Assembly: GCF_011400295.1 (NCBI RefSeq)
Contig: NZ_CP049859.1
Coordinates: forward strand, 1,612,001-1,676,000
Reading direction: 5' to 3'
Length of the DNA: 64,000 nucleotides
From: Erysipelothrix sp. HDW6A
GTDB lineage: Bacteria; Bacillota_I; Bacilli_A; Erysipelotrichales; Erysipelotrichaceae
The position numbers and the translations under genes are program-made. This document shows, in pieces, positions 1 through 64,000 of the stretch. The notes beneath the pieces were generated by a model that searched no databases, was not told the DNA's origin, and worked only from the letters and a program-made list of their open reading frames with translations. The stretch's first letter is position 1. Each line of letters begins with the position of its first letter.

Positions 1-731
1 CCCCTAGCTTATTTACAATAATAATTACTGTACTATTAGTTGCTTCATCTCTAAGCAACATGCCACGACTAAACTTCTTTGGCATCATAATGCCAATCAT
101 CGTTGCAGTTATTATTAACAGAGAAATATTAAATATTAGTGATTCACTAAACTCATGGTGGTTAATACTATCTGGAGTGTTCTTAAGTCTTGGACTCCAG
201 AGTTTAATTCGAAAACGTCCAAAGAGTGGTAACTACTCAAATTACGATACCTATTCATCAAAATTTACTTATTCTAAAGATGATGATGACGATGAAGAAG
301 TTATTATCATTGATAATGATACGGATGATTTCGAAAATGAGTACAAAAAAGAGGCATTCAAATATAAAGACAAAGAATCCTATAGTGAAACAATTGACCC
401 TGATTATGTTCGTATTAATGCAACATTTACCGATAGAACGCGATATGTAAGAGCTGAGAACTTTACAGATGGTTCAATAGAGAATGATTTCGGATCATTA
501 CGTGTTTACTTTGATCAAGCTACATTTAATCCAAACGGCGCTCACTTAAACGTTGAGTGTAACTTTGGACAAGTTGTAATCTACTTACCACGTAACATCA
601 ATGTCATTAACAACATTAGTGCTACACTTGGTGGTGTTACCGATGATTTCAACCGCCCAGGTTACAATGCTCCTACTTTGGTCATTGATGGTGATGCGAA
701 TTTCGGCAATATTAAGATTATCTATCTATAG
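1..731 (+). CDS. LiaF-like cell-envelope stress membrane protein (5' end cut by window edge)
   Basis: The reading frame is open from the first bases of the window, so the gene begins outside it; the ATG at 60 is probably internal. The visible protein has two or three hydrophobic segments at its N-terminal end, an acidic lysine/aspartate-rich linker, and a C-terminal beta-rich part containing VYFDQATF and FGQVVIYLPRNI. That part resembles the C-terminal domain of LiaF/VraT-type proteins, which restrain envelope-stress two-component systems. No LiaRS partner is visible because the upstream DNA is missing. The family call rests on the C-terminal pattern only. The gene ends at a strong terminator shared with the opposing small gene. 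Confidence 0.65.
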   Translation, partial: PSLFTIIITVLLVASSLSNMPRLNFFGIIMPIIVAVIINREILNISDSLNSWWLILSGVFLSLGLQSLIRKRPKSGNYSNYDTYSSKFTYSKDDDDDEEVIIIDNDTDDFENEYKKEAFKYKDKESYSETIDPDYVRINATFTDRTRYVRAENFTDGSIENDFGSLRVYFDQATFNPNGAHLNVECNFGQVVIYLPRNINVINNISATLGGVTDDFNRPGYNAPTLVIDGDANFGNIKIIYL

Positions 732-735
732 AAAA

Positions 736-767
736 GAAGGAGAGCTTAGAGCTTTCCTTCTTTTTTT
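736..767. terminator. Intrinsic terminator after the LiaF-like gene
   Basis: A 10-bp stem (GAAGGAGAGC pairing with GCTTTCCTTC, one G-T pair) with a 5-base loop is followed by seven T on the + strand. Its left part also holds the stop codon of the opposing 59-residue gene. Confidence 0.85.
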
Positions 768-925
768 CTGAAAATATCAATGAGAATTACGGAGATAACC
801 GCAAATAAAATGATCAAATCAATACTTGACGATTGTATGTTGGAAACATACCCTGCATCAGCACCTAAGACCAACGAGATCCACGCTAAACCAAACCCTA
901 ACATTGCACGATTATACCATTTCAT
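746..925 (-). CDS. Small membrane protein, 59 residues, unknown function
   Basis: This frame reads MKWYNRAMLGFGLAWISLVL at its start and continues through a second hydrophobic segment (about residues 36-51) to a basic tail ending KKEGKL. A very good ribosome-binding site (GAAGGAGGGG) lies 6 bases before the ATG, and an extended -10 (TGATATAAT) lies further upstream at about 949-957. Two membrane helices are predicted by eye. No family is recognised. It overlaps the shared terminator, a normal arrangement for convergent genes. Expression signals make it more than a chance frame. Confidence 0.6.
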   Translation of the reverse strand: MKWYNRAMLGFGLAWISLVLGADAGYVSNIQSSSIDLIILFAVISVILIDIFRKKEGKL

Positions 926-1044
926 ATGCGCCCCTCCTTCATAGATAAATTATATCACTATTAAATATTAAATAGCTATTTTGAAGCATACTGTTTTACA
1001 AAAATTTCAAAAACGAAGATTTATCATTTCTTTCGTTTTAACTA

Positions 1045-1073
1045 TTGATTAATACTTGAAAGCTTGTTATAAT
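1045..1073 (+). promoter_or_regulatory. Promoter of tRNA-Leu
   Basis: A -35 box TTGATT (1045-1050), a 17-bp spacer and a perfect -10 TATAAT (1068-1073) place the start about 12 bases before the tRNA. Confidence 0.8.
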
Positions 1074-1092
1074 CTAAAAGCATTAAATATTC

Positions 1093-1177
1093 GCGGATGT
1101 GGTGAAATTGGCAGACACACTAGACTTAGGATCTAGCGCCTTCGTGCATGGGGGTTCGAGTCCCTTCATCCGCACCA
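1093..1177 (+). tRNA. tRNA-Leu (anticodon UAG)
   Basis: The acceptor stem GCGGATG pairs with CATCCGC. The anticodon stem CTAGA/TCTAG encloses the loop CTTAGGA, giving anticodon TAG, which reads CUA leucine codons. A long variable arm typical of leucine tRNAs follows, then a T arm with TTCGAGT and an encoded CCA end. The 85-base length fits a class II tRNA. Confidence 0.97.
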
Positions 1178-1192
1178 AAATTTAATCAGATA

Positions 1193-1218
1193 CCAATCTT
1201 AAAAAGATTGGTTTTTTT
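1193..1218 (+). terminator. Terminator of tRNA-Leu
   Basis: A perfect 8-bp stem, CCAATCTT with AAGATTGG around a three-base loop, is followed by seven T. It starts 16 bases after the tRNA CCA end. Confidence 0.9.
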
Positions 1219-1252
1219 ATGGTTTCGATATAATTAATATGGAGGTACCACT

Positions 1253-1693
1253 ATGAAGTATTTGACATTATTCAAAGACAGCAGCGAGTACTTAACGTTT
1301 GAGTTATTAGACCGCATCGATAAATATGAGTATGTTCCTGGAGAGTTTACCCCAAAATATGATCTTGCTGTAAAGTTAAAGACACAATTCTACGAGCTAA
1401 ATTATCGTCTTGATTTTTTAGCATATAATCTCGTTAGCTTTAGAAATTCACTGAATGACTTATATCACAGCATGAATGGAAAAGCTTATCTTAACAATGG
1501 ATTCTATGATAATGACTTAACAATTAATATCCACAACATCGGTAGTCTAGGAAAAATCGAACTGAATCTAGAGATACTTCGGTATGGTGCGAATGAAGGG
1601 TTTGTTGGAGAAGATCGATTCCTATTTATAAGAGGTATGGATCAATCCTATTTACCTGAACTTATACATGAACTCGATGAGTTTCTTAATTGA
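1253..1693 (+). CDS. Hypothetical protein, 146 residues (WapI-like?)
   Basis: A soluble protein with no signal peptide or membrane segment, preceded by the ribosome-binding site GGAGG 8 bases before the ATG. Alternating beta-type stretches (DLAVKLKTQFYELNYRLDF, then DLTINIHNIGSLGKIELNLE) and an acidic C-terminus loosely recall small immunity-type proteins of the WapI kind, which often occur as orphans. The likeness is weak and no catalytic motif is seen. It stands alone between the tRNA terminator and a bidirectional terminator. It is real by its start signals, but its function is unknown. Confidence 0.6.
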   Translation: MKYLTLFKDSSEYLTFELLDRIDKYEYVPGEFTPKYDLAVKLKTQFYELNYRLDFLAYNLVSFRNSLNDLYHSMNGKAYLNNGFYDNDLTINIHNIGSLGKIELNLEILRYGANEGFVGEDRFLFIRGMDQSYLPELIHELDEFLN

Positions 1694-1737
1694 AGATAAT
1701 ATCAATCAATAATCCTAAATGCTAATCAACGATACAA

Positions 1738-1775
1738 ACAGAGCCCACTATTGCGGTAGTGAGCTCTGTTTTTTT
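1738..1775. terminator. Bidirectional terminator between convergent genes
   Basis: A 13-bp stem with one mismatch (ACAGAGCCCACTA with TAGTGAGCTCTGT) has a T run on the + side and A residues on the left. It separates the hypothetical gene from the opposing response regulator. Confidence 0.85.
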
Positions 1776-1826
1776 AATATGAGTTTTCTGACAAATCGGT
1801 TCATTCTCTTTTAAATAATTAATTCG

Positions 1827-2603
1827 TTAATGTTGCTCCTTAAAATGATTTGGAGTCATCCCAAGATATTTCTTAAATACAATACTGAAATAACGTTGGT
1901 CTTTATATCCAACTGCATTTGCTACTTCGTATATTTTTATTGATGGATCCGTTAATAAATCGCAAGCTACCTTCATACGATAAACCGTTAGATACTCATG
2001 AAAGCTATAGCTTGTCTCCTGCCTGAACAGTCTGTTCAAGTAACTTTCTGAGACTTGTAAGTAATCAGAAGCAGTAGTAACACTAATATCATCTGAGTAA
2101 TTATCATGTATGAAACTTAGGACTTTTTGAATGTTTTCGTGCTTGCTTCGATCACTTTTCGAGAGATAACGGTTAACTGTTGATATTAAATCAGCACGGC
2201 TTACCTTACTCTGCTCTTTAAGAATTTTCATTGTTTCAACTTGTTTTTTTGCACTATCGATCGCTTCTTCTAAATCTGAGTCAGTAAAGGGTTTAAGTAG
2301 ATAATCGACCGCACCAAGTTGTAAAGCTTTCTTCGCATATTGAAACTCACTAAAAGCGCTTAATATAATAAATACAAAATTCTCTTTATCCGATAAAGCT
2401 TCAATCATTTCTAAGCCATCCATAAGTGGCATCTTAATATCTGTAATGATTATATCTGGCTGTAACTTTAAGGCTAAATCATAACCTTCTTTACCATTAC
2501 TTGCTTCGCCAATTATTTCAACATCATAGTCCTGCCAAGGTGTTGTCATAATGAGACCTTGACGTGTCATCACTTCATCTTCAACAATCAATGCTCTAAA
2601 CAT
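1827..2603 (-). CDS. YesN-type response regulator with AraC DNA-binding domain
   Basis: An N-terminal receiver domain carries the acidic pair E8/D9, the phospho-acceptor Asp55 in TDIKMP and the lysine of YLLKPF. The C-terminal 100 residues hold two helix-turn-helix units of the AraC type, ending with VGYKDQRYFSIVFKKYLGMTP. It lies 6 bases downstream of its sensor kinase gene, in the same direction as the ABC transporter genes, so it most likely controls that transporter. A pair of 8-bp direct repeats 11 bp apart at 8195-8213 is a candidate binding site. The length of 258 residues is short for YesN proteins, whose linker is often longer. Confidence 0.92.
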   Translation of the reverse strand: MFRALIVEDEVMTRQGLIMTTPWQDYDVEIIGEASNGKEGYDLALKLQPDIIITDIKMPLMDGLEMIEALSDKENFVFIILSAFSEFQYAKKALQLGAVDYLLKPFTDSDLEEAIDSAKKQVETMKILKEQSKVSRADLISTVNRYLSKSDRSKHENIQKVLSFIHDNYSDDISVTTASDYLQVSESYLNRLFRQETSYSFHEYLTVYRMKVACDLLTDPSIKIYEVANAVGYKDQRYFSIVFKKYLGMTPNHFKEQH

Positions 2604-2609
2604 AACTTA

Positions 2610-4331
2610 TCACTCCTCTATTGGAATCTCTATAAACACAACAGTCCCTTTACCCTTTTTACTTTCCCATCGTAGTCCATAGGATTCTCCAAAGTGTAAC
2701 TTCAATCTATTATTGACATTTATTATTCCGATACCCTGATTCTCTTTAGAAGCTTCACGTAAGACATCGACATCGCTTCCTATTCCATTATCAGCAATGG
2801 TAATATATAAAGTCTTATCATCAACCCATGAGTTGATTTCAATTATTCCTTCTTTTGATGAAGGCTCAATACCATGAATTATCGAGTTCTCAACAATAGG
2901 TTGAATAATCAATTTAGGAATCGAGTAAGTTAGTGCCTCTTCTTGAATATCTTTAAAATATCTTATTTTGTCTTTGTATCGGAATTGCTGAATATGAATA
3001 TAGCTTTCAACAAACGACAACTCCTCTTCCAAGCTTACAAAAGGATTTGTATTCATACTTGCTTTGAGAAGCACACTTAGTTCCGTTACCATCTCGGGTA
3101 TGTCGCTCACCCCACTTAACTTAGCTCTCCATTTAATAGAATCAAGTGTGTTATTTAAGAAGTGAGGATTAATTTGTGACATTAGAGATTTAATCTCTGC
3201 TATTCTCAGTAGTTCTTGTTTCTTATTGTCATTCTCATGATAGTAAGAAATACGCTCTAACATCTCATCGAATTGATAGGATAATTCTTCAAGTTCATTC
3301 GTATACTTTTCTTTAGTATCATCGTTATCATAGGGCCTAATTTCACGCATTCGATCCACAAGTTCTGATATAGGGTCTGATACCTTCCGTGTAGACCTAT
3401 ACCCAATGACTGTCGCAATAACCCCTGTGAAGGCAATCATACCTGCAATAGAAATCGATAGAAAGCGAACTTGGTCAGTCAACATAGAGTTTGGAACTAA
3501 GCCATAGATTTTTATACCATATTTCTCATTGACTCGAGTCATCATAGTCATATCTTCTAATTGAACTTTCACATCACTTGATTGATCAATGTCTAAACGA
3601 TCGTATCTAAAGATGTTTTGTAGGAAGGAGACCTGACTTCTAAAACTTGAATCATTATAGATAATCATATCCGCTTTGGTAGTTAAGATAAACTGAATGT
3701 ATCCAAAAGACGTTCCTTTTACCGAGGTAAGAATGTTTTGTAGATACTCAGTTGATACGTCCATTATGAGATAACCATAGTCTACTCCTTGACTCTGTAG
3801 TTTATACGCAATTGAGTAAGACGGCTTAAACTTATCGTCATTTAATGTCATGTTCGGAAAGAAAATTGCATGCTTTGCATTATTAGCTTCTAGGGTTCGA
3901 AATATTCCCCAATTTTGATATTTAGGTAGTGAATATAAATCTGGTAAATCATAGGTTCCGGTATAAGTGCCATCCGTCATGATATAGTACATATTTTGTA
4001 AGGACTTATCTCCACGCATGTATTGATACATACCACGATTAATATTTTCTTTAGATTCCGGTAATAGTTTAGAATCTTCATCAAACTTAGCTTCTTGAAT
4101 AATCGATCTTCCCATTGTTTCAATATCTGTAATTTGATTACTTATTGTGGTGTCAATTAATTCGTTTGCTGACATTAGAATCTCATTAAGTCTTGCATTC
4201 AGGTTTGATTGAGTTGATGTTTGAATAAAGTATACAGAAAAAACACCTAATAAAAGAAGTGGAATCGTCGAACTCAAAAGAATGATGAGAGTTAGTGTTC
4301 GTTTTATACTTCTATTTTTAGGTGTTCTCAT
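2610..4331 (-). CDS. YesM-type sensor histidine kinase
   Basis: The protein has a membrane helix near residues 13-35, a large outside sensor region of about 250 residues, a second helix near 290-312, a HAMP linker, and a His-kinase domain with the phospho-acceptor histidine in INPHFLNNTLD. The ATP-binding boxes are IVENSIIHGIEP (N box), DNGIGSD (G1) and GIGIINVNNRL (G2). This domain order is typical of the YesM/LytS group, which senses extracellular nutrients with AraC-type partners. The gene begins 9 bases after the permease gene, so sensor, regulator and transporter form one transcription unit. Confidence 0.93.
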   Translation of the reverse strand: MRTPKNRSIKRTLTLIILLSSTIPLLLLGVFSVYFIQTSTQSNLNARLNEILMSANELIDTTISNQITDIETMGRSIIQEAKFDEDSKLLPESKENINRGMYQYMRGDKSLQNMYYIMTDGTYTGTYDLPDLYSLPKYQNWGIFRTLEANNAKHAIFFPNMTLNDDKFKPSYSIAYKLQSQGVDYGYLIMDVSTEYLQNILTSVKGTSFGYIQFILTTKADMIIYNDSSFRSQVSFLQNIFRYDRLDIDQSSDVKVQLEDMTMMTRVNEKYGIKIYGLVPNSMLTDQVRFLSISIAGMIAFTGVIATVIGYRSTRKVSDPISELVDRMREIRPYDNDDTKEKYTNELEELSYQFDEMLERISYYHENDNKKQELLRIAEIKSLMSQINPHFLNNTLDSIKWRAKLSGVSDIPEMVTELSVLLKASMNTNPFVSLEEELSFVESYIHIQQFRYKDKIRYFKDIQEEALTYSIPKLIIQPIVENSIIHGIEPSSKEGIIEINSWVDDKTLYITIADNGIGSDVDVLREASKENQGIGIINVNNRLKLHFGESYGLRWESKKGKGTVVFIEIPIEE

Positions 4332-4340
4332 TAATACTCC

Positions 4341-6017
4341 TTAAACTACTGAAACTTTTCCTTTACTAATTACACTGAATAAAATAAACGAAAGAATCGT
4401 AGCTACTGTTAATATACTTGCTAAGGCTGCAGCAGTACCAAAACTTGCTCGAACAACCTCTGTATAAATAGCAACAGAAATTGTAGCAGTTTTACCTGTA
4501 TACAGCATAATACTTGAACTTAATTCGTTAATTGTACTGATCCAACTTAAGATTGCTCCAGAAATGATTCCAGGTAACATCAAGCGTGCCGTAACATTAA
4601 AGAATGACTTCATTGGAGAAACTCCAAGATTTATGGATGCTTCTTCAACACTTTGATCAACCTGTTGTAACATAGCACTTGACGATCTTACGGTATAAGG
4701 CATTTTCCTAATAACATATGCGATTATCATGATGATTGGTGTCCCTGTAAGAACAAGAGGTCCTGACTTAAATGCCATAGATAGTCCAATACCTAGAACA
4801 GCCCCTGGAATAACATATGGGAACATTACAAGAATATCAAGAACTTCTGATGACTTGGAACGTCTCTTAGTAATCAGATACGCAATAATTATACCTACTA
4901 TTATTATAACAATAATAGCTACTGTTGAATATGTAAATGTATTGGTAATATTTCGTCCGAGTTTATAGAAGATTGTACGATAGCTGTCTAAGCTGAATCC
5001 ACTCGTGAACATTGGTCCACTTGTCTTCAAGAAAGAAGTAAATACTACAACTATTTGAGGAAGGAATGTTATTGTTGAAATAGTAAACACAAGCAAGCTC
5101 ATTAATATTCTAGGAATTAAACTTAATTCCTCTACTTTTGGAGGACGTAAAGAACTCATAAAGTATTGTTTCTTATCGACAACTCGTTTTTGGTAGAGTA
5201 AGACAATTAATGAACATGACACAATAATAATACTTAGAGCAGAAGCAAGACCAGGGTTACCACCCATCTCACTCATAAATTCTTCATATACTAAGACTGG
5301 AAGAACTTTGTAACCTTCTCCAATAAGCATCGGTGTACCAAAGTCAGCAAGGCTAGACATAAAGACCATTATTGCCCCTGCAGCAATTGTAGGAAGAATT
5401 ACTGGGAATGTAACTGTCATAATACGACGCCATTTGCTCATCCCTAGATTCTCTGCCGCTTCTTCTAATGAAGCATCAATTCCTTCAAGTGCCCCCTTAA
5501 CATATAAATAAACATATGGATAGAGTTTCAATGTAAAGACTAAGATAATACCAAAGTAGCCATAAATAGACGGTACATTAAGTCCCAATTTAGTTAGAAA
5601 GTTTGTCACGACTCCATTACGACCTAACAACATAATCCAAGAGTAAGCTCCGATAAACGGTGGTGACATTAATGACATTACAATCATTACATTCACAATA
5701 CGTTTACCCCAAACATTAAATCGCGTTGTGATATAAGCAAGAGGAACCCCTACTAACACAGAACATAATGTAGTGATTAACGCTACTTTTAATGATCTAA
5801 AGAGAGTTTCATAATAGTACTTATAGGAGAAGAATGTTTTAAAGTTTTCAAGTGTAAAATTACCATCATAATCAAAGAAACTACTTGCAAACAACTTACC
5901 AAATGGAAATATTAGGAAAACAAAGAACATGATAAAGATCATTATTTTTGATATATCCCAGAAATCCATCTGTCCTTTTCTCATTCTATTAACTAATTTT
6001 CCTTTTTTCTTAATCAT
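4341..6017 (-). CDS. Fused double permease of an FbpB/AfuB-type ABC transporter
   Basis: At 558 residues this is two permease halves in one chain, with about twelve membrane helices. Each half contains an ATPase-coupling EAA loop: EAAENLGMSKWRRIM in the first and EASINLGVSPMKSFF in the second. Proteins of this layout are annotated as ferric iron permeases (FbpB), but the same family includes AfuB, which moves hexose phosphates. It overlaps the ATPase gene by 8 bases and is followed by the yesM-like gene. The substrate cannot be read from the permease; context favours a phosphorylated sugar. Confidence 0.88.
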   Translation of the reverse strand: MIKKKGKLVNRMRKGQMDFWDISKIMIFIMFFVFLIFPFGKLFASSFFDYDGNFTLENFKTFFSYKYYYETLFRSLKVALITTLCSVLVGVPLAYITTRFNVWGKRIVNVMIVMSLMSPPFIGAYSWIMLLGRNGVVTNFLTKLGLNVPSIYGYFGIILVFTLKLYPYVYLYVKGALEGIDASLEEAAENLGMSKWRRIMTVTFPVILPTIAAGAIMVFMSSLADFGTPMLIGEGYKVLPVLVYEEFMSEMGGNPGLASALSIIIVSCSLIVLLYQKRVVDKKQYFMSSLRPPKVEELSLIPRILMSLLVFTISTITFLPQIVVVFTSFLKTSGPMFTSGFSLDSYRTIFYKLGRNITNTFTYSTVAIIVIIIVGIIIAYLITKRRSKSSEVLDILVMFPYVIPGAVLGIGLSMAFKSGPLVLTGTPIIMIIAYVIRKMPYTVRSSSAMLQQVDQSVEEASINLGVSPMKSFFNVTARLMLPGIISGAILSWISTINELSSSIMLYTGKTATISVAIYTEVVRASFGTAAALASILTVATILSFILFSVISKGKVSVV

Positions 6018-7074
6018 TGAGGTTCACACTTCCTTCTTTATCGAAGATGTTAACTTTATCCTCCGCAACTTTAAGTACAACAGGACCTTCAGGTCGTATT
6101 GAGTTATTAGTTTGAGTATACTCGTTTACCTCAACTATTGAACCATCACTTAACTCAACTTCATAATTAACAAAATCACCTAAGAAAGTAGCTAATGTAA
6201 TTGTACCCTTAATTCCTTCAGCTTCATCACTAAATAGGAACTGTTCTGGACGAATTGACACCAATACTTCCTCACCACGATTCGCTTTATTCTTCTTATT
6301 AAATACGTAATCACCGATAATAATTGAGTTTTGATCGACAACTACTCCTTTTAAGAAATTAGATGTACCAATAAAGTTAGAAACGAATTTGTTAGCTGGA
6401 ACTTTATATAAGTAATCAGGCTTCGCAATTTGCATTACTTTACCTTTATTCATAACAGCAATTCTATCAGAGATTGCTAATGCTTCTTCCTGATCATGAG
6501 TTACGTAGATAGTAGTAATATTAAGTTGACGTTGTAATTTCTTAATAATTGTTCTCATTTGAACACGTAATTTAGCATCTAAGTTTGATAATGGCTCATC
6601 CATCAACAATATCTTTGGTTCAATAACAATTGCTCGTGCTAATGCAACTCGTTGTTGTTGCCCACCTGATAGAGCCTGTGGCATCCTATCCTTTAGGTCA
6701 GCAATCTGTACCGTTTCTAGAGCTCTCATGATTCGTTCATGAGCTTCTTCTTTTGGAACTTTTCGAGCTTTTAATCCATAACCAACGTTATCATAGATAC
6801 TTAGGTGAGGAAACACTGCATAGTTTTGAAACACCATACCAATATCACGTTTGTGAGCAGGCGAGTCATTAATTCTCTTGCCACCAAAATTTATATCTCC
6901 AGCTTCAATTGAGTTGAAACCAGCAATCATTCGCAATAAAGTTGTTTTCCCACAACCAGATGGACCTAATAATGTAAAGAATTCCCCTTCTTCAATAGAA
7001 ATAGAAACATCGTCAATTGCTTTAAAACTTCCGTACATTTTTACTGTATTGATTATATCTACATTAACACTCAT
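6010..7074 (-). CDS. ABC transporter ATPase (FbpC/AfuC type)
   Basis: The nucleotide-binding domain shows Walker A GPSGCGKTT, the signature LSGGQQQR, Walker B ILLMDEP and the switch histidine in THDQEEA. About 110 residues at the C-terminus form a TOBE-like regulatory part (SIRPEQFLFS). It belongs to the group that energises iron, putrescine and sugar-phosphate importers. The gene lies between the binding-protein gene and the permease gene, overlapping the latter. The 354-residue length is normal for the family. Confidence 0.93.
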   Translation of the reverse strand: MSVNVDIINTVKMYGSFKAIDDVSISIEEGEFFTLLGPSGCGKTTLLRMIAGFNSIEAGDINFGGKRINDSPAHKRDIGMVFQNYAVFPHLSIYDNVGYGLKARKVPKEEAHERIMRALETVQIADLKDRMPQALSGGQQQRVALARAIVIEPKILLMDEPLSNLDAKLRVQMRTIIKKLQRQLNITTIYVTHDQEEALAISDRIAVMNKGKVMQIAKPDYLYKVPANKFVSNFIGTSNFLKGVVVDQNSIIIGDYVFNKKNKANRGEEVLVSIRPEQFLFSDEAEGIKGTITLATFLGDFVNYEVELSDGSIVEVNEYTQTNNSIRPEGPVVLKVAEDKVNIFDKEGSVNLND

Positions 7075-7131
7075 AATAAATCTCCTATCCTCATCTAATA
7101 TTAGAAAAAGAGGGAAGCCCTCTTTCTCTAC

Positions 7132-8148
7132 TTATTGTCCAATAACAATATCTTTCCAAGCTTTCAAGTTTGCATCTTTTTGTTCTGCTGCCCAATTAAA
7201 GTCATAATCAATTAATTTAATTGTTGATAATGCTTCCAATCCTTCTGGAGCTTTGGCATCGTTACGAATTGAGCGGCGACTTAATTTATCAGACATAATT
7301 TCTTGTGTTTCTTTACTTAATACGAAGTCTACAAATTTCTTTGCATTGTCCATATTCTTAGCACCTTTGATGATAGCTACGCCATCAGGAATTGCAGATG
7401 TTCCTTCATCAGGATAAACAATTTTTACTGGTGCTCCGTTATTTACATATTTAATAGCTTCTTTTTCAAGTGTTAATCCAACTGAGTATTCACCTTCAGC
7501 AACACCTTTATAAACTCCTGATGAACTTGTAAGAACTTTACCATCAAGGTTTTTGTAGAATTGCTCTAAAAATCCCCAACCATCAGTATCTTTTCCATAT
7601 GCTTGAACCATTGTTGCCATAATTGTATATGCTGATCCACTCTTAGCAGGATCTGCCATAGCAATTTTACCATTGAATTCTTCATTTAGAATGTCTTTCC
7701 AAAGTTTAGGTGCATTTTCTTCAGATACTAAATTAGTATTGTACATCATTACCATTGGTAATGGACTTTCTCCTGTCCAACGGTAATCTTTGTCATAGTA
7801 TTGTTTATCAATATTTGCCAATTCTGGTGATTGATAAGCTTCGAAATATTTTGTGTATGAAGCAAGTGATTCAGCACCACCACCCCATAATACATCACCT
7901 AATGGATTTCCATCTTCAGCTTCCACACGTTTTAGTAACTCACCTGTACCTGCTGCAACTGGCTCAACTGTAATCCCAGTTTTTTCTTGAAACTCCTTAA
8001 CAATTAAGTTAATTGTTTCTGCTGGGTGAGGAGAATAGACTACCAGTGTTTCACTCTTTGATCCACCGTCTCCTTTACTTGTTGACGAACATGCAGTTAA
8101 AGCAAGAGCTAAAAATGCAACTGTCATTACTTTAAACATTTTCTTCAT
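7132..8148 (-). CDS. Lipoprotein solute-binding protein, AfuA-like (probable sugar-phosphate binder)
   Basis: A lipoprotein signal peptide ends in LALTAC, so the protein is anchored outside the membrane through that cysteine. The body is a class II periplasmic-binding fold of 338 residues. The paired tyrosines that hold iron in FbpA proteins are absent; the matching region reads SSSGVYKGVAEGEYSVGL, with serine-rich and Glu residues that better fit AfuA-type phosphorylated-sugar binders. It is the first gene of the transporter-sensor operon and faces a phosphohexomutase gene. The default iron annotation is therefore doubtful. A cre site lies just upstream of its ribosome-binding site. Confidence 0.85.
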   Translation of the reverse strand: MKKMFKVMTVAFLALALTACSSTSKGDGGSKSETLVVYSPHPAETINLIVKEFQEKTGITVEPVAAGTGELLKRVEAEDGNPLGDVLWGGGAESLASYTKYFEAYQSPELANIDKQYYDKDYRWTGESPLPMVMMYNTNLVSEENAPKLWKDILNEEFNGKIAMADPAKSGSAYTIMATMVQAYGKDTDGWGFLEQFYKNLDGKVLTSSSGVYKGVAEGEYSVGLTLEKEAIKYVNNGAPVKIVYPDEGTSAIPDGVAIIKGAKNMDNAKKFVDFVLSKETQEIMSDKLSRRSIRNDAKAPEGLEALSTIKLIDYDFNWAAEQKDANLKAWKDIVIGQ

Positions 8149-8161
8149 TTACTTTTCCTCC

Positions 8162-8175
8162 TGTAAACGCTTTCT
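8162..8175 (-). promoter_or_regulatory. cre site (CcpA) in front of the AfuA-like operon
   Basis: TGTAAACGCTTTCT matches the consensus TGWAARCGYTWNCW at all 14 positions. It lies between the probable promoter and the ribosome-binding site of the binding-protein gene, so CcpA bound here would repress the operon when a preferred sugar is available. Confidence 0.85.
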
Positions 8176-8194
8176 TATGATATTTTAAGAATAC

Positions 8195-8213
8195 CACATG
8201 AATTTCACATGAA
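8195..8213. promoter_or_regulatory. Direct repeat, candidate YesN/AraC-type operator
   Basis: CACATGAA occurs twice, at 8195-8202 and 8206-8213, exactly one helical turn (11 bp) apart. AraC-family proteins with two helix-turn-helix units typically bind such tandem half-sites. It lies between the divergent transporter and phosphohexomutase genes. Confidence 0.5.
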
Positions 8214-8305
8214 CAATGTATCAAAACAGTCAAAATGTTTAATATCCGATACAGAGCTTGTTTTTACTTGAAAATATCGATAATTTAGAATTAGGAGGAA
8301 ATTAT

Positions 8306-9697
8306 ATGATTCAATTTGGTACTGGAGGATGGCGTGCGATAATCGCTGATGGTTTTACAAAAGCAAACGTACAAATATTGGCACAATCTATTGTTACGGA
8401 ACTTGAGAAAAAAGAAATAGTAATTGGGTTTGATCGTAGGTTTTTATCGGATACAGCTGCACAATGGCTCGCTGAAGTTTTCGCAGGTAACGGTATTCAT
8501 GTTTACTATATTAGAAAAGCAGTACCTACTCCAATGATAATGTTTGCGACTGAGAAGCAAAACTTAGACTTTGGATTAGCTGTTACAGCAAGTCATAACC
8601 CAGCAATTTATAATGGTGTTAAAGTGTTTACTAAAGGTGGACGCGATGCAACACAAGATGTTACAGCTGTGCTTCAAAAGAATGCAGATAGTAATCCTGA
8701 GATAAAACACATTGATTTTAAAGAAGGACTCGATAAAGGAATAATTGAGTACTATAATCCACAGAACGACTATATTGACGCAATCTTAGACTTTGTTGAT
8801 ACTGAAGCAATACGTAAAGCTGGTCTACGGGTGTTAGTTGATACAATGTATGGTGTATCTAAAACATCTTTATCTATAATTTTAAATACTACACGTTGTG
8901 ATGTTGATATAATAAACGATAGACACGACACTCTTTTCGGAGGAAAACTTCCTTCCCCTGCTTCTGCAACCTTACACAAACTAAGTGATCAAGTTAGAGA
9001 GAATCATTATGACTTGGGTGTTGCTACTGATGGTGACGCAGATAGAATCGGAATAATCGATGAAAATGGGCGATACATTCATCCCAACTTATTAATTGCA
9101 TTAATATATCGATATTTATTGGTAGAAAAAAAATGGCATGGCCCAGCAGTACGAAATCTATCAACCACGCATCTTATCGATAAAATTGCAGCTAAGTATG
9201 GACAATATGTCGTTGAAACACCTGTTGGATTCAAACATATCACTGAGGCAATGGAAGAGCATAATGCAATTATCGGTGGTGAGTCTAGTGGTGGACTAAC
9301 AATCTCTGGACACATTAAAGGTAAAGATGGAATTTTTGCAGCAACCTTACTTGTTGAAATGATTAGTGTGACTGGGAAACAGATTGGACAGTTAGTAAAT
9401 GAGCTGTATAAGGAATTTGGCAGTGTATATAATGACGAACGCGATTATTCTTTCACTCAGGAAAAGAAAGATGAAATCAATGATATTGTATTCAAGCAAA
9501 AGAAATTACCCGAGTTTGAAAAAGAAATACGTTCATTTAGCTATCTCGATGGATTAAAAATAATCTTTGATGATGGTTCTTGGATTAGTGCACGTTTCTC
9601 AGGAACAGAACCACTTCTTAGAATATTTGCTGAAGCAGAAACCTACCAAGATAATATTTTCGCGATTAGAACTATGGAAGAGTTCTTAGGTCTGTAA
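8306..9697 (+). CDS. Phosphohexomutase (phosphoglucomutase/phosphomannomutase family)
   Basis: The start is placed at 8306 because AGGAGG lies 9 bases before this ATG; a longer frame from 8258 has no such site. The 463-residue protein has all four family signatures: the phosphoserine loop TASHNPAIYNG, the metal loop DGDADR, the sugar loop GGESSGG, and the phosphate-binding RFSGTEPLLR. It interconverts hexose 1- and 6-phosphates in the cytosol. Facing away from a probable sugar-phosphate importer with only about 160 bp between them, it may channel imported hexose phosphates. Whether glucose or mannose phosphates are preferred cannot be told from sequence. Confidence 0.92.
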   Translation: MIQFGTGGWRAIIADGFTKANVQILAQSIVTELEKKEIVIGFDRRFLSDTAAQWLAEVFAGNGIHVYYIRKAVPTPMIMFATEKQNLDFGLAVTASHNPAIYNGVKVFTKGGRDATQDVTAVLQKNADSNPEIKHIDFKEGLDKGIIEYYNPQNDYIDAILDFVDTEAIRKAGLRVLVDTMYGVSKTSLSIILNTTRCDVDIINDRHDTLFGGKLPSPASATLHKLSDQVRENHYDLGVATDGDADRIGIIDENGRYIHPNLLIALIYRYLLVEKKWHGPAVRNLSTTHLIDKIAAKYGQYVVETPVGFKHITEAMEEHNAIIGGESSGGLTISGHIKGKDGIFAATLLVEMISVTGKQIGQLVNELYKEFGSVYNDERDYSFTQEKKDEINDIVFKQKKLPEFEKEIRSFSYLDGLKIIFDDGSWISARFSGTEPLLRIFAEAETYQDNIFAIRTMEEFLGL

Positions 9698-9725
9698 GTA
9701 TCTTATTTCATTAAATATATTATTA

Positions 9726-9768
9726 AAACCGACCTCACTTACTGTCTATTTGTAAGTGAGGTCGGTTT
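9726..9768. terminator. Strong terminator after the phosphohexomutase gene
   Basis: A perfect 17-bp stem (9726-9742 with 9752-9768) has a 9-base loop. A residues at the left end and T at the right allow termination from either side, matching the convergent arrangement with the choline-kinase-like gene. Confidence 0.92.
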
Positions 9769-9817
9769 CTCTTCTAGTTGAACTCCTAATCTAAGAATTC
9801 AACAACATTCAATATCT

Positions 9818-10738
9818 TTAATTATTCTCTTCTATAATATATTTTTCTTGAAATTTTCTTAAATTATCCACTAAGCAATTAAATCTTTCAATACCATATT
9901 GGTAAAAATCGTTAGTTGAATTATCAGATTCCTGCGTCTCTCTAATAAAACCCCATAAGCTCCACAATAAATCGATACTCAATTTATTTAATTCAAACTC
10001 TCTTAAATCTTCAAGCTCAGGTTCTTTTTCGAGATAGGTACTTAATAGTATCATATCTAAGTCATCAGAGTAGTCAGCTTCTATAGAAATATCGGCTAAA
10101 TCCCAATAAGGATTATTCATTCCAGCATACTCCCAATCCACTAAAAATAATCGATTATCGCTATCTAAAATAAAGTTTTCAGGTAGTGGATCATTATGAC
10201 TTAATACACGTTTATCACACTTCGATGTATTAATAATATTCAAAGCTTGTTCTCTGATAGTATAATAATTTTCAGGTGTTCTTGCGTTGGAGTCGCTAAT
10301 TGCTTTTTCATAAAGAGATAACATTTCATTAATATCAAACAGTACGTCTACTTTATCTGCCTCTGTATGAAGATTCTTCATTAAGTTCGCTACTTGAATA
10401 ACTGTTTTCTTATCTCTCAATTTTGCAGCATTCATTGTTTCTGCACCTTCGATATATTTAGAAACTTTGATTCCACTAACATCATCAAACAAGACTAAAG
10501 GAGCATCAATTTTTAGATGTTCCAAAGCTCTCACAATAACTCCTTCATCCGATCTGTTAATAATTTTATCAGTTTCAAACCCTGGTAACCTAACTACAAA
10601 AACCTGATCAATAGTCTTAACTACGAAGTTTCTATTAGTTAAACCTCCGATTCTCGAGATATCGAGAATGTTCATTTTCGTTGATAAATCATTCATTTCC
10701 ATTACATTATATATTTCTTTCATATTTTCCATGTTCAT
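9818..10738 (-). CDS. LicA-like choline/ethanolamine kinase
   Basis: An aminoglycoside-phosphotransferase-fold protein of 306 residues. The catalytic Brenner motif is HNDPLPENFIL and the metal aspartate lies in LFLVDWEYAGMNNPYWDLAD, both typical of choline kinases such as LicA. Phosphocholine made by such enzymes decorates surface polymers. No licB, licC or licD is adjacent, so the substrate is inferred from the motifs. The start is uncertain: a -10 TATAAT (complement of 10739-10744) directly abuts the first ATG, so translation must be leaderless or begin at a later ATG (third or sixth codon). Confidence 0.8.
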   Translation of the reverse strand: MNMENMKEIYNVMEMNDLSTKMNILDISRIGGLTNRNFVVKTIDQVFVVRLPGFETDKIINRSDEGVIVRALEHLKIDAPLVLFDDVSGIKVSKYIEGAETMNAAKLRDKKTVIQVANLMKNLHTEADKVDVLFDINEMLSLYEKAISDSNARTPENYYTIREQALNIINTSKCDKRVLSHNDPLPENFILDSDNRLFLVDWEYAGMNNPYWDLADISIEADYSDDLDMILLSTYLEKEPELEDLREFELNKLSIDLLWSLWGFIRETQESDNSTNDFYQYGIERFNCLVDNLRKFQEKYIIEENN

Positions 10739-10780
10739 ATTATAGCATAATATTAAATTTATGAAAATTTCTTTAACAAA

Positions 10781-10805
10781 AGCAGTTGAAAACTGCTACT
10801 TTTTC
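10781..10805. terminator. Hairpin upstream of the choline-kinase-like gene
   Basis: AGCAGTT pairs with AACTGCT around a 3-base loop, with T-rich sequence on both sides. It lies between the licA-like promoter and the manA terminator and probably insulates the two. Confidence 0.5.
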
Positions 10806-10824
10806 TATCTATGAGTTAAGCTAC

Positions 10825-10846
10825 AAAAAAGACGCCTAGCGTCTTT
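10825..10846 (-). terminator. Terminator of manA
   Basis: AAAGACGC pairs with GCGTCTTT around TAG, followed on the minus strand by a T run. It begins four bases after the manA stop codon. Confidence 0.88.
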
Positions 10847-10849
10847 TAA

Positions 10850-11812
10850 TTAAACATTCACTCTAATAAAGTTTGCGTTACCTTCTAACACTATTGAGTC
10901 AGTACCAGCATCAATGAACACAGAATCACCTTTTTTAAGTTCTAACGTTTGATTATCATTAGTAAGTGACATTGTACCTTCAAGTACAACTAAAGCATTG
11001 AAGCTTGTATTATCTACCGAGAACTTCTCACTACCATTTAAGGTATATCCTGTGGTTGTAAAGTATTTACACCTTGCCAACAGTTGTTTGCTTCCAAATT
11101 CTGTTGTCTCAAGTAAACCAGATGGTTTAAACGAAACATCTAAGGGACTTAGCTTGGATACATCGATTGATTGTTGAATATGGAGTTCACGTAGGTTCCC
11201 ATTAGCATCTTTACGATTAAAATCATGAACTCGATAGGTCGTATTGGAGTTTTGTTGAATCTCACAGATCACAATCCCAGCTCCAATAGCATGAATTGTT
11301 CCAGCTTCAACGAAAATCACATCACCTTTTTTTACTGATACAGTCTTAAGTTTGTCGAGAATACTATCTTCATGAATTGCTTCAGCAAACTCTTCACGTG
11401 TCATTTCATTTTTCACACCATAATAAATTTTAGAATCAGGTAAAGCTTCCAAAATAATCCACATTTCAGTTTTTCCATATTCATTTTCATGCTTAAGACC
11501 ATACTCATCATCTGGATGTACTTGGATTGATAAATCTTTCTTTGCATCGATGAATTTTATAAGGATTGGAAAACGATCAAATGACTTACCGTTGTCACCT
11601 AGAACATCAGAACCTTTTTTATTAATATATTCCTGAAGCGTCAAACCTTGGTATTCTCCATTTGCAACTACAGACGGTCCATCAGGATGCGTTGATACTT
11701 CCCAGCTTTCTGCTAAAGGATTTAAATCGGTATCTTTTTGATATTCACTCTTTAAAAGATTCCCTCCCCATAAGTAATCTTTATAACTTGGATTTAACTT
11801 TATTACGCTCAT
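10850..11812 (-). CDS. manA: Mannose-6-phosphate isomerase, class I
   Basis: The enzyme interconverts mannose 6-phosphate and fructose 6-phosphate using zinc. Metal ligands are visible in QVHPDDEYG, in the glutamate of KTEMWIIL and in YRVHDFNR. The 320-residue length matches the short Gram-positive ManA type. It starts with MSVIKLNPSYKDYLWGG, the usual N-terminus. It is a single-gene unit with its own terminator; a -10 box TATAAT lies upstream near 11870. Mannose-family PTS genes about 30 kb away could feed it if they take up mannose. Confidence 0.95.
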   Translation of the reverse strand: MSVIKLNPSYKDYLWGGNLLKSEYQKDTDLNPLAESWEVSTHPDGPSVVANGEYQGLTLQEYINKKGSDVLGDNGKSFDRFPILIKFIDAKKDLSIQVHPDDEYGLKHENEYGKTEMWIILEALPDSKIYYGVKNEMTREEFAEAIHEDSILDKLKTVSVKKGDVIFVEAGTIHAIGAGIVICEIQQNSNTTYRVHDFNRKDANGNLRELHIQQSIDVSKLSPLDVSFKPSGLLETTEFGSKQLLARCKYFTTTGYTLNGSEKFSVDNTSFNALVVLEGTMSLTNDNQTLELKKGDSVFIDAGTDSIVLEGNANFIRVNV

Positions 11813-12046
11813 GGCTTACCTCGTTTAAATTGATGAAAAGTGATACTATCCAATTTTCACCAAAATTATAGCAAAGCTATCCTTAATAATTATGTGTTTA
11901 AGGCTCTTAGTAGACTTTGATTTTGAAATAATTTTCTTATATATATTATATTTTTATGAAACGAGTATTCTTGGGGGAAAAACCGAAAAACATACCTATA
12001 TTTGTTCTATTCTTGAGTCAATCACAATGAAAACTATGTAAATTAT

Positions 12047-12075
12047 TTTACATTTCTCCATTCTTATGATAAGAT
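12047..12075 (+). promoter_or_regulatory. Promoter and 5' leader of the cold-shock gene
   Basis: TTTACA, a 17-bp spacer and TAAGAT put the transcription start near 12082, leaving a leader of about 75 bases before the ATG. Long leaders are common in cold-shock genes. The rest of the 345-bp gap between manA and this gene shows nothing else that I can support. Confidence 0.7.
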
Positions 12076-12157
12076 AGCTCAGAAATAAGGTTAAAACTCG
12101 TTCAATAATTAATTTTGTTATGAATAGTGTTCTTATTCAAGACAGGAGGTATTATTA

Positions 12158-12373
12158 ATGGAATCAGGAAAAATGAAATTTTTCGATATCGATAAAGGTT
12201 TCGGTATCATCGTTCGCGATAAATCCAAAGAAGAAATATACGTACACCATTCCGCCATTAATATCGATGGTTATGTCACTTTAACTAAAGGACAACGACT
12301 ATCATTTGATATTGTTGAGGGACAACATGGTAAACAAGCACACAACGTAAAGAGCTTACTCTTAAGAGCATAA
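12158..12373 (+). CDS. Cold-shock domain protein
   Basis: A single cold-shock domain of 71 residues. The RNA-binding motifs are KGFGIIV (RNP1) and IYVHHSAI (RNP2), the latter with two histidines where HFS is usual. Such proteins bind single-stranded RNA and act as RNA chaperones. AGGAGG sits 10 bases before the ATG. The C-terminus SLLLRA is slightly divergent, and its codons form the left arm of the terminator. Confidence 0.93.
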   Translation: MESGKMKFFDIDKGFGIIVRDKSKEEIYVHHSAINIDGYVTLTKGQRLSFDIVEGQHGKQAHNVKSLLLRA

Positions 12374-12382
12374 GCTCTTTTT
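12351..12382 (+). terminator. Terminator of the cold-shock gene
   Basis: AGAGCTTA (12351-12358) pairs with TAAGCTCT (12371-12378), followed by a short T run. The left arm is inside the coding sequence. Confidence 0.8.
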
Positions 12383-12407
12383 CTTTGTAGTTTTGGAATT
12401 TTTATTG

Positions 12408-12436
12408 TTGAGCTTCTCTAAACTGCACTCTATAAT
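12408..12436 (+). promoter_or_regulatory. Promoter of the XRE-type regulator gene
   Basis: TTGAGC, 17 bp and a perfect TATAAT give a start near 12443. The resulting leader of about 105 bases can fold: TTCAGTT/AACTGAA at 12481-12504 inside a weaker outer pairing of TTGCTAC with GTAGCAA. Confidence 0.6.
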
Positions 12437-12548
12437 AGAGATATAGGTACTTTGCTACCAGTGGTTGACACATTATACGCTTCAGTTTCTCGCTTGCAAC
12501 TGAATGAATTGGTAAAGTTTAAGTAGCAAGAAAGAGAGAAATCACACA

Positions 12549-13505
12549 ATGATCCTAGCAGATAAAATTATTAGTTTAAGAAAAAAACAAGGGTGGTCAC
12601 AAGAAGAATTAGCCCATCAACTTAATGTATCAAGACAAGCAGTCTCTAAGTGGGAAAGTACTGCATCAATACCAGAGTTGGATAAAATTATTAAGATGAG
12701 CCAACTATTTGGTGTAAGTACAGATTACTTACTTATTGACGATCTAGAAGATGTCGAATATTCCGATTATGAAGAATCAACAGTTAGGAAGATTGATTTA
12801 GAAACAGCAAACCAATATCTAACTGTCTCAAAGATGGCATACCAAAAAATCGCTTTCGGAGTAGCATTATGTATTTTATCACCTGTTGTACTACTAACTC
12901 TGGTCTCCTATTCTGAATCAAACCCAAATCAATTAAAGGAAAATACAGCAATTGCAATCGGACTCTTTGTTCTATTCCTTATTGCATTTATTGCTATCGC
13001 AATTTTTATCACCTACTCAATGAAACTATCAAAATTCAATTACCTAAATGAAGAAGACTTTGATTTAGAGTATGGCGTACGAGGTGTCGTTGAGAAACGT
13101 GCAGAGAAAGTTATAGATAAGCTCCATGAGAAAATAGTAATAGGAATTGGAATTATTTTTGTAGCTGTAATGCAGCTAGTAGTTGGCAGTATGTTGAATG
13201 AAGATATCATTATTTACCTTACAGCATCATTGCTTGTCTTAGTATCCTTTGCAGTATATATCCTTACTTATTACGGAATGGAGAAAAACAGTTATTCCTT
13301 AATTCTTCAAGAAGGTGAATTCTCACCAAAGTCAAAAGCAGCTCAAAAGAAGTCGGAACCATTCAGTAGTGCATTCTGGATTCTTACAACAGGTCTCTAT
13401 CTTGCCCTAAGTTTCTTTACAATGGGCTGGCATAAAACATGGATTATTTGGCCAATCGCAGGATTTATCTACGCTGCAATTAATGTAATTATCACAAAAG
13501 AATAG
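12549..13505 (+). CDS. XRE-family regulator with membrane-anchored C-terminal part
   Basis: Residues 1-65 are a Cro/C1-type helix-turn-helix (WSQEELAHQLNVSRQAVSKW). The remaining 250 residues contain about six hydrophobic segments: two near 100-155, two near 195-240 and two near 275-315. Proteins of this design are common in Firmicutes, where the DNA-binding part is tethered to the membrane; their signals are mostly unknown. It is followed 27 bases later by the DUF1294 gene, so the two may be co-transcribed. The ribosome-binding site is weak (AAGAGAG). Confidence 0.85.
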   Translation: MILADKIISLRKKQGWSQEELAHQLNVSRQAVSKWESTASIPELDKIIKMSQLFGVSTDYLLIDDLEDVEYSDYEESTVRKIDLETANQYLTVSKMAYQKIAFGVALCILSPVVLLTLVSYSESNPNQLKENTAIAIGLFVLFLIAFIAIAIFITYSMKLSKFNYLNEEDFDLEYGVRGVVEKRAEKVIDKLHEKIVIGIGIIFVAVMQLVVGSMLNEDIIIYLTASLLVLVSFAVYILTYYGMEKNSYSLILQEGEFSPKSKAAQKKSEPFSSAFWILTTGLYLALSFFTMGWHKTWIIWPIAGFIYAAINVIITKE

Positions 13506-13532
13506 AGTTTATGTATTAATCAAGGAGTATTT

Positions 13533-13808
13533 ATGATCAAAAATTATCTAGTATATCTTCTCTTTATCAATATCGTTTCTTTCATTGTAATGGCAATTGA
13601 TAAAAGAAAAGCAAAACTACATACACTAAGAGTCTCGGAATTAACCCTTACGCTATTAAGTGGATTGGGTGGGTTTATTGGAATGATTATCTCTGGGACC
13701 CTATTTCGACATAAAACACAGAAAAGAAGTTTCCAACTTAAAGTAGCACTTGCAGCTATCATACATTGTATTCTTATCTACATTTATTTAAACAGTAATC
13801 TTGTCTGA
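13533..13808 (+). CDS. DUF1294 family small membrane protein
   Basis: The 91-residue protein shows the full DUF1294 pattern: MAIDKRKAKLHTLRVSE, then LLSGLGGFIGMI and FRHKTQKRSFQ. Three or four membrane segments are predicted. AAGGAG precedes the ATG. Function in the family is unknown. It follows the XRE-type regulator gene closely in the same direction. Confidence 0.9.
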   Translation: MIKNYLVYLLFINIVSFIVMAIDKRKAKLHTLRVSELTLTLLSGLGGFIGMIISGTLFRHKTQKRSFQLKVALAAIIHCILIYIYLNSNLV

Positions 13809-13870
13809 TATGCATTTAAGTCGTTTCCTTTGTAAAATGATTGTTTGAATATTGTTTATAAATCACATAG

Positions 13871-13899
13871 TTGTTAAAGAGATGTAAAAGCAATATAAT
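13871..13899 (+). promoter_or_regulatory. Promoter of the DUF4649 and YjdI-like pair
   Basis: TTGTTA, a 17-bp spacer and a perfect TATAAT lie 28 bp before the DUF4649 start codon. Confidence 0.8.
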
Positions 13900-13927
13900 T
13901 AACATATACAGTATAGGAGGCGATTTG

Positions 13928-14131
13928 ATGTTTATTATTCATTATTTAAATAATGGAACAGAATCAAAGAAAGAGTATCCATCAGTTAGTGATTTTGTAG
14001 GTGCTCAGTATCGTGAAGTACCTGATTTGCAGGACTATTTCCAAGTTGTATCAGCAACAGTCGATGGAAAAGAAATTGAACTTCAAGATAAAACAATTGG
14101 CGGATTATTCGCTTACCTAACAAAGAAATGA
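13928..14131 (+). CDS. DUF4649 family protein, 67 residues
   Basis: The start is set at 13928, where AGGAGG precedes the ATG by 8 bases; a longer frame from 13871 would begin inside the promoter. The pattern MFIIHYLNNG, VPDLQDYFQVVSATVDGKEI and TIGGLFAYL matches the DUF4649 family of streptococci and relatives, small cytosolic proteins of unknown role. The next gene, an iron-sulfur protein, starts 7 bases downstream and is probably co-transcribed. Confidence 0.75.
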   Translation: MFIIHYLNNGTESKKEYPSVSDFVGAQYREVPDLQDYFQVVSATVDGKEIELQDKTIGGLFAYLTKK

Positions 14132-14138
14132 GGCAAGT

Positions 14139-14381
14139 ATGACAGAAAAAGAACTCTTAGAAAAAGGGTATAGAAAATATGTTGGAACTAAAGTAGATGT
14201 CTACTTTAATAAAGATATATGCCAACATTCAGGTATTTGTGTTAAAGGACTTAGTGAAGTCTTTGATCTCAACAGAAAGCCTTGGATAATACCTGATAAC
14301 GCAACAGAAGAAGCGTTAATTAATCTAATAGATAGTTGTCCAAGTGGTGCTCTTCAATACATAGTAAAAAACGAGAACTAA
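14139..14381 (+). CDS. YjdI-type small iron-sulfur protein
   Basis: At 80 residues it carries one ferredoxin-like cluster site. Cysteines lie in ICQHSGICVKG and CPSGALQY, and the segment NRKPWIIPDNA is the conserved YjdI middle. The spacing fits the divergent 4Fe-4S mono-cluster family (Fer4_19), whose partner is unknown. It is the second gene of a two-gene unit and ends in a terminator that includes its stop codon. Confidence 0.88.
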   Translation: MTEKELLEKGYRKYVGTKVDVYFNKDICQHSGICVKGLSEVFDLNRKPWIIPDNATEEALINLIDSCPSGALQYIVKNEN

Positions 14382-14395
14382 GTTCTCGTTTTTCT
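14367..14395. terminator. Bidirectional terminator
   Basis: ACGAGAAC pairs with GTTCTCGT, flanked by A on the left and T on the right. It serves the YjdI-like gene and the convergent dipeptidase gene. Confidence 0.88.
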
Positions 14396-15328
14396 TTACA
14401 TATATTTATCTACATAACGCATGAAGTTATTGTAAGCAATATCTCTTGCACGATCTTCTCCATAACGTTTTTCAATGGCTTGTAAGACGTTTTGTGTATC
14501 TGAGCTGTCCACAAGATTCTCAACTTTGGTGAAAATACCATCAAAGTCAGATCCTAGCCCAATGGAAGCTTGATACCCTTTCTGCGTAAAGTACTCTAAG
14601 TGAGTAAGGATATCATCTATTGTTGCAGGTAACTCGTCCACAATAAATGGCTCACAATATACAAGATGAATTGGCGAATCTTTCGATCTGAGACGTTCAA
14701 TTTGATCATCGTTGAGATTTCTTCGATGGGATGCAACACTTTGAGCATTTGAGTGAGATGCTATGACATGTTTGGCATGATCAAGTACATCTTCAAAGCC
14801 TTTAAGACTAATATGCGAAACATCAATGAAAAGATTTCTCTTATTCATGAGCTCTACTACCTCAAGACCAAACTCTGTTAATCCGGCACCACGTTTTTCT
14901 CCAATACCATCACAAGCTAAGTTAGCATTATTCCATGTCATACCAATGGATAAGACACCTTCTGATAATAAGTGTTCTACCTTATGAATATCTGTATCAA
15001 CACAATCTAATCCCTCAAGCGTTAGAAACGTACCAATTTCATGTTCTTTCAAATTATGAATGTCATGAAAATTAAACAACTGAACAAAACCATCTTGTGC
15101 TAATACTTTTTCTTTATACATACGAACTTGCATCAGTGCTGCTTCGTATTTCTGATTCCAAGGAATCTCAGGATCAATAAAGATTGCGAAGGCTTGGACT
15201 TTAATTCCACCCTCGCGCATTTTTACAACATTTACATCAAGTTCTTCACTATCATAAAAATCTAAGTCTGGATTTTCTTGTAATTTAAGTAGTGCGTCAC
15301 AATGCCAATCTATTACTGGATATTTCAT
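14396..15328 (-). CDS. Membrane-dipeptidase family (M19) peptidase
   Basis: A zinc dipeptidase of the renal-dipeptidase family, 310 residues, cytosolic (no signal peptide). The metal site shows the N-terminal DWHCD pair, the bridging glutamate in FLTLEGLDC, and later motifs DVSHIS, ASHSNA and GLGSDFDG. Such enzymes split dipeptides, including those with D-residues. The gene stands alone, with a HAD gene upstream on the same strand. The substrate is not predictable. Confidence 0.93.
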   Translation of the reverse strand: MKYPVIDWHCDALLKLQENPDLDFYDSEELDVNVVKMREGGIKVQAFAIFIDPEIPWNQKYEAALMQVRMYKEKVLAQDGFVQLFNFHDIHNLKEHEIGTFLTLEGLDCVDTDIHKVEHLLSEGVLSIGMTWNNANLACDGIGEKRGAGLTEFGLEVVELMNKRNLFIDVSHISLKGFEDVLDHAKHVIASHSNAQSVASHRRNLNDDQIERLRSKDSPIHLVYCEPFIVDELPATIDDILTHLEYFTQKGYQASIGLGSDFDGIFTKVENLVDSSDTQNVLQAIEKRYGEDRARDIAYNNFMRYVDKYM

Positions 15329-15386
15329 AGTATCACCAACCTTTTGTTACTATAATATCACTTTTTAGTACGACATGTGAGAATAA

Positions 15387-15409
15387 TAAAAAAAGATGCC
15401 AAAGCATCT
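15387..15409 (-). terminator. Terminator of the HAD hydrolase gene
   Basis: AGATGC pairs with GCATCT around a 4-base loop; seven T follow on the minus strand. Confidence 0.75.
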
Positions 15410-15458
15410 CTAATTATTCTTTATAGCTATACATAGAAATGCAAATCATGATCTTATA

Positions 15459-16064
15459 TTAGATTAAGCGAACTGTCTTAAGAAATTCTCTAAATAAATC
15501 AACATTACCATTGTAATGATAAGCAAACATACCTACTTTTTGAGAAGCCATAACATTAGCCATGATATCATCTACAAAAAGACATTCCTCAGCATTTAAC
15601 TTATTTTTCTCAAGCAGATATTCATAAATCCTTACGTCAGGTTTAGAAATATTTATATCAGCAGAAATTACGAGATCATCAAAATAATTAAAGACTTCAT
15701 ATTTATCTTTATAAGTATAGAATCTAGCTGCTGCATTCGAACATAGATAGATCCCATACCCTTTTGATTTTAATTCTTTAACTAATTCTAGCATATCAAG
15801 TCTTGGAACCTTATGATTTTGCCATGTACTAAAGATATCCTCAACCATATTGCGTAGATGGTCTGGTGATTCTTTAGATATTTTCTCACTAGCCTCTTCA
15901 AATGATATATCACCATTATCAAGCATTCCCCACAATGGACTCGTAAAAATAACGCGTTTAAGTTCCTTAATTGTGTCGAGATCATCAGTATAACGCGATA
16001 GTATATAATCTGGACTAAAGTCCATTAAAACATTACCCATATCAAAAACGAAATTTTTTATCAT
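15459..16064 (-). CDS. HAD-superfamily hydrolase (YihX-like phosphatase)
   Basis: A 201-residue HAD protein with a helical cap. Motif I is FDMGNVL, motif II is LCSNA, the lysine of motif III is in ISKPDVR and motif IV is FVDDIMANV. Family members dephosphorylate small sugar phosphates. It is transcribed on its own behind the terminator of the upstream MFS gene. Confidence 0.88.
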   Translation of the reverse strand: MIKNFVFDMGNVLMDFSPDYILSRYTDDLDTIKELKRVIFTSPLWGMLDNGDISFEEASEKISKESPDHLRNMVEDIFSTWQNHKVPRLDMLELVKELKSKGYGIYLCSNAAARFYTYKDKYEVFNYFDDLVISADINISKPDVRIYEYLLEKNKLNAEECLFVDDIMANVMASQKVGMFAYHYNGNVDLFREFLKTVRLI

Positions 16065-16095
16065 ATGTTTACCCTCTTTTATTTAAAATAACACA

Positions 16096-16118
16096 AAAGG
16101 ATGAACGAGTCATCCTTT
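16096..16118 (-). terminator. Terminator at the end of the PTS/NagA/MFS operon
   Basis: AAAGGATGA pairs with TCATCCTTT around a 5-base loop; a T-rich run follows on the minus strand. Confidence 0.8.
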
Positions 16119-16139
16119 CCATGTTAAATAATATAGTTT

Positions 16140-17354
16140 TCACTCATTAATCAAGGTATCTTTCGCTTTAAATCGCAAGAGGATTTGAATTGTTATGATG
16201 GATGCAAAATAACACAGTGCAGCAAGTGCAAATGGATAGAGAGCATTAAAGTCATAAACAAAACCTGCAATTAATGCACCTGTAACAGCGCCTAATGACT
16301 TCATACTGTTATGAGCACCCGTGATAATACTTTGGCTATCATGACTTGCGTATGTTGTACTTAAGTCTTGCATAATGGATACAACCATTGTATCAAATGA
16401 CATAGCAAAGATTGCTCCTCCGATGAATACTCCCACAATATGTGGACTAAACAACATCATCAATATTGAGAGTATTGTTAATCCAATTGCTATGGATACA
16501 TTCTTTTCAGCACGTACAGATTTAGCTATACGTATCGTAAAGGTGGTATTAAGAATGATCGATATCACCCCTACTACACCACGAGCCATCCCATTGACTG
16601 AAGATCCAAGGTGTAATACATCAACAATGTAGTAACCAAAGGTTTGACTGATGGATGTTGATGCAAAGCTCAATAGGAATACTGTAATAAATTGCATCAT
16701 AAAGAGTGGTGTTAAGTAGTTCTTTACCTCAATGAATGATTGAATCGGATTTGATTGCTTGAGAATTGATTTATCTTTGTCACGTTCCTTGACGGTAAAT
16801 TCTTTACCCGTGAGCAAGAACGCAAAGGCACAAAACACCAAGATGGCTACTTGAATGATAAACGGTATTGCAATACCAAAATCACCAAGGACTCCACCAA
16901 CAAATTGACCAAATGTTCCCATAACCACAAAAGATGTCAACAAGATAGGTAAACTTGTCTTTCTTTCTTCTGGAGTCGTTAAATTAATCAAACTTACAAC
17001 AGCTGCAATTGCAGTTGCTGATACAAATGCACCGGATACAATTCGACCCAGTAAGATGAGTGCTTGCGTTTGAGCAAGTCCAAAAATTGCTTGTCCAACA
17101 GCATAACCAATACATCCCACAAAAAGAACTTTTCGCGCTTGGAAATAATTGCATAAGTTGCCCCAAAACGGTGACATAAGAAAGTTTGAAAACTGCATAA
17201 CTGCAAATGCTAAACCGAATACATATGCGGGCATCGCAAGGTTTTTTAAGAGCGAAGGTGTAACTGGATGGGCAAGGTTAGCTGCAAAGCCCTCTAAACC
17301 ATAGAGAGCTATAAGGACGACCACAGGCTTCGGAATCTTACGAAACGAAGACAC
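16140..17354 (-). CDS. MFS transporter
   Basis: About twelve hydrophobic helices and the arrangement MSPFWGNLCNYFQARKVLF between helices 2 and 3 mark a major facilitator. I place the start at the GTG at 17354, which has GAAGG 5 bases upstream; a TTG at 17366 is possible but has no ribosome-binding site. The first codons overlap the end of the nagA-type gene by 17 bases, indicating coupled translation. As the last gene of a PTS operon it may export or import a by-product, such as a deacetylated sugar; this is inference. Confidence 0.85.
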   Translation of the reverse strand: MSSFRKIPKPVVVLIALYGLEGFAANLAHPVTPSLLKNLAMPAYVFGLAFAVMQFSNFLMSPFWGNLCNYFQARKVLFVGCIGYAVGQAIFGLAQTQALILLGRIVSGAFVSATAIAAVVSLINLTTPEERKTSLPILLTSFVVMGTFGQFVGGVLGDFGIAIPFIIQVAILVFCAFAFLLTGKEFTVKERDKDKSILKQSNPIQSFIEVKNYLTPLFMMQFITVFLLSFASTSISQTFGYYIVDVLHLGSSVNGMARGVVGVISIILNTTFTIRIAKSVRAEKNVSIAIGLTILSILMMLFSPHIVGVFIGGAIFAMSFDTMVVSIMQDLSTTYASHDSQSIITGAHNSMKSLGAVTGALIAGFVYDFNALYPFALAALCYFASIITIQILLRFKAKDTLINE

Positions 17355-18528
17355 GCTTACCTTCAACTACTGTTTCTACTAATTTCATATCATTATCTAC
17401 GATTGTTAGATCGGCATCATATCCAGCTTGAATACGTCCTTTTGATGCATCTAATCCAATATATTTCGCAGGGTTAGTACTTGTAATTTTTGCTACTTCT
17501 AAATATGTCATAGGAGTATGTTTCAGCATTTCTCGAATTGAATCAATATAACTCATTTCAATAGTTCTAATTGACTCATAGTTCGATAAATCTACTTCCT
17601 CAACTTTTCCAGAATCATATTTCATAATCAGGGTATCACCATTTGGAATATAGTTAATTCCGCGTGTGTATTGATAACTTGGTTCTTTGCGACGTGCTGA
17701 TCCAATACAGTCTGTTGTCATAAAGATACCATCTGCACCTTTAATTCGGTATGTAATATCAAACGCTTCATGTCGCACAGTAATTCCTGTTTGTTTTGCA
17801 AACTCACACATCAAGTCTTCATAATATAACGCTGTTCCAGCAACGCCCAGTTCTCGGTGATGTAAACCACTCATACCACTAAACATATGAGTTACTCCAC
17901 CCAGTCCAAATTCTTTCAATTCACTAATCTCTGCAAACGTTGCACCGGAGTGACCAATAGAAATTTGAATACCATTAGCATGACAGAACTGAATCACTTC
18001 TTTAGCACCTGGTAGTTCAGGAGCCATTGTCATTAACTTAATCATTGATTTATCTTCTTGAAGATCATAGAATTTTTGCATGATTTCCATATTTGGATCG
18101 AGGCAGAATTCTTCTTTTTGCATTCCCTTATGTTTAACACTTAAGAATGGACCTTCTAGATGGACACCCAATAATTTTGAACCTTCAATATGAGTATTGT
18201 AGACTTCGTTTGCTGTCTTAATATATTGATAGGTATCTTCTAAGGAAGCATTTAATGTCGTTGCCAGGAAGCCTGTAACACCTTCTCTAGCCTGATCTTC
18301 ACCCATCTTGATGATTGACTCAGGTGTATTCTCAATGGAATACGAACCACGACCCCAACCATGAACATGAACATCAATAAATCCTGGTAAAATAACTTTA
18401 TCGCTATAATCAATGAAATCTCCAGAATACTCTTTAATTACTTCTTTGATTTTATTGTCTTCAACAATTACATATGCAGAAATAATTCCACGAGGAGTGA
18501 CTACGTTGTCACTATAATAAACTGTCAT
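17338..18528 (-). CDS. NagA-like amino-sugar-phosphate deacetylase, divergent copy 1
   Basis: A 396-residue amidohydrolase of the N-acetylglucosamine-6-phosphate deacetylase family. Metal and catalytic positions are kept: IDVHVHGWG, the glutamate of GVHLEGPF, SIGHSGA, VTHMFSGM and the aspartate in TTDCIG. Two signatures of classical NagA differ: the GAH triad after HLEGPF reads GMQ, and the DGxH segment is replaced by CEFAKQTGITVRHE. The phosphate-binding HHRELG is present. It overlaps the upstream membrane-protein gene by 4 bases. The changed pocket suggests a substrate other than GlcNAc-6-phosphate. Confidence 0.85.
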   Translation of the reverse strand: MTVYYSDNVVTPRGIISAYVIVEDNKIKEVIKEYSGDFIDYSDKVILPGFIDVHVHGWGRGSYSIENTPESIIKMGEDQAREGVTGFLATTLNASLEDTYQYIKTANEVYNTHIEGSKLLGVHLEGPFLSVKHKGMQKEEFCLDPNMEIMQKFYDLQEDKSMIKLMTMAPELPGAKEVIQFCHANGIQISIGHSGATFAEISELKEFGLGGVTHMFSGMSGLHHRELGVAGTALYYEDLMCEFAKQTGITVRHEAFDITYRIKGADGIFMTTDCIGSARRKEPSYQYTRGINYIPNGDTLIMKYDSGKVEEVDLSNYESIRTIEMSYIDSIREMLKHTPMTYLEVAKITSTNPAKYIGLDASKGRIQAGYDADLTIVDNDMKLVETVVEGKRVFVS

Positions 18529-19292
18529 TTCTTTCTCCTTTTTGGTAGTTTTCTTTGAAATACATAAGTTTTATAAATTAAGAAACCAATGAATACACTA
18601 TAGAACATTGCTACTTGAACTCCAGCGGTTTGAATAAATGTTGCTGGTAAGTTTGTAAAGTATTGCAATACTTCTGGACTATCTGAACTGTACGTTTCAA
18701 GTGCTTTTTGAATTTGAGGTCCAAAGACAAACACATTCAAGCATAAAGTAAGTATTGCACCTTGAATGATTATCGTTAACATTCTAAAAAGGTAATGAAA
18801 TAGCAATTTCTTTTCTTTCCAACCTTCTTTGAACGCATTGATTAGTGCATTTTTTCCTGTTTCTTCAAACTCAAAGTACATTGCAATTACACCTGTAACA
18901 TAAGCAAATAGAACTGCAATTAATAACATTAGTAATACAATAATGGATGGAATCTGAGTTCCAAAATATAAACCAATAAATACGATTAAACCTAACGCAA
19001 CATACAAGGAAAAACCAATACCGTGTTTCTTAGTAATTTCTGGTTTCGATAAAAAGTGTTGTTTATCAAGTTTCTTTCCACGAGCAATACGTGCTGTAAT
19101 CTCATTAATCTTTACGAAATATAAGAAAACTATGACACTTGAGATTACTACCCCTATTATTGCTAAATTTAAAGAATTAAAGACTAAAGAAACACTAGTA
19201 GAAACTGCAGAGAATGCTGCAGCATATGCTAGTATCTTAAAACGGTTTTCTTTTGTATATGTACGTGCTAATTGTTTAATCGTTTTCATCAT
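18525..19292 (-). CDS. Six-helix membrane protein in the PTS operon, unknown function
   Basis: A 255-residue protein with about six hydrophobic segments (near residues 22-40, 43-63, 95-115, 117-140, 170-195 and 225-245) and strongly basic loops. No transporter motif is recognised. It starts immediately after the EIIA stop codon and ends overlapping the nagA-like gene by ATGA, so it is firmly inside the operon. A role in uptake or in sensing the operon's sugar is possible, but nothing in the sequence proves it. Confidence 0.7.
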   Translation of the reverse strand: MMKTIKQLARTYTKENRFKILAYAAAFSAVSTSVSLVFNSLNLAIIGVVISSVIVFLYFVKINEITARIARGKKLDKQHFLSKPEITKKHGIGFSLYVALGLIVFIGLYFGTQIPSIIVLLMLLIAVLFAYVTGVIAMYFEFEETGKNALINAFKEGWKEKKLLFHYLFRMLTIIIQGAILTLCLNVFVFGPQIQKALETYSSDSPEVLQYFTNLPATFIQTAGVQVAMFYSVFIGFLIYKTYVFQRKLPKRRKK

Positions 19293-19775
19293 CTACACCT
19301 TAATGGCAAAAATTCCTGCCTCACCTTTATCCACTACTTCATTTTCTTTTAATAAGACTACTTTACGACCTTTAAGATTGGTAACAATCACCGGTGAAGT
19401 CATATCTACATTATGTTCTTTGAAGAAGTCATGATTAACTTCTACAAGTAAATCACCCTTTTTAACAACTTGCCCAGTTTCAACAACAAGATTAAATCCT
19501 TCACCTTTTAAGTTTACAGTATCAAGACCTAAATGAATCAAGTATTCATTTCTATCTGCAGCTTTAATACCTAGAGCATGTTTTGTCGGAAATGTCATAA
19601 TGATTTCTCCATCAACTGGTGAATAAACATTTCCTTCATTAAATTCAATTGCGAATCCATCTCCTAAAGTTTTCTCTGAGAAAACTGGATCTTTTACATT
19701 TTCTAAGGAAATTACTTTCCCTTTCATTGGAGCTACACAATCTGTAGCTTTTGGTTTAAATAAGTTCTTAAACAT
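19293..19775 (-). CDS. PTS glucose-family EIIA protein
   Basis: A stand-alone IIA of the glucose superfamily, 160 residues. The active-site histidine is in YLIHLGLDTV and its partner histidine in PTKHALG, equivalent to His90 and His75 of the enteric protein. The start at 19775 is preferred over 19781 because GGAGG lies 6 bases before it. Translation is coupled to the preceding nagA-like gene, whose last bases overlap. It should phosphorylate the EIICB two genes upstream, which lacks its own IIA. Confidence 0.92.
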   Translation of the reverse strand: MFKNLFKPKATDCVAPMKGKVISLENVKDPVFSEKTLGDGFAIEFNEGNVYSPVDGEIIMTFPTKHALGIKAADRNEYLIHLGLDTVNLKGEGFNLVVETGQVVKKGDLLVEVNHDFFKEHNVDMTSPVIVTNLKGRKVVLLKENEVVDKGEAGIFAIKV

Positions 19776-20981
19776 TGTCATCCTCCATGTAACTTAGTAC
19801 CCCCATACAATATGTTGCCTTTAGATTAAAATGATCATCGACCACTAAGAGGTCAGCATCTTTTCCAAGCTCAATGGAACCTTTTCGATCTTCGATTCCT
19901 AGATATCGAGCACAGTTTAACGCGGTAATTTTAATTATATCATGAATTGATGGTCGTACATTTTTAATTAAGTTACGAATTGAACCAATATAGCTTAATT
20001 CAATGTCTTTGATCTCTTCATAATTCGTTCTATTGTAAGTAATCTCGGAACCATCATCATGTCTTAATGTAATAAAATCACCATTAGGAATAAGTGTCTC
20101 TTTACGAGTATAGTGATAACGTTCTTTCTCTGCAAGCGCAAGAGCTCCGTTATCCGTTGTCATAATAATACGATCTGGTCCTTTTAATTTATAAGCCATT
20201 GCGAAAGCTTCAGGCTTAACTGTCCATCCTGTTTGCTTAGCGAACTCACAATATAAATCATCAAAGTGTAAGGCTGCACCTGCAACTCCTAACTCACGGT
20301 GATGGAATCCACGCATACCACTAAACATATGAGTAACTCCACCAAGACCATATTCTTTAAGCTCAGCAATCTCTTCAAATGTTGCATCACTATGTCCAAT
20401 ATTAATTTGAACACCTTCTTGCTTACAGAGTTTAATAACAGGTAGTGAGCCTTCAAGCTCTGGTGCCATTGTCATTAACTTAATAGTACGTGGTGAAACT
20501 TGTGCATCAATAAATGACTGCATTACTTCTACTGATGGTTCTAAGAAACAACTAACATTCATCATCCCAGCACGTTTTTCATTCACAAACGGTCCCTCAA
20601 GATGGACTCCTAAGCATGTTGCACCATCCCCGGTTTCTGTGTATTTAATATCTCACCTGTTGATTTAATACCTTCATAGACATCATCAAGTGTTGTTGCT
20701 CCTGAAGTCGCTAGGAACGATGTAACACCTACTGAAGGCAATTGTTCCTTCATCGTTCTTACAGCTTTACCTGAAGGATCGTTATTATATGAGCCTGTAC
20801 CCCAACCATGAAGATGTTGGTCAATAAATCCAGGAATTACATGATAATCACTATAATCTTTATAGTCTGCTCCTTGAGGTAATTCTTTATAAAAATTCTT
20901 AATTATACCATCTTCAAGTTCTAAGTAACCTTCACGTTTAATTTGATTTGGAAAATAAATATTTTTTGAATAAAGTAACAT
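19768..20981 (-). pseudogene. NagA-like deacetylase, divergent copy 2, frameshifted
   Basis: Two frames together spell one 404-residue NagA paralogue: 20981 down to about 20610 (ending EILNTQKPGMVQHA) and 20586 down to 19768, with the conserved LGVHLEGPF joining them in the second frame. The total length is 2 modulo 3, and the break lies at about 20640, where ACAC could be a 2-base duplication. Like copy 1 it has HGWGTGSY, lacks GAH (AGMM) and DGxH, and keeps HHRELG and TTDNG. It is either a recently inactivated gene or a sequence error. Downstream EIIA translation depends on its tail. Confidence 0.85.
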
Positions 20982-21000
20982 ATGACCCTCCTCTATAACA

Positions 21001-21031
21001 GAAACGTTAACGGATACACCATTAACGTTTC
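21001..21031. repeat. Perfect inverted repeat between EIICB and nagA-like genes
   Basis: GAAACGTTAA at 21001-21010 is repeated inverted as TTAACGTTTC at 21022-21031, separated by 11 bp. No T run follows, so it is not a terminator; it may be an operator or an mRNA-processing or stabilising hairpin within the operon. Confidence 0.6.
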
Positions 21032-21038
21032 ATGAACT

Positions 21039-22592
21039 TTATCGTTTTAATTCTTCGTCAACAGCATTTCTAACGAATTCTACTAATGGACCATAAACAA
21101 TATGGATATGTCCACTTGATGGGAAGAATACTCCAGTACTTCCCGATTCTTTGATTAATGCATTATCAATCTTCGTCTTGTCTTTAAAGTCTACACGAAG
21201 ACGTGTAATACAGTTTTCAACGTTACCGATGTTTTCTGGACCACCAAGTCCTGCAACAACGAGTTTCGCTACTTCATCAAAACGACGTTCTTGAATAAGA
21301 ACACTGTCCGATCCACCTTCGTCTTCACGACCTGGTGTAGGAACATCATACTTAACAATATACCATTTAAAGATAAAGTAGATTAATGCTGCTTCAATAA
21401 GACCTACAATTACAATATTTAGCCAACCTGAGTTTTTAAACATCACTCCGAATATAATGAAGTCAAAGATTGTACCTCGAATATATCCAACAGCTGTACC
21501 CATAAAGTAAAGTGCGATTCCACCAATAGATCCAATGACTGCATAAATGAAGTATAAAACAGGAGCAATAAATAAGAATGTAAATTCTAATGGTTCCGTT
21601 ACGTTACCAAAGAAGGCTGTAGCCACACTGGTAATAATTAAACCTTTCGCCATTGCTTTGTTTTCATTGTGTGCTGTTTGATACATTGCAAGACCTATTG
21701 CAGGGAATACAAACATGGTACGGACCATTTGGTTTTGTGCACCAAATCGTGTTAATGAAGGCATCATTGCCCAGTATTCACTATCCGGACCTAAGTTAAA
21801 TAAGATTTCATTCATTGCATCAAGATATCCGATGTACTCTACACCGTTAATTGTGTAAACTCCACCAGCTTCAGTAAAGCGTAACATAGCATTCCATACA
21901 TGGTGAAGACCAAATGGAATTAACATTCTATTGATAACACCGTTTAATATTTGACCAAGTACTGGACTTAATAACAATCCTGACATACTTGCAAAGAAAG
22001 CGATGAGATATCCCCAGAAGAATGGAATAACAAGTCCAATTGCTGCTGTAATTAACATTGAGATTAATGGTACTGATTTTCTACCTGCGAAGAATGCAAA
22101 GGCAATCGGCAGTTGTAAATCGTAATATTTATCAGTAGCTAAAGCAGCGACAATACCGGCAACGATACCACCAAAGACGTTGACGTTAACCGTCTGTATC
22201 CCGAGTACTCGTGCTTGTCCACCGACAGCAATATTACCTTCAGTAATTAAATTTCCAGTATTTGTTAACCAGACATTCATGACAATTAGAAGAACTAAAT
22301 ATGCAAGAACTGATGAGAATACTGCAATCCCCTTATCCTTGCGAGACATTCCATAAGCAACCCCCATAGCAAATAGAATTGGTAAGTTACCAAAAATCAC
22401 ATCACTTACGGTTCTTATTCCAATGAAGATCTTATTGACAAGTGGTGTCCCTAAGAATGGAATAAGTTCGATCATATAGCTCTGTGAAAATGCTCCCGAT
22501 ACCCCTAATAACAATCCAACCGGTGCCATAACACCAATAGGAAGTAGCAGGGAGCGCCCAAATCGTTGTATTTGTTCACTATACTTTTTCAT
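21039..22592 (-). CDS. PTS EIICB, glucose/maltose (MalX-like) family
   Basis: The 517-residue protein has a ten-helix EIIC domain (about 1-420) with FGNVTEPLEFTFLF, the substrate-loop motif of the glucose family, and a C-terminal EIIB domain with the phosphorylatable Cys461 in NCITRLRVDF. There is no fused IIA; a separate IIA follows in the operon. The NagA paralogues point to an N-acetylated amino sugar, while the MalX-like sequence and the GH4 enzyme nearby leave a glucoside possible. AAGGAGG precedes the ATG and a cre site lies upstream. Confidence 0.9.
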   Translation of the reverse strand: MKKYSEQIQRFGRSLLLPIGVMAPVGLLLGVSGAFSQSYMIELIPFLGTPLVNKIFIGIRTVSDVIFGNLPILFAMGVAYGMSRKDKGIAVFSSVLAYLVLLIVMNVWLTNTGNLITEGNIAVGGQARVLGIQTVNVNVFGGIVAGIVAALATDKYYDLQLPIAFAFFAGRKSVPLISMLITAAIGLVIPFFWGYLIAFFASMSGLLLSPVLGQILNGVINRMLIPFGLHHVWNAMLRFTEAGGVYTINGVEYIGYLDAMNEILFNLGPDSEYWAMMPSLTRFGAQNQMVRTMFVFPAIGLAMYQTAHNENKAMAKGLIITSVATAFFGNVTEPLEFTFLFIAPVLYFIYAVIGSIGGIALYFMGTAVGYIRGTIFDFIIFGVMFKNSGWLNIVIVGLIEAALIYFIFKWYIVKYDVPTPGREDEGGSDSVLIQERRFDEVAKLVVAGLGGPENIGNVENCITRLRVDFKDKTKIDNALIKESGSTGVFFPSSGHIHIVYGPLVEFVRNAVDEELKR

Positions 22593-22625
22593 AATTCTCC
22601 TCCTTATTATAAATTTACCATCGTA

Positions 22626-22639
22626 GGTAAGCGTTTACA
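22626..22639 (-). promoter_or_regulatory. cre site in front of the EIICB operon
   Basis: TGTAAACGCTTACC matches the cre consensus at 13 of 14 positions, about 35 bases before the EIICB start codon. CcpA repression of the PTS operon is expected. Confidence 0.8.
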
Positions 22640-22702
22640 ACGAAACTTCAAACTTCTTATTCACTTCAAAATACCATGGTCCCTGATTATGACCATTGTC
22701 AT

Positions 22703-23875
22703 TTATATATCAATCCCCCGCCTTCTTAGTTTCTCAACTTCGTCAATAACTTCTCTTGAAATTGCATCAGCGACATCAGGATTAAAAACATTTGGAACAA
22801 TGTTCTCTGAATGGATCTCTTCTACTTCTTGTGCTATAGCATGTGCTGCTTTAACCATAATGGATGATGGCACATTCTTAGCACCAGAACTTAGAAGCCC
22901 TTTGAATAAACCTGGAAACACTAATACATTGTTAATTTGGTTGGGATAATCAGATCGACCAGTAGCCACAATACTCGCTCCTGCTTGTTTGGCTAAATCG
23001 TAATCAATTTCAGGATCAGGATTTGCAAGTGCAAATACGATAGAACCTGAGTTCATTGAGCTAACCATTGCCTCTGTTAAGATATTCGCTACCGAAACAC
23101 CAATAAATACATCAGCATTCACAAGTGCTTCATCTAGCCGTATATCTTCATCATTCATATTTGTATAGTTTTTAATATCATCAAGAACACTATCATTGTA
23201 TGTTACCGAAGGCTTAATTACTCCTTTAGAATTAAATGCTGTAATGTGCTTTACACCATATTCATTCAGCAACTTTATGATTGCACTTCCTGCAGCACCT
23301 ACTCCAGAGATAACACACTTTACTTCTGATGCTTCCTTATTTACATGTTTTAAAGAATTAATAAGACCAGCTAAAACAATTATAGCTGTACCGTGTTGAT
23401 CATCGTGGAATATTGGGATATCAAGTGTTGATTCCAATGCTCGTTCAATTTCAACACAACGAGGAGACGATATATCCTCGAGATTAATCCCTCCAAATCC
23501 AGGAGCAATTGCTTTCACAATATTAATTATTTCTTGAGTATCTTGTGTATCTAAAACGATAGGAACTGCATTGATACCTGCAAAGCGTTTAAATAATGCA
23601 GCTTTACCTTCCATGACTGGAAGTGATGCTTCAGCTCCTATGTTACCCAATCCAAGAACAGCACTACCATCTGATACAACGGCAATGGTGTTTCCTTTCC
23701 AGGTGTAATCATATACTTTCGATTTTTCTTTCGAAATCTCAAGACAAGGAGCTGCAACCCCTGGTGAATAAACCAGTGATAAATCTTCTAACGAATTTAT
23801 TCCTGTTTTTAATTCAGTACTTATTTTCCCTTCTAAGTCTTTATGAAGACTTAGTGATCGTTCATAAATACTCAT
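22703..23875 (-). CDS. NAD(P)-dependent malic enzyme
   Basis: It decarboxylates malate to pyruvate. The 390-residue short form shows the catalytic tyrosine in LVYSPGVAAPC, the metal site in GFGGINLEDISSPRC and a Rossmann motif in ISGVGAAGSAI. It is one base from the end of the GH4 gene, so the two are probably one transcript. No malate transporter is adjacent. The cofactor cannot be decided from the motifs seen. Confidence 0.93.
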   Translation of the reverse strand: MSIYERSLSLHKDLEGKISTELKTGINSLEDLSLVYSPGVAAPCLEISKEKSKVYDYTWKGNTIAVVSDGSAVLGLGNIGAEASLPVMEGKAALFKRFAGINAVPIVLDTQDTQEIINIVKAIAPGFGGINLEDISSPRCVEIERALESTLDIPIFHDDQHGTAIIVLAGLINSLKHVNKEASEVKCVISGVGAAGSAIIKLLNEYGVKHITAFNSKGVIKPSVTYNDSVLDDIKNYTNMNDEDIRLDEALVNADVFIGVSVANILTEAMVSSMNSGSIVFALANPDPEIDYDLAKQAGASIVATGRSDYPNQINNVLVFPGLFKGLLSSGAKNVPSSIMVKAAHAIAQEVEEIHSENIVPNVFNPDVADAISREVIDEVEKLRRRGIDI

Positions 23876-23876
23876 C

Positions 23877-25202
23877 TTACTTTAATACCCAATAATCTTT
23901 GTTTGCTTCCATTAAATCATCAAGTACTGCTTTTGCCTTTTGAGGATCCACAATACTGCGATTTAGTGTTAATGCCATAAGTGCTTTTTCATAACTTTCT
24001 TCTAAATAAGACTCAACAGTTAGTAATTCGTAAGCATATTGTCCTTCCATCAATCCTTTATAGAATGGTTTAATTTCACCGTATACAGGTGTTGTTGGTC
24101 CATCTTTTCCAAGTGTTCCCGCAACCTCAATCATTGCATCGGGTGAAAAATTTGGAATGATTCCATTATTTTTTACGATGACTACAAAGTCTTCATTTAA
24201 GTCATATAAAATTGACTCAGCAACCTCAATCATAAGGTTACCAAATACTGAACCTTTAAGAATTTCTAAGTCACCTAAAGTATCACGACCCTCTGCTTTT
24301 GCACAGAGTTCAAATACATCTTTTTCACGTGATGCTACTGCCTCATCGGCACGAGTATAATTAGGATCGCTTTCCTCTACAATTTCTTCTGGGAAGAAGT
24401 AATATTGTAAGTATGTATTTGGTAGATATTCTGTAAAGAAGCTTAAGTATTTATTAACACGTTTATATGTTTCAAGCCATGATTGCGAACGTTGTTCTGC
24501 ATTATATGGTTTAAATTCATTAGTTCCAAGGTAGTCCATGACTTCATTGAAGTAACTCTTATTATCTTCTTTACCTACAATGTCAGTAAACCAACCGAAG
24601 TGATTCAATCCAAAGTATTCTGCTTTAAGGGTATGTTCTTCTTTACCTAGAATTTTTGCGTAAGTACGCATCATTGAGTATGGTTGATCACATAGATTTA
24701 AGATACGTTTGTCATCAGGGAATACTTTATCTAAGGCAACAGCTACGATAGCTGCAGGATTCGTATAGTTAAGAATCCATGCGTCTTTATTAACAGCACG
24801 AATATCATTTACCATTTCAATCATTGCACCAATAGAACGCATTCCATATGCAAATCCACCTGGACCACAAGTTTCTTGTCCTACTAATCCATGTTTCAAT
24901 GGAATCTTTTCGTCTAGTGAACGCATAGCAGTATTACCCGCACGCATTTGAACTAAAACAGCGTCAACACCCGTGTATGCAAGCTCTTTATCTGTTGTAA
25001 AGATTACCTGACATTCTGGCATTTCTTGTTTCAATACAAGCTCCATATAGCGTTGCATCTTGCCCATACGAATAGGATCAATATCAAAGAAGATTATCTT
25101 TTCAAGTGGGAACCTCTCTTTATAGTCCACAATCGATCCAACTAGAGCAGGTGTTCTGGAACTTCCAGCACCAACAATTGTTATTATCTTTGTCTCTCTC
25201 AT
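23877..25202 (-). CDS. GH4 family 6-phospho-glucosidase (probably alpha)
   Basis: A glycoside hydrolase family 4 enzyme, 441 residues, using NAD and a metal ion. The dinucleotide loop is GAGSSRTPAL; the metal-binding cysteine lies in NLCDQP and the histidine in GLNHFGWFT. In this family CDMP marks 6-phospho-alpha-glucosidases and CNVP beta-glucosidases; CDQP is closest to the alpha type. It would cleave phosphorylated disaccharides delivered by a PTS, such as the MalX-like EIICB nearby. An RpiR regulator gene lies upstream on the same strand. Confidence 0.88.
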   Translation of the reverse strand: MRETKIITIVGAGSSRTPALVGSIVDYKERFPLEKIIFFDIDPIRMGKMQRYMELVLKQEMPECQVIFTTDKELAYTGVDAVLVQMRAGNTAMRSLDEKIPLKHGLVGQETCGPGGFAYGMRSIGAMIEMVNDIRAVNKDAWILNYTNPAAIVAVALDKVFPDDKRILNLCDQPYSMMRTYAKILGKEEHTLKAEYFGLNHFGWFTDIVGKEDNKSYFNEVMDYLGTNEFKPYNAEQRSQSWLETYKRVNKYLSFFTEYLPNTYLQYYFFPEEIVEESDPNYTRADEAVASREKDVFELCAKAEGRDTLGDLEILKGSVFGNLMIEVAESILYDLNEDFVVIVKNNGIIPNFSPDAMIEVAGTLGKDGPTTPVYGEIKPFYKGLMEGQYAYELLTVESYLEESYEKALMALTLNRSIVDPQKAKAVLDDLMEANKDYWVLK

Positions 25203-25311
25203 TTTAACTCCCCTTTTCTAACATCTTCATAATAGCACTGTAATTTTTGCGGGACATGATATTTTATGGTTTTCTTAACATATACCATTATCTAGGTCAT
25301 CAAACGTGACC

Positions 25312-25336
25312 AAAGTCCCATCACTGACGGGACTTT
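25312..25336. terminator. Hairpin at the end of the RpiR gene
   Basis: AAAGTCCC pairs with GGGACTTT around 9 bases. It covers the stop codon of the RpiR gene but lacks a clear T run on the minus strand, so some read-through into the GH4 gene is likely. Confidence 0.45.
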
Positions 25337-26082
25337 GTGTTTATTTCTTTGACTCTATTGATAATCATTTCAACGTTGATAAACATACCAAGTCTTGAGA
25401 TTGAATCGTTATCAATGGTGTCTGTATCTTGGGCAAGACTATAAATTGATATGTCAGCCATTCTCGATAGACTGTTATGCGTGAATGAAGTAATTGCAAT
25501 TAAGCTTGATTCTCGTGCTTTTACTCTTCGAGCTGCGTCTACAATCTTCGCAGTTTCTCCAGAAAGAGATAAGAGGATCATTAACTCATTTTTATCGATT
25601 CTATCAGCTATCAAAGTAAGTAAGTTATAATCATCGATTAATACGCATTTGATACCAATCGTAATAAGCATATGGTTTAAGTGACTTGCAATCGATTTAG
25701 ACGTGCCTCGAGCTGCAATATAGACTGTCTTGGACTCTAATATCTTACTAGCGGTAGTATCGAGTTCTCTTTCTCCAACAAAATTACAGGTCATTTTAGT
25801 TGTTTCAATTAACTCAGTATTAAAGTCTTGCATTGACTTCACCACTGTTTTTGTTTTCTTTGTATCACCAATGTGTTGTTTAATATAATATTTCAAATCG
25901 GTAAAACCAGTAAATCCTATTTTCTTAGCAGTATTAATAACAACAGTCTTAGAAGTGAACGCAGCATCTGCAACTGAGTAAACACTCATATCCACCACTT
26001 TGTCCATATTCTTAATTATATACTGACAGACTTTCTTTTCGGATTCCGACATGATATCGAAGTTTTCTGTAAAACGATTCAT
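25321..26082 (-). CDS. RpiR-family transcriptional regulator (HTH plus SIS domain)
   Basis: An N-terminal helix-turn-helix (TSKTVVINTAKKIGFTGFTDLKYYI) is followed by a sugar-isomerase domain that binds a phosphorylated sugar (AARGTSKSIASHLNH, then LSLSGETAKIVDAARR). At 253 residues it is slightly short for the family. Position upstream of the GH4 and malic-enzyme genes suggests it controls them in response to a sugar phosphate. A cre-like site lies about 40 bases before its start codon. Confidence 0.9.
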   Translation of the reverse strand: MNRFTENFDIMSESEKKVCQYIIKNMDKVVDMSVYSVADAAFTSKTVVINTAKKIGFTGFTDLKYYIKQHIGDTKKTKTVVKSMQDFNTELIETTKMTCNFVGERELDTTASKILESKTVYIAARGTSKSIASHLNHMLITIGIKCVLIDDYNLLTLIADRIDKNELMILLSLSGETAKIVDAARRVKARESSLIAITSFTHNSLSRMADISIYSLAQDTDTIDNDSISRLGMFINVEMIINRVKEINTKSRQ

Positions 26083-26123
26083 TTATTTTCCCCTCTCAAA
26101 AAACAAACAGAACAATACGCCTA

Positions 26124-26137
26124 TGAAAGCGCTACAT
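26124..26137 (+). promoter_or_regulatory. cre site upstream of the RpiR-GH4 genes
   Basis: TGAAAGCGCTACAT matches the consensus at 13 of 14 positions. It lies about 40 bp before the RpiR start codon on the opposite strand. Confidence 0.65.
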
Positions 26138-26273
26138 TAATTATCTACAGTGATTGTATCATACTTTTTAACCGCTGAGAACAAATGGACTGATATGAAA
26201 ACACCATTTACATCAATTTTTGACTCAATATTTTCAATATAAATGTAAATTTTTCAATTATTGATAAGATTGC

Positions 26274-26302
26274 TTGACTTCATCAAGAATAAGTATTATA
26301 TT
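26274..26302 (+). promoter_or_regulatory. Promoter of the lysine-riboswitch operon
   Basis: TTGACT, a 17-bp spacer and TATATT place the start near 26309, immediately before the aptamer. Confidence 0.8.
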
Positions 26303-26310
26303 TAATGAAA

Positions 26311-26472
26311 TTGAATATAGAGGTTGCGGTGCATCAGAGTACGAATTGGAGCAGGTATGCTATGAAAATTCTGAAAGGTAATCATCGCCGAATAAACTAC
26401 TAGACATAGGAAGTTTATGGGGATAGTGAGAACATCACTATCACTCGATCCACTTGGATTGGTGCTATTAAG
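26311..26472 (+). ncRNA. Lysine riboswitch (L box) aptamer
   Basis: The segment holds the L-box landmarks in order: AGGTTGCGG near 26320, GGAGCAG at 26348-26354, TGAAAGG followed by TCGCCGAA at 26372-26391, a stem ATAAACT/AGTTTAT, a stem GATAGTG/CACTATC at 26422-26442, GATCC/GGATT, and a closing CTATT pairing with the start. This is the five-helix lysine aptamer. An intrinsic terminator follows directly, so lysine should switch the transport operon off by premature termination. Confidence 0.9.
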
Positions 26473-26475
26473 ACT

Positions 26476-26512
26476 AAACTCTCTAGCATATATCCTGTTA
26501 GAGAGTTTTTTG
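26476..26512 (+). terminator. Riboswitch expression-platform terminator
   Basis: A perfect 10-bp stem (AAACTCTCTA with TAGAGAGTTT, 13-base loop) is followed by seven T and lies 30 bases before the first gene. Confidence 0.92.
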
Positions 26513-26543
26513 TTCCTCAGTATTCAATAATAAGGAGAGACTT

Positions 26544-28094
26544 ATGAAAAAGATAGGTGTAGTAATATTATTGAGCTTACTTGTCCTTACAGGATGTAGT
26601 CCTAAAGAAGATACAAGTAATACATTTACAGTTGGTATGGAGTGTGGATATGCTCCCTATAACTGGACAGAGCCTTCAAAAACAGACTCTGCAGTACAAA
26701 TTGATGGTGGTCAGTACTGTGACGGTTATGATGTTCAAATAGGAAAAATCATCGCTGATAAACTCGGTAAAACTCTTGTAATCAAGAAATTATCTTGGGA
26801 AGGCTTGATTCTTTCATTACAAACCGGACAAATTGATGCCATTATTGCAGGTATGTCTCCTACTGAGGAACGTAAAAAAGAAATTAACTTCTCAGATATT
26901 TACTATCGTGACGAAACAGCATTCGGAGTTGTCGTCAAGAAAGATGGAGCTTTCGCTAATGGTAAAGGTGTCCAAGATTTTGCAGGTGCTCATATTGCTG
27001 CTCAGATTGGTACATTCCACGTTGATCTCTTAGACCAACTGGATGGTATCTCTAAAGCAGAAAACCTCAAAGACTTTGCGACAATGACTGTAGCGCTACA
27101 ATCAGGAGAACTTGATGGTTTTATATCCGATAGTGGTACTGGTAGAACTATCAATGTCAATAACCCTGATCTTCTCTACTTACAATTAGATGGTGATAAT
27201 GGATTCGTTGTTACTGATGCAATGGCTGGAGTTGGTGTTGGTATCGCTAAAGAAAATACCAAACTACTTAATGAAGTCAATGCAGCAATTGCAGAAATTC
27301 CTTTGGAAACACAACAAGAACTCATGGATACAGCTGTAAATGCCAAAACATTTACAGGTGACTCATTCTTTGGAACCGTCGTTAATATTGTTCAAAACAA
27401 CTGGCAATCCTTCTTACGTGGTACCGCAACAACATTAGGTATCTCACTTGTAGCAACAACACTTGGATTCTTCATTGCTTTATTTGTAGCAATCACACGT
27501 AATACTAAAATTACCAATATCTTAGCTAATATTTATATCACAGTATTTAGAGGAACCCCAATGATGGTTCAAGCAATGATTCTCTATTATGGAGTATCAA
27601 TGGTATTTGATGGCTTTAGATGGTCCAATCTACCTTTTGGTAACATTATTGCTGGTCTTATTATCGTAAGTATCAACACTGGTTCCTATATGTCAGAAAC
27701 AATGCGTAGTGGTATACAAGCTATAGATGATGGACAATTTGAAGCTGCTAAGAGTCTTGGATATACACGTTGGCAAACAATGCGATATATCATCTTACCG
27801 CAAGCTATACGTAATGCAATCCCAGCACTTGGTAATGAGTTAATTGTAAACGTCAAAGATACATCAGTATTAAACGTTATTGCAGTAACTGAACTCTTCT
27901 TCGTTTCGAATGGTATTGCATCGACGTCATTCAAAGTATTTGAAACCTTTACAATCACAAGTATTATTTACTTAACACTAACAACAATACTTACAATCAT
28001 CCTTCGTTTTGTTGAATTAAAACTTGATAAGACAAAAGAAGTTGCAACGTCCTATCCTGCTTCAGTAACTGATCACAAACACCTTAATATATAG
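26544..28094 (+). CDS. Fused amino-acid-binding lipoprotein and ABC permease (probable lysine importer)
   Basis: A lipobox LVLTGC anchors the N-terminus. Residues about 30-255 form a polar-amino-acid binding domain (GMECGYAPYNW), and residues about 285-500 form a HisM/GlnP-type permease with the EAA loop EAAKSLGYTRWQTMRYIILPQA. Fusions of binding protein and permease are known in Gram-positive amino-acid importers. The lysine riboswitch directly upstream makes lysine the best guess for the substrate. The ATPase gene follows 12 bases later. Confidence 0.93.
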   Translation: MKKIGVVILLSLLVLTGCSPKEDTSNTFTVGMECGYAPYNWTEPSKTDSAVQIDGGQYCDGYDVQIGKIIADKLGKTLVIKKLSWEGLILSLQTGQIDAIIAGMSPTEERKKEINFSDIYYRDETAFGVVVKKDGAFANGKGVQDFAGAHIAAQIGTFHVDLLDQLDGISKAENLKDFATMTVALQSGELDGFISDSGTGRTINVNNPDLLYLQLDGDNGFVVTDAMAGVGVGIAKENTKLLNEVNAAIAEIPLETQQELMDTAVNAKTFTGDSFFGTVVNIVQNNWQSFLRGTATTLGISLVATTLGFFIALFVAITRNTKITNILANIYITVFRGTPMMVQAMILYYGVSMVFDGFRWSNLPFGNIIAGLIIVSINTGSYMSETMRSGIQAIDDGQFEAAKSLGYTRWQTMRYIILPQAIRNAIPALGNELIVNVKDTSVLNVIAVTELFFVSNGIASTSFKVFETFTITSIIYLTLTTILTIILRFVELKLDKTKEVATSYPASVTDHKHLNI

Positions 28095-28106
28095 AAAGGC
28101 ACACTC

Positions 28107-28847
28107 ATGGAAAAAGAAACTTTAATCTCAATACATAATTTGAAAAAATCATTTGGTAATAACTGTGTTTTACGAAATATCAACTTAGATATTCATCGTG
28201 GTGAAGTCGTTTCTATTATAGGATCATCTGGATCAGGAAAATCTACTTTACTTCGTTGTATCAATACTTTAGAATCCTTTGATGATGGTGATATTACTTT
28301 AAATGGTAAATCCATTCTTGAAACAGATACTGTAGAACTTCATACGCAAGTTGGTATTGTTTTCCAAAACTTTAATCTCTTTAGTAATTTATCAGTATTA
28401 GAAAACTGTATTCAGCCACAAATGGTTGTCTTAAAAAGATCTCGTGAAGAAGCAACAGCTACGGCTGAAGAACTTCTACGTAAAGTTGGTATGATTGAGG
28501 CAATGCATCAAAATGTCATGCAATTATCTGGTGGACAGAAGCAACGTGTTGCGATTGCCCGTGCTCTCGCTATGAATCCTAAGATTCTACTCTTTGATGA
28601 ACCTACCAGTGCACTTGACCCAGAAATGGTTGGAGAAGTTCTTGAAGTTATGAAAGACCTCGCACAAGAAGACCTTACAATGGTTGTAGTAACTCATGAA
28701 ATGAGCTTTGCAAGAGATGTCTCAACACATGTTGTATTTATGGATGGTGGCGTTGTGTTAGAACATGGCACACCAGAAGAAATTTTCAACAACCCACAAG
28801 AAGCTCGTACAAAAGCATTCTTAAGTCGTTATAGGAGGACAGCATAA
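28107..28847 (+). CDS. Amino-acid ABC transporter ATPase
   Basis: The 246-residue ATPase has Walker [10 protein letters not shown], signature LSGGQKQR, Walker B ILLFDEP and the switch histidine in THEMSF, with the GlnQ-type length. It pairs with the fused binding protein-permease upstream. Its stop codon shares one base with the start of the amidohydrolase gene (TAATG), so all three genes are translated from one message. Confidence 0.94.
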
Positions 28848-30022
28848 TGAATAGTAAAATTGCAGAACTTGCACAGCGTTACGTTCCCGAAATGATTGCT
28901 GCTCGTCGTCATTTACACATGCATCCCGAACTTGCACACGAAGAGACTGAAACTCAAGCCTATGTTATCAATTTCCTTAATAATTTAGGCATAGAAAATC
29001 ACGTCTTAGCAGGTACTGGTGTTGTTGGATTAATCCAAGGAGCACATCCTGGTAAAACAGTACTACTACGAGCAGATATGGATGCTCTACCTATTGATGA
29101 ACAAGCTGATGTTGAATATAAATCATTAGTCGCTGGTAAAATGCACGCATGTGGTCATGATGGTCACACTGCTGGCTTACTAGGGGCTGCAATGATTCTG
29201 AATGAATTAAAAGACGAATTACACGGGAATGTTAAGTTGATGTTCCAACCTGCTGAAGAGACTGATGGAGGTGCCCTTCCAATGATTGAAGAAGGACTCC
29301 TTACAAATCCACAAGTCGATGCTGCTTTTGGTTTACACCTTGCAGGACACGAACCTTATGGCACAGTCAAAGTAAAGTACGGTGCAATGTATGGGGCTCC
29401 TGATGAGTTCAAGATAAAAATTATTGGACGAGGTGGTCATGCTGCTAGTCCAGAACAAACAATTGATCCTATCAGTATCGCAATTCAGTTTATTCAAAAC
29501 TGTCAGTATATCTTCACACGTCGTCTTGACCCAATTAAACCAGCACTTGTATCCTTTACAACGATTCATGCCGGTGAAGGCTTGAATGTTATTCCTGATA
29601 TCTGTGAAATAGGAGGAACTATCCGCACCTTGTATCCAGACTCACGTGAACAAGCATCTACATACATTCAAGAAACTTTAGCTTCCATTTGCAAACTAAA
29701 CGGAGCTGACTACGAGTTTGAATTTATGCCTTCTTATCCGCCATTAATTAATGATGACGCTATGACAGCCTTTGCTCATAAAAGCTTAGAAGCTCAGTTT
29801 GGTAAGGAAATCGTATCAGAACTTGAATTCCCTACCTTGGGAGCAGAAGACTTTGCATACTTAAACTTAAATGTTCCTTCCTCTTATTATAATGTTGGAA
29901 TATGGTCTGAAGGTGAAGAAGAACCCATTCATCACCACCCTAAATTCGCGTGGAATGATGAAATTTTGGAAACAACCAGTGCTTCTTTAGCTATCATTGC
30001 TTACGACTATTTGAATCAATAA
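28847..30022 (+). CDS. M20 amidohydrolase (N-acyl amino-acid or N-acetyl-diaminopimelate deacylase)
   Basis: A 391-residue dinuclear zinc hydrolase of the M20D/hippurate-hydrolase group. Metal motifs are RADMDALP, MHACGHDGHT, QPAEE and a late HHHPKF. It lies in the lysine-riboswitch operon. Known relatives deacetylate N-acetyl-LL-diaminopimelate in lysine synthesis or free amino acids from acyl conjugates; either would fit lysine control. No other dap genes are in the window, so the scavenging role cannot be excluded. Confidence 0.88.
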   Translation: MNSKIAELAQRYVPEMIAARRHLHMHPELAHEETETQAYVINFLNNLGIENHVLAGTGVVGLIQGAHPGKTVLLRADMDALPIDEQADVEYKSLVAGKMHACGHDGHTAGLLGAAMILNELKDELHGNVKLMFQPAEETDGGALPMIEEGLLTNPQVDAAFGLHLAGHEPYGTVKVKYGAMYGAPDEFKIKIIGRGGHAASPEQTIDPISIAIQFIQNCQYIFTRRLDPIKPALVSFTTIHAGEGLNVIPDICEIGGTIRTLYPDSREQASTYIQETLASICKLNGADYEFEFMPSYPPLINDDAMTAFAHKSLEAQFGKEIVSELEFPTLGAEDFAYLNLNVPSSYYNVGIWSEGEEEPIHHHPKFAWNDEILETTSASLAIIAYDYLNQ

Positions 30023-30045
30023 GTCACCCTTTGGTGACTTATTTT
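30019..30045 (+). terminator. Terminator of the lysine operon
   Basis: ATAAGTCACC pairs with GGTGACTTAT, followed by a short T run. The stop codon lies in the left arm. Confidence 0.85.
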
Positions 30046-30106
30046 CATATTTCATGTCTTGCTTGTGATAATGTGGTAGAATGTTAATAATGTTTAAGGA
30101 GGACTC

Positions 30107-31855
30107 ATGTTTAAAGACTTTATTAGTTACTACAAACCCCATAAACGTTTACTTGCGTTTATCTTATTTATTGTAATTTGCTTTGCTCTGATAGAATTAT
30201 CAATTCCTATCTTCTCACGTCATATACTAAATACTTTAGTACCAGAAGGTGACCTACAAGGAATCATCATCATTGCACTCATCCTTGTCGCACTCCTATT
30301 CCTTTATGCTTTATTTCAATATATTGTTGGTTATTATGGACATATGCTTGGAATATCGATTGAGAATGATATGCGTCTTAAGGCTTTCCGTAAACTTCAG
30401 AAACTAGGATTTGAGTATTATGATGTTAATAAAACAGGTATTATCATGGCTCGTTTAACTTCAGACCTTCATGAAGTGGCTGAACTTGCTCACCACGGCA
30501 TTGAAGAACTGGTCGCTACTGGTTTCATGTTAGTCTTTGGTTACATCTATTTGATTCAACTTAATTTCTGGGTTACCACACTCTTATTTATTTTATTTAT
30601 TGTAATGCTCGTTACCCTTCTCTATTCACGACGTAATCAAATCACTGCTTTTCGCTTTTTACGAAGAGAACATGCAGAAATAAACAGTCGTTTAGAAGGA
30701 AGTATCTCTGGCATTCGCCTTACACGAGCTTTCTCAAATGAGGAGTATGAAATCAATCGCTTTGAGAAAGACAATCAACGATACATGGCTGCATATGATG
30801 TTGCTTATAAAGCACTGGGTATTTCTAATGCTACCAATCAGTTCTTTGTACAGATTGTAAATGTCATGGTACTTGTATGCTCTGCCCTACTCGTCCTTAA
30901 TGGCAACTTCTCAACTGGAGACATGGTTGCTTACTTTCTATACTTTGGTATGCTCGTTGGTCCTATCAAGCGTCTTATGACAATGTTGGAAACGTTCCAA
31001 CAAGGGATTGCTGGATTCGAACGCTATACCGAACTCATGAATGAACCTATTACAATTCAAGACTCTGATAATGCTCGTGATATCTTAGATGTTAAAGGAA
31101 CGATCGATTTTGATGGAGTGAGTTTCCGATATAACAACGACACGAAAAAAATACTTGATGACTTTAGTATGTCGATCAAGCAAGGTGAAATGGTTGCTTT
31201 GGTTGGTCCAAGTGGAGTTGGTAAGACAACCATCGCTCAGCTCATTCCAAGATTCTATGATATTCAAGAAGGTTCGATTGCAATCGATGGTATTAATACT
31301 CATGACTTTACTCTAGAGTCTCTACGTAGACATATTGGTTATGTTCAACAGGACGTATTTATCTTCTGGGGAACAATCGCAGAGAATATCGCTTATGGAA
31401 ATCCGAAAGCCAGTCAAGAAGACATTGAACTCGCTGCAAAGAAAGCTGGAATTCATGACTTCATCATTACCCTTCCCGCATCCTATGAAACAATGGTTGG
31501 GGAACGTGGAGTAATGTTATCAGGAGGACAGAAGCAACGTATTTCAATAGCTCGAATTTTCTTAAAAGATCCAAAGATATTAATCTTAGATGAAGCGACG
31601 AGTGCACTTGATAATATTACTGAAGCTTATATCCAAGCAAGTCTTGAAGAATTATCAAAAGGACGAACTGTCTTAGTAGTTGCTCACCGCTTAACGACTG
31701 TTCAAAACGCAGATAAAATAATTGTAATGGATCAAGATGGTATTGCTCAATCAGGAACCCATGAAGAATTACTTGCTACCGAAGGTCATTATCGTAACCT
31801 TTATGAAGCAAGCAACAATAACTTCTTACCTAGCGATTTAGAAATCACGAATTAG
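30107..31855 (+). CDS. ABC exporter, membrane and ATPase domains in one chain
   Basis: A 582-residue half-transporter that would work as a dimer. Six membrane helices (about 15-300) precede an ATPase domain with Walker A GPSGVGKTT, signature LSGGQKQR, Walker B ILILDEA and AHRLTT. This is the MdlB/LmrA/MsbA group, which exports lipids, drugs or peptides; substrate is not predictable. It is a single-gene unit with AAGGAGG before the ATG and its own terminator. Confidence 0.92.
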   Translation: MFKDFISYYKPHKRLLAFILFIVICFALIELSIPIFSRHILNTLVPEGDLQGIIIIALILVALLFLYALFQYIVGYYGHMLGISIENDMRLKAFRKLQKLGFEYYDVNKTGIIMARLTSDLHEVAELAHHGIEELVATGFMLVFGYIYLIQLNFWVTTLLFILFIVMLVTLLYSRRNQITAFRFLRREHAEINSRLEGSISGIRLTRAFSNEEYEINRFEKDNQRYMAAYDVAYKALGISNATNQFFVQIVNVMVLVCSALLVLNGNFSTGDMVAYFLYFGMLVGPIKRLMTMLETFQQGIAGFERYTELMNEPITIQDSDNARDILDVKGTIDFDGVSFRYNNDTKKILDDFSMSIKQGEMVALVGPSGVGKTTIAQLIPRFYDIQEGSIAIDGINTHDFTLESLRRHIGYVQQDVFIFWGTIAENIAYGNPKASQEDIELAAKKAGIHDFIITLPASYETMVGERGVMLSGGQKQRISIARIFLKDPKILILDEATSALDNITEAYIQASLEELSKGRTVLVVAHRLTTVQNADKIIVMDQDGIAQSGTHEELLATEGHYRNLYEASNNNFLPSDLEITN

Positions 31856-31862
31856 TAAAAGA

Positions 31863-31886
31863 AAACCACAGCTTATGCTGTGGTTT
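31863..31886. terminator. Bidirectional terminator between convergent genes
   Basis: AAACCACAGC pairs perfectly with GCTGTGGTTT around TTAT. It lies between the ABC exporter and the F420-ligase-like gene. Confidence 0.85.
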
Positions 31887-33078
31887 ATTCGTTTGCAAAG
31901 TTATCGAAGTATCCAGAGACTAAAACAATAGGAGTCCCCTTATCACCTGATCCACTTGTTAAGTCACAAAGTGAACCGATTAAGTCAACTAAGCGACGTG
32001 GTGTTGTTCCTTGAGCTGCCATGTTACCAACAAGATCATCTTCTTTATTCTTAATCTCATTAGCAACTGCTTCTTGAAGTTCTTTACCACTTAAATCTTT
32101 AAAATCATTATCTGCTAAGTATTTCAATTTCAACTCGTTTGGAGTTCCATCAAGTCCTGGAGTAAATGCTGGAGATACTGTTGGATCAGCAAGTTCCCAG
32201 ATTTTTCCCATTGGATCTTTGAAGGCACCATCACCGTATACCATGACTTCGAAATGCTTACCAGTACGATCAAGCAATTGGTTTTGAATACTTAATACAA
32301 GATCTGTACATTCACGTGGGAAGAGTTTTACAGAATCTTCAGTAGATTTATTTGAACCAAGGAGTCCATAACGTTCGTTATAACCACTTCCATCAACTGA
32401 TTCCGTTAAAATATCATCAAGTCCTAATACTTCTGTAGCACCATTTTCTTTTAAGATACGTTTGGAACGATATGCTGTATGGATATCACATGTTAGCACG
32501 GAGCTTGTATAATTTAAAATTGTCTTAGCGTGGTTAGCGAAGATTATTTCTACTTCACAACCTTCTTCTTCAATAATTGATTGATAGTAAGATACATAAT
32601 CTACTCCAGTAAAAGGATGGACTGTATCTCCAAAATGTTTGCGATAGTCTTCTAAGCTTAAAACATCTACATAAGGGTTCACACCTGATTCATCAAGTTG
32701 TTCCCATGTAATGAGTTCATTACCTACTTCATCCGAAGGATAGCTAAGCATTAAGTAAATTTTCTTAACACCTCGTGCAATACCTTTTAAGTTCATTGAA
32801 AAGCGATTTCTCGATGTAATTGGAAATATAACACCAATTGTATCTGATTTGAATTTGTTCTTGATATCTTTCGCAATTGCATCTACCGATGCATAGTTTC
32901 CTTGTGCTCGCGCAACAATTGACTCAGTTAATGCAACAATATCGCGATCATGAAGATCAAATCCCTCAACTGTACTTGCATCAATAACACTGTCCACAAC
33001 GATTTTTGCTAAATCGTCTCCCTCACGAATAATCGGACTTCTAAGTCCTCTTGAAACAGTACCAACTTTTCTTCCCAT
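31885..33078 (-). CDS. F420-0:gamma-glutamyl ligase-like protein (orphan CofE family)
   Basis: The 397-residue protein begins with GLRSPIIREGDDLAKIVVDSV and contains LHDRDIVALTESIVARAQG, TSRNRFSMNLKGIARG and LDRTGKHFEVMVYGDGAFKDP, which are hallmarks of the CofE-type ligase family. True CofE adds glutamates to coenzyme F420. No F420 synthesis or F420-using gene is visible here, and this longer form is widespread in Firmicutes with unknown role. It may ligate an amino acid to another acceptor. A short dyad (GATGATA/TATCATC, 33103-33118) precedes it. Confidence 0.8.
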   Translation of the reverse strand: MGRKVGTVSRGLRSPIIREGDDLAKIVVDSVIDASTVEGFDLHDRDIVALTESIVARAQGNYASVDAIAKDIKNKFKSDTIGVIFPITSRNRFSMNLKGIARGVKKIYLMLSYPSDEVGNELITWEQLDESGVNPYVDVLSLEDYRKHFGDTVHPFTGVDYVSYYQSIIEEEGCEVEIIFANHAKTILNYTSSVLTCDIHTAYRSKRILKENGATEVLGLDDILTESVDGSGYNERYGLLGSNKSTEDSVKLFPRECTDLVLSIQNQLLDRTGKHFEVMVYGDGAFKDPMGKIWELADPTVSPAFTPGLDGTPNELKLKYLADNDFKDLSGKELQEAVANEIKNKEDDLVGNMAAQGTTPRRLVDLIGSLCDLTSGSGDKGTPIVLVSGYFDNFANE

Positions 33079-33202
33079 TATTGGACCTCTTTTCTACTTA
33101 AGGATGATAACTATCATCACCAGGAATATTCTATCATAATTAGCCTAGCAATTGGAAATATTCAGTTCATTTTTCCACATTCACTTCGTGAAAATAATAA
33201 AA

Positions 33203-33226
33203 GAAATCTTCACAATGAAAGATTTC
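33203..33226 (-). terminator. Terminator of the second RpiR gene
   Basis: GAAATCTT pairs with AAGATTTC (8 bp plus a bulged extension); a T-rich run follows on the minus strand. Confidence 0.7.
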
Positions 33227-34077
33227 TATTCTCTGTATCGTTTTGCAATGTCTTTTGTTTCATGCAAAATCTTTTGGTAACTGCTTAAATGTGGCTGAAC
33301 TACTCCTAAATAGATTAAATCTGCTACAATCATCGAATTAATCTTGGATGTAATTTCACCTACTCGAATGAGCGGTTCATTCTCTGGTATTCCTATGGAT
33401 ACATCCGCTAGTTTCGCGAGTCTCGACTCTCTATCTCCCGTAATTGCGATAACAGGTACACCTTTTGACTGCGCAATCTCTGTAGCGTAAATAGGCTCCC
33501 TTGAGCGCCCTGTATAAGAGAACACAATCAAGACATCTGTCTTCCGCGCATTGTTCAAGAGAACGCTTGTAAGATGGGTATCAAAGTTAAAATGAGTGGT
33601 CTTATTGATACGATTGAACTTCTGCGCTAAATCATACGCTGGTAAGGATGATGACCCTATCCCAAAAGCGTAGATTGTAGTTGCATGCTTTACAAAATTA
33701 ATTGCTTCTGATAATTTTTCCATATCAAGTTGATAGAATAAGTCTTTCGTTGAATTTTCCATAATGACTTGGATCTTCTGACTCATAACATCAAAGCTAT
33801 CGCCTTCATTCACAATCGGATCAAAAACGATTGGATTTTCTTCAACTTCTTCCTCTTCTGTTAACATAGAATCTTTGAGATCCTCAAGTCCTGCAAATCC
33901 CATTTTCTTTGCAAAACGTATTACAGAAGCTGGTGAAGTGTTACTTTTTTTGGCAATTTCCTGTGCCGTTTCTTGAGCTACATCGTCCAAGTTATGAATA
34001 AAATAGTCAGCAATATTACGATTAACTTTACTTAAGCTCCCATAAACACTACGAATTCTTAATACTATACTATTCAT
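33226..34077 (-). CDS. RpiR-family regulator (HTH plus SIS domain)
   Basis: The start is set at 34077, where GAGGGAG precedes the ATG; a TTG five codons upstream lies inside the overlapping gene. The 283-residue protein has an N-terminal helix-turn-helix (SNTSPASVIRFAKKMGFAGLEDLK) and a C-terminal SIS domain (YAFGIGSSSLPAYDLAQKF, VFSYTGRSREPIYATEIAQS). It follows a Cof phosphatase gene in the same unit and may respond to a sugar phosphate. Its targets are unknown. Confidence 0.9.
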   Translation of the reverse strand: MNSIVLRIRSVYGSLSKVNRNIADYFIHNLDDVAQETAQEIAKKSNTSPASVIRFAKKMGFAGLEDLKDSMLTEEEEVEENPIVFDPIVNEGDSFDVMSQKIQVIMENSTKDLFYQLDMEKLSEAINFVKHATTIYAFGIGSSSLPAYDLAQKFNRINKTTHFNFDTHLTSVLLNNARKTDVLIVFSYTGRSREPIYATEIAQSKGVPVIAITGDRESRLAKLADVSIGIPENEPLIRVGEITSKINSMIVADLIYLGVVQPHLSSYQKILHETKDIAKRYRE

Positions 34078-34092
34078 ATGCTTCTCCCTCAA

Positions 34093-34890
34093 TTATTCGA
34101 TGATATCTAGTGCTCTCATCGCTTTAATAATACCACTATTTAATACAGTATCTGTAATAAAATCTGCATATTCTTTAACATTATCTGTAGCATTCCCCAT
34201 TACAACAGCTACTTTTGCTTTCTCAAGCATTTCGATATCATTATCACCATCACCAAATGCCATAACGTTCTCCCAGCTTAAGCCATTCATATTAAGGACA
34301 TCTTCAATTGCCTTTGTCTTATCAACACCTTGCTTTGTAACTTCAAAAGCTATGTCTGATGCTCTTGTGAAGTATAGCTCTGGCATCTTTTCTTGGAATA
34401 CTGAAATCATATCGTTTGGACCAAAGCAAAATGCACCTACAGGATTATTATCGCTTAAGTATTTACGTTCATTATCCGGTAAGAGAAACTTAACTCCAGG
34501 GTGTTCAAAACCTACATAACGTGTTACATAATCTTGATAGTCACCATGAATACCAATAAAGTCATGATATTTGATTCCTATTGGGAACTCATGTTCTTCT
34601 GCAAAGTTGATAAGATTATTTAAGGATTCATGGGAATATCCGTAACTCTTGATTACTTCACCTTTTCCATCATTTAAGAGTGCACCATTCACAGTCACAT
34701 AATAGTCACTAGGCACCCTTTCTCTTACATCATCATGGATAAAGAAAAATGAACGCCCAGTTGCTATGAGTATCTGGTATCCCTTGTCCTTAGCCTGTTT
34801 CATTGCTTGTATCGCATCATCCTCAACCGTTTGCTTGCTTCGATCTACAAGTGTTCCGTCGATATCGAAGACTAATATCTTAATGTCCAT
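34093..34890 (-). CDS. Cof-type HAD phosphatase
   Basis: A 265-residue HAD protein with a C2 cap. Motif I is FDIDGTLVD, motif II lies in IATGRSFFF, and motif IV is GDGDNDIEMLEKAKVAVVMG. Family members dephosphorylate sugar phosphates and related metabolites. It precedes the RpiR gene by about 16 bases and is divergent from the GntR gene. Confidence 0.92.
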   Translation of the reverse strand: MDIKILVFDIDGTLVDRSKQTVEDDAIQAMKQAKDKGYQILIATGRSFFFIHDDVRERVPSDYYVTVNGALLNDGKGEVIKSYGYSHESLNNLINFAEEHEFPIGIKYHDFIGIHGDYQDYVTRYVGFEHPGVKFLLPDNERKYLSDNNPVGAFCFGPNDMISVFQEKMPELYFTRASDIAFEVTKQGVDKTKAIEDVLNMNGLSWENVMAFGDGDNDIEMLEKAKVAVVMGNATDNVKEYADFITDTVLNSGIIKAMRALDIIE

Positions 34891-34943
34891 AGGTTCTCCT
34901 TATTCATATCTTTAAATTATTCTCTAAATTTGATACACTATTA

Positions 34944-34955
34944 ATATATATACAA
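34944..34955. promoter_or_regulatory. GntR operator copy A (imperfect), in front of gntR
   Basis: ATATATATACAA matches the deduced operator TTGTATATACAA at 10 of 12 positions. It overlaps the -10 region downstream of TTGATA (34930-34935), as expected for autoregulation. Confidence 0.5.
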
Positions 34956-34978
34956 TATTGAATTTGCACGGAGGCATC

Positions 34979-35692
34979 ATGAAGAAATATACCGCCAAAG
35001 AAATCGAAACTATCATAGAAAGTGATATTCAAAATAATATTTATAAACCCCACGAGAAACTCCCAACAGAACGAGAGTTAATGGAAACCTACAACGTCAG
35101 TAGGACTACAATTCGTACAATTATTGACCAACTCATTATTAAGCGTCTCGCTTATCGTGTACCTGACAAAGGTGTCTTTGTCGAGAAAGAAATTATCCGT
35201 AAAGCGAATCGCATAACTGGATTTACCGACATGATTAAAGATACCGGTAGTGTTCCCACTACAGAAGTACCAAGTGTTAAACATATTATTCCTAATGAAA
35301 CGATTCGTGAAGCTATGAAGCTTAATGAAGACGAAACGGTATTAGAAGTTGTACGAAAACGATCGGTTGATGGTGACCCATTCTTATATGAGGTTGTATT
35401 TATTAATACTGCTTTATTCCCAGATATTGAGATGTATGATTTTTCCAAGGAATCGCTTTACGATATTATTGTGAATAAGTATCATAAGAAGATTTACTAC
35501 TTACAAGAAGTTGTAACCGCAACTCCGGTTGATGGAGAAATCAGTAACTTCCTGTATCAGAAAAACTCAGGATTCTCGTTAAAGGTAGAAGGTGTTTCTT
35601 ATACCTATAAGAATGAAGTTATTGAATATGGTATTAGTTATTACCACACTGAACGCTTTAGTTTCGAAAGTATTTTATTAAATCAAGAATAA
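34979..35692 (+). CDS. GntR/HutC-family regulator with UTRA domain
   Basis: The start is set at 34979, with GGAGG 6 bases upstream. The 237-residue protein has a winged helix-turn-helix (LPTERELMETYNVSRTTIRTII) and a UTRA ligand domain (EVVRKRSVDGDPFLYEVVFIN), the architecture of NagR/YvoA, TreR and related sugar-phosphate regulators. The neighbouring genes carry five copies of a TTGTATATACAA-like dyad, a pattern typical of this family, so it very probably controls the SIS, PTS and nagA genes here. The effector is likely an amino-sugar phosphate. Confidence 0.92.
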   Translation: MKKYTAKEIETIIESDIQNNIYKPHEKLPTERELMETYNVSRTTIRTIIDQLIIKRLAYRVPDKGVFVEKEIIRKANRITGFTDMIKDTGSVPTTEVPSVKHIIPNETIREAMKLNEDETVLEVVRKRSVDGDPFLYEVVFINTALFPDIEMYDFSKESLYDIIVNKYHKKIYYLQEVVTATPVDGEISNFLYQKNSGFSLKVEGVSYTYKNEVIEYGISYYHTERFSFESILLNQE

Positions 35693-35698
35693 GAATAA

Positions 35699-35729
35699 GG
35701 GCTAAAATATTTCTATTTTAGCTCTTTTC
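35699..35729. terminator. Bidirectional terminator after gntR
   Basis: GCTAAAATA pairs with TATTTTAGC around a 4-base loop, with T on the right. It separates gntR from the convergent SIS operon. Confidence 0.85.
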
Positions 35730-35744
35730 TTTATCCATTCAATT

Positions 35745-36470
35745 TTAGAAGTGTTTTACACGATCCTCGTATTTATCATACAATGCATCATTATCAAATC
35801 CATCAACGTTTTGTGATTGGAAGACTGGAATGTCGACACCTTCTTCACCAAGAATCTTTATTGCTTCACTAACGATGGTATTTAAAATGAAAATACTTGC
35901 CATTGTTGACCCAGGACCTGTACCAACAGACCCTACTTGCATCATTGCATCCCCTGAAGGAACACAGTTATCAAGTACGAAATCTACAACTTCATATAAT
36001 TTCTTACCACTTTCATGACGACTCGTAGTTGCTTGTGATTGTGCTAAGTTTGTAAGAGCGATGGTATAGATACCTTCTTTTTTAGCACGCATTGCCATTT
36101 CAATTGGCATTGCATTTCTACCTGAGTTTGAAGTAATAATCATAATATCACCTTTTTGAATATTATAACTATCGTAAACAACATCCGATACTCCGGATAG
36201 TTTCTCCATTGCTCCGGAACGACGTGCTCCGTTTGATGTTAAGACATCAGGATCAAGCATCGCATTAACGTTCGCAAGACCACCAGCACGAGCAAACAAT
36301 TCGATACCAATCATGTGTGAGTGACCTGTACCAAAGGTATGGATTACATGATTTGTCTTAATGTTCTCTGCAAACTTAACTGCTAATTCCTTAATATTTT
36401 CTTTTTGGCTTTCATACACCTTTTGGAATAATTCATCCAATTTATTCATATATTCAAATTCGTATTTCAT
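35745..36470 (-). CDS. SIS-domain protein, UPF0309 type (third of tandem set)
   Basis: A 241-residue single SIS domain. The sugar-phosphate binding loop HTFGTGHSHMIGIELFARAGGL and the second loop ITSNSGRNAMPIEMAM are intact, and the C-terminus ends DALYDKYEDRV. UPF0309 members are assumed to be phosphosugar isomerases or aldolases without a proven reaction. Its ATG shares a base with the stop codon of the preceding SIS gene. It is the best-preserved member of the three tandem copies and probably the active enzyme. Confidence 0.88.
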   Translation of the reverse strand: MKYEFEYMNKLDELFQKVYESQKENIKELAVKFAENIKTNHVIHTFGTGHSHMIGIELFARAGGLANVNAMLDPDVLTSNGARRSGAMEKLSGVSDVVYDSYNIQKGDIMIITSNSGRNAMPIEMAMRAKKEGIYTIALTNLAQSQATTSRHESGKKLYEVVDFVLDNCVPSGDAMMQVGSVGTGPGSTMASIFILNTIVSEAIKILGEEGVDIPVFQSQNVDGFDNDALYDKYEDRVKHF

Positions 36471-37219
36471 TATATTCTCCCTTCATACTTCGCTCTTAGA
36501 GCTTGGTTATGTTCTTTTGCTTCAGCACTATCTTCGAAGAGTAGTACTGGTACTTCATAATTATTATCTTTCAAGATTGATGTAACTTCTGCTGTAAATC
36601 CCTGAGCAATTAAGATACCAATAATTGATGATATCGAACCAATCTTACCACCATCTTCAAGAGGTATCATAGCATCACCACGAGGTCCACAGTTGTCAAT
36701 CACGATATCTCCAAAGTCCATAAGTTTTTGTCCACTTGGGTGACGTGATGGTTCAGCTGTAGTATGTTCTAAACTTGTGATTACAATTACTGGATGGTTC
36801 TCTTGTTTCGCTTTTATAGCTAAATCAATAACAACTCCATTAATTCCTGAGTTCGAAATAATTACAAACGCATCTTGTGGTTTAATGTTGTACATATCGA
36901 AGAGCTTATCTGCAACACCTGGTCTTCTCTCAAATTTATTGACTGGGTCTCTAAAGTCTTCCAATGTTGTGATTCCTTTGGTAACGAAATCACTGGTTAC
37001 TATTTGATGGATTGGAACCAAGTTACCTGGACGTCCAATCATCTCCATACCAACTCCTACTGAGTGACCTGATCCAAAGAAGTGAACAACTCCATCACTC
37101 ATAATTGATTCTGCAAGAATCTCACTTGCTTTACGCATATTTTCCATTTGCGTTTCTTGGTATTTATTGACTACTTTATGTGTTTCTTCTAAGAAACGTT
37201 GTGTGTTCATTGTTGTCAT
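36470..37219 (-). CDS. SIS-domain protein, UPF0309-like (second of tandem set)
   Basis: A 249-residue paralogue of its neighbours. The first loop FFGSGHSVGVGMEMIGRPGNL and the second loop IISNSGINGVVIDLAIKAK keep the Ser residues of phosphosugar binding. It starts 10 bases after the frameshifted first copy and overlaps the third by one base. The three may form a hetero-oligomer or act on different isomers; the sequence does not tell. Confidence 0.86.
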   Translation of the reverse strand: MTTMNTQRFLEETHKVVNKYQETQMENMRKASEILAESIMSDGVVHFFGSGHSVGVGMEMIGRPGNLVPIHQIVTSDFVTKGITTLEDFRDPVNKFERRPGVADKLFDMYNIKPQDAFVIISNSGINGVVIDLAIKAKQENHPVIVITSLEHTTAEPSRHPSGQKLMDFGDIVIDNCGPRGDAMIPLEDGGKIGSISSIIGILIAQGFTAEVTSILKDNNYEVPVLLFEDSAEAKEHNQALRAKYEGRI

Positions 37220-37228
37220 ATGCCCTCC

Positions 37229-37962
37229 CTATGAATTATAACGTCCGTCAAATTTCGAACAGATAGAATCATTGTGCTCATCAGCACCTACAATGTTAGC
37301 ACTCCATAATACTCCAGCTTCATGGCCACATTCGATTAATGCAGTATAGATTTCCATTGTTAATGATTGTGCAAACATGTTACCAATTAAGTTTGCGATT
37401 TGGCATACTTGTGTACCTTTAACATCCATTACTAAGTCAGGATATGGAATCTTCAAATCTAATCTCTTATCAGCTAATGCTAGAAGCTCTTTAGCATTCT
37501 TAGCATATTCTGTTTGGACAATTGTAGCTTCTGAACTTACTACAATCACTTTATGATTCTTTTCTTTCGCAAGTTTTGCGAGAGCTAGTGTTACGTTATA
37601 TACATTCTCGACAGCATAAATTACAAGTGCGTCTCTTGGATCTGTTTCATACATATCCCAAAGTTTTTGAGCTAAATCTTCACGATCATAGAAATTTGGA
37701 TCTAGTGCTTCCTCTGCAGGAATATGCCCTCTAAACGCTAAATCTTTAATTGACATTTGGTGATACTGAACCAATCCCCCGCACGGAATCCTAGTTCCAT
37801 ACCAAATTCTAAGTCATGTTCGATACCAAATAATTGAATAATTCCCTCATCAACCATGATATCTTTAATGAAGTGAGCAACATCTCGGATGTCACTTTCA
37901 GCTCCATTAACAGCAGTATTAATTGAATTCATCGCTACTTCAACATACTTCTTAGCTTGCAT
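37229..37962 (-). pseudogene. SIS-domain protein (first of tandem set), frameshifted and motif-degenerate
   Basis: The start at 37962 (MQAKKYVEVAMNSIN) has AAGGAGG upstream. The frame breaks at about 37778-37782 in a run of five G; adding one G rejoins it to the frame starting GLVQYHQMSIKDLAFRG, giving about 244 residues. The total length is 2 modulo 3. Beyond the frameshift, the phosphosugar loops are lost: GTGHS became GIEHD and SNSG became AVENV. Even if the frameshift were a sequence error, the protein would be non-catalytic, perhaps a regulatory subunit. Confidence 0.8.
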
Positions 37963-37975
37963 ACTTTCCTCCTTA

Positions 37976-37987
37976 TTGTATATACAA
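37976..37987. promoter_or_regulatory. GntR operator copy B, in front of the tandem SIS operon
   Basis: TTGTATATACAA is a perfect 12-bp palindrome, directly upstream of the ribosome-binding site of the first SIS gene. A -35 box TTGACA lies about 40 bp upstream, so the operator covers the start region. Confidence 0.85.
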
Positions 37988-38061
37988 TCTATATTAAAAC
38001 TACCAAATGTAAGCGGTTTTGTCAATGTATTCGTGGTAATTCCATCCATCTTTCACGAATA

Positions 38062-39303
38062 CTAACGATTAGACTCTATTTCTTTCACAAGGCGCTCTCC
38101 CTCACCCCGTTCGTAAATACTCGATAAAGCTTCATAAGTCCCAATATCAAAGGCTCTCTTATTTGGTAAATATGATTGATATTGATTACCTAAAGAAATG
38201 AGCCATGTATTCCCTTTTTCTTTTAAAGGTTTAACGAGTTCTGAGAACACTTCACTACTTAGAGTTATTACATCATAATCATTAATTTTTATTATTGAGT
38301 AATCAAAACCCTTCACCGTTTTACCAACAAACCCCTTACTTAAATGCTCATTGAAAAGAGCGCCTTCTAAGCGTGATTTTATGATTCGTAATTCAGTACC
38401 ATCAATGTTGTGAGCAAGTGCTTCATTGTATTCGTCTTGGGCATATTTTACTTTTCGTTTTGCTTCGTCGATTGTATCAAACTTCTTCAATTGAATATCA
38501 AAATTATAATTATGTACTTCGTACTTACTAATTTCAATTTCATCTCCCATTTCTTGTACAGCTCTTTTTACACAATTTACGGCAATGGTACCCAAACGTC
38601 TGCACTCAGCAGGACTTGATTCTTTACGATAAAAACGAGTACTCATATCACCACAGGGTGCATTGAAGAACATTGTAAAGGGATAAGTTTCTTGAAGTAC
38701 ACGATCAACTTCACCAACGTAATCTGATGAATACAGTGTACTGTTTCTATCCAGTATGGTAGGATGTCCACCAAATGAGTAGAGTAATATTGTTTCATGA
38801 GGCAAGATTACTTCCACTACCAATACTTCTTTATCATCTTCATATTTTTGATTGATTCTATTTGACTGGAATCCTTCCATCATAGAACGAGCTATGCGAA
38901 CTTTAAAGGGCTCAAGGGACGCATTACTCTCAATAAAGGCATCAACACATAGAGAAACCAAACGATCAAAATACTGACGTTCTGGACCGTTTTCATCTTG
39001 TTCATAATACTGACTTTCATTAAGAACTCTTGGCCCAGAATGAGTATGGGTCGAAAACATTTGGAAGTCATCATAGTGATATCCTTTAGCCTCTAATTGT
39101 GAAAGTATCTGTTCTTTGAGATAAAGATCATTACCCAGTAAATCTGTAACCATCCAAGCATAACGCTTATCACCATCAGTAAGTGTTAATACTTTGACAT
39201 GTAGTTTTGAATGAATACCAGTACTCATTCTACTTGGTATAAAACCAACAAGTTCCATATTATATTCAGGAGTAATATCCCGCAAACTATATCCTATTCT
39301 CAT
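38062..39303 (-). CDS. Neutral-ceramidase-like hydrolase without signal peptide
   Basis: The start is set at 39303 (MRIGYSLRDITPEYN), where AGAGAGG precedes the ATG; the longer frame from 39369 would run through a large inverted repeat. The 413-residue protein matches the N-terminal catalytic domain of neutral/alkaline ceramidases: zinc-site motifs STHTHSGP and SFGGHPTIL, and NAPCGDMS. True ceramidases are larger and secreted; this one is cytosolic and lacks the C-terminal domain. Set between a PTS operon and SIS genes, it may be an amidase acting on an N-acylated amino-sugar phosphate. That role is inference. Confidence 0.78.
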   Translation of the reverse strand: MRIGYSLRDITPEYNMELVGFIPSRMSTGIHSKLHVKVLTLTDGDKRYAWMVTDLLGNDLYLKEQILSQLEAKGYHYDDFQMFSTHTHSGPRVLNESQYYEQDENGPERQYFDRLVSLCVDAFIESNASLEPFKVRIARSMMEGFQSNRINQKYEDDKEVLVVEVILPHETILLYSFGGHPTILDRNSTLYSSDYVGEVDRVLQETYPFTMFFNAPCGDMSTRFYRKESSPAECRRLGTIAVNCVKRAVQEMGDEIEISKYEVHNYNFDIQLKKFDTIDEAKRKVKYAQDEYNEALAHNIDGTELRIIKSRLEGALFNEHLSKGFVGKTVKGFDYSIIKINDYDVITLSSEVFSELVKPLKEKGNTWLISLGNQYQSYLPNKRAFDIGTYEALSSIYERGEGERLVKEIESNR

Positions 39304-39325
39304 CTTAATCCTCTCTTTATTAAAA

Positions 39326-39371
39326 ATGTGGTTAAAACGATAGTTGTTAGTAACGATCATTTTAACCACAT
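39326..39371. repeat. Large inverted repeat upstream of the ceramidase-like gene
   Basis: ATGTGGTTAAAA (39326-39337) is repeated inverted as TTTTAACCACAT (39360-39371) with 22 bp between. ACGAT also occurs twice inside in the same orientation. No T run follows on the minus strand. It may be an operator for an unidentified regulator or an mRNA hairpin. Confidence 0.65.
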
Positions 39372-39448
39372 AATTATTTATTTAAATATTTTATGCATGA
39401 AAGATAATGTCGCTCATTAAAAGTCAATAAACAAAGTATGTCTGTTTA

Positions 39449-39853
39449 TTACTCATCTTCTTCCATATCATCATCAAGCATACTTCTTAAATCAACAATT
39501 CCTTCGTTACCGGCATTGATCACTTCTTCAACTGTAATACCATCTGTAAGTATTGTTGTGAGAAGCATTGGGAAGTTAACCCCAGAAACAATGTGGAAAC
39601 GTGGATCGACTGCTAATTTCATGAATGAAGTATTTCCTGGTGATCCACCAAGTAAGTCCGTGAATACAAAGATTTCATCATAGTCTGTTAATTGTGAAAT
39701 CAAGTTTTCTAATTTTTCTTCAAATTGGTCTGGTCCTTCTGTTGGATATAAACCTAAAGAAAATACATCATCTCTTTCGCCAGCAATCATTTCTACTGAC
39801 ATCTTTAAACCTTTGGAGAAATCTCCGTGTGATACTATTAACACTGCCTTCAT
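39449..39853 (-). CDS. PTS mannose-family EIIA
   Basis: A 134-residue IIA of the mannose superfamily with the phosphorylated His9 in VLIVSHGDFSKG and the conserved FVFTDLLGGSPGNTS. It ends in an acidic tail. It is the last PTS gene of the operon, separated from EIID by a terminator-like hairpin. It passes phosphate from HPr to the EIIB of the same cluster. Confidence 0.93.
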   Translation of the reverse strand: MKAVLIVSHGDFSKGLKMSVEMIAGERDDVFSLGLYPTEGPDQFEEKLENLISQLTDYDEIFVFTDLLGGSPGNTSFMKLAVDPRFHIVSGVNFPMLLTTILTDGITVEEVINAGNEGIVDLRSMLDDDMEEDE

Positions 39854-39872
39854 AGTGTGTCTCCTTTTAAGA

Positions 39873-39905
39873 AAGAAAAAGGAAGAAGTATGATACTTCC
39901 TCCTT
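39873..39905 (-). terminator. Terminator-like hairpin between EIID and EIIA genes
   Basis: AAGGAGGAAGTA pairs with TACTTCTTCCTT (12 bp, one G-T pair) around TGA or TCA, and a T run follows on the minus strand. Within an operon it would lower expression of the downstream genes. Confidence 0.65.
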
Positions 39906-39919
39906 TAATGAATTATGTA

Positions 39920-40804
39920 TTAAACAAGAAGTTCAACAACTGTGTAGTTTCCTAATGCTGCTGCTAAAAGACAGAATAGAATAACTCCAAAGATAAGTTT
40001 ATTAGAGTTCATATTCTTTCTACCGAGTAACCAGTAACAAAGAGCAACCATCATAACTCCACCAGCTTTTGGCATTAACTTGTCAAATAAATCTGTTTGA
40101 AGGTTTAGGAAGTAGTCAGGAACCATTTTCTTAGCTCCGTTAACTTCAACTTCTTTCATCAGTTTGACTCCATTACGAATACCACCAAAGTTAACGTTAA
40201 CCATGGAAGCAATCATCGCACCAATAACTGTAACCCCCAATACTGAAGCAGCATCGGTAAATGCGTTTAATTGATGACTTAATGTTGTAACTAAAGCAGT
40301 ACCTTGTTTGTATCCTAAATCAAAGAAGATTGGACGGATTACAAATAGGTTTAAGAGTGACCATGCAACTAATAGTGCAAGACCAAAGTAGTTTCCATCT
40401 AAAGAGAATGTAACAGCGATTGATCCTAAGATTGTACCAGCGATCATACCGAATACGGTATCACCAATACCAGCAAATGGACCCATCAATGATGTTTTAA
40501 TAGCTGCTGCTGTATCGATAACGTCTTCGCCATCGAACTCTTCTTCAAGAGCAATGTTCATACCAACAATGATATCACCCATTGAAGGTTGTGTATTAAA
40601 GAATTGTGAGTGAACACGAAGTGCTTTATCCATTAATTCAGGATTATCACCATAAGAATCTTTAAGAACAGGAAGCATGGTTGTTAAATAACCAAGACCT
40701 TGCATTCTTTCGTAGTTCCATCCAATTTGTGAATGCCAAATCCAACGATAGTGTAATTTTTTCAGTTGTTTTTTATCATAACGTCCGTGTGCTTTACTCG
40801 TCAT
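39920..40804 (-). CDS. PTS mannose-family EIID
   Basis: The start is uncertain: ATG codons at 40813 and 40804 both follow a GGAGGGG run, and 40804 has the more usual spacing. About 294 residues. The IID pattern is present: YERMQGLGYLTTMLPVLK, MGDIIVGMNIALEEEFDGEDV, KTSLMGPFAGIGDTVFGMI and a cluster of C-terminal membrane helices. It overlaps the end of the EIIC gene. With EIIC it forms the membrane channel. Confidence 0.93.
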   Translation of the reverse strand: MTSKAHGRYDKKQLKKLHYRWIWHSQIGWNYERMQGLGYLTTMLPVLKDSYGDNPELMDKALRVHSQFFNTQPSMGDIIVGMNIALEEEFDGEDVIDTAAAIKTSLMGPFAGIGDTVFGMIAGTILGSIAVTFSLDGNYFGLALLVAWSLLNLFVIRPIFFDLGYKQGTALVTTLSHQLNAFTDAASVLGVTVIGAMIASMVNVNFGGIRNGVKLMKEVEVNGAKKMVPDYFLNLQTDLFDKLMPKAGGVMMVALCYWLLGRKNMNSNKLIFGVILFCLLAAALGNYTVVELLV

Positions 40805-41594
40805 ATTCGTCATCCCCTCCCATATCTGATGGACCTGCTGCGACTCCACCAACTCCTTCAACGTTTGTACGGTATACTAGTAATGCTGCTGCAAGACCGA
40901 TTAACGCTACACCTAAAGTATCCATCTTCAAGTATGCTGATAATACGAAACCGACAATTAACCATGTGAAGTGGCGTTGAACAGGTAAATATTTAAGTAA
41001 GATTGTGAAACCTACACCAGGTAAAATCTTACCAGCGATTTGGAAACCTTGTGTTAACCAAGGAATATTGTTGTTAATAAATGCAGTGAAGTTTGTAACA
41101 GCTTCCCCACCGAAATAAAGAGCAACAAACATAGGAATTGTACGTGATAATGCCCATGGGATTGTACCCATTAAGTTCATACGCTCAATACCTTTTAAAT
41201 CCCCAACTTCAACAAACTTGTCAGCACGACGTTGGAAGAATGTATTTGACATACGTCCTAAGATATCGAACTGAACACCAAGTGCTGCTAGCGGAACCCC
41301 AACCATCGTAATTAATGTTTGAGCTTGATCAACGCTTGTACCTAAAGCTGTAACCAACATTGCTGCTGATGTCCAGTTAGGAATAGAAGCACCACCATAA
41401 GTACCAATACCCAATGCATATGATTGAAGTGTACCACCAACGATAAGACCCAATTCTGGACGTCCTACGAAGATTCCGGTAACTACACCAGTTTGGATAA
41501 TACCATTTAGACCGATTCCAAATGATAATCCATCAACCATTGCAATACCTGCATAGAGTGACAGGAATAATACTTGCAATATATTTAATTCCAT
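40794..41594 (-). CDS. PTS mannose-family EIIC
   Basis: A 266-residue channel subunit with about seven helices. Characteristic segments are GLNGIIQTGVVTGIFVGRPELGL and GTYGGASIPNW. The acidic C-terminus GGDDEYDE overlaps the start of EIID. Mannose-family systems carry mannose, N-acetylgalactosamine, sorbose and similar hexoses; the SIS and deacetylase genes around favour an amino sugar. Confidence 0.93.
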   Translation of the reverse strand: MELNILQVLFLSLYAGIAMVDGLSFGIGLNGIIQTGVVTGIFVGRPELGLIVGGTLQSYALGIGTYGGASIPNWTSAAMLVTALGTSVDQAQTLITMVGVPLAALGVQFDILGRMSNTFFQRRADKFVEVGDLKGIERMNLMGTIPWALSRTIPMFVALYFGGEAVTNFTAFINNNIPWLTQGFQIAGKILPGVGFTILLKYLPVQRHFTWLIVGFVLSAYLKMDTLGVALIGLAAALLVYRTNVEGVGGVAAGPSDMGGDDEYDE

Positions 41595-41653
41595 AAAGCT
41601 CCTCCTTTTTTTCTCTATTTCTTTAAATTTTACTGCCTAGATTTAGTGGATGA

Positions 41654-42148
41654 TTAATCAAAGATTGAGTCACTTGCAATAAGTGGAGCAAAATCTACGA
41701 TATCATCAGTAGGGATCATTTGTGCTGTTAATTTAACACCATGATCAACTAACTTACGGAAACTCTCAACATCTTCTTTGGTTACACCAACTGTACGACG
41801 AACCTGAACACTTCCGAATTTTTCTGACATATTCCCAACGTTCACTGTTTTAAAGTGGAATCCTTCATCCCAAGCTCTAACGAGTGTTTTAGGATTACGT
41901 GCGATTACAAAGACGCGCTCGCCTTCGTATTTACCTTCCTGTAAATTCTTTGATGCAGTAGGTACCGTTAATATTGATAATTTAACACCTTTTGGCGTAG
42001 CCATCTTAAGTGCCATTTTTTGGATTTGGTCCTTTGCTGCAAAATCGTCAATAACAACAATACGTGTTGCTTTTAACATTGCTGTCCAGTACGCGGCAAC
42101 CTGTCCGTGTATGAGACGCTCATCAATTCTAATATTCACAATTTCCAT
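41654..42148 (-). CDS. PTS mannose-family EIIB
   Basis: A 164-residue IIB with the phosphorylated His14 in IDERLIHGQVAAYW and the typical VFVIARNPK and VNVGNMSE segments, closest in pattern to the N-acetylgalactosamine branch (AgaV). It is the first gene of the B-C-D-A operon, behind a strong promoter with an overlapping cre site. AGGA precedes the ATG. Confidence 0.93.
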   Translation of the reverse strand: MEIVNIRIDERLIHGQVAAYWTAMLKATRIVVIDDFAAKDQIQKMALKMATPKGVKLSILTVPTASKNLQEGKYEGERVFVIARNPKTLVRAWDEGFHFKTVNVGNMSEKFGSVQVRRTVGVTKEDVESFRKLVDHGVKLTAQMIPTDDIVDFAPLIASDSIFD

Positions 42149-42183
42149 AAGAATCCTCCAATCATCTGCGCCATTATTTCAAG

Positions 42184-42197
42184 ACTAAGCGCTTACA
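42184..42197 (-). promoter_or_regulatory. cre site at the start point of the mannose-family PTS operon
   Basis: TGTAAGCGCTTAGT matches the consensus at 13 of 14 positions. It coincides with the expected transcription start of the adjacent promoter, a position that gives strong CcpA repression. Confidence 0.8.
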
Positions 42198-42202
42198 TCT
42201 CG

Positions 42203-42231
42203 ATTATAGCAACCACTTTCTTTGATGTCAA
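42203..42231 (-). promoter_or_regulatory. Consensus promoter of the mannose-family PTS operon
   Basis: On the minus strand a perfect TTGACA, a 17-bp spacer and a perfect TATAAT. Confidence 0.9.
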
Positions 42232-42314
42232 AGACTAATTATGGGATTGAGTCACATTTTTCGAATTTCTCACACATTTTACGTCTTGAAAGTTTTAGTA
42301 TTTCATTTCACGAA

Positions 42315-42529
42315 GTTTCGTATGTATGAAACGCTGTTTCTTATGTAAATTTTCAGTTTTGTATAGACAACTACTTATATAAGGGTATTTGCCCATTTCA
42401 CTTGTGTGAAAACCTTAAAAACAGAGCATATTCTTGATATCAAATTGAATGAAATGGAATCATTCTTCTCAAATGTTACTGAAATTTTAGTAAAAATATG
42501 AAATTTGCGTGAAATCTGTATTTCATATT
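42315..42529. repeat. Cluster of TTTCA/TGAAA dyads upstream of the PTS promoter
   Basis: Three inverted repeats share the same half-sequence: GTTTC/GAAAC at 42315-42332, TTTCAC/GTGAAA at 42396-42411 and AATATGAAAT/ATTTCATATT at 42495-42529. Further single copies of TTTCA lie between them. No gene is seen in this 480-bp gap. They may bind an activator or help bend the DNA upstream of the promoter. Confidence 0.45.
42359..42370. promoter_or_regulatory. GntR operator copy C, upstream of the PTS operon
   Basis: TTGTATAGACAA matches the deduced operator at 11 of 12 positions. It lies about 130 bp upstream of the main promoter; a weaker promoter (TTGTCT, 17 bp, TACATA on the minus strand) overlaps it. 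Confidence 0.6.
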
Positions 42530-42587
42530 TTATTTGTCATTTCTAGACTTTGAAATATTATTTTAATGCGATTATGTGATGAATATA

Positions 42588-42616
42588 GAAAAGATGGCAG
42601 TATAAACCACCATCTT
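42588..42616 (-). terminator. Terminator of the SIS/M28-like operon
   Basis: AGATGG pairs with CCATCT around about 12 bases; TTTTCT follows on the minus strand. Confidence 0.65.
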
Positions 42617-42629
42617 CTAATAATTATTC

Positions 42630-43559
42630 TTACTTTAAGTAGTCAAGACACATATTTACAACCTGTGTAAACATTGCCTCATTAATTTCTAAATCTTTGT
42701 TGTTAAAAACATCTTTTATTTCCCAAAAACCATCTTCATTAGATGCTGCTGAGATAGATACTGCACGATCATAATATGAAAGTGAATGTCGTTTCAAATC
42801 AGTATCTGTTAATTCATACAATGATACATTTTTCTGACCCTTGGATATCTCTTCTGCAAAGTCTCTATTACTTACAGTGTGTCCAACAACAATACTTTTC
42901 ACATCACTACCGATACCTCGCAGATGAATAACGTTCTTAGTATGAATTGATTTTGGTAAAGATTCCTGTAACATCACATCACCAAGGTTATCGATACACT
43001 CCCTATCAGTTAAGACATAGGCTGTATCTTTAGGATGTTTCTCAGCAATCGCTAGAACCCCTAGAACACCAGACGTGTTCAAGTTTGAGTTAATTGGATT
43101 ACCAATACCTCGTAATATATAAAACCCTACAGCACTAAGCAAACAGGTAATAATGATCGCGAGTATGTTTAAGGTCATCTGTTCTAAACCTGAAAACTTA
43201 AAGATTAGAAACATTAATACAAACGCTGCTAAAGCAATGTATAAAACAACACGTTTGGATACTTCTTGTTGATTACGCTCCGTCCCCTCAATGTTAAAGG
43301 GATAGAAAACCATATTCTTATCAAATGAATTAATAGGAGTATCATAATGTGCAACGACAATGTTCTTCGCATTGACTAGGTCACCAACATAAAGATTCAA
43401 GCCCTTAAAACGTTTTAACTTAGTATAACGTGCTTGTACATCATAGCCCAACTTTTGAAACTCACTACCAATCTCGTTGATAAAGAGTTCTTTTTCATTG
43501 TCTTTGTAGCGTCTTCCTAAATAGATACCATATTTAAGTGCTTTCTCCTGTAAATCCAT
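42630..43559 (-). CDS. M28-like peptidase fold with two inserted membrane helices, probably inactive
   Basis: The 309-residue protein starts like an M28 aminopeptidase (VVAHYDTP provides the first zinc histidine and aspartate). Two hydrophobic helices, near residues 105-122 and 130-150, then interrupt the fold. The usual DNASG motif reads LNTSG, and the EE catalytic pair is replaced by DRECIDNLG. The metal site therefore looks incomplete. It shares one base with the stop of the upstream gene (TGATG), so it belongs to the SIS operon. Its function is unknown. Confidence 0.7.
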   Translation of the reverse strand: MDLQEKALKYGIYLGRRYKDNEKELFINEIGSEFQKLGYDVQARYTKLKRFKGLNLYVGDLVNAKNIVVAHYDTPINSFDKNMVFYPFNIEGTERNQQEVSKRVVLYIALAAFVLMFLIFKFSGLEQMTLNILAIIITCLLSAVGFYILRGIGNPINSNLNTSGVLGVLAIAEKHPKDTAYVLTDRECIDNLGDVMLQESLPKSIHTKNVIHLRGIGSDVKSIVVGHTVSNRDFAEEISKGQKNVSLYELTDTDLKRHSLSYYDRAVSISAASNEDGFWEIKDVFNNKDLEINEAMFTQVVNMCLDYLK

Positions 43560-44086
43560 CAGCGATTTCTCCTCTTCCCAAAATAATTTATTACTTCTTT
43601 GAGGCTATTGCCTTCCCCACGTTTATTCTGTTCATCTTTAAGACGGTATTGCTTACTTGTTTTTGGAGCATATTCTTCAATATATTTTGTAATCCTATAC
43701 GGACTAAACAAATAGACATACATTATCTTATTGTCATGATCTTCAATAAGAATACAATCTTCTCCACCAGAATTACTTTGTAAATCCCAAGTGAATATAT
43801 CTTCCCAAGCAATTACTTGGCAAAGTTCTGGATTTTTTATATCATAGACAATTAATTGTGTTTCTGTGATTGTTGCTACTTTTCGTTCTTTAAATCGAAT
43901 AAAAACAGCTAAGGTAAAGATTACGAAAATGAGTCCAAAAACCTTCGCTAAATTTGGTCCGAATAGAATCATCAAGACGCCAATCAAAGATGGCACAATA
44001 AAGGTAATAATCTGACGATTGCTTACATCTTTTACAATTTTATGCGATGGTAGATCTTGAACTGAAATACGTTCAATCTCTATCAT
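43559..44086 (-). CDS. Membrane protein with PH-like C-terminal part, unknown function
   Basis: A 175-residue protein with two adjacent hydrophobic helices (near residues 27-45 and 48-65) followed by a beta-rich soluble part (ATITETQLIVYDIKNPELC) and a basic end. It resembles proteins with a bacterial PH-like domain, but no family is certain. It overlaps the SIS gene by ATGA and the M28-like gene by TGATG, so the three are translated together. A membrane-linked complex with the M28-like protein is possible. Confidence 0.65.
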   Translation of the reverse strand: MIEIERISVQDLPSHKIVKDVSNRQIITFIVPSLIGVLMILFGPNLAKVFGLIFVIFTLAVFIRFKERKVATITETQLIVYDIKNPELCQVIAWEDIFTWDLQSNSGGEDCILIEDHDNKIMYVYLFSPYRITKYIEEYAPKTSKQYRLKDEQNKRGEGNSLKEVINYFGKRRNR

Positions 44087-44817
44087 AGGCCTTTTTCCTT
44101 GTAGAGTGTTTCAAGATCAATATTATATTGAACGTTTTCTGGATAGTTCACACTACCTAGAATTCCAGGTTTTAACCCTTTTTCTAATAAGAGATCAAGA
44201 AGTTCAGCCATTACAGTCCACATAATATAAGCTGCTGATAGACCAGATGCTGGAATAAATGCACGGTCTACACCTTCTACATCTAACATAGCATCACCAA
44301 ATGGTGCACAGTTATCAATTAATACATCATTAATTTCGTAAAGTTTCTTACCGGATGAGTGGAGTGCATTAAGTTGTTTTGTATAGGTTACTGATGTAAG
44401 AGCTACAATCTTAACACCTAGCTTTTGTGCTGCAAGTGCTAGATCAACAACACTAATTGAGTTTCCTGATACAGAACCAATAAACATTACATCTCCTGGG
44501 TAAACATTGGATGCACGTAAAGCAAATTCTGCGAGTCCTTCCATGGAGCGATTTTTATCACCCTCAAGATCGTCTTGGATACGAGCAATTGAATCTACAT
44601 TTAAACCATATTTAAAACTACGGATAAAGTTAAAGCCACCTGCACGATTCTTAATTTCTGAATCAATAATATGACCGGTGTCAAACAAGTGAATAGAATG
44701 TCCTGCTGCAACTGCTTCAGCACACATTGCTGCTGCTTCACTCATTGCTTCTGACTGTGTATTTCGTATTGTTTCTTGTAATTCATCGACTGCTTTAAAA
44801 TAACGATTCTTAATCAT
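44083..44817 (-). CDS. SIS-domain protein, fourth paralogue
   Basis: A 244-residue SIS protein related to the tandem set 7 kb away. The first loop is HLFDTGHIIDSEIKNRAGGF (Asp in place of Gly), and the second, IGSVSGNSISVVDLALAAQ, keeps its serines. It also keeps IDNCAPFGDAM seen in the other copies. It heads an operon with a membrane protein and an M28-like protein. A GntR operator 66 bp upstream should control it. The altered first loop suggests a different ligand from the UPF0309 copy. Confidence 0.85.
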   Translation of the reverse strand: MIKNRYFKAVDELQETIRNTQSEAMSEAAAMCAEAVAAGHSIHLFDTGHIIDSEIKNRAGGFNFIRSFKYGLNVDSIARIQDDLEGDKNRSMEGLAEFALRASNVYPGDVMFIGSVSGNSISVVDLALAAQKLGVKIVALTSVTYTKQLNALHSSGKKLYEINDVLIDNCAPFGDAMLDVEGVDRAFIPASGLSAAYIMWTVMAELLDLLLEKGLKPGILGSVNYPENVQYNIDLETLYKEKGL

Positions 44818-44882
44818 ATACTTGCCTCCTGTATATTAAGTATATATTATCACATTCAAGTTCCATGTAAAGAAAACCATTA

Positions 44883-44894
44883 TTGTATGTACAA
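44883..44894. promoter_or_regulatory. GntR operator copy D, between divergent SIS and membrane-protein genes
   Basis: TTGTATGTACAA is an 11-of-12 match and a near-perfect palindrome. Its first six bases are also the -35 box (TTGTAT, 17 bp, TATAAT at 44906-44911) of the rightward gene, so binding blocks that promoter and probably the leftward one. Confidence 0.85.
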
Positions 44895-44933
44895 CATTGT
44901 CATGTTATAATTCAACTAAATGGAGATGATACT

Positions 44934-45428
44934 ATGGATTTAAATTCGATTACCTATTTATTAATAGCTGCATTAATGGTTTATATTGTGTATTCACGAG
45001 TAAAGCTCTATTACGATCATACCGTGAGCCTACAAAATATTTCAAAAAAACAGAAATTTAAGATTTATCGATCTTTTTCTTGGTTCTACGTTGTTTATGG
45101 TCTTGTGATTGTCGCTTCAATTGGAGCTGCTATCTTTACCTATATTGGTACAGCAGATGATAAGACGATGTGGTACTTAGTCTATGCTGTACTCGCAATT
45201 ACAAGTGCAACAGATCTTCTTCGTACTTATATGATTAACACTACCTACTACAATGAGGATGGTTTCTTCAATACCGCAAACTATGTTCGCTATAAAAGTG
45301 TCCGTTCCTTTAAGCCAGGTAAGTTTAATCTTTCAACAGAAGTCCTCTTGTTCTCTGGTGAGACAATCATCATGCCTACAAACGCACTTCAATTCCTTGA
45401 AGATCGAATGATTAAAGCTAGAAAGTAA
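44934..45428 (+). CDS. Three-helix membrane protein, unknown function
   Basis: The start is placed at 44934, with GGAG 9 bases upstream; a longer frame from 44883 would begin inside the promoter. The 164-residue protein has three hydrophobic segments (near residues 5-25, 45-65 and 75-97) and a soluble end with RYKSVRSFKPGKFNLSTEV. No family is recognised. Its -35 box lies in a GntR operator, tying it to the amino-sugar regulon. It is monocistronic. Confidence 0.7.
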   Translation: MDLNSITYLLIAALMVYIVYSRVKLYYDHTVSLQNISKKQKFKIYRSFSWFYVVYGLVIVASIGAAIFTYIGTADDKTMWYLVYAVLAITSATDLLRTYMINTTYYNEDGFFNTANYVRYKSVRSFKPGKFNLSTEVLLFSGETIIMPTNALQFLEDRMIKARK

Positions 45429-45452
45429 ACTCTAAATGAGTTTACTTTTTTT
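45423..45452. terminator. Bidirectional terminator
   Basis: AAGTAAACTC pairs perfectly with GAGTTTACTT around TAAAT, followed by T. It ends the membrane-protein gene and the convergent patB-like gene. Confidence 0.9.
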
Positions 45453-46580
45453 CATGAAATCTAAGAGTCTTTCTAAAAACTCCTGAATAATTTCAGGTGG
45501 TGACACAAGAACTAATCGCTGATAGTTTTCAAAGTTTTGACCGAAATCTATTCCATCCGAAAATGCAATGCGAGCTTTATCACGCATTGTTTTATTTAGT
45601 CCTGGTTCATTTACTTTTGAGAAATCTATCCACATAAAATAGGTACCATCTTCAATTGATGTACTGAGTGGTAAATTATGCTCTTGGATGAAACTCACTA
45701 CTCGATTTCTATTCTCAATAATAAGATTCTTAACACTCTCCAACCATGCATCTGATTCGTACAGTGCAGGTTTTAGTACAGCTAAGCCGAAGAGATTAAT
45801 ACTATGAATCCCTACTGTTGCTGCATAATGTCGAAAGCGTTCCATCAACTCTTTGTTTTTAATGATGCATGCCGATACTTTTAAACCTGCTACATTGAAC
45901 GTCTTACTTACTGATACACACGCTATTGTATGGTTCAACATATACTCACTAGCATTCATTAAAGGTAGATGTGGTTTATCGAATACAAAGTCTGCATGAA
46001 TCTCATCGACTACCACATACAGATTATGCTTCTCTGCTATTCTTGCGATTTCTTTTACTTCCTCATCATTTAGGACTTTACCTGTCGGATTGTGAGGATT
46101 GCATAGTAAAAGAATCTTTGTATTCTCTTTAATTTTAGATTCTAAATCAAGGAAATCATAAGTCCATGAGTCCTTCAGTACTAAGTCACTTACCTGACAC
46201 TCACGGCCATTCTTTAGCACCATATCTCTAAAGGGTGGATAGGTAGGTTCAACATAGAGAACTCCATCTCCTGGTTCAGAAAGAAGCTGTATTGCTGCGC
46301 TAATTGAATACATTACTCCTGTTGATAGGGCTATATTATGTGTCTCGACCTGATACTTATGCTTTCGATTTAACCAATCAGCAAAAGCTTGTTGATACTC
46401 AATACCACGATCAGTGTAACCAAAGGTTGGATGTTCTGCTCGAGTTTGAATCGCTTCTAAGATTGCAGGAGATACCGGCAAATCCATATCAGCCTGAATC
46501 AGAGAAATGACATCCTCTTCAACAAGTGTCCACTTGGTTGCACCATAGAATCGTCGTTTACTTATTAAATCATTCTCCAT
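45432..46580 (-). CDS. PatB/MalY-type aminotransferase or cystathionine beta-lyase
   Basis: A 382-residue PLP enzyme of fold type I. The PLP lysine is in VSVSKTFNVAGLK, and NPHNPTGKVLNDEEV and the DEIHADF aspartate are present. PatB and MalY cleave C-S bonds of cystathionine and similar substrates. The gene overlaps the end of cutC by 11 bases and is the third gene of a nagA-led unit. Why a C-S lyase sits with amino-sugar genes is not clear; read-through control by the GntR operator is likely. Confidence 0.9.
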   Translation of the reverse strand: MENDLISKRRFYGATKWTLVEEDVISLIQADMDLPVSPAILEAIQTRAEHPTFGYTDRGIEYQQAFADWLNRKHKYQVETHNIALSTGVMYSISAAIQLLSEPGDGVLYVEPTYPPFRDMVLKNGRECQVSDLVLKDSWTYDFLDLESKIKENTKILLLCNPHNPTGKVLNDEEVKEIARIAEKHNLYVVVDEIHADFVFDKPHLPLMNASEYMLNHTIACVSVSKTFNVAGLKVSACIIKNKELMERFRHYAATVGIHSINLFGLAVLKPALYESDAWLESVKNLIIENRNRVVSFIQEHNLPLSTSIEDGTYFMWIDFSKVNEPGLNKTMRDKARIAFSDGIDFGQNFENYQRLVLVSPPEIIQEFLERLLDFMKKSKLI

Positions 46581-47306
46581 GTGCTCGTTGTACCGCTTTC
46601 TCTAATTCTTCCCTACTTACATCAAAGTAATCTGGCTCTCTCTTCTTACCAATATCACTATAACGTGATGAAGTTGGGTCGCTAATCCATTCCTTAAAGG
46701 AACCATGAATTTCTGGAATTCCAGTTTTATCAAGGATTTCTTTAATATTCGCTGCCACAACACCACCTCCAGGAAGCAGTGCTATTTTATCTCCATATTT
46801 TTCATGTAAGTCCTTAAGTAAAGGAACTCCATCAATCGCATTCGCTTGAAGTCCACTTGTAAGAATACGTTCTATTCCACATTCAATCAGAGCTTCAATT
46901 GCTTCATACGGATCCCGTACATTATCAAAAGCACGATGATATATAGCCTCTTTTCCATATTGATGTGCTAAGTCAGCAAAACGTTTCGTTCGTTCCACAT
47001 CAACATTGCGATCAATATCTAAGAATCCAAAGACTATCCCATCAGCTCCGTTCTCTAAAAGTTGAACGGCATCAAAATACATTTGCTCGACTTCATATTC
47101 ATCGTAGAGAAAACCACCAGTACGTGGACGAATCATGGTTACCATTGGTAAATCAACATGCTTCTTCGCTTCGATTAGTGTTCCTACTGTAGGTGTAAGC
47201 CCCCTAAAAGTGTTGCATTGTTCAATTCGATACGATCAGCACCACACTCTTTAGCGATAATACATCCTCTTACTGTTTCACAAAGTACTTCAATGACTGG
47301 TTTCAT
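46570..47306 (-). pseudogene. cutC: CutC family protein, frameshifted
   Basis: The N-terminal frame from 47306 reads MKPVIEVLCETVRGC through GGLHLQ and then stops; the rest, from MVTMIRPRTGGFLYDE to the end, is in another frame. Restoring one A in TTACACC (about 47194) gives GGLTPTVGTLIEAKK, the expected CutC sequence, and a 245-residue protein. Total length is 2 modulo 3. CutC is a TIM-barrel protein once linked to copper, of uncertain role. The start overlaps the nagA stop by ATGA. Either the gene has decayed or the base is missing from the assembly. Confidence 0.85.
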
Positions 47307-48460
47307 ACTATCTCCTTCACATTATCAAATACATGTTTACCCATTACAAATGCATCAAGCACTCTAAATGAATTATCAACACAAATTAAGTCTGCATCAT
47401 ATCCTACTTTGATAAGACCTTTATTTAAGCCCATCATTCTTGCAGGGTTTTCTGTAACGGATGCGATGACATGTTTTGCTGGTAAACCAAGTGTATTAAT
47501 TTGGTAATCGACAAGATTATTTAAACGATTGGTACTACCTGCTAAACGTCCTGACTCTAAGAATACCCTACCTTCTTCATCAACACGAATATAACTGCCT
47601 TTATCTGCTCTATGGTATTCTCCTGAAGGAAGACCTTTCGCAAAGATAGCATCTGTAATTGTGATGATTTTCTTAGGATTCTTAGCACGATACACGAGCT
47701 CTATCGCTTCTTCGGATGCATGGACACCATCTGCAATAATCTCGACATACGTTTCATCATCTAATAAACCAATCCCTATTGGACCAACATCACGATGGTG
47801 GAAGGATGTCATCCCATTATACAAATGAGTAAATCCTGTTGCACCATGATCAATAGCTGTTCTGATTTGCTGTGTATTTGCATTCATATGTCCCATATAA
47901 ATACGGATGCCTTGCTTAACACATGCATCATAAACATCCATTGCCCCTTCGATATCTGGAGCTATGGTAATAATCTTAATTTGATGGTTGGATGCTTCCA
48001 CCATCTCTTCTAATAAATCTAGGGTAGCTGGGAATATATTCTCAGGCATGTGAGCACCTCGTGCTTGAGGATGTTGGGAAAACATTGGTCCCTCAGCATT
48101 AATACCTAAGAACTGTGCTCCTTCTTTACTCCCTTGATAACTTCCCAACACTTCAAGAGCTTGTAATAAGCCTTCTTTTGATAGTGTTGAAGTTGTAGGA
48201 TAAAAAGCAGTAACTCCCTCTTTAATTAGAAACTCTGACCAAGAATCTAGATACTCATGTGTCGCTTCATTTGCAGAGCTTCCAAGAGCTCCATGGTCAT
48301 GAGTACTAATAAAACCTGGCATAATACGTCCACTATAATCTTCTTCAGATAATGCATCATCATAGGCATTGATAGCTTCAATCGTTCCTGTATCACTTAT
48401 TTTAAGTTGCAGTGGTTGAAATCTATCACGATACCAAACATTTTTACTCTGAATAATCAT
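47303..48460 (-). CDS. nagA: N-acetylglucosamine-6-phosphate deacetylase
   Basis: A 385-residue amidohydrolase with the full NagA set: HDHGALG, AEGPMF, the GAH triad in PQARGAHMPE, MGHMNANT, FTHLYNGM, HHRDVGPIG, IIADGVHAS and the catalytic aspartate in ITDAIFAKG. It removes the acetyl group from GlcNAc 6-phosphate in the cytosol. Compared with the two copies near 17-21 kb, it is the canonical one. It heads a unit with cutC and patB under a GntR operator and a cre site. AAGGAGGG precedes the ATG. Confidence 0.93.
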   Translation of the reverse strand: MIIQSKNVWYRDRFQPLQLKISDTGTIEAINAYDDALSEEDYSGRIMPGFISTHDHGALGSSANEATHEYLDSWSEFLIKEGVTAFYPTTSTLSKEGLLQALEVLGSYQGSKEGAQFLGINAEGPMFSQHPQARGAHMPENIFPATLDLLEEMVEASNHQIKIITIAPDIEGAMDVYDACVKQGIRIYMGHMNANTQQIRTAIDHGATGFTHLYNGMTSFHHRDVGPIGIGLLDDETYVEIIADGVHASEEAIELVYRAKNPKKIITITDAIFAKGLPSGEYHRADKGSYIRVDEEGRVFLESGRLAGSTNRLNNLVDYQINTLGLPAKHVIASVTENPARMMGLNKGLIKVGYDADLICVDNSFRVLDAFVMGKHVFDNVKEIV

Positions 48461-48496
48461 TATTATCCCTCCTTTACTTTTTTATTGTAGCATAGA

Positions 48497-48508
48497 TTGT
48501 ACATACAA
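48497..48508. promoter_or_regulatory. GntR operator copy E, in front of nagA
   Basis: TTGTACATACAA, the reverse complement of copy D, lies about 37 bp before the nagA start codon, next to or over the promoter. Confidence 0.85.
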
Positions 48509-48517
48509 AACACAAAT

Positions 48518-48531
48518 AATAAGCGCTTTCA
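48518..48531 (-). promoter_or_regulatory. cre site in front of nagA
   Basis: TGAAAGCGCTTATT matches the consensus at 13 of 14 positions, 10 bp upstream of the GntR operator. Confidence 0.75.
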
Positions 48532-48659
48532 CAAAACCTTTATTTTATGACTACATATATTGTAACGTATATCATGTTAAATTAACTGAAATCTTAAAGA
48601 TAAAGAATAATTTTCTAAGGGTATGATATCATATCTGTATTATCATATGAGGAGGGTAT

Positions 48660-49868
48660 ATGACATTATTAAAAGATGTATTATGGAGTGAAGCTCAAGA
48701 AATGATGGATGAATTAATTAGTATTCGTCGACATATTCATAAAAATCCTGAATTAGGACTTGAAGTATATGAAACTCGTGATTTCGTAGAAAAGAAACTG
48801 CAAGAGTTTGGCTATGATGTAACACGTGTTGGACAAGCTGGCTTAACGACTACAGTTGGAAATGATGAAGGTAAAGTATTCTTACTTCGTGCAGATATGG
48901 ATGCTCTACCTATTGTTGAGGATAACGATCTTGATTATAAATCAACAATTGAGGGAAAAATGCATGCATGTGGACATGATATCCACACAACTATGTTATT
49001 AGGAGCAGCAAAGCTTCTACAAAAACATAAAGACAGTATCCCAGGAACTATTAAATTCATGTTCCAACCTGCGGAAGAATTATTGCTGGGTGCCAAAGAT
49101 ATGTTGGAGCACGGAATCCTAGAGAATCCGAAACCTGATGCAGCACTGATGGTACACGTTGCTCCAGGTTATCCACTAGATGTAGGTTCACTAATCTTAA
49201 TGCCTCATGGCCCAGCTATGGCATCTTCAGATTGGTTTGAAATTAACATTGAAGGTAAAGGTGGACACGGTTCTACTCCTTACTTAACATACGATCCAAC
49301 AATTCCTATGAACCTAATCTTTCAAGCAATCCAAGCAATTCAATCACGAGAACTACCTCCAAACAGTTTAACAACGATTACTGTTGGTGATATTCGTGGA
49401 GCAGTAACATCAAACGTAATTGCGGGAAGTGTTGCAATGGGTGGAACAATTCGTTCCTATAACGAAGAACATCGTCAGTTTATTAAAGATCGTATGGTAC
49501 AAATTGTAGAAGGTATTTCTACAGCAATGCGTTGTAAAGGAAGTGTTACCTTCCCTGCTGGCGTTCCATTCTTCGATTCATCTGAAAAGGTATCTAACGT
49601 TGCTAACGAAGTTCTTGGAAAATATATCCCAGACTTAACACTGATTCCACCAATGAAACAAGACATACCAACAATGGGCTCCGAAGACTTTGCTTTGATA
49701 TCACAAATCATCCCTGCTACTTCAATTAACATTGCAGCAAGTGATAGCCGAAAAGGTGGGGTATACGGAGTTCATCATCCTAAAGTTGTCTTTGATGAGG
49801 CTTGCATTCCTTATGGGGTCGTTGCTTATGTTGCGACAGCACTGAACTGGTTAGATCAAAATAAGTAA
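48660..49868 (+). CDS. M20 family amidohydrolase
   Basis: A 402-residue zinc hydrolase similar to the one in the lysine operon, with RRHIHKNPELG, RADMDALPIVED, MHACGHDIHTTM and QPAEELLLGA. Members cleave N-acyl or N-benzoyl amino acids. GAGGAGGG precedes the ATG. A perfect 12-bp palindrome TATGATATCATA at 48622-48633, just before the ribosome-binding site, may be an operator. No partner genes are adjacent; downstream lies an insertion-sequence remnant. Confidence 0.9.
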   Translation: MTLLKDVLWSEAQEMMDELISIRRHIHKNPELGLEVYETRDFVEKKLQEFGYDVTRVGQAGLTTTVGNDEGKVFLLRADMDALPIVEDNDLDYKSTIEGKMHACGHDIHTTMLLGAAKLLQKHKDSIPGTIKFMFQPAEELLLGAKDMLEHGILENPKPDAALMVHVAPGYPLDVGSLILMPHGPAMASSDWFEINIEGKGGHGSTPYLTYDPTIPMNLIFQAIQAIQSRELPPNSLTTITVGDIRGAVTSNVIAGSVAMGGTIRSYNEEHRQFIKDRMVQIVEGISTAMRCKGSVTFPAGVPFFDSSEKVSNVANEVLGKYIPDLTLIPPMKQDIPTMGSEDFALISQIIPATSINIAASDSRKGGVYGVHHPKVVFDEACIPYGVVAYVATALNWLDQNK

Positions 49869-49885
49869 GAAAAAATCGGTTTTGA

Positions 49886-49957
49886 TGTGCACCCCTAAAG
49901 TTGGAAAAAACTCTAGGAGGTGCATTTTAAATGTCAAAATATTCAGTTGTTCTTTAA
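49886..49957 (+). mobile_element. Remnant of an IS3-family left end
   Basis: TGTGCACCCCTAAAGTTGGA resembles the terminal inverted repeat of IS3-family (IS150-type) elements. It is followed by AGGAGG and an ATG opening MSKYSVVL before a stop, as in the start of the OrfA transposase gene. The rest of the element is gone. A weak candidate for the opposite end, TTAGGGTGC, lies at 50062-50070. The remainder of the gap up to 50142 shows only a -10 box TATAAT at 50106-50111. Confidence 0.55.
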
Positions 49958-50141
49958 TTTAAGAATTATTTCATAGTAACTTGGCAAGATTTTTACTTTT
50001 AGACATTATCAGTTATCTTTGACAACATTCTAAATAAAACTCAACTCTTATAAAAACGCAGTTAGGGTGCTATCCTACTATTTTCCTCATCTTTAGCAAT
50101 TATGTTATAATATTAATCATATAAAAGAGAGATTCAACACT

Positions 50142-50690
50142 ATGAAAAAAATAATTACCTTACTATTTGTTGTTTTAACCTTATGTTCATGTACAAAAAA
50201 AGAAATAAATGAAGAAAAAAAAGATGTAAACCAAAAGAACAATCTATTTATTAGCGAAGAGTTTATCGATCCTCTTACATTAAAAAAAATAGAAGTCACC
50301 AATGTTAAAACTTTTCCTTTAGCAGATATGGAAAATTTTTTTGGTCTCCAAGGTTCTGTAATTAATCACACTGAAAAGGAAATTAATTATTATTATATAC
50401 TAGTTAATTTAAAAGATGACAAAGATAGAGATATATTAGGAATGAGAGATTATGAAGAAGATGTGTGTAACTATCCTTGTTCTTTAGTAAAGGAAATTTA
50501 TGGTTTTATTGGAAGTCCCTATAAATTTACTGATGGAGAGGCTATTTTAAACAAACAAATTGAATTGTTTGCTTTTATATATGTTTTTAAAGAACCTATT
50601 AATGATATACATAGAGTATCTTACAACTTCCATACTAAAGAGTTCATCTTTACAGATACCAACAATAACATAGTTGAAAAACCTGCTTAA
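50142..50690 (+). CDS. Small lipoprotein, unknown function
   Basis: The signal peptide MKKIITLLFVVLTLCSC ends in a lipobox, so the 182-residue protein should be membrane-anchored. A lysine/glutamate-rich linker follows, then a domain with FGLQGSVINHTEKEINYYYI, reminiscent of small immunoglobulin-like domains of Gram-positive lipoproteins. No family is certain. The coding sequence is more AT-rich than its surroundings and follows an IS remnant, so it may have been acquired. AGAGAG precedes the ATG. Confidence 0.7.
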   Translation: MKKIITLLFVVLTLCSCTKKEINEEKKDVNQKNNLFISEEFIDPLTLKKIEVTNVKTFPLADMENFFGLQGSVINHTEKEINYYYILVNLKDDKDRDILGMRDYEEDVCNYPCSLVKEIYGFIGSPYKFTDGEAILNKQIELFAFIYVFKEPINDIHRVSYNFHTKEFIFTDTNNNIVEKPA

Positions 50691-50760
50691 AAATGCATTC
50701 ATCAAATGGCTTATTCTTTCCAGGAGCCATTCTTTCTGTAGGGACAAGGGAGGTTAATCC

Positions 50761-51252
50761 ATGTATTCGGATAGGACAAACAAAAGAGTATTAAGCAAAA
50801 AAAAACAAAACAAGCATTAATGGAAAAAAAGTCTGTTTTCTGTAATGCTATTTAGTATAATAATTTTGTTCTTTGGACTCTATAGAAGAACAGTTAAACT
50901 TTCCATTTTCACCTTTTTATTGGAAAATATTAATGGTGATTTTCAAATTTCATTATATATATTTTTCCCAATCATTTCATTTCTTATTCCTATAATTTTT
51001 CTTAAAAATAAAAAAGTAAAAAATGAGAAATGTATTTATATTGATTTGGTATTATCACTCTTTATTTCACTAATTTTCGTATTTTCTGTTCCTAAAATAG
51101 AAGCTGTTGTTTCTAACACAGATATTTATGCTTCTAATTTTGTTGTTAAACCAAAAGATATTGATAGAAAATCTAATTTCTTTTGGTTAAGAGTATCTAT
51201 TTGTTCAATGACTTTTGGACAAATAATTAGTGATTTAATGAAAGAACAATAA
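50761..51252 (+). pseudogene. Membrane protein gene interrupted by an in-frame stop
   Basis: An excellent ribosome-binding site (GGGAGG) lies 7 bases before the ATG at 50761, but the frame meets TAA at 50818-50820 after 19 lysine-rich residues. It then continues in the same frame through WKKSLFSVMLFSIIILFF to 51252. An internal ATG at 50845 could start a 135-residue protein but has no ribosome-binding site. Three or four membrane helices are predicted. A nonsense mutation in a formerly 163-residue membrane protein is the simplest reading. The region is AT-rich. Confidence 0.55.
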
Positions 51253-51348
51253 TTAATTCATTTCTTCGCTCTTCCTGAATTTAAGAATTCTCTTTTAGTA
51301 TTGTTCTGGTTAAGATCTTATAATATTAGAAACCACATTTTGTAAAAA

Positions 51349-51386
51349 AAGGATTGACTACCAGATAACACTGGAATCAACCCCTT
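51349..51386. repeat. Imperfect hairpin in an otherwise empty gap
   Basis: AAGG, TTGA and CCAG pair in turn with CTGG, TCAA and CCTT, giving an interrupted stem around ATAACA. The 190-bp gap 51253-51443 holds nothing else but the following terminator. Confidence 0.4.
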
Positions 51387-51422
51387 AAATTTAAAATATG
51401 TTGAACTTCTAACACGATATTT

Positions 51423-51445
51423 AAGTCAGTTTTTCTGACTTTTTT
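51423..51445 (+). terminator. Terminator facing the CsoR operon end
   Basis: AAGTCAG pairs with CTGACTT around five T, followed by a T run on the + strand. It would stop rightward transcripts before the leftward CsoR-type gene. Confidence 0.75.
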
Positions 51446-51695
51446 ATTTGCTTTTTACGACTAGATTTAAAGCTTCATCAATACCTTCTAAAGAGATATC
51501 ATATGTTTCTTCAATAGTTGAAACAAGATTTGCTGTAGTGATAAGTGACATCACTTTATCAACACTTGAGCGAATTGCGCTTAATTGTGTCACAATATCC
51601 TCGCAGCTTCTTTCTTCTTCCATCATTTTAAGAACACCTTGAACTTGTCCATTAATTCGTTTAACGCGATTTTGAATACTTGGATCACATTTCAT
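51444..51695 (-). CDS. CsoR/CstR-family repressor with a single sensor cysteine
   Basis: An 83-residue all-helical DUF156 protein (NRVKRINGQVQGVLKMMEEE, then SCEDIVTQLSAI). Cys31 corresponds to the first reactive cysteine of both CsoR (copper) and CstR (persulfide). The position of the second CstR cysteine is Thr60, and the CsoR His-Cys pair is also missing; Cys3 is the only other cysteine. Gene context (rhodaneses, CoA-disulfide reductase) supports persulfide sensing. It is the last gene of the operon and overlaps the rhodanese gene by 11 bases. Confidence 0.88.
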   Translation of the reverse strand: MKCDPSIQNRVKRINGQVQGVLKMMEEERSCEDIVTQLSAIRSSVDKVMSLITTANLVSTIEETYDISLEGIDEALNLVVKSK

Positions 51696-51978
51696 AGTTT
51701 AAAGCTCCTCGATAGGCACTCATACCGCCCATCACATTCACAACTTTATAACCTTGTTGTGATAAGAATTGACTGACCATCATTGATCGTGAACCTGTAT
51801 GACATACTACATAGTACTCTTTTGACTTACTAAGTTCACTTACACGACCTGGTATCATTCCCAAAGGAATATGAGTTGCTCCTGGTATCATCCCAGAAAT
51901 TACTTCTTCATATTCTCTTACATCTAGAACATCAATATTTTTTAAATTCATCATTTCTCGCATTGTTATTGAGCGCAT
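51685..51978 (-). CDS. Single-domain rhodanese
   Basis: A 97-residue sulfurtransferase with DVREYEEVISGMIPGA and the active Cys59 in CHTGSRSM. It would carry sulfur as a persulfide in the cytosol. It starts 3 bases after the CoA-disulfide reductase gene and overlaps the regulator gene. Confidence 0.9.
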   Translation of the reverse strand: MRSITMREMMNLKNIDVLDVREYEEVISGMIPGATHIPLGMIPGRVSELSKSKEYYVVCHTGSRSMMVSQFLSQQGYKVVNVMGGMSAYRGALNYEM

Positions 51979-51981
51979 TCT

Positions 51982-53625
51982 TTAATTCCCTACTTTTCCT
52001 GTCGCAACTTTATACAGTTGGTAACCACCATCAAGGTTTGATACATTAAAACCTGAGGCTTTTAATATTTGTTCTGCGTTGTATGAACGAACACCACTTT
52101 CGCAATGGAGAACGATATGTCGATCACGTGGTAATTGAATCATACTGCAACGCATGGAATCGAGTTTCATATGAACAGATCCCTCAATAGCACCTTCAGC
52201 TACTTCATCATCTTCACGTACATCAAGGATAAGCGCGCCTTCATCTTGAAGTTTTTTAATCTCATGCCATTGTACTAAGTTAGTTGTTCCCATTAAGATA
52301 TTTTGAGCTACATATCCAGCCATATTCACAATATCTTTTGCAGAACCAAATGGTGGTGCATAGCTAAGTTCTAATTCTTGTAAGTCTGTAACTTTCATAT
52401 TTGCTTTAATAGCTGTAGCAATAATATCAATGCGTTTATCAACGCCATCTTCACCGATTGCTTGTGCTCCTAAAATTGCTTCTGTTTGTGGATCAAAGAT
52501 TAGTTTCAAGTTAATCTTAGTAGCGTTTGGGAAGTACCCTGCATGATTGTTTGCATATAAATGCATGACTTTGTAGTCACGTCCCTTAAGTTGACGTTCA
52601 TTCAATCCTGTTGATGCAAAGGTTAAATCAAACAATCTTACAATTGCTGTTCCTAATGAGCCATGATTCTTATGTTCAATACCACTTAAGATGTCCGCTA
52701 AGTGACGTCCTTGACGGTTTGCAGGTGAAGCTAGAGGAATCATAACGTCATCTTGAGTTACAGTATGTTTAACGATGATTGCATCACCAACAGCGTGAAT
52801 ATGCTCGTTAGATGTTTGATAGTTTTCATTAACAACCAAACCACCACGCATACCAAGTGTTAATCCTGCATCGCTAGCAATCTTAGTTTCAGGAAGCACT
52901 CCTACTGACATAATAACTAAATCAGCATTTAATGTACTTTCATCTTCAAGTACAGCCAATGATCCTTCGAAACGAGTCACACTTGTATCAGTATAGACTT
53001 TAACACCATGTTTGTTTAATTCAAATAAAGCAAACTTTGCCATTTCTTCATCAAACGGTGGTAATACCTGTGGTGCTTTCTCGACAACACTGACATCAAG
53101 TCCTAAATGTTTTAGGTTCTCTGCCATTTCTAAACCAATGAATCCTGCCCCAATTACGACTGCTGATTGTGGTTTCTTATTTTCTACATAAGCTGTGATC
53201 GCATCAACATCAGGTATATTACGTAATGTGAAAACACCTTCATTATTATCACGACCTGGGATATCTAAAACGATTGGTTTAGCACCTGTAGATAGTACGA
53301 GTTCATCATAAGCAACATCTTCTTGACGGTCACCAATCTGAACAGTCACAGTTTTTGCTTCCGGGTTAATTGAAATTACTTCATGATTGTTGCGGATATC
53401 TAATTGGAAACGGTCTTGAAGCATTTGTTGGGATGCAACAATTAAATCTTCACGTTCACTAATTTCTCCTGAAATATAGTATGGTAATCCACAGTTTGCA
53501 AAAGAGACATACGGCCCTTTCTCAAAAACAATAATATGATCATCTTGGTTTAATCGACGGTAACGCGTTGCAAAGCTCATGCCACCAGCGACTCCTCCAA
53601 CGACTACAATTCTTTTAACGTCCAT
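51982..53625 (-). CDS. CoA-disulfide reductase fused to a rhodanese domain
   Basis: The 547-residue protein has an FAD domain (VVVGGVAGGMSFATR), the redox Cys45 in SFANCGLPYY, an NAD(P) domain (VVIGAGFIGLEMAENL) and a dimer domain. From about residue 455 a rhodanese domain follows, with its catalytic cysteine in HCESGVRSYNAE. Such enzymes (Npsr/CoADR-RHD type) reduce CoA persulfide or polysulfide. It overlaps the first rhodanese gene by 11 bases. Confidence 0.94.
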   Translation of the reverse strand: MDVKRIVVVGGVAGGMSFATRYRRLNQDDHIIVFEKGPYVSFANCGLPYYISGEISEREDLIVASQQMLQDRFQLDIRNNHEVISINPEAKTVTVQIGDRQEDVAYDELVLSTGAKPIVLDIPGRDNNEGVFTLRNIPDVDAITAYVENKKPQSAVVIGAGFIGLEMAENLKHLGLDVSVVEKAPQVLPPFDEEMAKFALFELNKHGVKVYTDTSVTRFEGSLAVLEDESTLNADLVIMSVGVLPETKIASDAGLTLGMRGGLVVNENYQTSNEHIHAVGDAIIVKHTVTQDDVMIPLASPANRQGRHLADILSGIEHKNHGSLGTAIVRLFDLTFASTGLNERQLKGRDYKVMHLYANNHAGYFPNATKINLKLIFDPQTEAILGAQAIGEDGVDKRIDIIATAIKANMKVTDLQELELSYAPPFGSAKDIVNMAGYVAQNILMGTTNLVQWHEIKKLQDEGALILDVREDDEVAEGAIEGSVHMKLDSMRCSMIQLPRDRHIVLHCESGVRSYNAEQILKASGFNVSNLDGGYQLYKVATGKVGN

Positions 53626-53890
53626 ATAACATCATCCCTCCACGTACATTTTTGGCATCAATGCCTTTTTTTCTTAATATTTTAACTGCTCGTTTACTTC
53701 TTGATCCACTTGCACACACTACAAAGACTTCTTTGTTGGTGTCAAAATTAGGAATATTTGAAAGTGGTACATTCTTTGCGTTTCGAGCATGACCTGATTT
53801 AAATTCGTGACGTTCACGAACATCGATTATTTGGTCACTTGGTTTTAAGTCACTCCATGTGACTGTTGGTACTTTCTTGAAAAAAAACAT
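53615..53890 (-). CDS. Single-domain rhodanese, first gene of the persulfide operon
   Basis: A 91-residue rhodanese with IIDVRERHEFKSGHARNA and the active Cys59 in CASGSRSK. A hydrophobic start (MFFFKKVP) is too short to be a membrane anchor. It is directly behind the operon promoter and operator. GAGGAG precedes the ATG. Confidence 0.9.
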   Translation of the reverse strand: MFFFKKVPTVTWSDLKPSDQIIDVRERHEFKSGHARNAKNVPLSNIPNFDTNKEVFVVCASGSRSKRAVKILRKKGIDAKNVRGGMMLYGR

Positions 53891-53915
53891 AATATCATTC
53901 TCCTCAACAAAGAAA

Positions 53916-53944
53916 AATATACCCCATGGGGTATATTAATTCAA
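53916..53944 (-). promoter_or_regulatory. Promoter with a perfect CsoR/CstR-type operator in its spacer
   Basis: ATATACCCCATGGGGTATAT (53917-53936) is a perfect 20-bp palindrome of the C/G-core type bound by CsoR-family repressors. On the minus strand it fills the 17-bp space between TTGAAT (-35) and TATATT (-10), so a bound repressor would shut the promoter. Confidence 0.88.
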
Positions 53945-53953
53945 GAGACATGC

Positions 53954-55240
53954 TCAACTATTTTGACTAATTTTATTTACAACTTCATTTAACGCATTCC
54001 GTGCGTCATTGATAGAGTGTTTTGTTAGTTTATGGTTCTCTACAAGAACATCGCCATCAACCATAACCGTATGAATATTTTGTGTTTGAACTTGATATAC
54101 AATACTTGGAATCGGGTCATAGAGCGGATACATATTTGCTTCTTCTGTTGAAATCAAAACAACATCTGCACGCTTACCAATTTCAAGACTTCCAGTATGC
54201 GCATCAATTCCTAATGCTTTCGCACCATTGATTGTAGCCATTTCAAGAATCATTGAACTTGGGAAAATATCACGTTCATGATATTTCGTTTTTTGTCCCA
54301 TAGCAACAAGTTTCATAACCGTCATAATATCAAGAGTATTTCCACTAATCGGTCCATCTGTACCCAGTGCAGCTTTCACACCATGTGCATAAAAGCCCTT
54401 AAGGTCTGTAATTCCTTTACCTGCTTTCATGTTTGCACCTGGACAGTGAATCACATGAGCACCGTTTTTCTTCATGATACTTTGGTCATTATCATTGGTA
54501 TGAATCATATGAACACCAAGAAAGTTCTTATCGATAAAATCTATTGAATCTAAGTAAGCTACTGGAGTACTAGGAGCAAAGTGTTCCATCTCATAATCCA
54601 TCTCAGATACATGCATCATAACCTTTGTATCTGTCAATTTAGATAGATCTCGAATCTTTAAGAGACTTGCTTCACTAACCGATACTGGTGAGTGTGGAGC
54701 AATCATTGGCTTAATGCGATCATGGTCTTTCCATTGTTCGATTAAAGACTGAGTATGCTCTAATGCTTTCTCTTCCGTTCCGTAGTCTATCTGCGATGTT
54801 TCAATGATTGTTTGACCAACTAAAGCACGAATACCCACAGCATCGAGCTCCTTTGCAACATCTTCTGCATAATAATACATATCAGCTACCGTAGTGGTCC
54901 CGTTTAACAACGACTCCAATGCTGCATAATGACTTGCAGAAACCACCGTTTCTTTATCCATGTATTTTTGTTCCATGGGGAAGAGATACTTTCTAAGACG
55001 ATCTGGCATATCTTCACCCAGTGATCTTAAAGGTATGAGTCCTAAGTGAGTATGTGCATTAATAAGTCCAGGAATGGCTATCATTCCCTCACAATCGATA
55101 ATTTTTTCACCTTCACTCGTAAAATCTTTCATATCACCAATATTTTGAATCAGTTTACTTTCAACACTAATAAAGCCGTTTTCATAAACTGTGAATGATG
55201 AGTCCACCGTCACAATTCGTAAGTTAGTATAGGTTCTCAT
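53954..55240 (-). CDS. MTA/SAH-deaminase-type amidohydrolase
   Basis: The start at 55240 overlaps the stop codon of the adenine-deaminase gene by ATGA. The 428-residue protein has the metal motifs NAHTHLGL, MMHVSEM and VHMIHT, and ALGTDGPISGNTLDI, typical of the MtaD/TrzA/guanine-deaminase branch. Members deaminate 5'-methylthioadenosine, S-adenosylhomocysteine, adenosine or guanine. In a purine-riboswitch operon, a purine or nucleoside substrate is likely. Exact specificity cannot be set from sequence. Confidence 0.87.
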   Translation of the reverse strand: MRTYTNLRIVTVDSSFTVYENGFISVESKLIQNIGDMKDFTSEGEKIIDCEGMIAIPGLINAHTHLGLIPLRSLGEDMPDRLRKYLFPMEQKYMDKETVVSASHYAALESLLNGTTTVADMYYYAEDVAKELDAVGIRALVGQTIIETSQIDYGTEEKALEHTQSLIEQWKDHDRIKPMIAPHSPVSVSEASLLKIRDLSKLTDTKVMMHVSEMDYEMEHFAPSTPVAYLDSIDFIDKNFLGVHMIHTNDNDQSIMKKNGAHVIHCPGANMKAGKGITDLKGFYAHGVKAALGTDGPISGNTLDIMTVMKLVAMGQKTKYHERDIFPSSMILEMATINGAKALGIDAHTGSLEIGKRADVVLISTEEANMYPLYDPIPSIVYQVQTQNIHTVMVDGDVLVENHKLTKHSINDARNALNEVVNKISQNS

Positions 55241-56904
55241 GATGCGTTCCAAGACTTAAATGTTTGCGTACGAACATCAACATAGCCATGCTCACTTATC
55301 TTTAAATACGGAGACACTAAGAGTCCTAGGATTGAGAAACTCATAATAGAGTTAATGCTTTCATACCCAGCAGTACGCATCTCTTCTGATATTGTTTTTA
55401 TCTTCTGAGCAAGTTGAGGCATTGGTTCTAATGATACAACGCCCCCATAAGGAAGTGGTACTTCAACAACACTCTCACCATGCCATACGATACCACCTTG
55501 CATCTCGATAACACGATTTACAGTCGCTACAATCTCTTGAACATCTGTACCCATTACAAGAATATTATGATGGTCGTGTGCCCATGAGGAAGCGATGGCT
55601 GCTTTAGTAGTAAATCCATTCTTCACAAATCCCCAAGTGATTGGGACATTGTGTCCGTATCGTTCGATAACACTAATGAGGGATAATCCAGCCTCTTCCC
55701 ACTGTACAATGCCATCCTTAACAGCAACATCCACAAACTCTTCATGAGTAAAGGTAGCTCCACTTTCACGTTCCATAACGCGAACTTTGACGCTATCCCC
55801 TTCGGCTTTCACAATGAAATCATCAATACTTACAGGATTTCTTTGAATTGAATGGTAGCTTGATTCATTAAAATTTACGATTGTATCTTTTTCGATATCG
55901 TTAATATTACGCCCTTTTTTATAAACCTCTTCAATCACAAAGTCATCTAATGAACTTAGAATAACAGCATCGGCAATCTTACCTGGTGCAATAATCCCTC
56001 GATCAAAGAGTCGTAAACGTTGTGCAGGAGTATAGGTTGATGCAAAGATTGCATCTTTAATATCCATTCCCATGGATACAACCTTCTTAATAATATGGTT
56101 AAGACTTCCTGTATCCATTAAATCATTAGGTAAGACATCATCAGTAACTAAAGCAATACTGTGAAGAAGTTCATAATCATAGATTGCTTGAATAATTTCT
56201 GGTGTCAGTGATTTTTCTTGAAGTTGTACAAGAATACCGGCACGTGTCTTTTCAATGAGTGAATCAACCGATTGATGGGTGTGATCGGATCCAATTCCAA
56301 GTTCAATAAACTTAGACAACTCTAAACCTGACACACGAGGTATATGTCCCTCAACAGGTGCTAATGGCAGTGCTGAGCGAAATGATTTAATAATTCTTTT
56401 TGTAAGTGTGTCTTCATCGGAAGTCACATCTTTAAAGTTCATAATCTCACCTAGAGCAATCACTCGTGGATGTTTCGCAAGTTCAACGACATCGTGGTCA
56501 CCGATCGTTCCGCCCGTTGTTTCTAAGGTCGAGTTTGTCGAAGGAACAGATGAAGGTATTGCCCAATATACATCTAACGTTTGTTCCTGATTCATATACT
56601 CAAGTAAACCTTGCACTCCAAAAACATTCGCAACTTCATGCGCATCAGCAAGGATTGTGGTTGTCCCAAGTGGGAGAACTGTATTTGAATATTCTTGTGG
56701 TGTCGTCATTGAACTCTCAATATGCATATGAGAATCAATGAGTCCCGGGATCATGTAATGGTCGTGTCCATCGACTAAAACATCATAGGGAATGTCATCA
56801 TTCCCTATGTGATAAAAATATTCATCTTTGATATAAACATCCAGTTTCTCAAAAATACGACGAGACGTATTGTAGACTTGAATGTTTGATATTCGGGTAA
56901 TCAT
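55237..56904 (-). CDS. ade: Adenine deaminase
   Basis: A 555-residue amidohydrolase converting adenine to hypoxanthine. The pattern is clear: PGLIDSHMHIESSMTTPQEY, DAHEVANVFG, LGEIMNFKDV, EGHIPRVSG, GSDHTHQS and a C-terminal DHHNILVMGTD. It shares one base with the stop codon of the binding-protein gene, so it is coupled to the transporter. With the guanine-class riboswitch upstream, the operon looks like a purine salvage unit. Confidence 0.94.
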   Translation of the reverse strand: MITRISNIQVYNTSRRIFEKLDVYIKDEYFYHIGNDDIPYDVLVDGHDHYMIPGLIDSHMHIESSMTTPQEYSNTVLPLGTTTILADAHEVANVFGVQGLLEYMNQEQTLDVYWAIPSSVPSTNSTLETTGGTIGDHDVVELAKHPRVIALGEIMNFKDVTSDEDTLTKRIIKSFRSALPLAPVEGHIPRVSGLELSKFIELGIGSDHTHQSVDSLIEKTRAGILVQLQEKSLTPEIIQAIYDYELLHSIALVTDDVLPNDLMDTGSLNHIIKKVVSMGMDIKDAIFASTYTPAQRLRLFDRGIIAPGKIADAVILSSLDDFVIEEVYKKGRNINDIEKDTIVNFNESSYHSIQRNPVSIDDFIVKAEGDSVKVRVMERESGATFTHEEFVDVAVKDGIVQWEEAGLSLISVIERYGHNVPITWGFVKNGFTTKAAIASSWAHDHHNILVMGTDVQEIVATVNRVIEMQGGIVWHGESVVEVPLPYGGVVSLEPMPQLAQKIKTISEEMRTAGYESINSIMSFSILGLLVSPYLKISEHGYVDVRTQTFKSWNAS

Positions 56905-57947
56905 TATTGATTCATGATTCGGTTGTATTGGTCAATCCAATCGGACATTAATGGATTGATAATACTAAAGTCTAATGCTTTAGCACGTGCCGCTACATCA
57001 CCGTATGTCTTGTTTTCTGCATCTGCTCCTGATAATACAACTTCTGAGTTAACTGGTGCTTCGTTTAGTGTTTTTGGTGAAGCATTCTTTGTTTGCAACT
57101 CCAATCCTAAACGGAAGTTAATAAATTTATAAGCAAGATCTTTATTCTTTGAGTTTTTATTAATATCAAGTGTATTAAAGTTTGCGTAAGTACCTGATTC
57201 AGGAATTACGTATTTAACAGCTTCATTTGATTTCTTAATAACTGGGTAACCAAAGTCGCCAACAATTGCAGCTGAAATTTCTCCAGAAGCAAACATAAGT
57301 GCTAAGTCTGATGATTTAGAATATGTCTTCACAACGTTTGGTTTCAATTCTTCCAGTGCCGCAAGACCTGCTTTACCACCATCACTTGCAAGGTCTACAC
57401 CCTTCACATCACTTGCCATAGAAACTACAGCAGGTCCAAATGTTGAAACGATATCTGGTAATGCAATTTGACCTTTAAGTTCTGGACTCCATAAGTCTTT
57501 CCACTCTTTTATTTCAATAGGTGAAGTTTCTGGATTATAGATGATACCAATACTATTAATAGTATACGCTGGTCCATAACCTGATTTTGTAAGATCCTTA
57601 GCACCTTGGATTAATTTTTCTGCATTAGGAATCTTTGAGTAATCGATTTTTTCAAATAGATCGTCAGCATATCCGTCAGCTGCAGCTTTTTGTGAGAGTT
57701 CAATGACATCAACTGTTGAGTTAGGATCATTTTTTAATTTAGCGTAACGTTCTGCTGTTGTACCTGTATCCAATTGAACTTTAACGTTGAATTCTTTTTC
57801 AAAAGGTCCGTATACATCTTCAATAAGGATATCTTCACTGAGTCCCCATGTTGATATAATAAGCGTTTTTTGTTCCTCTTCTTTTGAGCTTGAACACCCT
57901 GATAATACTAATAAACCAATAAGTAATACTGATAGAATCTTTTTCAT
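56904..57947 (-). CDS. PotD/AfuA-like solute-binding lipoprotein of the purine-riboswitch operon
   Basis: A signal peptide ending LLVLSGC marks a lipoprotein. The 347-residue body follows the spermidine/putrescine and iron-type binding fold (LIISTWGLSEDILIEDVYGPFE, YNPETSPIEIKEWKDLW, IVGDFGYPVIKK). By default it would be called a polyamine binder. The purine riboswitch and the two deaminase genes behind it argue for a purine base or nucleoside instead. Acidic polyamine-binding residues could not be confirmed by eye. Confidence 0.82.
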   Translation of the reverse strand: MKKILSVLLIGLLVLSGCSSSKEEEQKTLIISTWGLSEDILIEDVYGPFEKEFNVKVQLDTGTTAERYAKLKNDPNSTVDVIELSQKAAADGYADDLFEKIDYSKIPNAEKLIQGAKDLTKSGYGPAYTINSIGIIYNPETSPIEIKEWKDLWSPELKGQIALPDIVSTFGPAVVSMASDVKGVDLASDGGKAGLAALEELKPNVVKTYSKSSDLALMFASGEISAAIVGDFGYPVIKKSNEAVKYVIPESGTYANFNTLDINKNSKNKDLAYKFINFRLGLELQTKNASPKTLNEAPVNSEVVLSGADAENKTYGDVAARAKALDFSIINPLMSDWIDQYNRIMNQ

Positions 57948-57956
57948 ATTTTCCTC

Positions 57957-58931
57957 CTATATGAATCGTAGTTTGTTTTCTGGTAAATCTAATAGAACTT
58001 CCGCATCTTCTTCAATACGTAGGTTATGATTACAGTGGATGGTGCCTAGATCTGTTTCAATACGATGCTGATATGTGTTTCCCAAAAACTCACTTGTGAC
58101 AACTTTTCCTTTTAACCATCCTGATTCTGAAACTAGAATATCATTAGGACGGATACAAGCTAAGCTCGCGTTGGAATTGTTGATGGTATGTGGGAATTTG
58201 TCTACAGGTATGAAGTTATCAAAACCTACAAATCGTGCCACATACTCTGTTTTAGGATGTGAATATATTTCTTCTGGTGTACCCAATTGTTCAATTTGAC
58301 CATCTTTCATAATCGCTACTCGATCACTAATTGCGAAGCATTCTTCTTGGTCATGAGTAACAAAGATAGTTGTAATATTTAATTCACGTTGAATACGTTT
58401 AATTTCATTACGCATTTGAATTCTTAATTGAGCATCGAGGTTACTGAGTGGCTCATCAAGTAAGAGTAGCTTTGGTTCAATGACTAAAGCTCGAGCTAAG
58501 GCAACACGTTGACGTTGTCCTCCTGATAAGTTCTTAGGGAACCGTGTTTCAAATCCTGTTAAATCACAGATTCGCAACATCTCATCAACTTTTTGTTTGA
58601 TTGACGCTTTATCAAGTTTACGTAGCTTCAATCCAAATGCCACATTATCAAAGACTGATAAATGAGGAAATAATGCATAACTTTGAAATACAATTCCAAA
58701 GTCACGATCATGGATTGCTTTATTGGTGAAGTTATCACCATCAAGTAAGAACTCACCATCCATCACATCAATAAATCCTGCAATGGTTCTTAGGGTCGTT
58801 GATTTACCACAACCTGATGGTCCTAATAAGGAAAGAAGTTCACCTTCTTGGATATCCAAATTCAGGTCTTTAAGAACTAAATCTTTTTTATTGTAACTAA
58901 CGTTTATATTCTTTAATTGTCCTTTAATCAC
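57957..58931 (-). CDS. ABC transporter ATPase, PotA type
   Basis: A 324-residue ATPase with Walker A GPSGCGKST, signature LSGGQRQR, Walker B LLLLDEP and THDQEECFAIS; a short TOBE-like tail follows. It is adjacent to the permease gene without a gap and energises the transporter of this operon. Confidence 0.92.
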   Translation of the reverse strand: MIKGQLKNINVSYNKKDLVLKDLNLDIQEGELLSLLGPSGCGKSTTLRTIAGFIDVMDGEFLLDGDNFTNKAIHDRDFGIVFQSYALFPHLSVFDNVAFGLKLRKLDKASIKQKVDEMLRICDLTGFETRFPKNLSGGQRQRVALARALVIEPKLLLLDEPLSNLDAQLRIQMRNEIKRIQRELNITTIFVTHDQEECFAISDRVAIMKDGQIEQLGTPEEIYSHPKTEYVARFVGFDNFIPVDKFPHTINNSNASLACIRPNDILVSESGWLKGKVVTSEFLGNTYQHRIETDLGTIHCNHNLRIEEDAEVLLDLPENKLRFI

Positions 58932-59711
58932 TTATTGCACCTCCGCTAATCCTGTTGTTTTTTCAATAATCATCATCAATGTGAATGTACCTACCATAAT
59001 AATTACAGAAATAGCACTAACTGTTGGATCAAAGTTGTATTCAAGATGACTCATCAAGGCTACTGGTAATGTATTGATACCAGGACCTTTTAAGAACAAG
59101 GATACTGGTAAGTTATTAAACGAGTTAATAAATGACATCATAGCAGCTGCAATGATTGATGATTTAATATTTGGTAATAATACTTTAAAGAATGTTGGTA
59201 CGGGTTTACAGCCAAGACTCCGTGCTGCCTCTTCAATACTGTCATCCATTTCTTTTAGACCTGCCGCAAGGATTCGAATTGAATAGGGCAAGACCACTAA
59301 GATGTGACCAAGTACTAACGATACCCAAACTTGTAATCTGAAAGTTAAGGTTAGCGTTTGAAACAATGCATATCCCATAACAATTCCTGGAATTAAACTT
59401 GGTGATAAGAAATACGATAATAAGCGATCACTAAGTTTAGAAGGAACTTTAGTCAGGGCATAACTTGCTGGTAAGCCTAATAGAATACCAATAAATGAAG
59501 CGATAAACGCTAATTGTAAACTTGTACTTAAACTACTTACAAGACTTCGTGAAGCAAACACTTTTCCAAACCAATCAAAAGTAAAACCTTTAATAGGAAA
59601 TTGGATGATTGCTTCTTTTCCAAATGCTGTCACAACTATCATTAGTAAGGGTAACAGTAAGAATAAGATTGTTAGGAAGCTAATAAACTTAAGTCCTTTA
59701 TGTTTATTCAT
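58932..59711 (-). CDS. ABC transporter permease, PotC type
   Basis: A 259-residue permease with six helices and the coupling loop EAARSLGCKPVPTFFKVLLP. It overlaps the other permease gene by 8 bases and ends where the ATPase gene begins. Confidence 0.92.
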   Translation of the reverse strand: MNKHKGLKFISFLTILFLLLPLLMIVVTAFGKEAIIQFPIKGFTFDWFGKVFASRSLVSSLSTSLQLAFIASFIGILLGLPASYALTKVPSKLSDRLLSYFLSPSLIPGIVMGYALFQTLTLTFRLQVWVSLVLGHILVVLPYSIRILAAGLKEMDDSIEEAARSLGCKPVPTFFKVLLPNIKSSIIAAAMMSFINSFNNLPVSLFLKGPGINTLPVALMSHLEYNFDPTVSAISVIIMVGTFTLMMIIEKTTGLAEVQ

Positions 59712-60537
59712 GTTCGTAACCTCTCTTATCTAAGCGAAGATTAATACCATTCATGATCTTCATAACGCCATAAGAAAGAATAATCATAATTAAGGAAATC
59801 ATTCCTGCTTGGGTCCAATTTGATAATTGGTTGGCTTGTTGGTATAGAAGTGTTGCGAGCATCATGTTCTTATTACCACCTAATAATGAAGGTGTTGTAT
59901 AAGCACTCATGGTACCAGTAAACACTAGAACTGAACCAATAATAATTCCTGAAAATGATAAGGGAACAATTGCCTTCATAAATACTTGCCAAGGCTTCGC
60001 TCCTAGACTTTGTGTAGCATACACAATATCTCCATCAATACTATCCATTACTGAAGTTAAAGTCGTAACCATAACTGGTAAGAATAAATAAACAGAACCT
60101 ATTACAATAGCAAATTCAGAATATAACAGTGACAAGGGTTTATCAATAATCGATAAACTCTTTAATAATGAGTTAATAATGCCGTTTGATCCTAAGATTG
60201 TCATCCATGCAAATCCACGAATAATTGCATTCGTTAGAAGTGGGAACATGATAAGTATCGTTAGGATTCCTCGAACTGATTTACGTTGTGTTGAAATGTA
60301 GTATGCTGTTGGCACACCTAAGACTACACATATTAGAGTCGTGATTAATGAAAGCTTCACCGTTCTCCATAAAATCTTTTGATAAAATGGATCACTAAGA
60401 AACGATGAATAATGCTCAAACGTAAATACCCCATCAAAGAATGATGGATAGATGATGGATATTAATGGAAATACTAAAACCACAGTAATTAATATCACAC
60501 ACGGTATTATTAACAGGGCATAGGTTTTTTTCTTCAT
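59704..60537 (-). CDS. ABC transporter permease, PotB type
   Basis: The start is set at 60537 (MKKKTYALLI), with GGGAGG 6 bases upstream; a longer frame to 60555 would use the ribosome-binding site as coding sequence. The 277-residue permease has six helices and the loop YATQSLGAKPWQVFMKAIVP. It is the first gene after the purine riboswitch. Confidence 0.92.
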   Translation of the reverse strand: MKKKTYALLIIPCVILITVVLVFPLISIIYPSFFDGVFTFEHYSSFLSDPFYQKILWRTVKLSLITTLICVVLGVPTAYYISTQRKSVRGILTILIMFPLLTNAIIRGFAWMTILGSNGIINSLLKSLSIIDKPLSLLYSEFAIVIGSVYLFLPVMVTTLTSVMDSIDGDIVYATQSLGAKPWQVFMKAIVPLSFSGIIIGSVLVFTGTMSAYTTPSLLGGNKNMMLATLLYQQANQLSNWTQAGMISLIMIILSYGVMKIMNGINLRLDKRGYEHE

Positions 60538-60545
60538 TCTACCTC

Positions 60546-60584
60546 CCATAAACAAAGGCTTTCTACCATAACGATAGAAAGCCT
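60546..60584 (-). terminator. Expression-platform terminator of the purine riboswitch
   Basis: AGGCTTTCTA pairs perfectly with TAGAAAGCCT, followed by TTTGTTT on the minus strand. The left arm can instead pair with GATAGGAAACC at the 3' end of the aptamer, forming an antiterminator, so ligand binding should cause termination. Confidence 0.88.
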
Positions 60585-60598
60585 AAAAGAAGGTTTCC

Positions 60599-60663
60599 TA
60601 TCATAGTCTGAAATTTAAGGTCTCAGGTAGAAACGCATCACCGTATTTGATGCATATATGATA
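60599..60663 (-). ncRNA. Purine riboswitch aptamer, guanine class
   Basis: On the minus strand P1 is TATCATA/TATGATA and P2 is GCATCA/TGATGC. The core GTTTCTACC, L3 ACCTTAAA and junction GACTATGA match the family. The specificity base in GAC-TATG is C (adenine aptamers have GAT-TATG), so guanine or hypoxanthine is the expected ligand. Confidence 0.93.
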
Positions 60664-60725
60664 AAAATCTTTGTTTTATATTTTAAGTTTTTAGCAGTGG
60701 TAAAGACCATGTTAAAAACATGTTC

Positions 60726-60753
60726 ATTATATCATTCATACGTGAAAAAGCAA
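60726..60753 (-). promoter_or_regulatory. Promoter of the purine-riboswitch operon
   Basis: TTGCTT, a 16-bp spacer and a perfect TATAAT on the minus strand, about 60 bases before the aptamer. Confidence 0.75.
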
Positions 60754-60816
60754 GAAAAGACAAAAGTTTTCTAAAGCTCTTTCCAAAGGGGATTATTGAA
60801 AAAGATACAGTGTATT

Positions 60817-62154
60817 TTAAGCGCTAATTTCCAAGAATTTGAGAAAACGTTTGTTGGATTTCTGAGGATAAATATCAATGCTTTCATTACTTCTTTGAGT
60901 GTATTTTTTGACATAAGCAATAACCCCTAAAGCTGATGCGAAATCTTCAGTAATGTATCGTAATTTTCGTTGCGTACAGTCTGCATAGATTTGTCTGAAA
61001 AAAGGTTCTTTAAATAGACCACCTGTGATATTAATGACTTCATTTTCTTCACTAATATCAGCAAGTGATGCAAGATTAAAGAGTACCCCTTCAACAATAC
61101 TTGCAATCTTATCTTCTAAGGTATGGTGTTCTAAAAGTCCTACGAACTTTTGAGTTTTGTGGTAGTTCCAGTCTTTTCCCCTCTCTGCATAAACAAACGG
61201 GAGAAAGAATGGTCTGTCACTCTCACTTCTTTCTTTATAGATATCAATGCACTCCGATAGAGTATAATCTTGAGCAATACCTGCCAACATCCAATCAAGG
61301 ACATTACCACAGTTATTACTTGCATAGCCTACAATCCAAGCATTGTCATCAATGATATAGTTAAAAACGTCTTGTTTCGATGTTCGTGGTTTTACTTGTG
61401 CAATTCTTCGATAAGCACCACTTGTACCAGCATTGCATACACCGTTACCAGTATACTCTGGATCAAAGTAGATATTAGCAAGACCACCATCACTTCCACC
61501 TAAATAAACCTCTATAGATGCGTCATTTTGTAGCGATAGCTTATAGCGACCATCCTCAACACGAGGCAGTGCATCTTCACTTAGTTCAAGTATGTTTAAT
61601 ATTTTTTCATCATAGCTCATAGTATCAGTATTATAGAGCCCAGTAGCACTTGCGATTCCTTTATCTACTGCAAAAACACCAGTTAGATGATGAAAGACAA
61701 CACTTTTTAAATCGCCTACTCTCACATCTGCATTGAGTTGACCTTGTTTTTTGAACCACATTAACTTCATAAATGGGTTCATTGGATGAATTGCAGTTCC
61801 TGTGCGTTGATAGATATCAAGTGCATCATCACGTTTTAAGAACTCGTCAACAACGTCTTTGGCACGGCTATCACTCCAAATTAATAAATCTGAGATTACT
61901 TTTAAAGAATCGTTTAAGAGAATCACACTGTGCATTGCACATGATAATGCCATATCATTAACTGTGAATTCAGATTTGGCTTGAGCAATAATGTCATCAA
62001 CAATCGTAATAATATCTTGGATATTCTGTGTGGCTTTATCACCATCATAAAAAGTAGGATATGAGCAATCCCAAGTTTTTATAACCTGTAAGTCTTTATC
62101 AGTAACAACAGCCTTAACCGCTGTTGTTCCCATGTCTATTCCTAAATGAATCAT
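60817..62154 (-). CDS. FGGY-family carbohydrate kinase (gluconokinase/xylulokinase-like)
   Basis: A 445-residue two-domain sugar kinase. The phosphate loop is GIDMGTTAVKAV, the substrate aspartate is in LIWSDSRAKD, TGTAIHPMNPFMKLMWFK recalls gluconokinases, and the second-domain motifs are GSDGGLANI and TGGLFKEPFF. It is somewhat short for the family (usual length near 500). It stands alone between the purine operon and a small unknown gene, so the sugar cannot be inferred from neighbours. Confidence 0.88.
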   Translation of the reverse strand: MIHLGIDMGTTAVKAVVTDKDLQVIKTWDCSYPTFYDGDKATQNIQDIITIVDDIIAQAKSEFTVNDMALSCAMHSVILLNDSLKVISDLLIWSDSRAKDVVDEFLKRDDALDIYQRTGTAIHPMNPFMKLMWFKKQGQLNADVRVGDLKSVVFHHLTGVFAVDKGIASATGLYNTDTMSYDEKILNILELSEDALPRVEDGRYKLSLQNDASIEVYLGGSDGGLANIYFDPEYTGNGVCNAGTSGAYRRIAQVKPRTSKQDVFNYIIDDNAWIVGYASNNCGNVLDWMLAGIAQDYTLSECIDIYKERSESDRPFFLPFVYAERGKDWNYHKTQKFVGLLEHHTLEDKIASIVEGVLFNLASLADISEENEVINITGGLFKEPFFRQIYADCTQRKLRYITEDFASALGVIAYVKKYTQRSNESIDIYPQKSNKRFLKFLEISA

Positions 62155-62260
62155 TAATGTACCTCGATAACACCTTTATTATCTTTAGTATATCATTATT
62201 TCATTTTAAAAATGCATTCTTCTGACATAATATAATCTCTAAAGCAGTAGTAGTTGGAAA

Positions 62261-62713
62261 TTATTTTATCTCATCAATTGAGTTTGTAATAATCCAATCA
62301 TCCATATTACTTAGGCGATTATACTTAAATTGTTCAATGGCTTCGAGCTCTCCTACTGAAATAACACATAAGAATTTTTTCCCAGCCCATCGTTTCTTTT
62401 GATGACTTGCCAGCATTAGTTTATCGCTATATTTCTCAACGAACGCATGGGACTGATCAACTGTCATTTTCTCAGATTCGACAACCTCTGTTACAATTGC
62501 ACGGTGAGTAACCATTAGATCACCACCTGTTTCAACAAAATATAACATATCCCCTTGTCTAACCCGTCCACCTAAAGGAGTTTTTCTTCCAGCTGCCCCT
62601 CTAATTATCATTGACTTCTCGTGGTCCAACATTTTTTGTAGTTCTTTTGCTTTGCTATCAAGATACACTAGATGTTCTGCAAAGCCTTTTTTATCTTCAT
62701 ACCAATTTGACAT
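62261..62713 (-). CDS. PUA/ASCH-like small protein under a MerR-type promoter, unknown function
   Basis: A 150-residue soluble protein. The stretch GDMLYFVETGGDLMVTHRAIVTEV, followed later by WAGKKFLCVISVGELEAIE, has the GD-turn and strand pattern of PUA-like (ASCH/EVE) domains that bind modified nucleic acid or nucleotides. The assignment is tentative. Its promoter has a 19-bp spacer filled by a dyad, the mark of MerR-family activation, and a MerR gene lies directly upstream. It may be a stress- or drug-response effector. AGGAGG precedes the ATG. Confidence 0.65.
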   Translation of the reverse strand: MSNWYEDKKGFAEHLVYLDSKAKELQKMLDHEKSMIIRGAAGRKTPLGGRVRQGDMLYFVETGGDLMVTHRAIVTEVVESEKMTVDQSHAFVEKYSDKLMLASHQKKRWAGKKFLCVISVGELEAIEQFKYNRLSNMDDWIITNSIDEIK

Positions 62714-62736
62714 TGTTAATACCCTCCTATTGCTAA

Positions 62737-62767
62737 AGTATAAACTCTACTCATAGTGTAGAGTCAA
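62737..62767 (-). promoter_or_regulatory. MerR-type promoter with 19-bp spacer and dyad
   Basis: On the minus strand TTGACT (-35) and TATACT (-10) are 19 bp apart, and the spacer holds the dyad ACTCTAC/GTAGAGT. MerR activators untwist such overlong promoters. The -35 box overlaps the stop codon of the MerR gene. Confidence 0.85.
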
Positions 62768-63558
62768 ATGATTATTTGCAAGTCCGTAACAAAATCATTA
62801 CTATTTTCAGTATGAGTCCAGTCAACAAGATACTTTTCAATGGTTTTACCCTTATAGGTGAATCCATTCTCTTCAATCCATTTTAGCATTTCTCCATATT
62901 TCTTTAGCATAGATGAATAATTTCCAGTATAACGACAGTCTGTAGAATAGTAAGCCTCCAACAATCGTGTGACTCCAGGAATAATTTCTGAAGTACTAAC
63001 TTCCACAAAGACTTCGATATCAACACTATCTTTATTATAGTCCCTATAGTCGTCATGATTAATTAAGGACATGGGACCAATTGGGTAAAGTTTGAATTTC
63101 TTAATTAAGTTAATAAGTTCAATGTACCTTTTTTTTATCGCTTCCGGATTTCCTACATCAATACTTCTGAAATAGACAATGACACTTTCCTTGTTACTAT
63201 TTATTCTTATACTTTCATCTTCTTCTTTGCAATATGACTCAAGCAGCTTAATAATATCGTTTTTTATTCTTATTTCATCATGAAGCTCATGTATTTTCGA
63301 TTTCACCTTAGCTCTCATTGTTTCATATTTCGCGTTTTGAATAAGTTGTTTAATTTCATCCAAGCTAAATCCTGCTAGCTTGAAGTTTATTATAGTTGTG
63401 GCTGTAATCACTTGACTTTCCGTGTAATAGCGATAGCCATTCGATTCATCAATTCTTGAAGGAACTAAAACTCCCTTCTTATCATAGTAATGAAGTGTTC
63501 GAATAGGTAAATTTGAACGCTTAGAAAAATCACTAATTGAGTAATATTTTACATCCAT
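62764..63558 (-). CDS. MerR-family regulator with GyrI-like ligand domain (BmrR type)
   Basis: The start is set at 63558, with AGGAGA 8 bases upstream. The 264-residue protein has an N-terminal MerR helix-turn-helix (YYSISDFSKRSNLPIRTLHYYDKKG, DESNGYRYYTE), a coiled-coil dimer helix and a C-terminal ligand domain resembling GyrI/BmrR multidrug-binding domains. It should activate the 19-bp-spacer promoter at its own 3' end, driving the unknown 150-residue gene. It is divergent from a nitroreductase gene. Confidence 0.9.
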   Translation of the reverse strand: MDVKYYSISDFSKRSNLPIRTLHYYDKKGVLVPSRIDESNGYRYYTESQVITATTIINFKLAGFSLDEIKQLIQNAKYETMRAKVKSKIHELHDEIRIKNDIIKLLESYCKEEDESIRINSNKESVIVYFRSIDVGNPEAIKKRYIELINLIKKFKLYPIGPMSLINHDDYRDYNKDSVDIEVFVEVSTSEIIPGVTRLLEAYYSTDCRYTGNYSSMLKKYGEMLKWIEENGFTYKGKTIEKYLVDWTHTENSNDFVTDLQIII

Positions 63559-63598
63559 GATTATTCTCCTTTTACTTATTATATCATTAACACTAAAA

Positions 63599-63638
63599 TA
63601 GCTATACTTGTAAATCAGATTTACTTTAGCTAGACTTG
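63599..63638. repeat. Repeats between MerR and nitroreductase genes
   Basis: TAGCTATACTTG (63599-63610) recurs as TAGCTAGACTTG (63627-63638). Between them is the dyad GTAAATC-A-GATTTAC (63610-63624). A possible promoter for the nitroreductase, TTGTAA-17 bp-TAGACT, overlaps both. Confidence 0.5.
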
Positions 63639-63666
63639 AGGGTGAATGAGAGAAAGAGGTAGACCC

Positions 63667-64000
63667 ATGAATGAAACAATACAAACACAATTAGCACATC
63701 GTTCTATTCGAAAATTTAAACAAGAAGCGATATCCCAAGATATCATTAATACTTTAGTAGACGTAGCTCAACATACATCAACAAGTAACTTTAGACAAAA
63801 CTATTCCATTATAAGCATTACTGATGAGACTAAGAAACAACAAATCGCAACAATATGCGATCAAAATTATGTAGCAGAGTCAGGACATTTATTCATTGTT
63901 GTGCTGGATCAATATCGAAATTATACGATTGCTCGTGACAAGGGAGTCGATACCAGCGTCCTGGAAACTACCGATAGATTCTTGGCAGCATCAATGGATT
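63667..64000 (+). CDS. Nitroreductase family protein (3' end cut by window edge)
   Basis: The frame opens MNETIQTQLAHRSIRKFKQE, the usual start of NfrA/NfsA-type flavin reductases, and continues with SNFRQNYSIISI (flavin-binding serine/arginine region) to the window end, 111 residues so far. AGAGG precedes the ATG by 7 bases. Such FMN enzymes reduce nitroaromatics, quinones or FMN with NADPH. It faces the MerR gene and could be part of the same stress response. Confidence 0.85.
   Translation, partial: MNETIQTQLAHRSIRKFKQEAISQDIINTLVDVAQHTSTSNFRQNYSIISITDETKKQQIATICDQNYVAESGHLFIVVLDQYRNYTIARDKGVDTSVLETTDRFLAASMD

Follow-up and report, generated by a model that had tools for sequence, protein, structure and literature searches.

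What does a protein with the fold of a ceramidase cut when its gene lies among genes for the import and breakdown of amino sugars? Firmicutes commonly encode short ceramidase-like proteins, which take their name from the lipid enzyme; the one studied here (CER) is encoded in Erysipelothrix sp. HDW6A, in the 64,000 nucleotides of contig NZ_CP049859.1 that we call the window. The best explanation, to which we give an even chance, is that CER is a cytosolic zinc amidohydrolase which cuts the N-acyl amide of an amino-sugar compound that the cell has imported and that is probably phosphorylated; we infer that CER hydrolyses an amide, that its substrate is an amino sugar and is phosphorylated, and in what order the SIS and CER steps run. 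A literature search that covered few subscription journals found no account of a ceramidase-like enzyme that is cytosolic or linked to a PTS.

The protein was characterized from its open reading frame, by Pfam and alignment and through an AlphaFold model.

38062-39303, minus strand: CER, ceramidase-fold protein, 413 residues

The reading frame starts with an ATG at 39303, with a Shine-Dalgarno-like AGAGAGG immediately 5', and stops at 38062; its longest form opens with a GTG at 39369, and the fold starts at residue 2 of the ATG form. The Pfam family PF04734 (Ceramidase_alk) matches the first 157 residues above its gathering cut-off (E 3.6e-17, 62.6 bits, cut-off 32.1). The model (pLDDT 94.2), aligned with VIA-align, superposes on the catalytic domains of the Pseudomonas ceramidase (2zws residues 5-483; Z 38.1, rmsd 3.2 Å over 372 residues) and of the human enzyme (4wgk; Z 35.2), and the best structural match after the ceramidases reaches a Z of only 8.9. 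NylC and others were considered as structural kin and rejected, their resemblance being weak (Z below 9), confined to residues 1-132 and limited to a single domain. A profile of 31 CER relatives matches both halves of the catalytic domain (E 1e-40 for Pseudomonas, 4e-37 for human). A profile scan with 33 relatives yielded no sufficiently conserved pattern, and a five-row alignment was taken in their place.

CER stops where residue 483 of 2zws aligns, and since the aligned range comprises the catalytic domain only, the C-terminal domain of neutral ceramidases is missing. By inspection we found no secretion or membrane signal, as no hydrophobic leader precedes the first β-strand, which begins at residue 2. 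A preliminary description made from the sequence had pointed to the motifs STHTHSGP and GGHPT (residues 84-91 and 178-182) and to the absence of both a signal peptide and the C-terminal domain, and all of this stands. The NCBIfam equivalog for neutral ceramidases, NF041649 (EC 3.5.1.23), is not reached, with 26 bits for CER against a cut-off of 1200. CER has its catalytic fold in common with the neutral ceramidases of Pseudomonas aeruginosa (2zws, 2zxc) and human (ASAH2, 4wgk), but with about 17-20% identity, an STRFxR motif absent from the aligned ceramidases, and a gene that belongs to an amino-sugar operon instead of lipid degradation.

The zinc ligands of 2zws, which we take to be H97, H204, E411 and Y448 (His, His, Glu, Tyr), align with H86, H180, E351 and Y378 of CER, and H99, R160 and Y460 of the Pseudomonas enzyme with H88, R149 and Y390. 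The preliminary description had considered that zinc ligands might be missing; all four are there and, together with H88, R149 and Y390, are invariant among the 31 relatives (alignment A3). All seven residues are kept in 89 of the 113 sequences of a wider set, where most departures are changes of Y390 to F or H within the clade free of SIS genes. CER is a short, non-secreted member of the neutral-ceramidase family PF04734 with a complete zinc site. Tandem CER genes were seen beside a glucose-type PTS at two loci of other genomes (L136 6516-9904, L067 8306-10829); the first copy of each pair has F at H88 and Q at H180, as if it were a non-catalytic partner.

The gene had been placed inside a PTS/SIS amino-sugar locus, and its surroundings bear this out: it is preceded by genes for the PTS components IIB, IIC, IID and IIA and followed by three UPF0309 SIS genes, in this order and all on one strand.

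41654-42148, minus strand: mannose-type PTS EIIB (Pfam PF03830)
40794-41594, minus strand: mannose-type PTS EIIC (Pfam PF03609)
39920-40861, minus strand: mannose-type PTS EIID (Pfam PF03613)
39449-39853, minus strand: mannose-type PTS EIIA (Pfam PF03610)
42203-42231, minus strand: promoter-like TTGACA-17-TATAAT with a TG ahead of the second hexamer, upstream of the PTS genes
42184-42197, minus strand: candidate cre site TGTAAGCGCTTAGT, one mismatch, just 3' of the promoter-like site
39326-39371, minus strand: hairpin followed by a U run, between EIIA and CER

The mannose-family PTS is complete in its four components, and none of the specificity equivalogs attains its cut-off against it. The promoter-like site agrees with sigma-70 at 12 of 12 consensus positions, which is a consensus match only; a further cre-like site lies ahead of nagA (48518-48531). 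Folding of 39300-39450 gave a z of -5.0 that no shuffle equals. There is a second strong hairpin with a U run at 39878-39906 (minus strand), between EIID and EIIA; both hairpins may be attenuators or mRNA processing sites, and Rfam gave no match over window positions 30000-50000. The E. coli aga operon combines a mannose-family PTS with a deacetylase (AgaA) and an SIS protein (AgaS) (PMC3668189). It resembles the CER locus in these three elements but is not known to include a ceramidase-fold enzyme or a UPF0309 protein.

The SIS genes can be compared with a characterized enzyme. NagS of Streptomyces (SCO4393), a UPF0309 protein, converts GlcNAc-6P by dehydration to 6P-chromogen I, which the Streptomyces NagA promiscuously deacetylates, and the UPF0309 SIS proteins are kin of both NagS and MurQ (PMC12680351). 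Four paralogues occur in the window.

37229-37962, minus strand: UPF0309 SIS paralogue 3, frameshifted, split into reading frames 37738-38049 and 37229-37774
36470-37219, minus strand: UPF0309 SIS paralogue 2, keeps NagS H53, R64, E94 and D179, not N228
35745-36470, minus strand: UPF0309 SIS paralogue 1, keeps NagS H53, S54, R64, E94, S119, S121, D179 and N228
44083-44817, minus strand: UPF0309 SIS paralogue 4, with a candidate operator 66 bases upstream

The SIS partners score 266, 245 and 187 bits with the NCBIfam model UPF0309 / PRK02947 (cut-off 135). Paralogue 3, the first SIS gene downstream of CER, is frameshifted after RAG and has lost its phosphate-binding serines (the SNSG phosphate loop is degenerate); an intact counterpart exists in the closest relative (L072 7072-7812). 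The catalytic residues of NagS (H53, R64, E94, D179) are found in paralogues 1 and 2 and in most SIS proteins adjacent to CER genes; in the latter, H53, S54, R64, S/T91, E94, S119, S121, D179 and N228 are nearly always kept, and so are the residues by which NagS contacts GlcNAc-6P (PMC12680351). In the Streptomyces toxicity pathway, NagS acts with a deacetylase on an N-acetylhexosamine phosphate; here, a nagA gene belongs to the candidate regulon of CER. The Streptomyces pathway, however, uses NagA, with no ceramidase-fold partner described and no PTS operon, and when distant UPF0309 proteins of Clostridium and Paenibacillus were assayed as GlcNAc-6P dehydratases, their activity was negligible or absent (PMC12680351).

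The preliminary description had named a lack of conserved linkage to PTS and SIS genes in related genomes as grounds for giving up its proposal; a survey of 98 of them with 54 CER genes speaks for a conserved linkage. A UPF0309 gene lies within 1 kb of 10 CER genes where 0.39 are expected, and the two genes adjoin or overlap in many genomes. Both occur in 23 genomes, CER only in 8, UPF0309 only in 16 and neither in 51 (Fisher p 4e-6, with the kinship of the genomes ignored); within the genus, UPF0309 is found in 5 of 5 genomes with CER and in 0 of 8 without it. The clade to which the window's CER belongs (30 rows, SH-aLRT 99) is SIS-linked in 22 of 30 cases against 7 of 83 outside, and sister clades have mannose- or glucose-type PTS neighbours and no SIS genes. 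The linkage to PTS and SIS genes spans Erysipelotrichaceae, Lachnospiraceae, Clostridium and Coprothermobacter, with carriers that include Clostridium paraputrificum, Lachnoclostridium, Coprothermobacter platensis and Erysipelotrichaceae MAGs.

The operons vary around this core, to which NanE or NagA is often added: divergent GntR, then NanE-IIB-IIC-IID-IIA-CER-SIS (L090, L092, L078), PTS-CER-SIS-NagA (L087), and PTS-NanE-SIS-NagA-CER-NagB-II-like (L094). Close to CER genes of the sister clades are NagB and NagA (L140) or ChbG/YdjC (L048, L142, L143). The cargo comprises NanE, NagA, NagB or NagB-II-like, ChbG/YdjC, a PepV-like dipeptidase and a GlmU-like protein, all of them amino-sugar catabolic enzymes except the last two. 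The two closest relatives of CER (42% and 39%) have an MFS transporter beside the gene in place of the PTS.

A candidate operator extends the connection beyond the operon. The palindrome TTGTATATACAA is the box of TreR, another HutC-type GntR regulator (PMC11356801), and the window contains both a regulator of this type and four matching sites.

34958-35692, plus strand: GntR/HutC-type regulator with GntR and UTRA domains, presumed operator binder
37976-37987, no strand: candidate GntR/HutC operator TTGTATATACAA, exact, 14 bases before the first downstream SIS ATG
42359-42370, no strand: candidate GntR/HutC operator TTGTATAGACAA, 211 bases upstream of EIIB
44883-44894, no strand: candidate operator TTGTATGTACAA, 66 bases upstream of SIS paralogue 4
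48497-48508, no strand: candidate operator TTGTACATACAA, 37 bases upstream of nagA
47303-48460, minus strand: NagA, N-acetylglucosamine-6-phosphate deacetylase family (TIGR00221, 243.7 bits, above cut-off)

If one mismatch at most is allowed, the four sites of the window compare with 0.54 expected; the genome has 16, and the reversed control gave 11. Of the genomic sites, six stand directly 5' of the PTS-CER operon (one), of UPF0309 loci (three) or of nagA genes (two); the binomial p is 4e-13, for target genes picked after the locus was seen. The operator core recurs in related genomes between gntR and CER or nanE (L078, L080, L081, L083, L084, L089, L092) and ahead of SIS genes in L072. The candidate shared operator joins the CER operon to nagA, and the site recurrence suggests that the GntR protein of the window binds it. 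At another locus of the window's own genome (L145 7384-9328), an exact TTGTATATACAA precedes a nagA paralogue, and the gene after it looks DeoC-like by eye; the product of that gene might perform a retro-aldol step on a deoxy-sugar phosphate.

Given the shared operator and the neighbouring NagA, NanE, NagB and ChbG genes, CER is best read as acting on an amino sugar. The preliminary description had proposed a cytosolic deacylase for an N-acylated sugar phosphate imported by the PTS, and the complete zinc site, the conserved linkage and this amino-sugar setting support the proposal in part; a PTS beside CER does not extend to the two closest relatives with their MFS transporter, and a simple N-acetylhexosamine-6P fits poorly, because the NagA paralogues of the candidate regulon already cover its deacetylation. 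The genome has about six NagA paralogues; at other loci it encodes MurQ and a canonical NagA, the latter next to a NagB-like gene. The CER step is accordingly not needed for plain GlcNAc or MurNAc, and plain GlcNAc-6P deacetylation is an unlikely role for CER, which more likely cuts an amide spared by NagA. CER as a replacement for NagA was dropped because operons with CER, and the candidate regulon, include NagA paralogues, and the CER step as a replacement for MurQ was dropped as the main reading given the canonical MurQ. NagA and ChbG/YdjC, which adjoin CER in several genomes, perform a metal-dependent N-deacetylation of PTS-imported sugars of the kind proposed for CER, but their folds are unrelated to that of CER, and the co-occurrence indicates that the CER substrate probably differs from theirs. 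A possible hint at phosphate is the motif GDMSTRFYR of CER with R223 and R226: PTS-linked proteins have GD[IMV][SG][TN]R..R at this place, whereas planctomycete, armatimonadete and ABC-linked kin have mostly GDVNH-like sequences. The motif is consistent with phosphate recognition but tracks ancestry, and a comparison of independent pairs gave no support for a link to the PTS beyond ancestry.

In the preferred reading, the PTS would take up an N-acylated amino sugar and deliver it as a sugar phosphate, on which the SIS enzymes would perform elimination chemistry. CER would cut the amide left by NagA, whether ahead of the SIS step, following it or replacing it, with a product that would enter GlcNAc/GlcN-6P metabolism. 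The chemistry would be familiar to the fold, as the 2-acylamino-1,3-diol that forms the reacting head of ceramide is also present in a ring-opened or reduced 2-acylamino sugar. Taken further, the locus could represent an undescribed amino-sugar route of gut- and animal-associated Firmicutes, distinct from NagA-NagB, in which a NagS/MurQ-like SIS enzyme and then a dedicated ceramidase-fold deacylase process a PTS-imported N-acylhexosamine phosphate under their own GntR operator; this we put forward tentatively, as an idea more apt to fail than to hold. It would be rather unlikely, in our judgement, that CER is specifically the deacylase of the SIS product, with an N-acylhexosamine-6P dehydrated by the SIS enzyme to an enamide of the 6P-chromogen I type, hydrolysis of that enamide by CER, and loss of ammonia to give a 3-deoxy-hexosulose phosphate. 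The adjacent or overlapping CER and SIS genes argue for such a sequence, as do the NagS and NagA reactions of Streptomyces (PMC12680351) and the operator-bearing nagA paralogue with its DeoC-like follower; the existence of SIS-free CER clades argues against it, and so does the lack of GlcNAc-6P dehydratase activity in the non-streptomycete UPF0309 proteins assayed to date (PMC12680351).

Other readings change the bond or the compound. The ceramidase fold is known for hydrolysing amides and CER has kept the active-site residues, which makes it quite unlikely that CER is a zinc esterase or other hydrolase using this site on a non-amide bond of a sugar derivative, even though the family has other carbohydrate settings: in Paenibacillus and Cohnella, its neighbours include ABC sugar transporters and a GH3 enzyme. 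An amidase for muramyl or other peptide-linked amino sugars would act on a phosphorylated conjugate after import, at the lactyl-alanine (or glycosyl-asparagine) amide, and the SIS protein would serve as a MurQ-like etherase. The relation of the SIS proteins to MurQ (PMC12680351) and PepV-like dipeptidase genes in the same operons (L079, L090, L092) are compatible with this, but a dipeptidase of this kind is missing from the operon in the window, NanE finds no obvious place in the route and the genome has its canonical MurQ, and we regard this amidase as decidedly unlikely. The frameshift just downstream could mean that the locus is decaying and CER out of use in this strain; with CER, the PTS genes and SIS paralogues 1 and 2 intact, and catalytic residues and operators kept, that is very improbable. 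For a true ceramidase acting on intracellular ceramide, to which fold and zinc site are alike, the probability is close to negligible given the missing secretion signal and C-terminal domain, the equivalog score and the amino-sugar operon and candidate regulon; an intact zinc site within a gene set for amino-sugar import and breakdown implies that CER probably deacylates an imported sugar, not a lipid.

If the short proteins are sugar deacylases, the ceramidase annotation of the family is misleading, and the substrate of UPF0309 SIS proteins outside Streptomyces becomes testable. The ceramidase fold would also acquire a branch in the cytosol, and added domains may be the main feature that sets the secreted lipid enzymes apart from it.

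Three minor observations concern neighbouring genes. In the closest relative, a gene for 132 residues, glyoxalase/VOC-like by eye, lies between the MFS transporter and CER (L072 9310-9708). DUF34/NIF3 genes were seen near CER genes of the SIS-free clade, mostly PTS-linked ones (L046, L052, L053, L058, L143, L144). Finally, the window has a second sugar locus with NagA-family genes at 17338-18528 and 19768-20981, one intact and one split into two reading frames.
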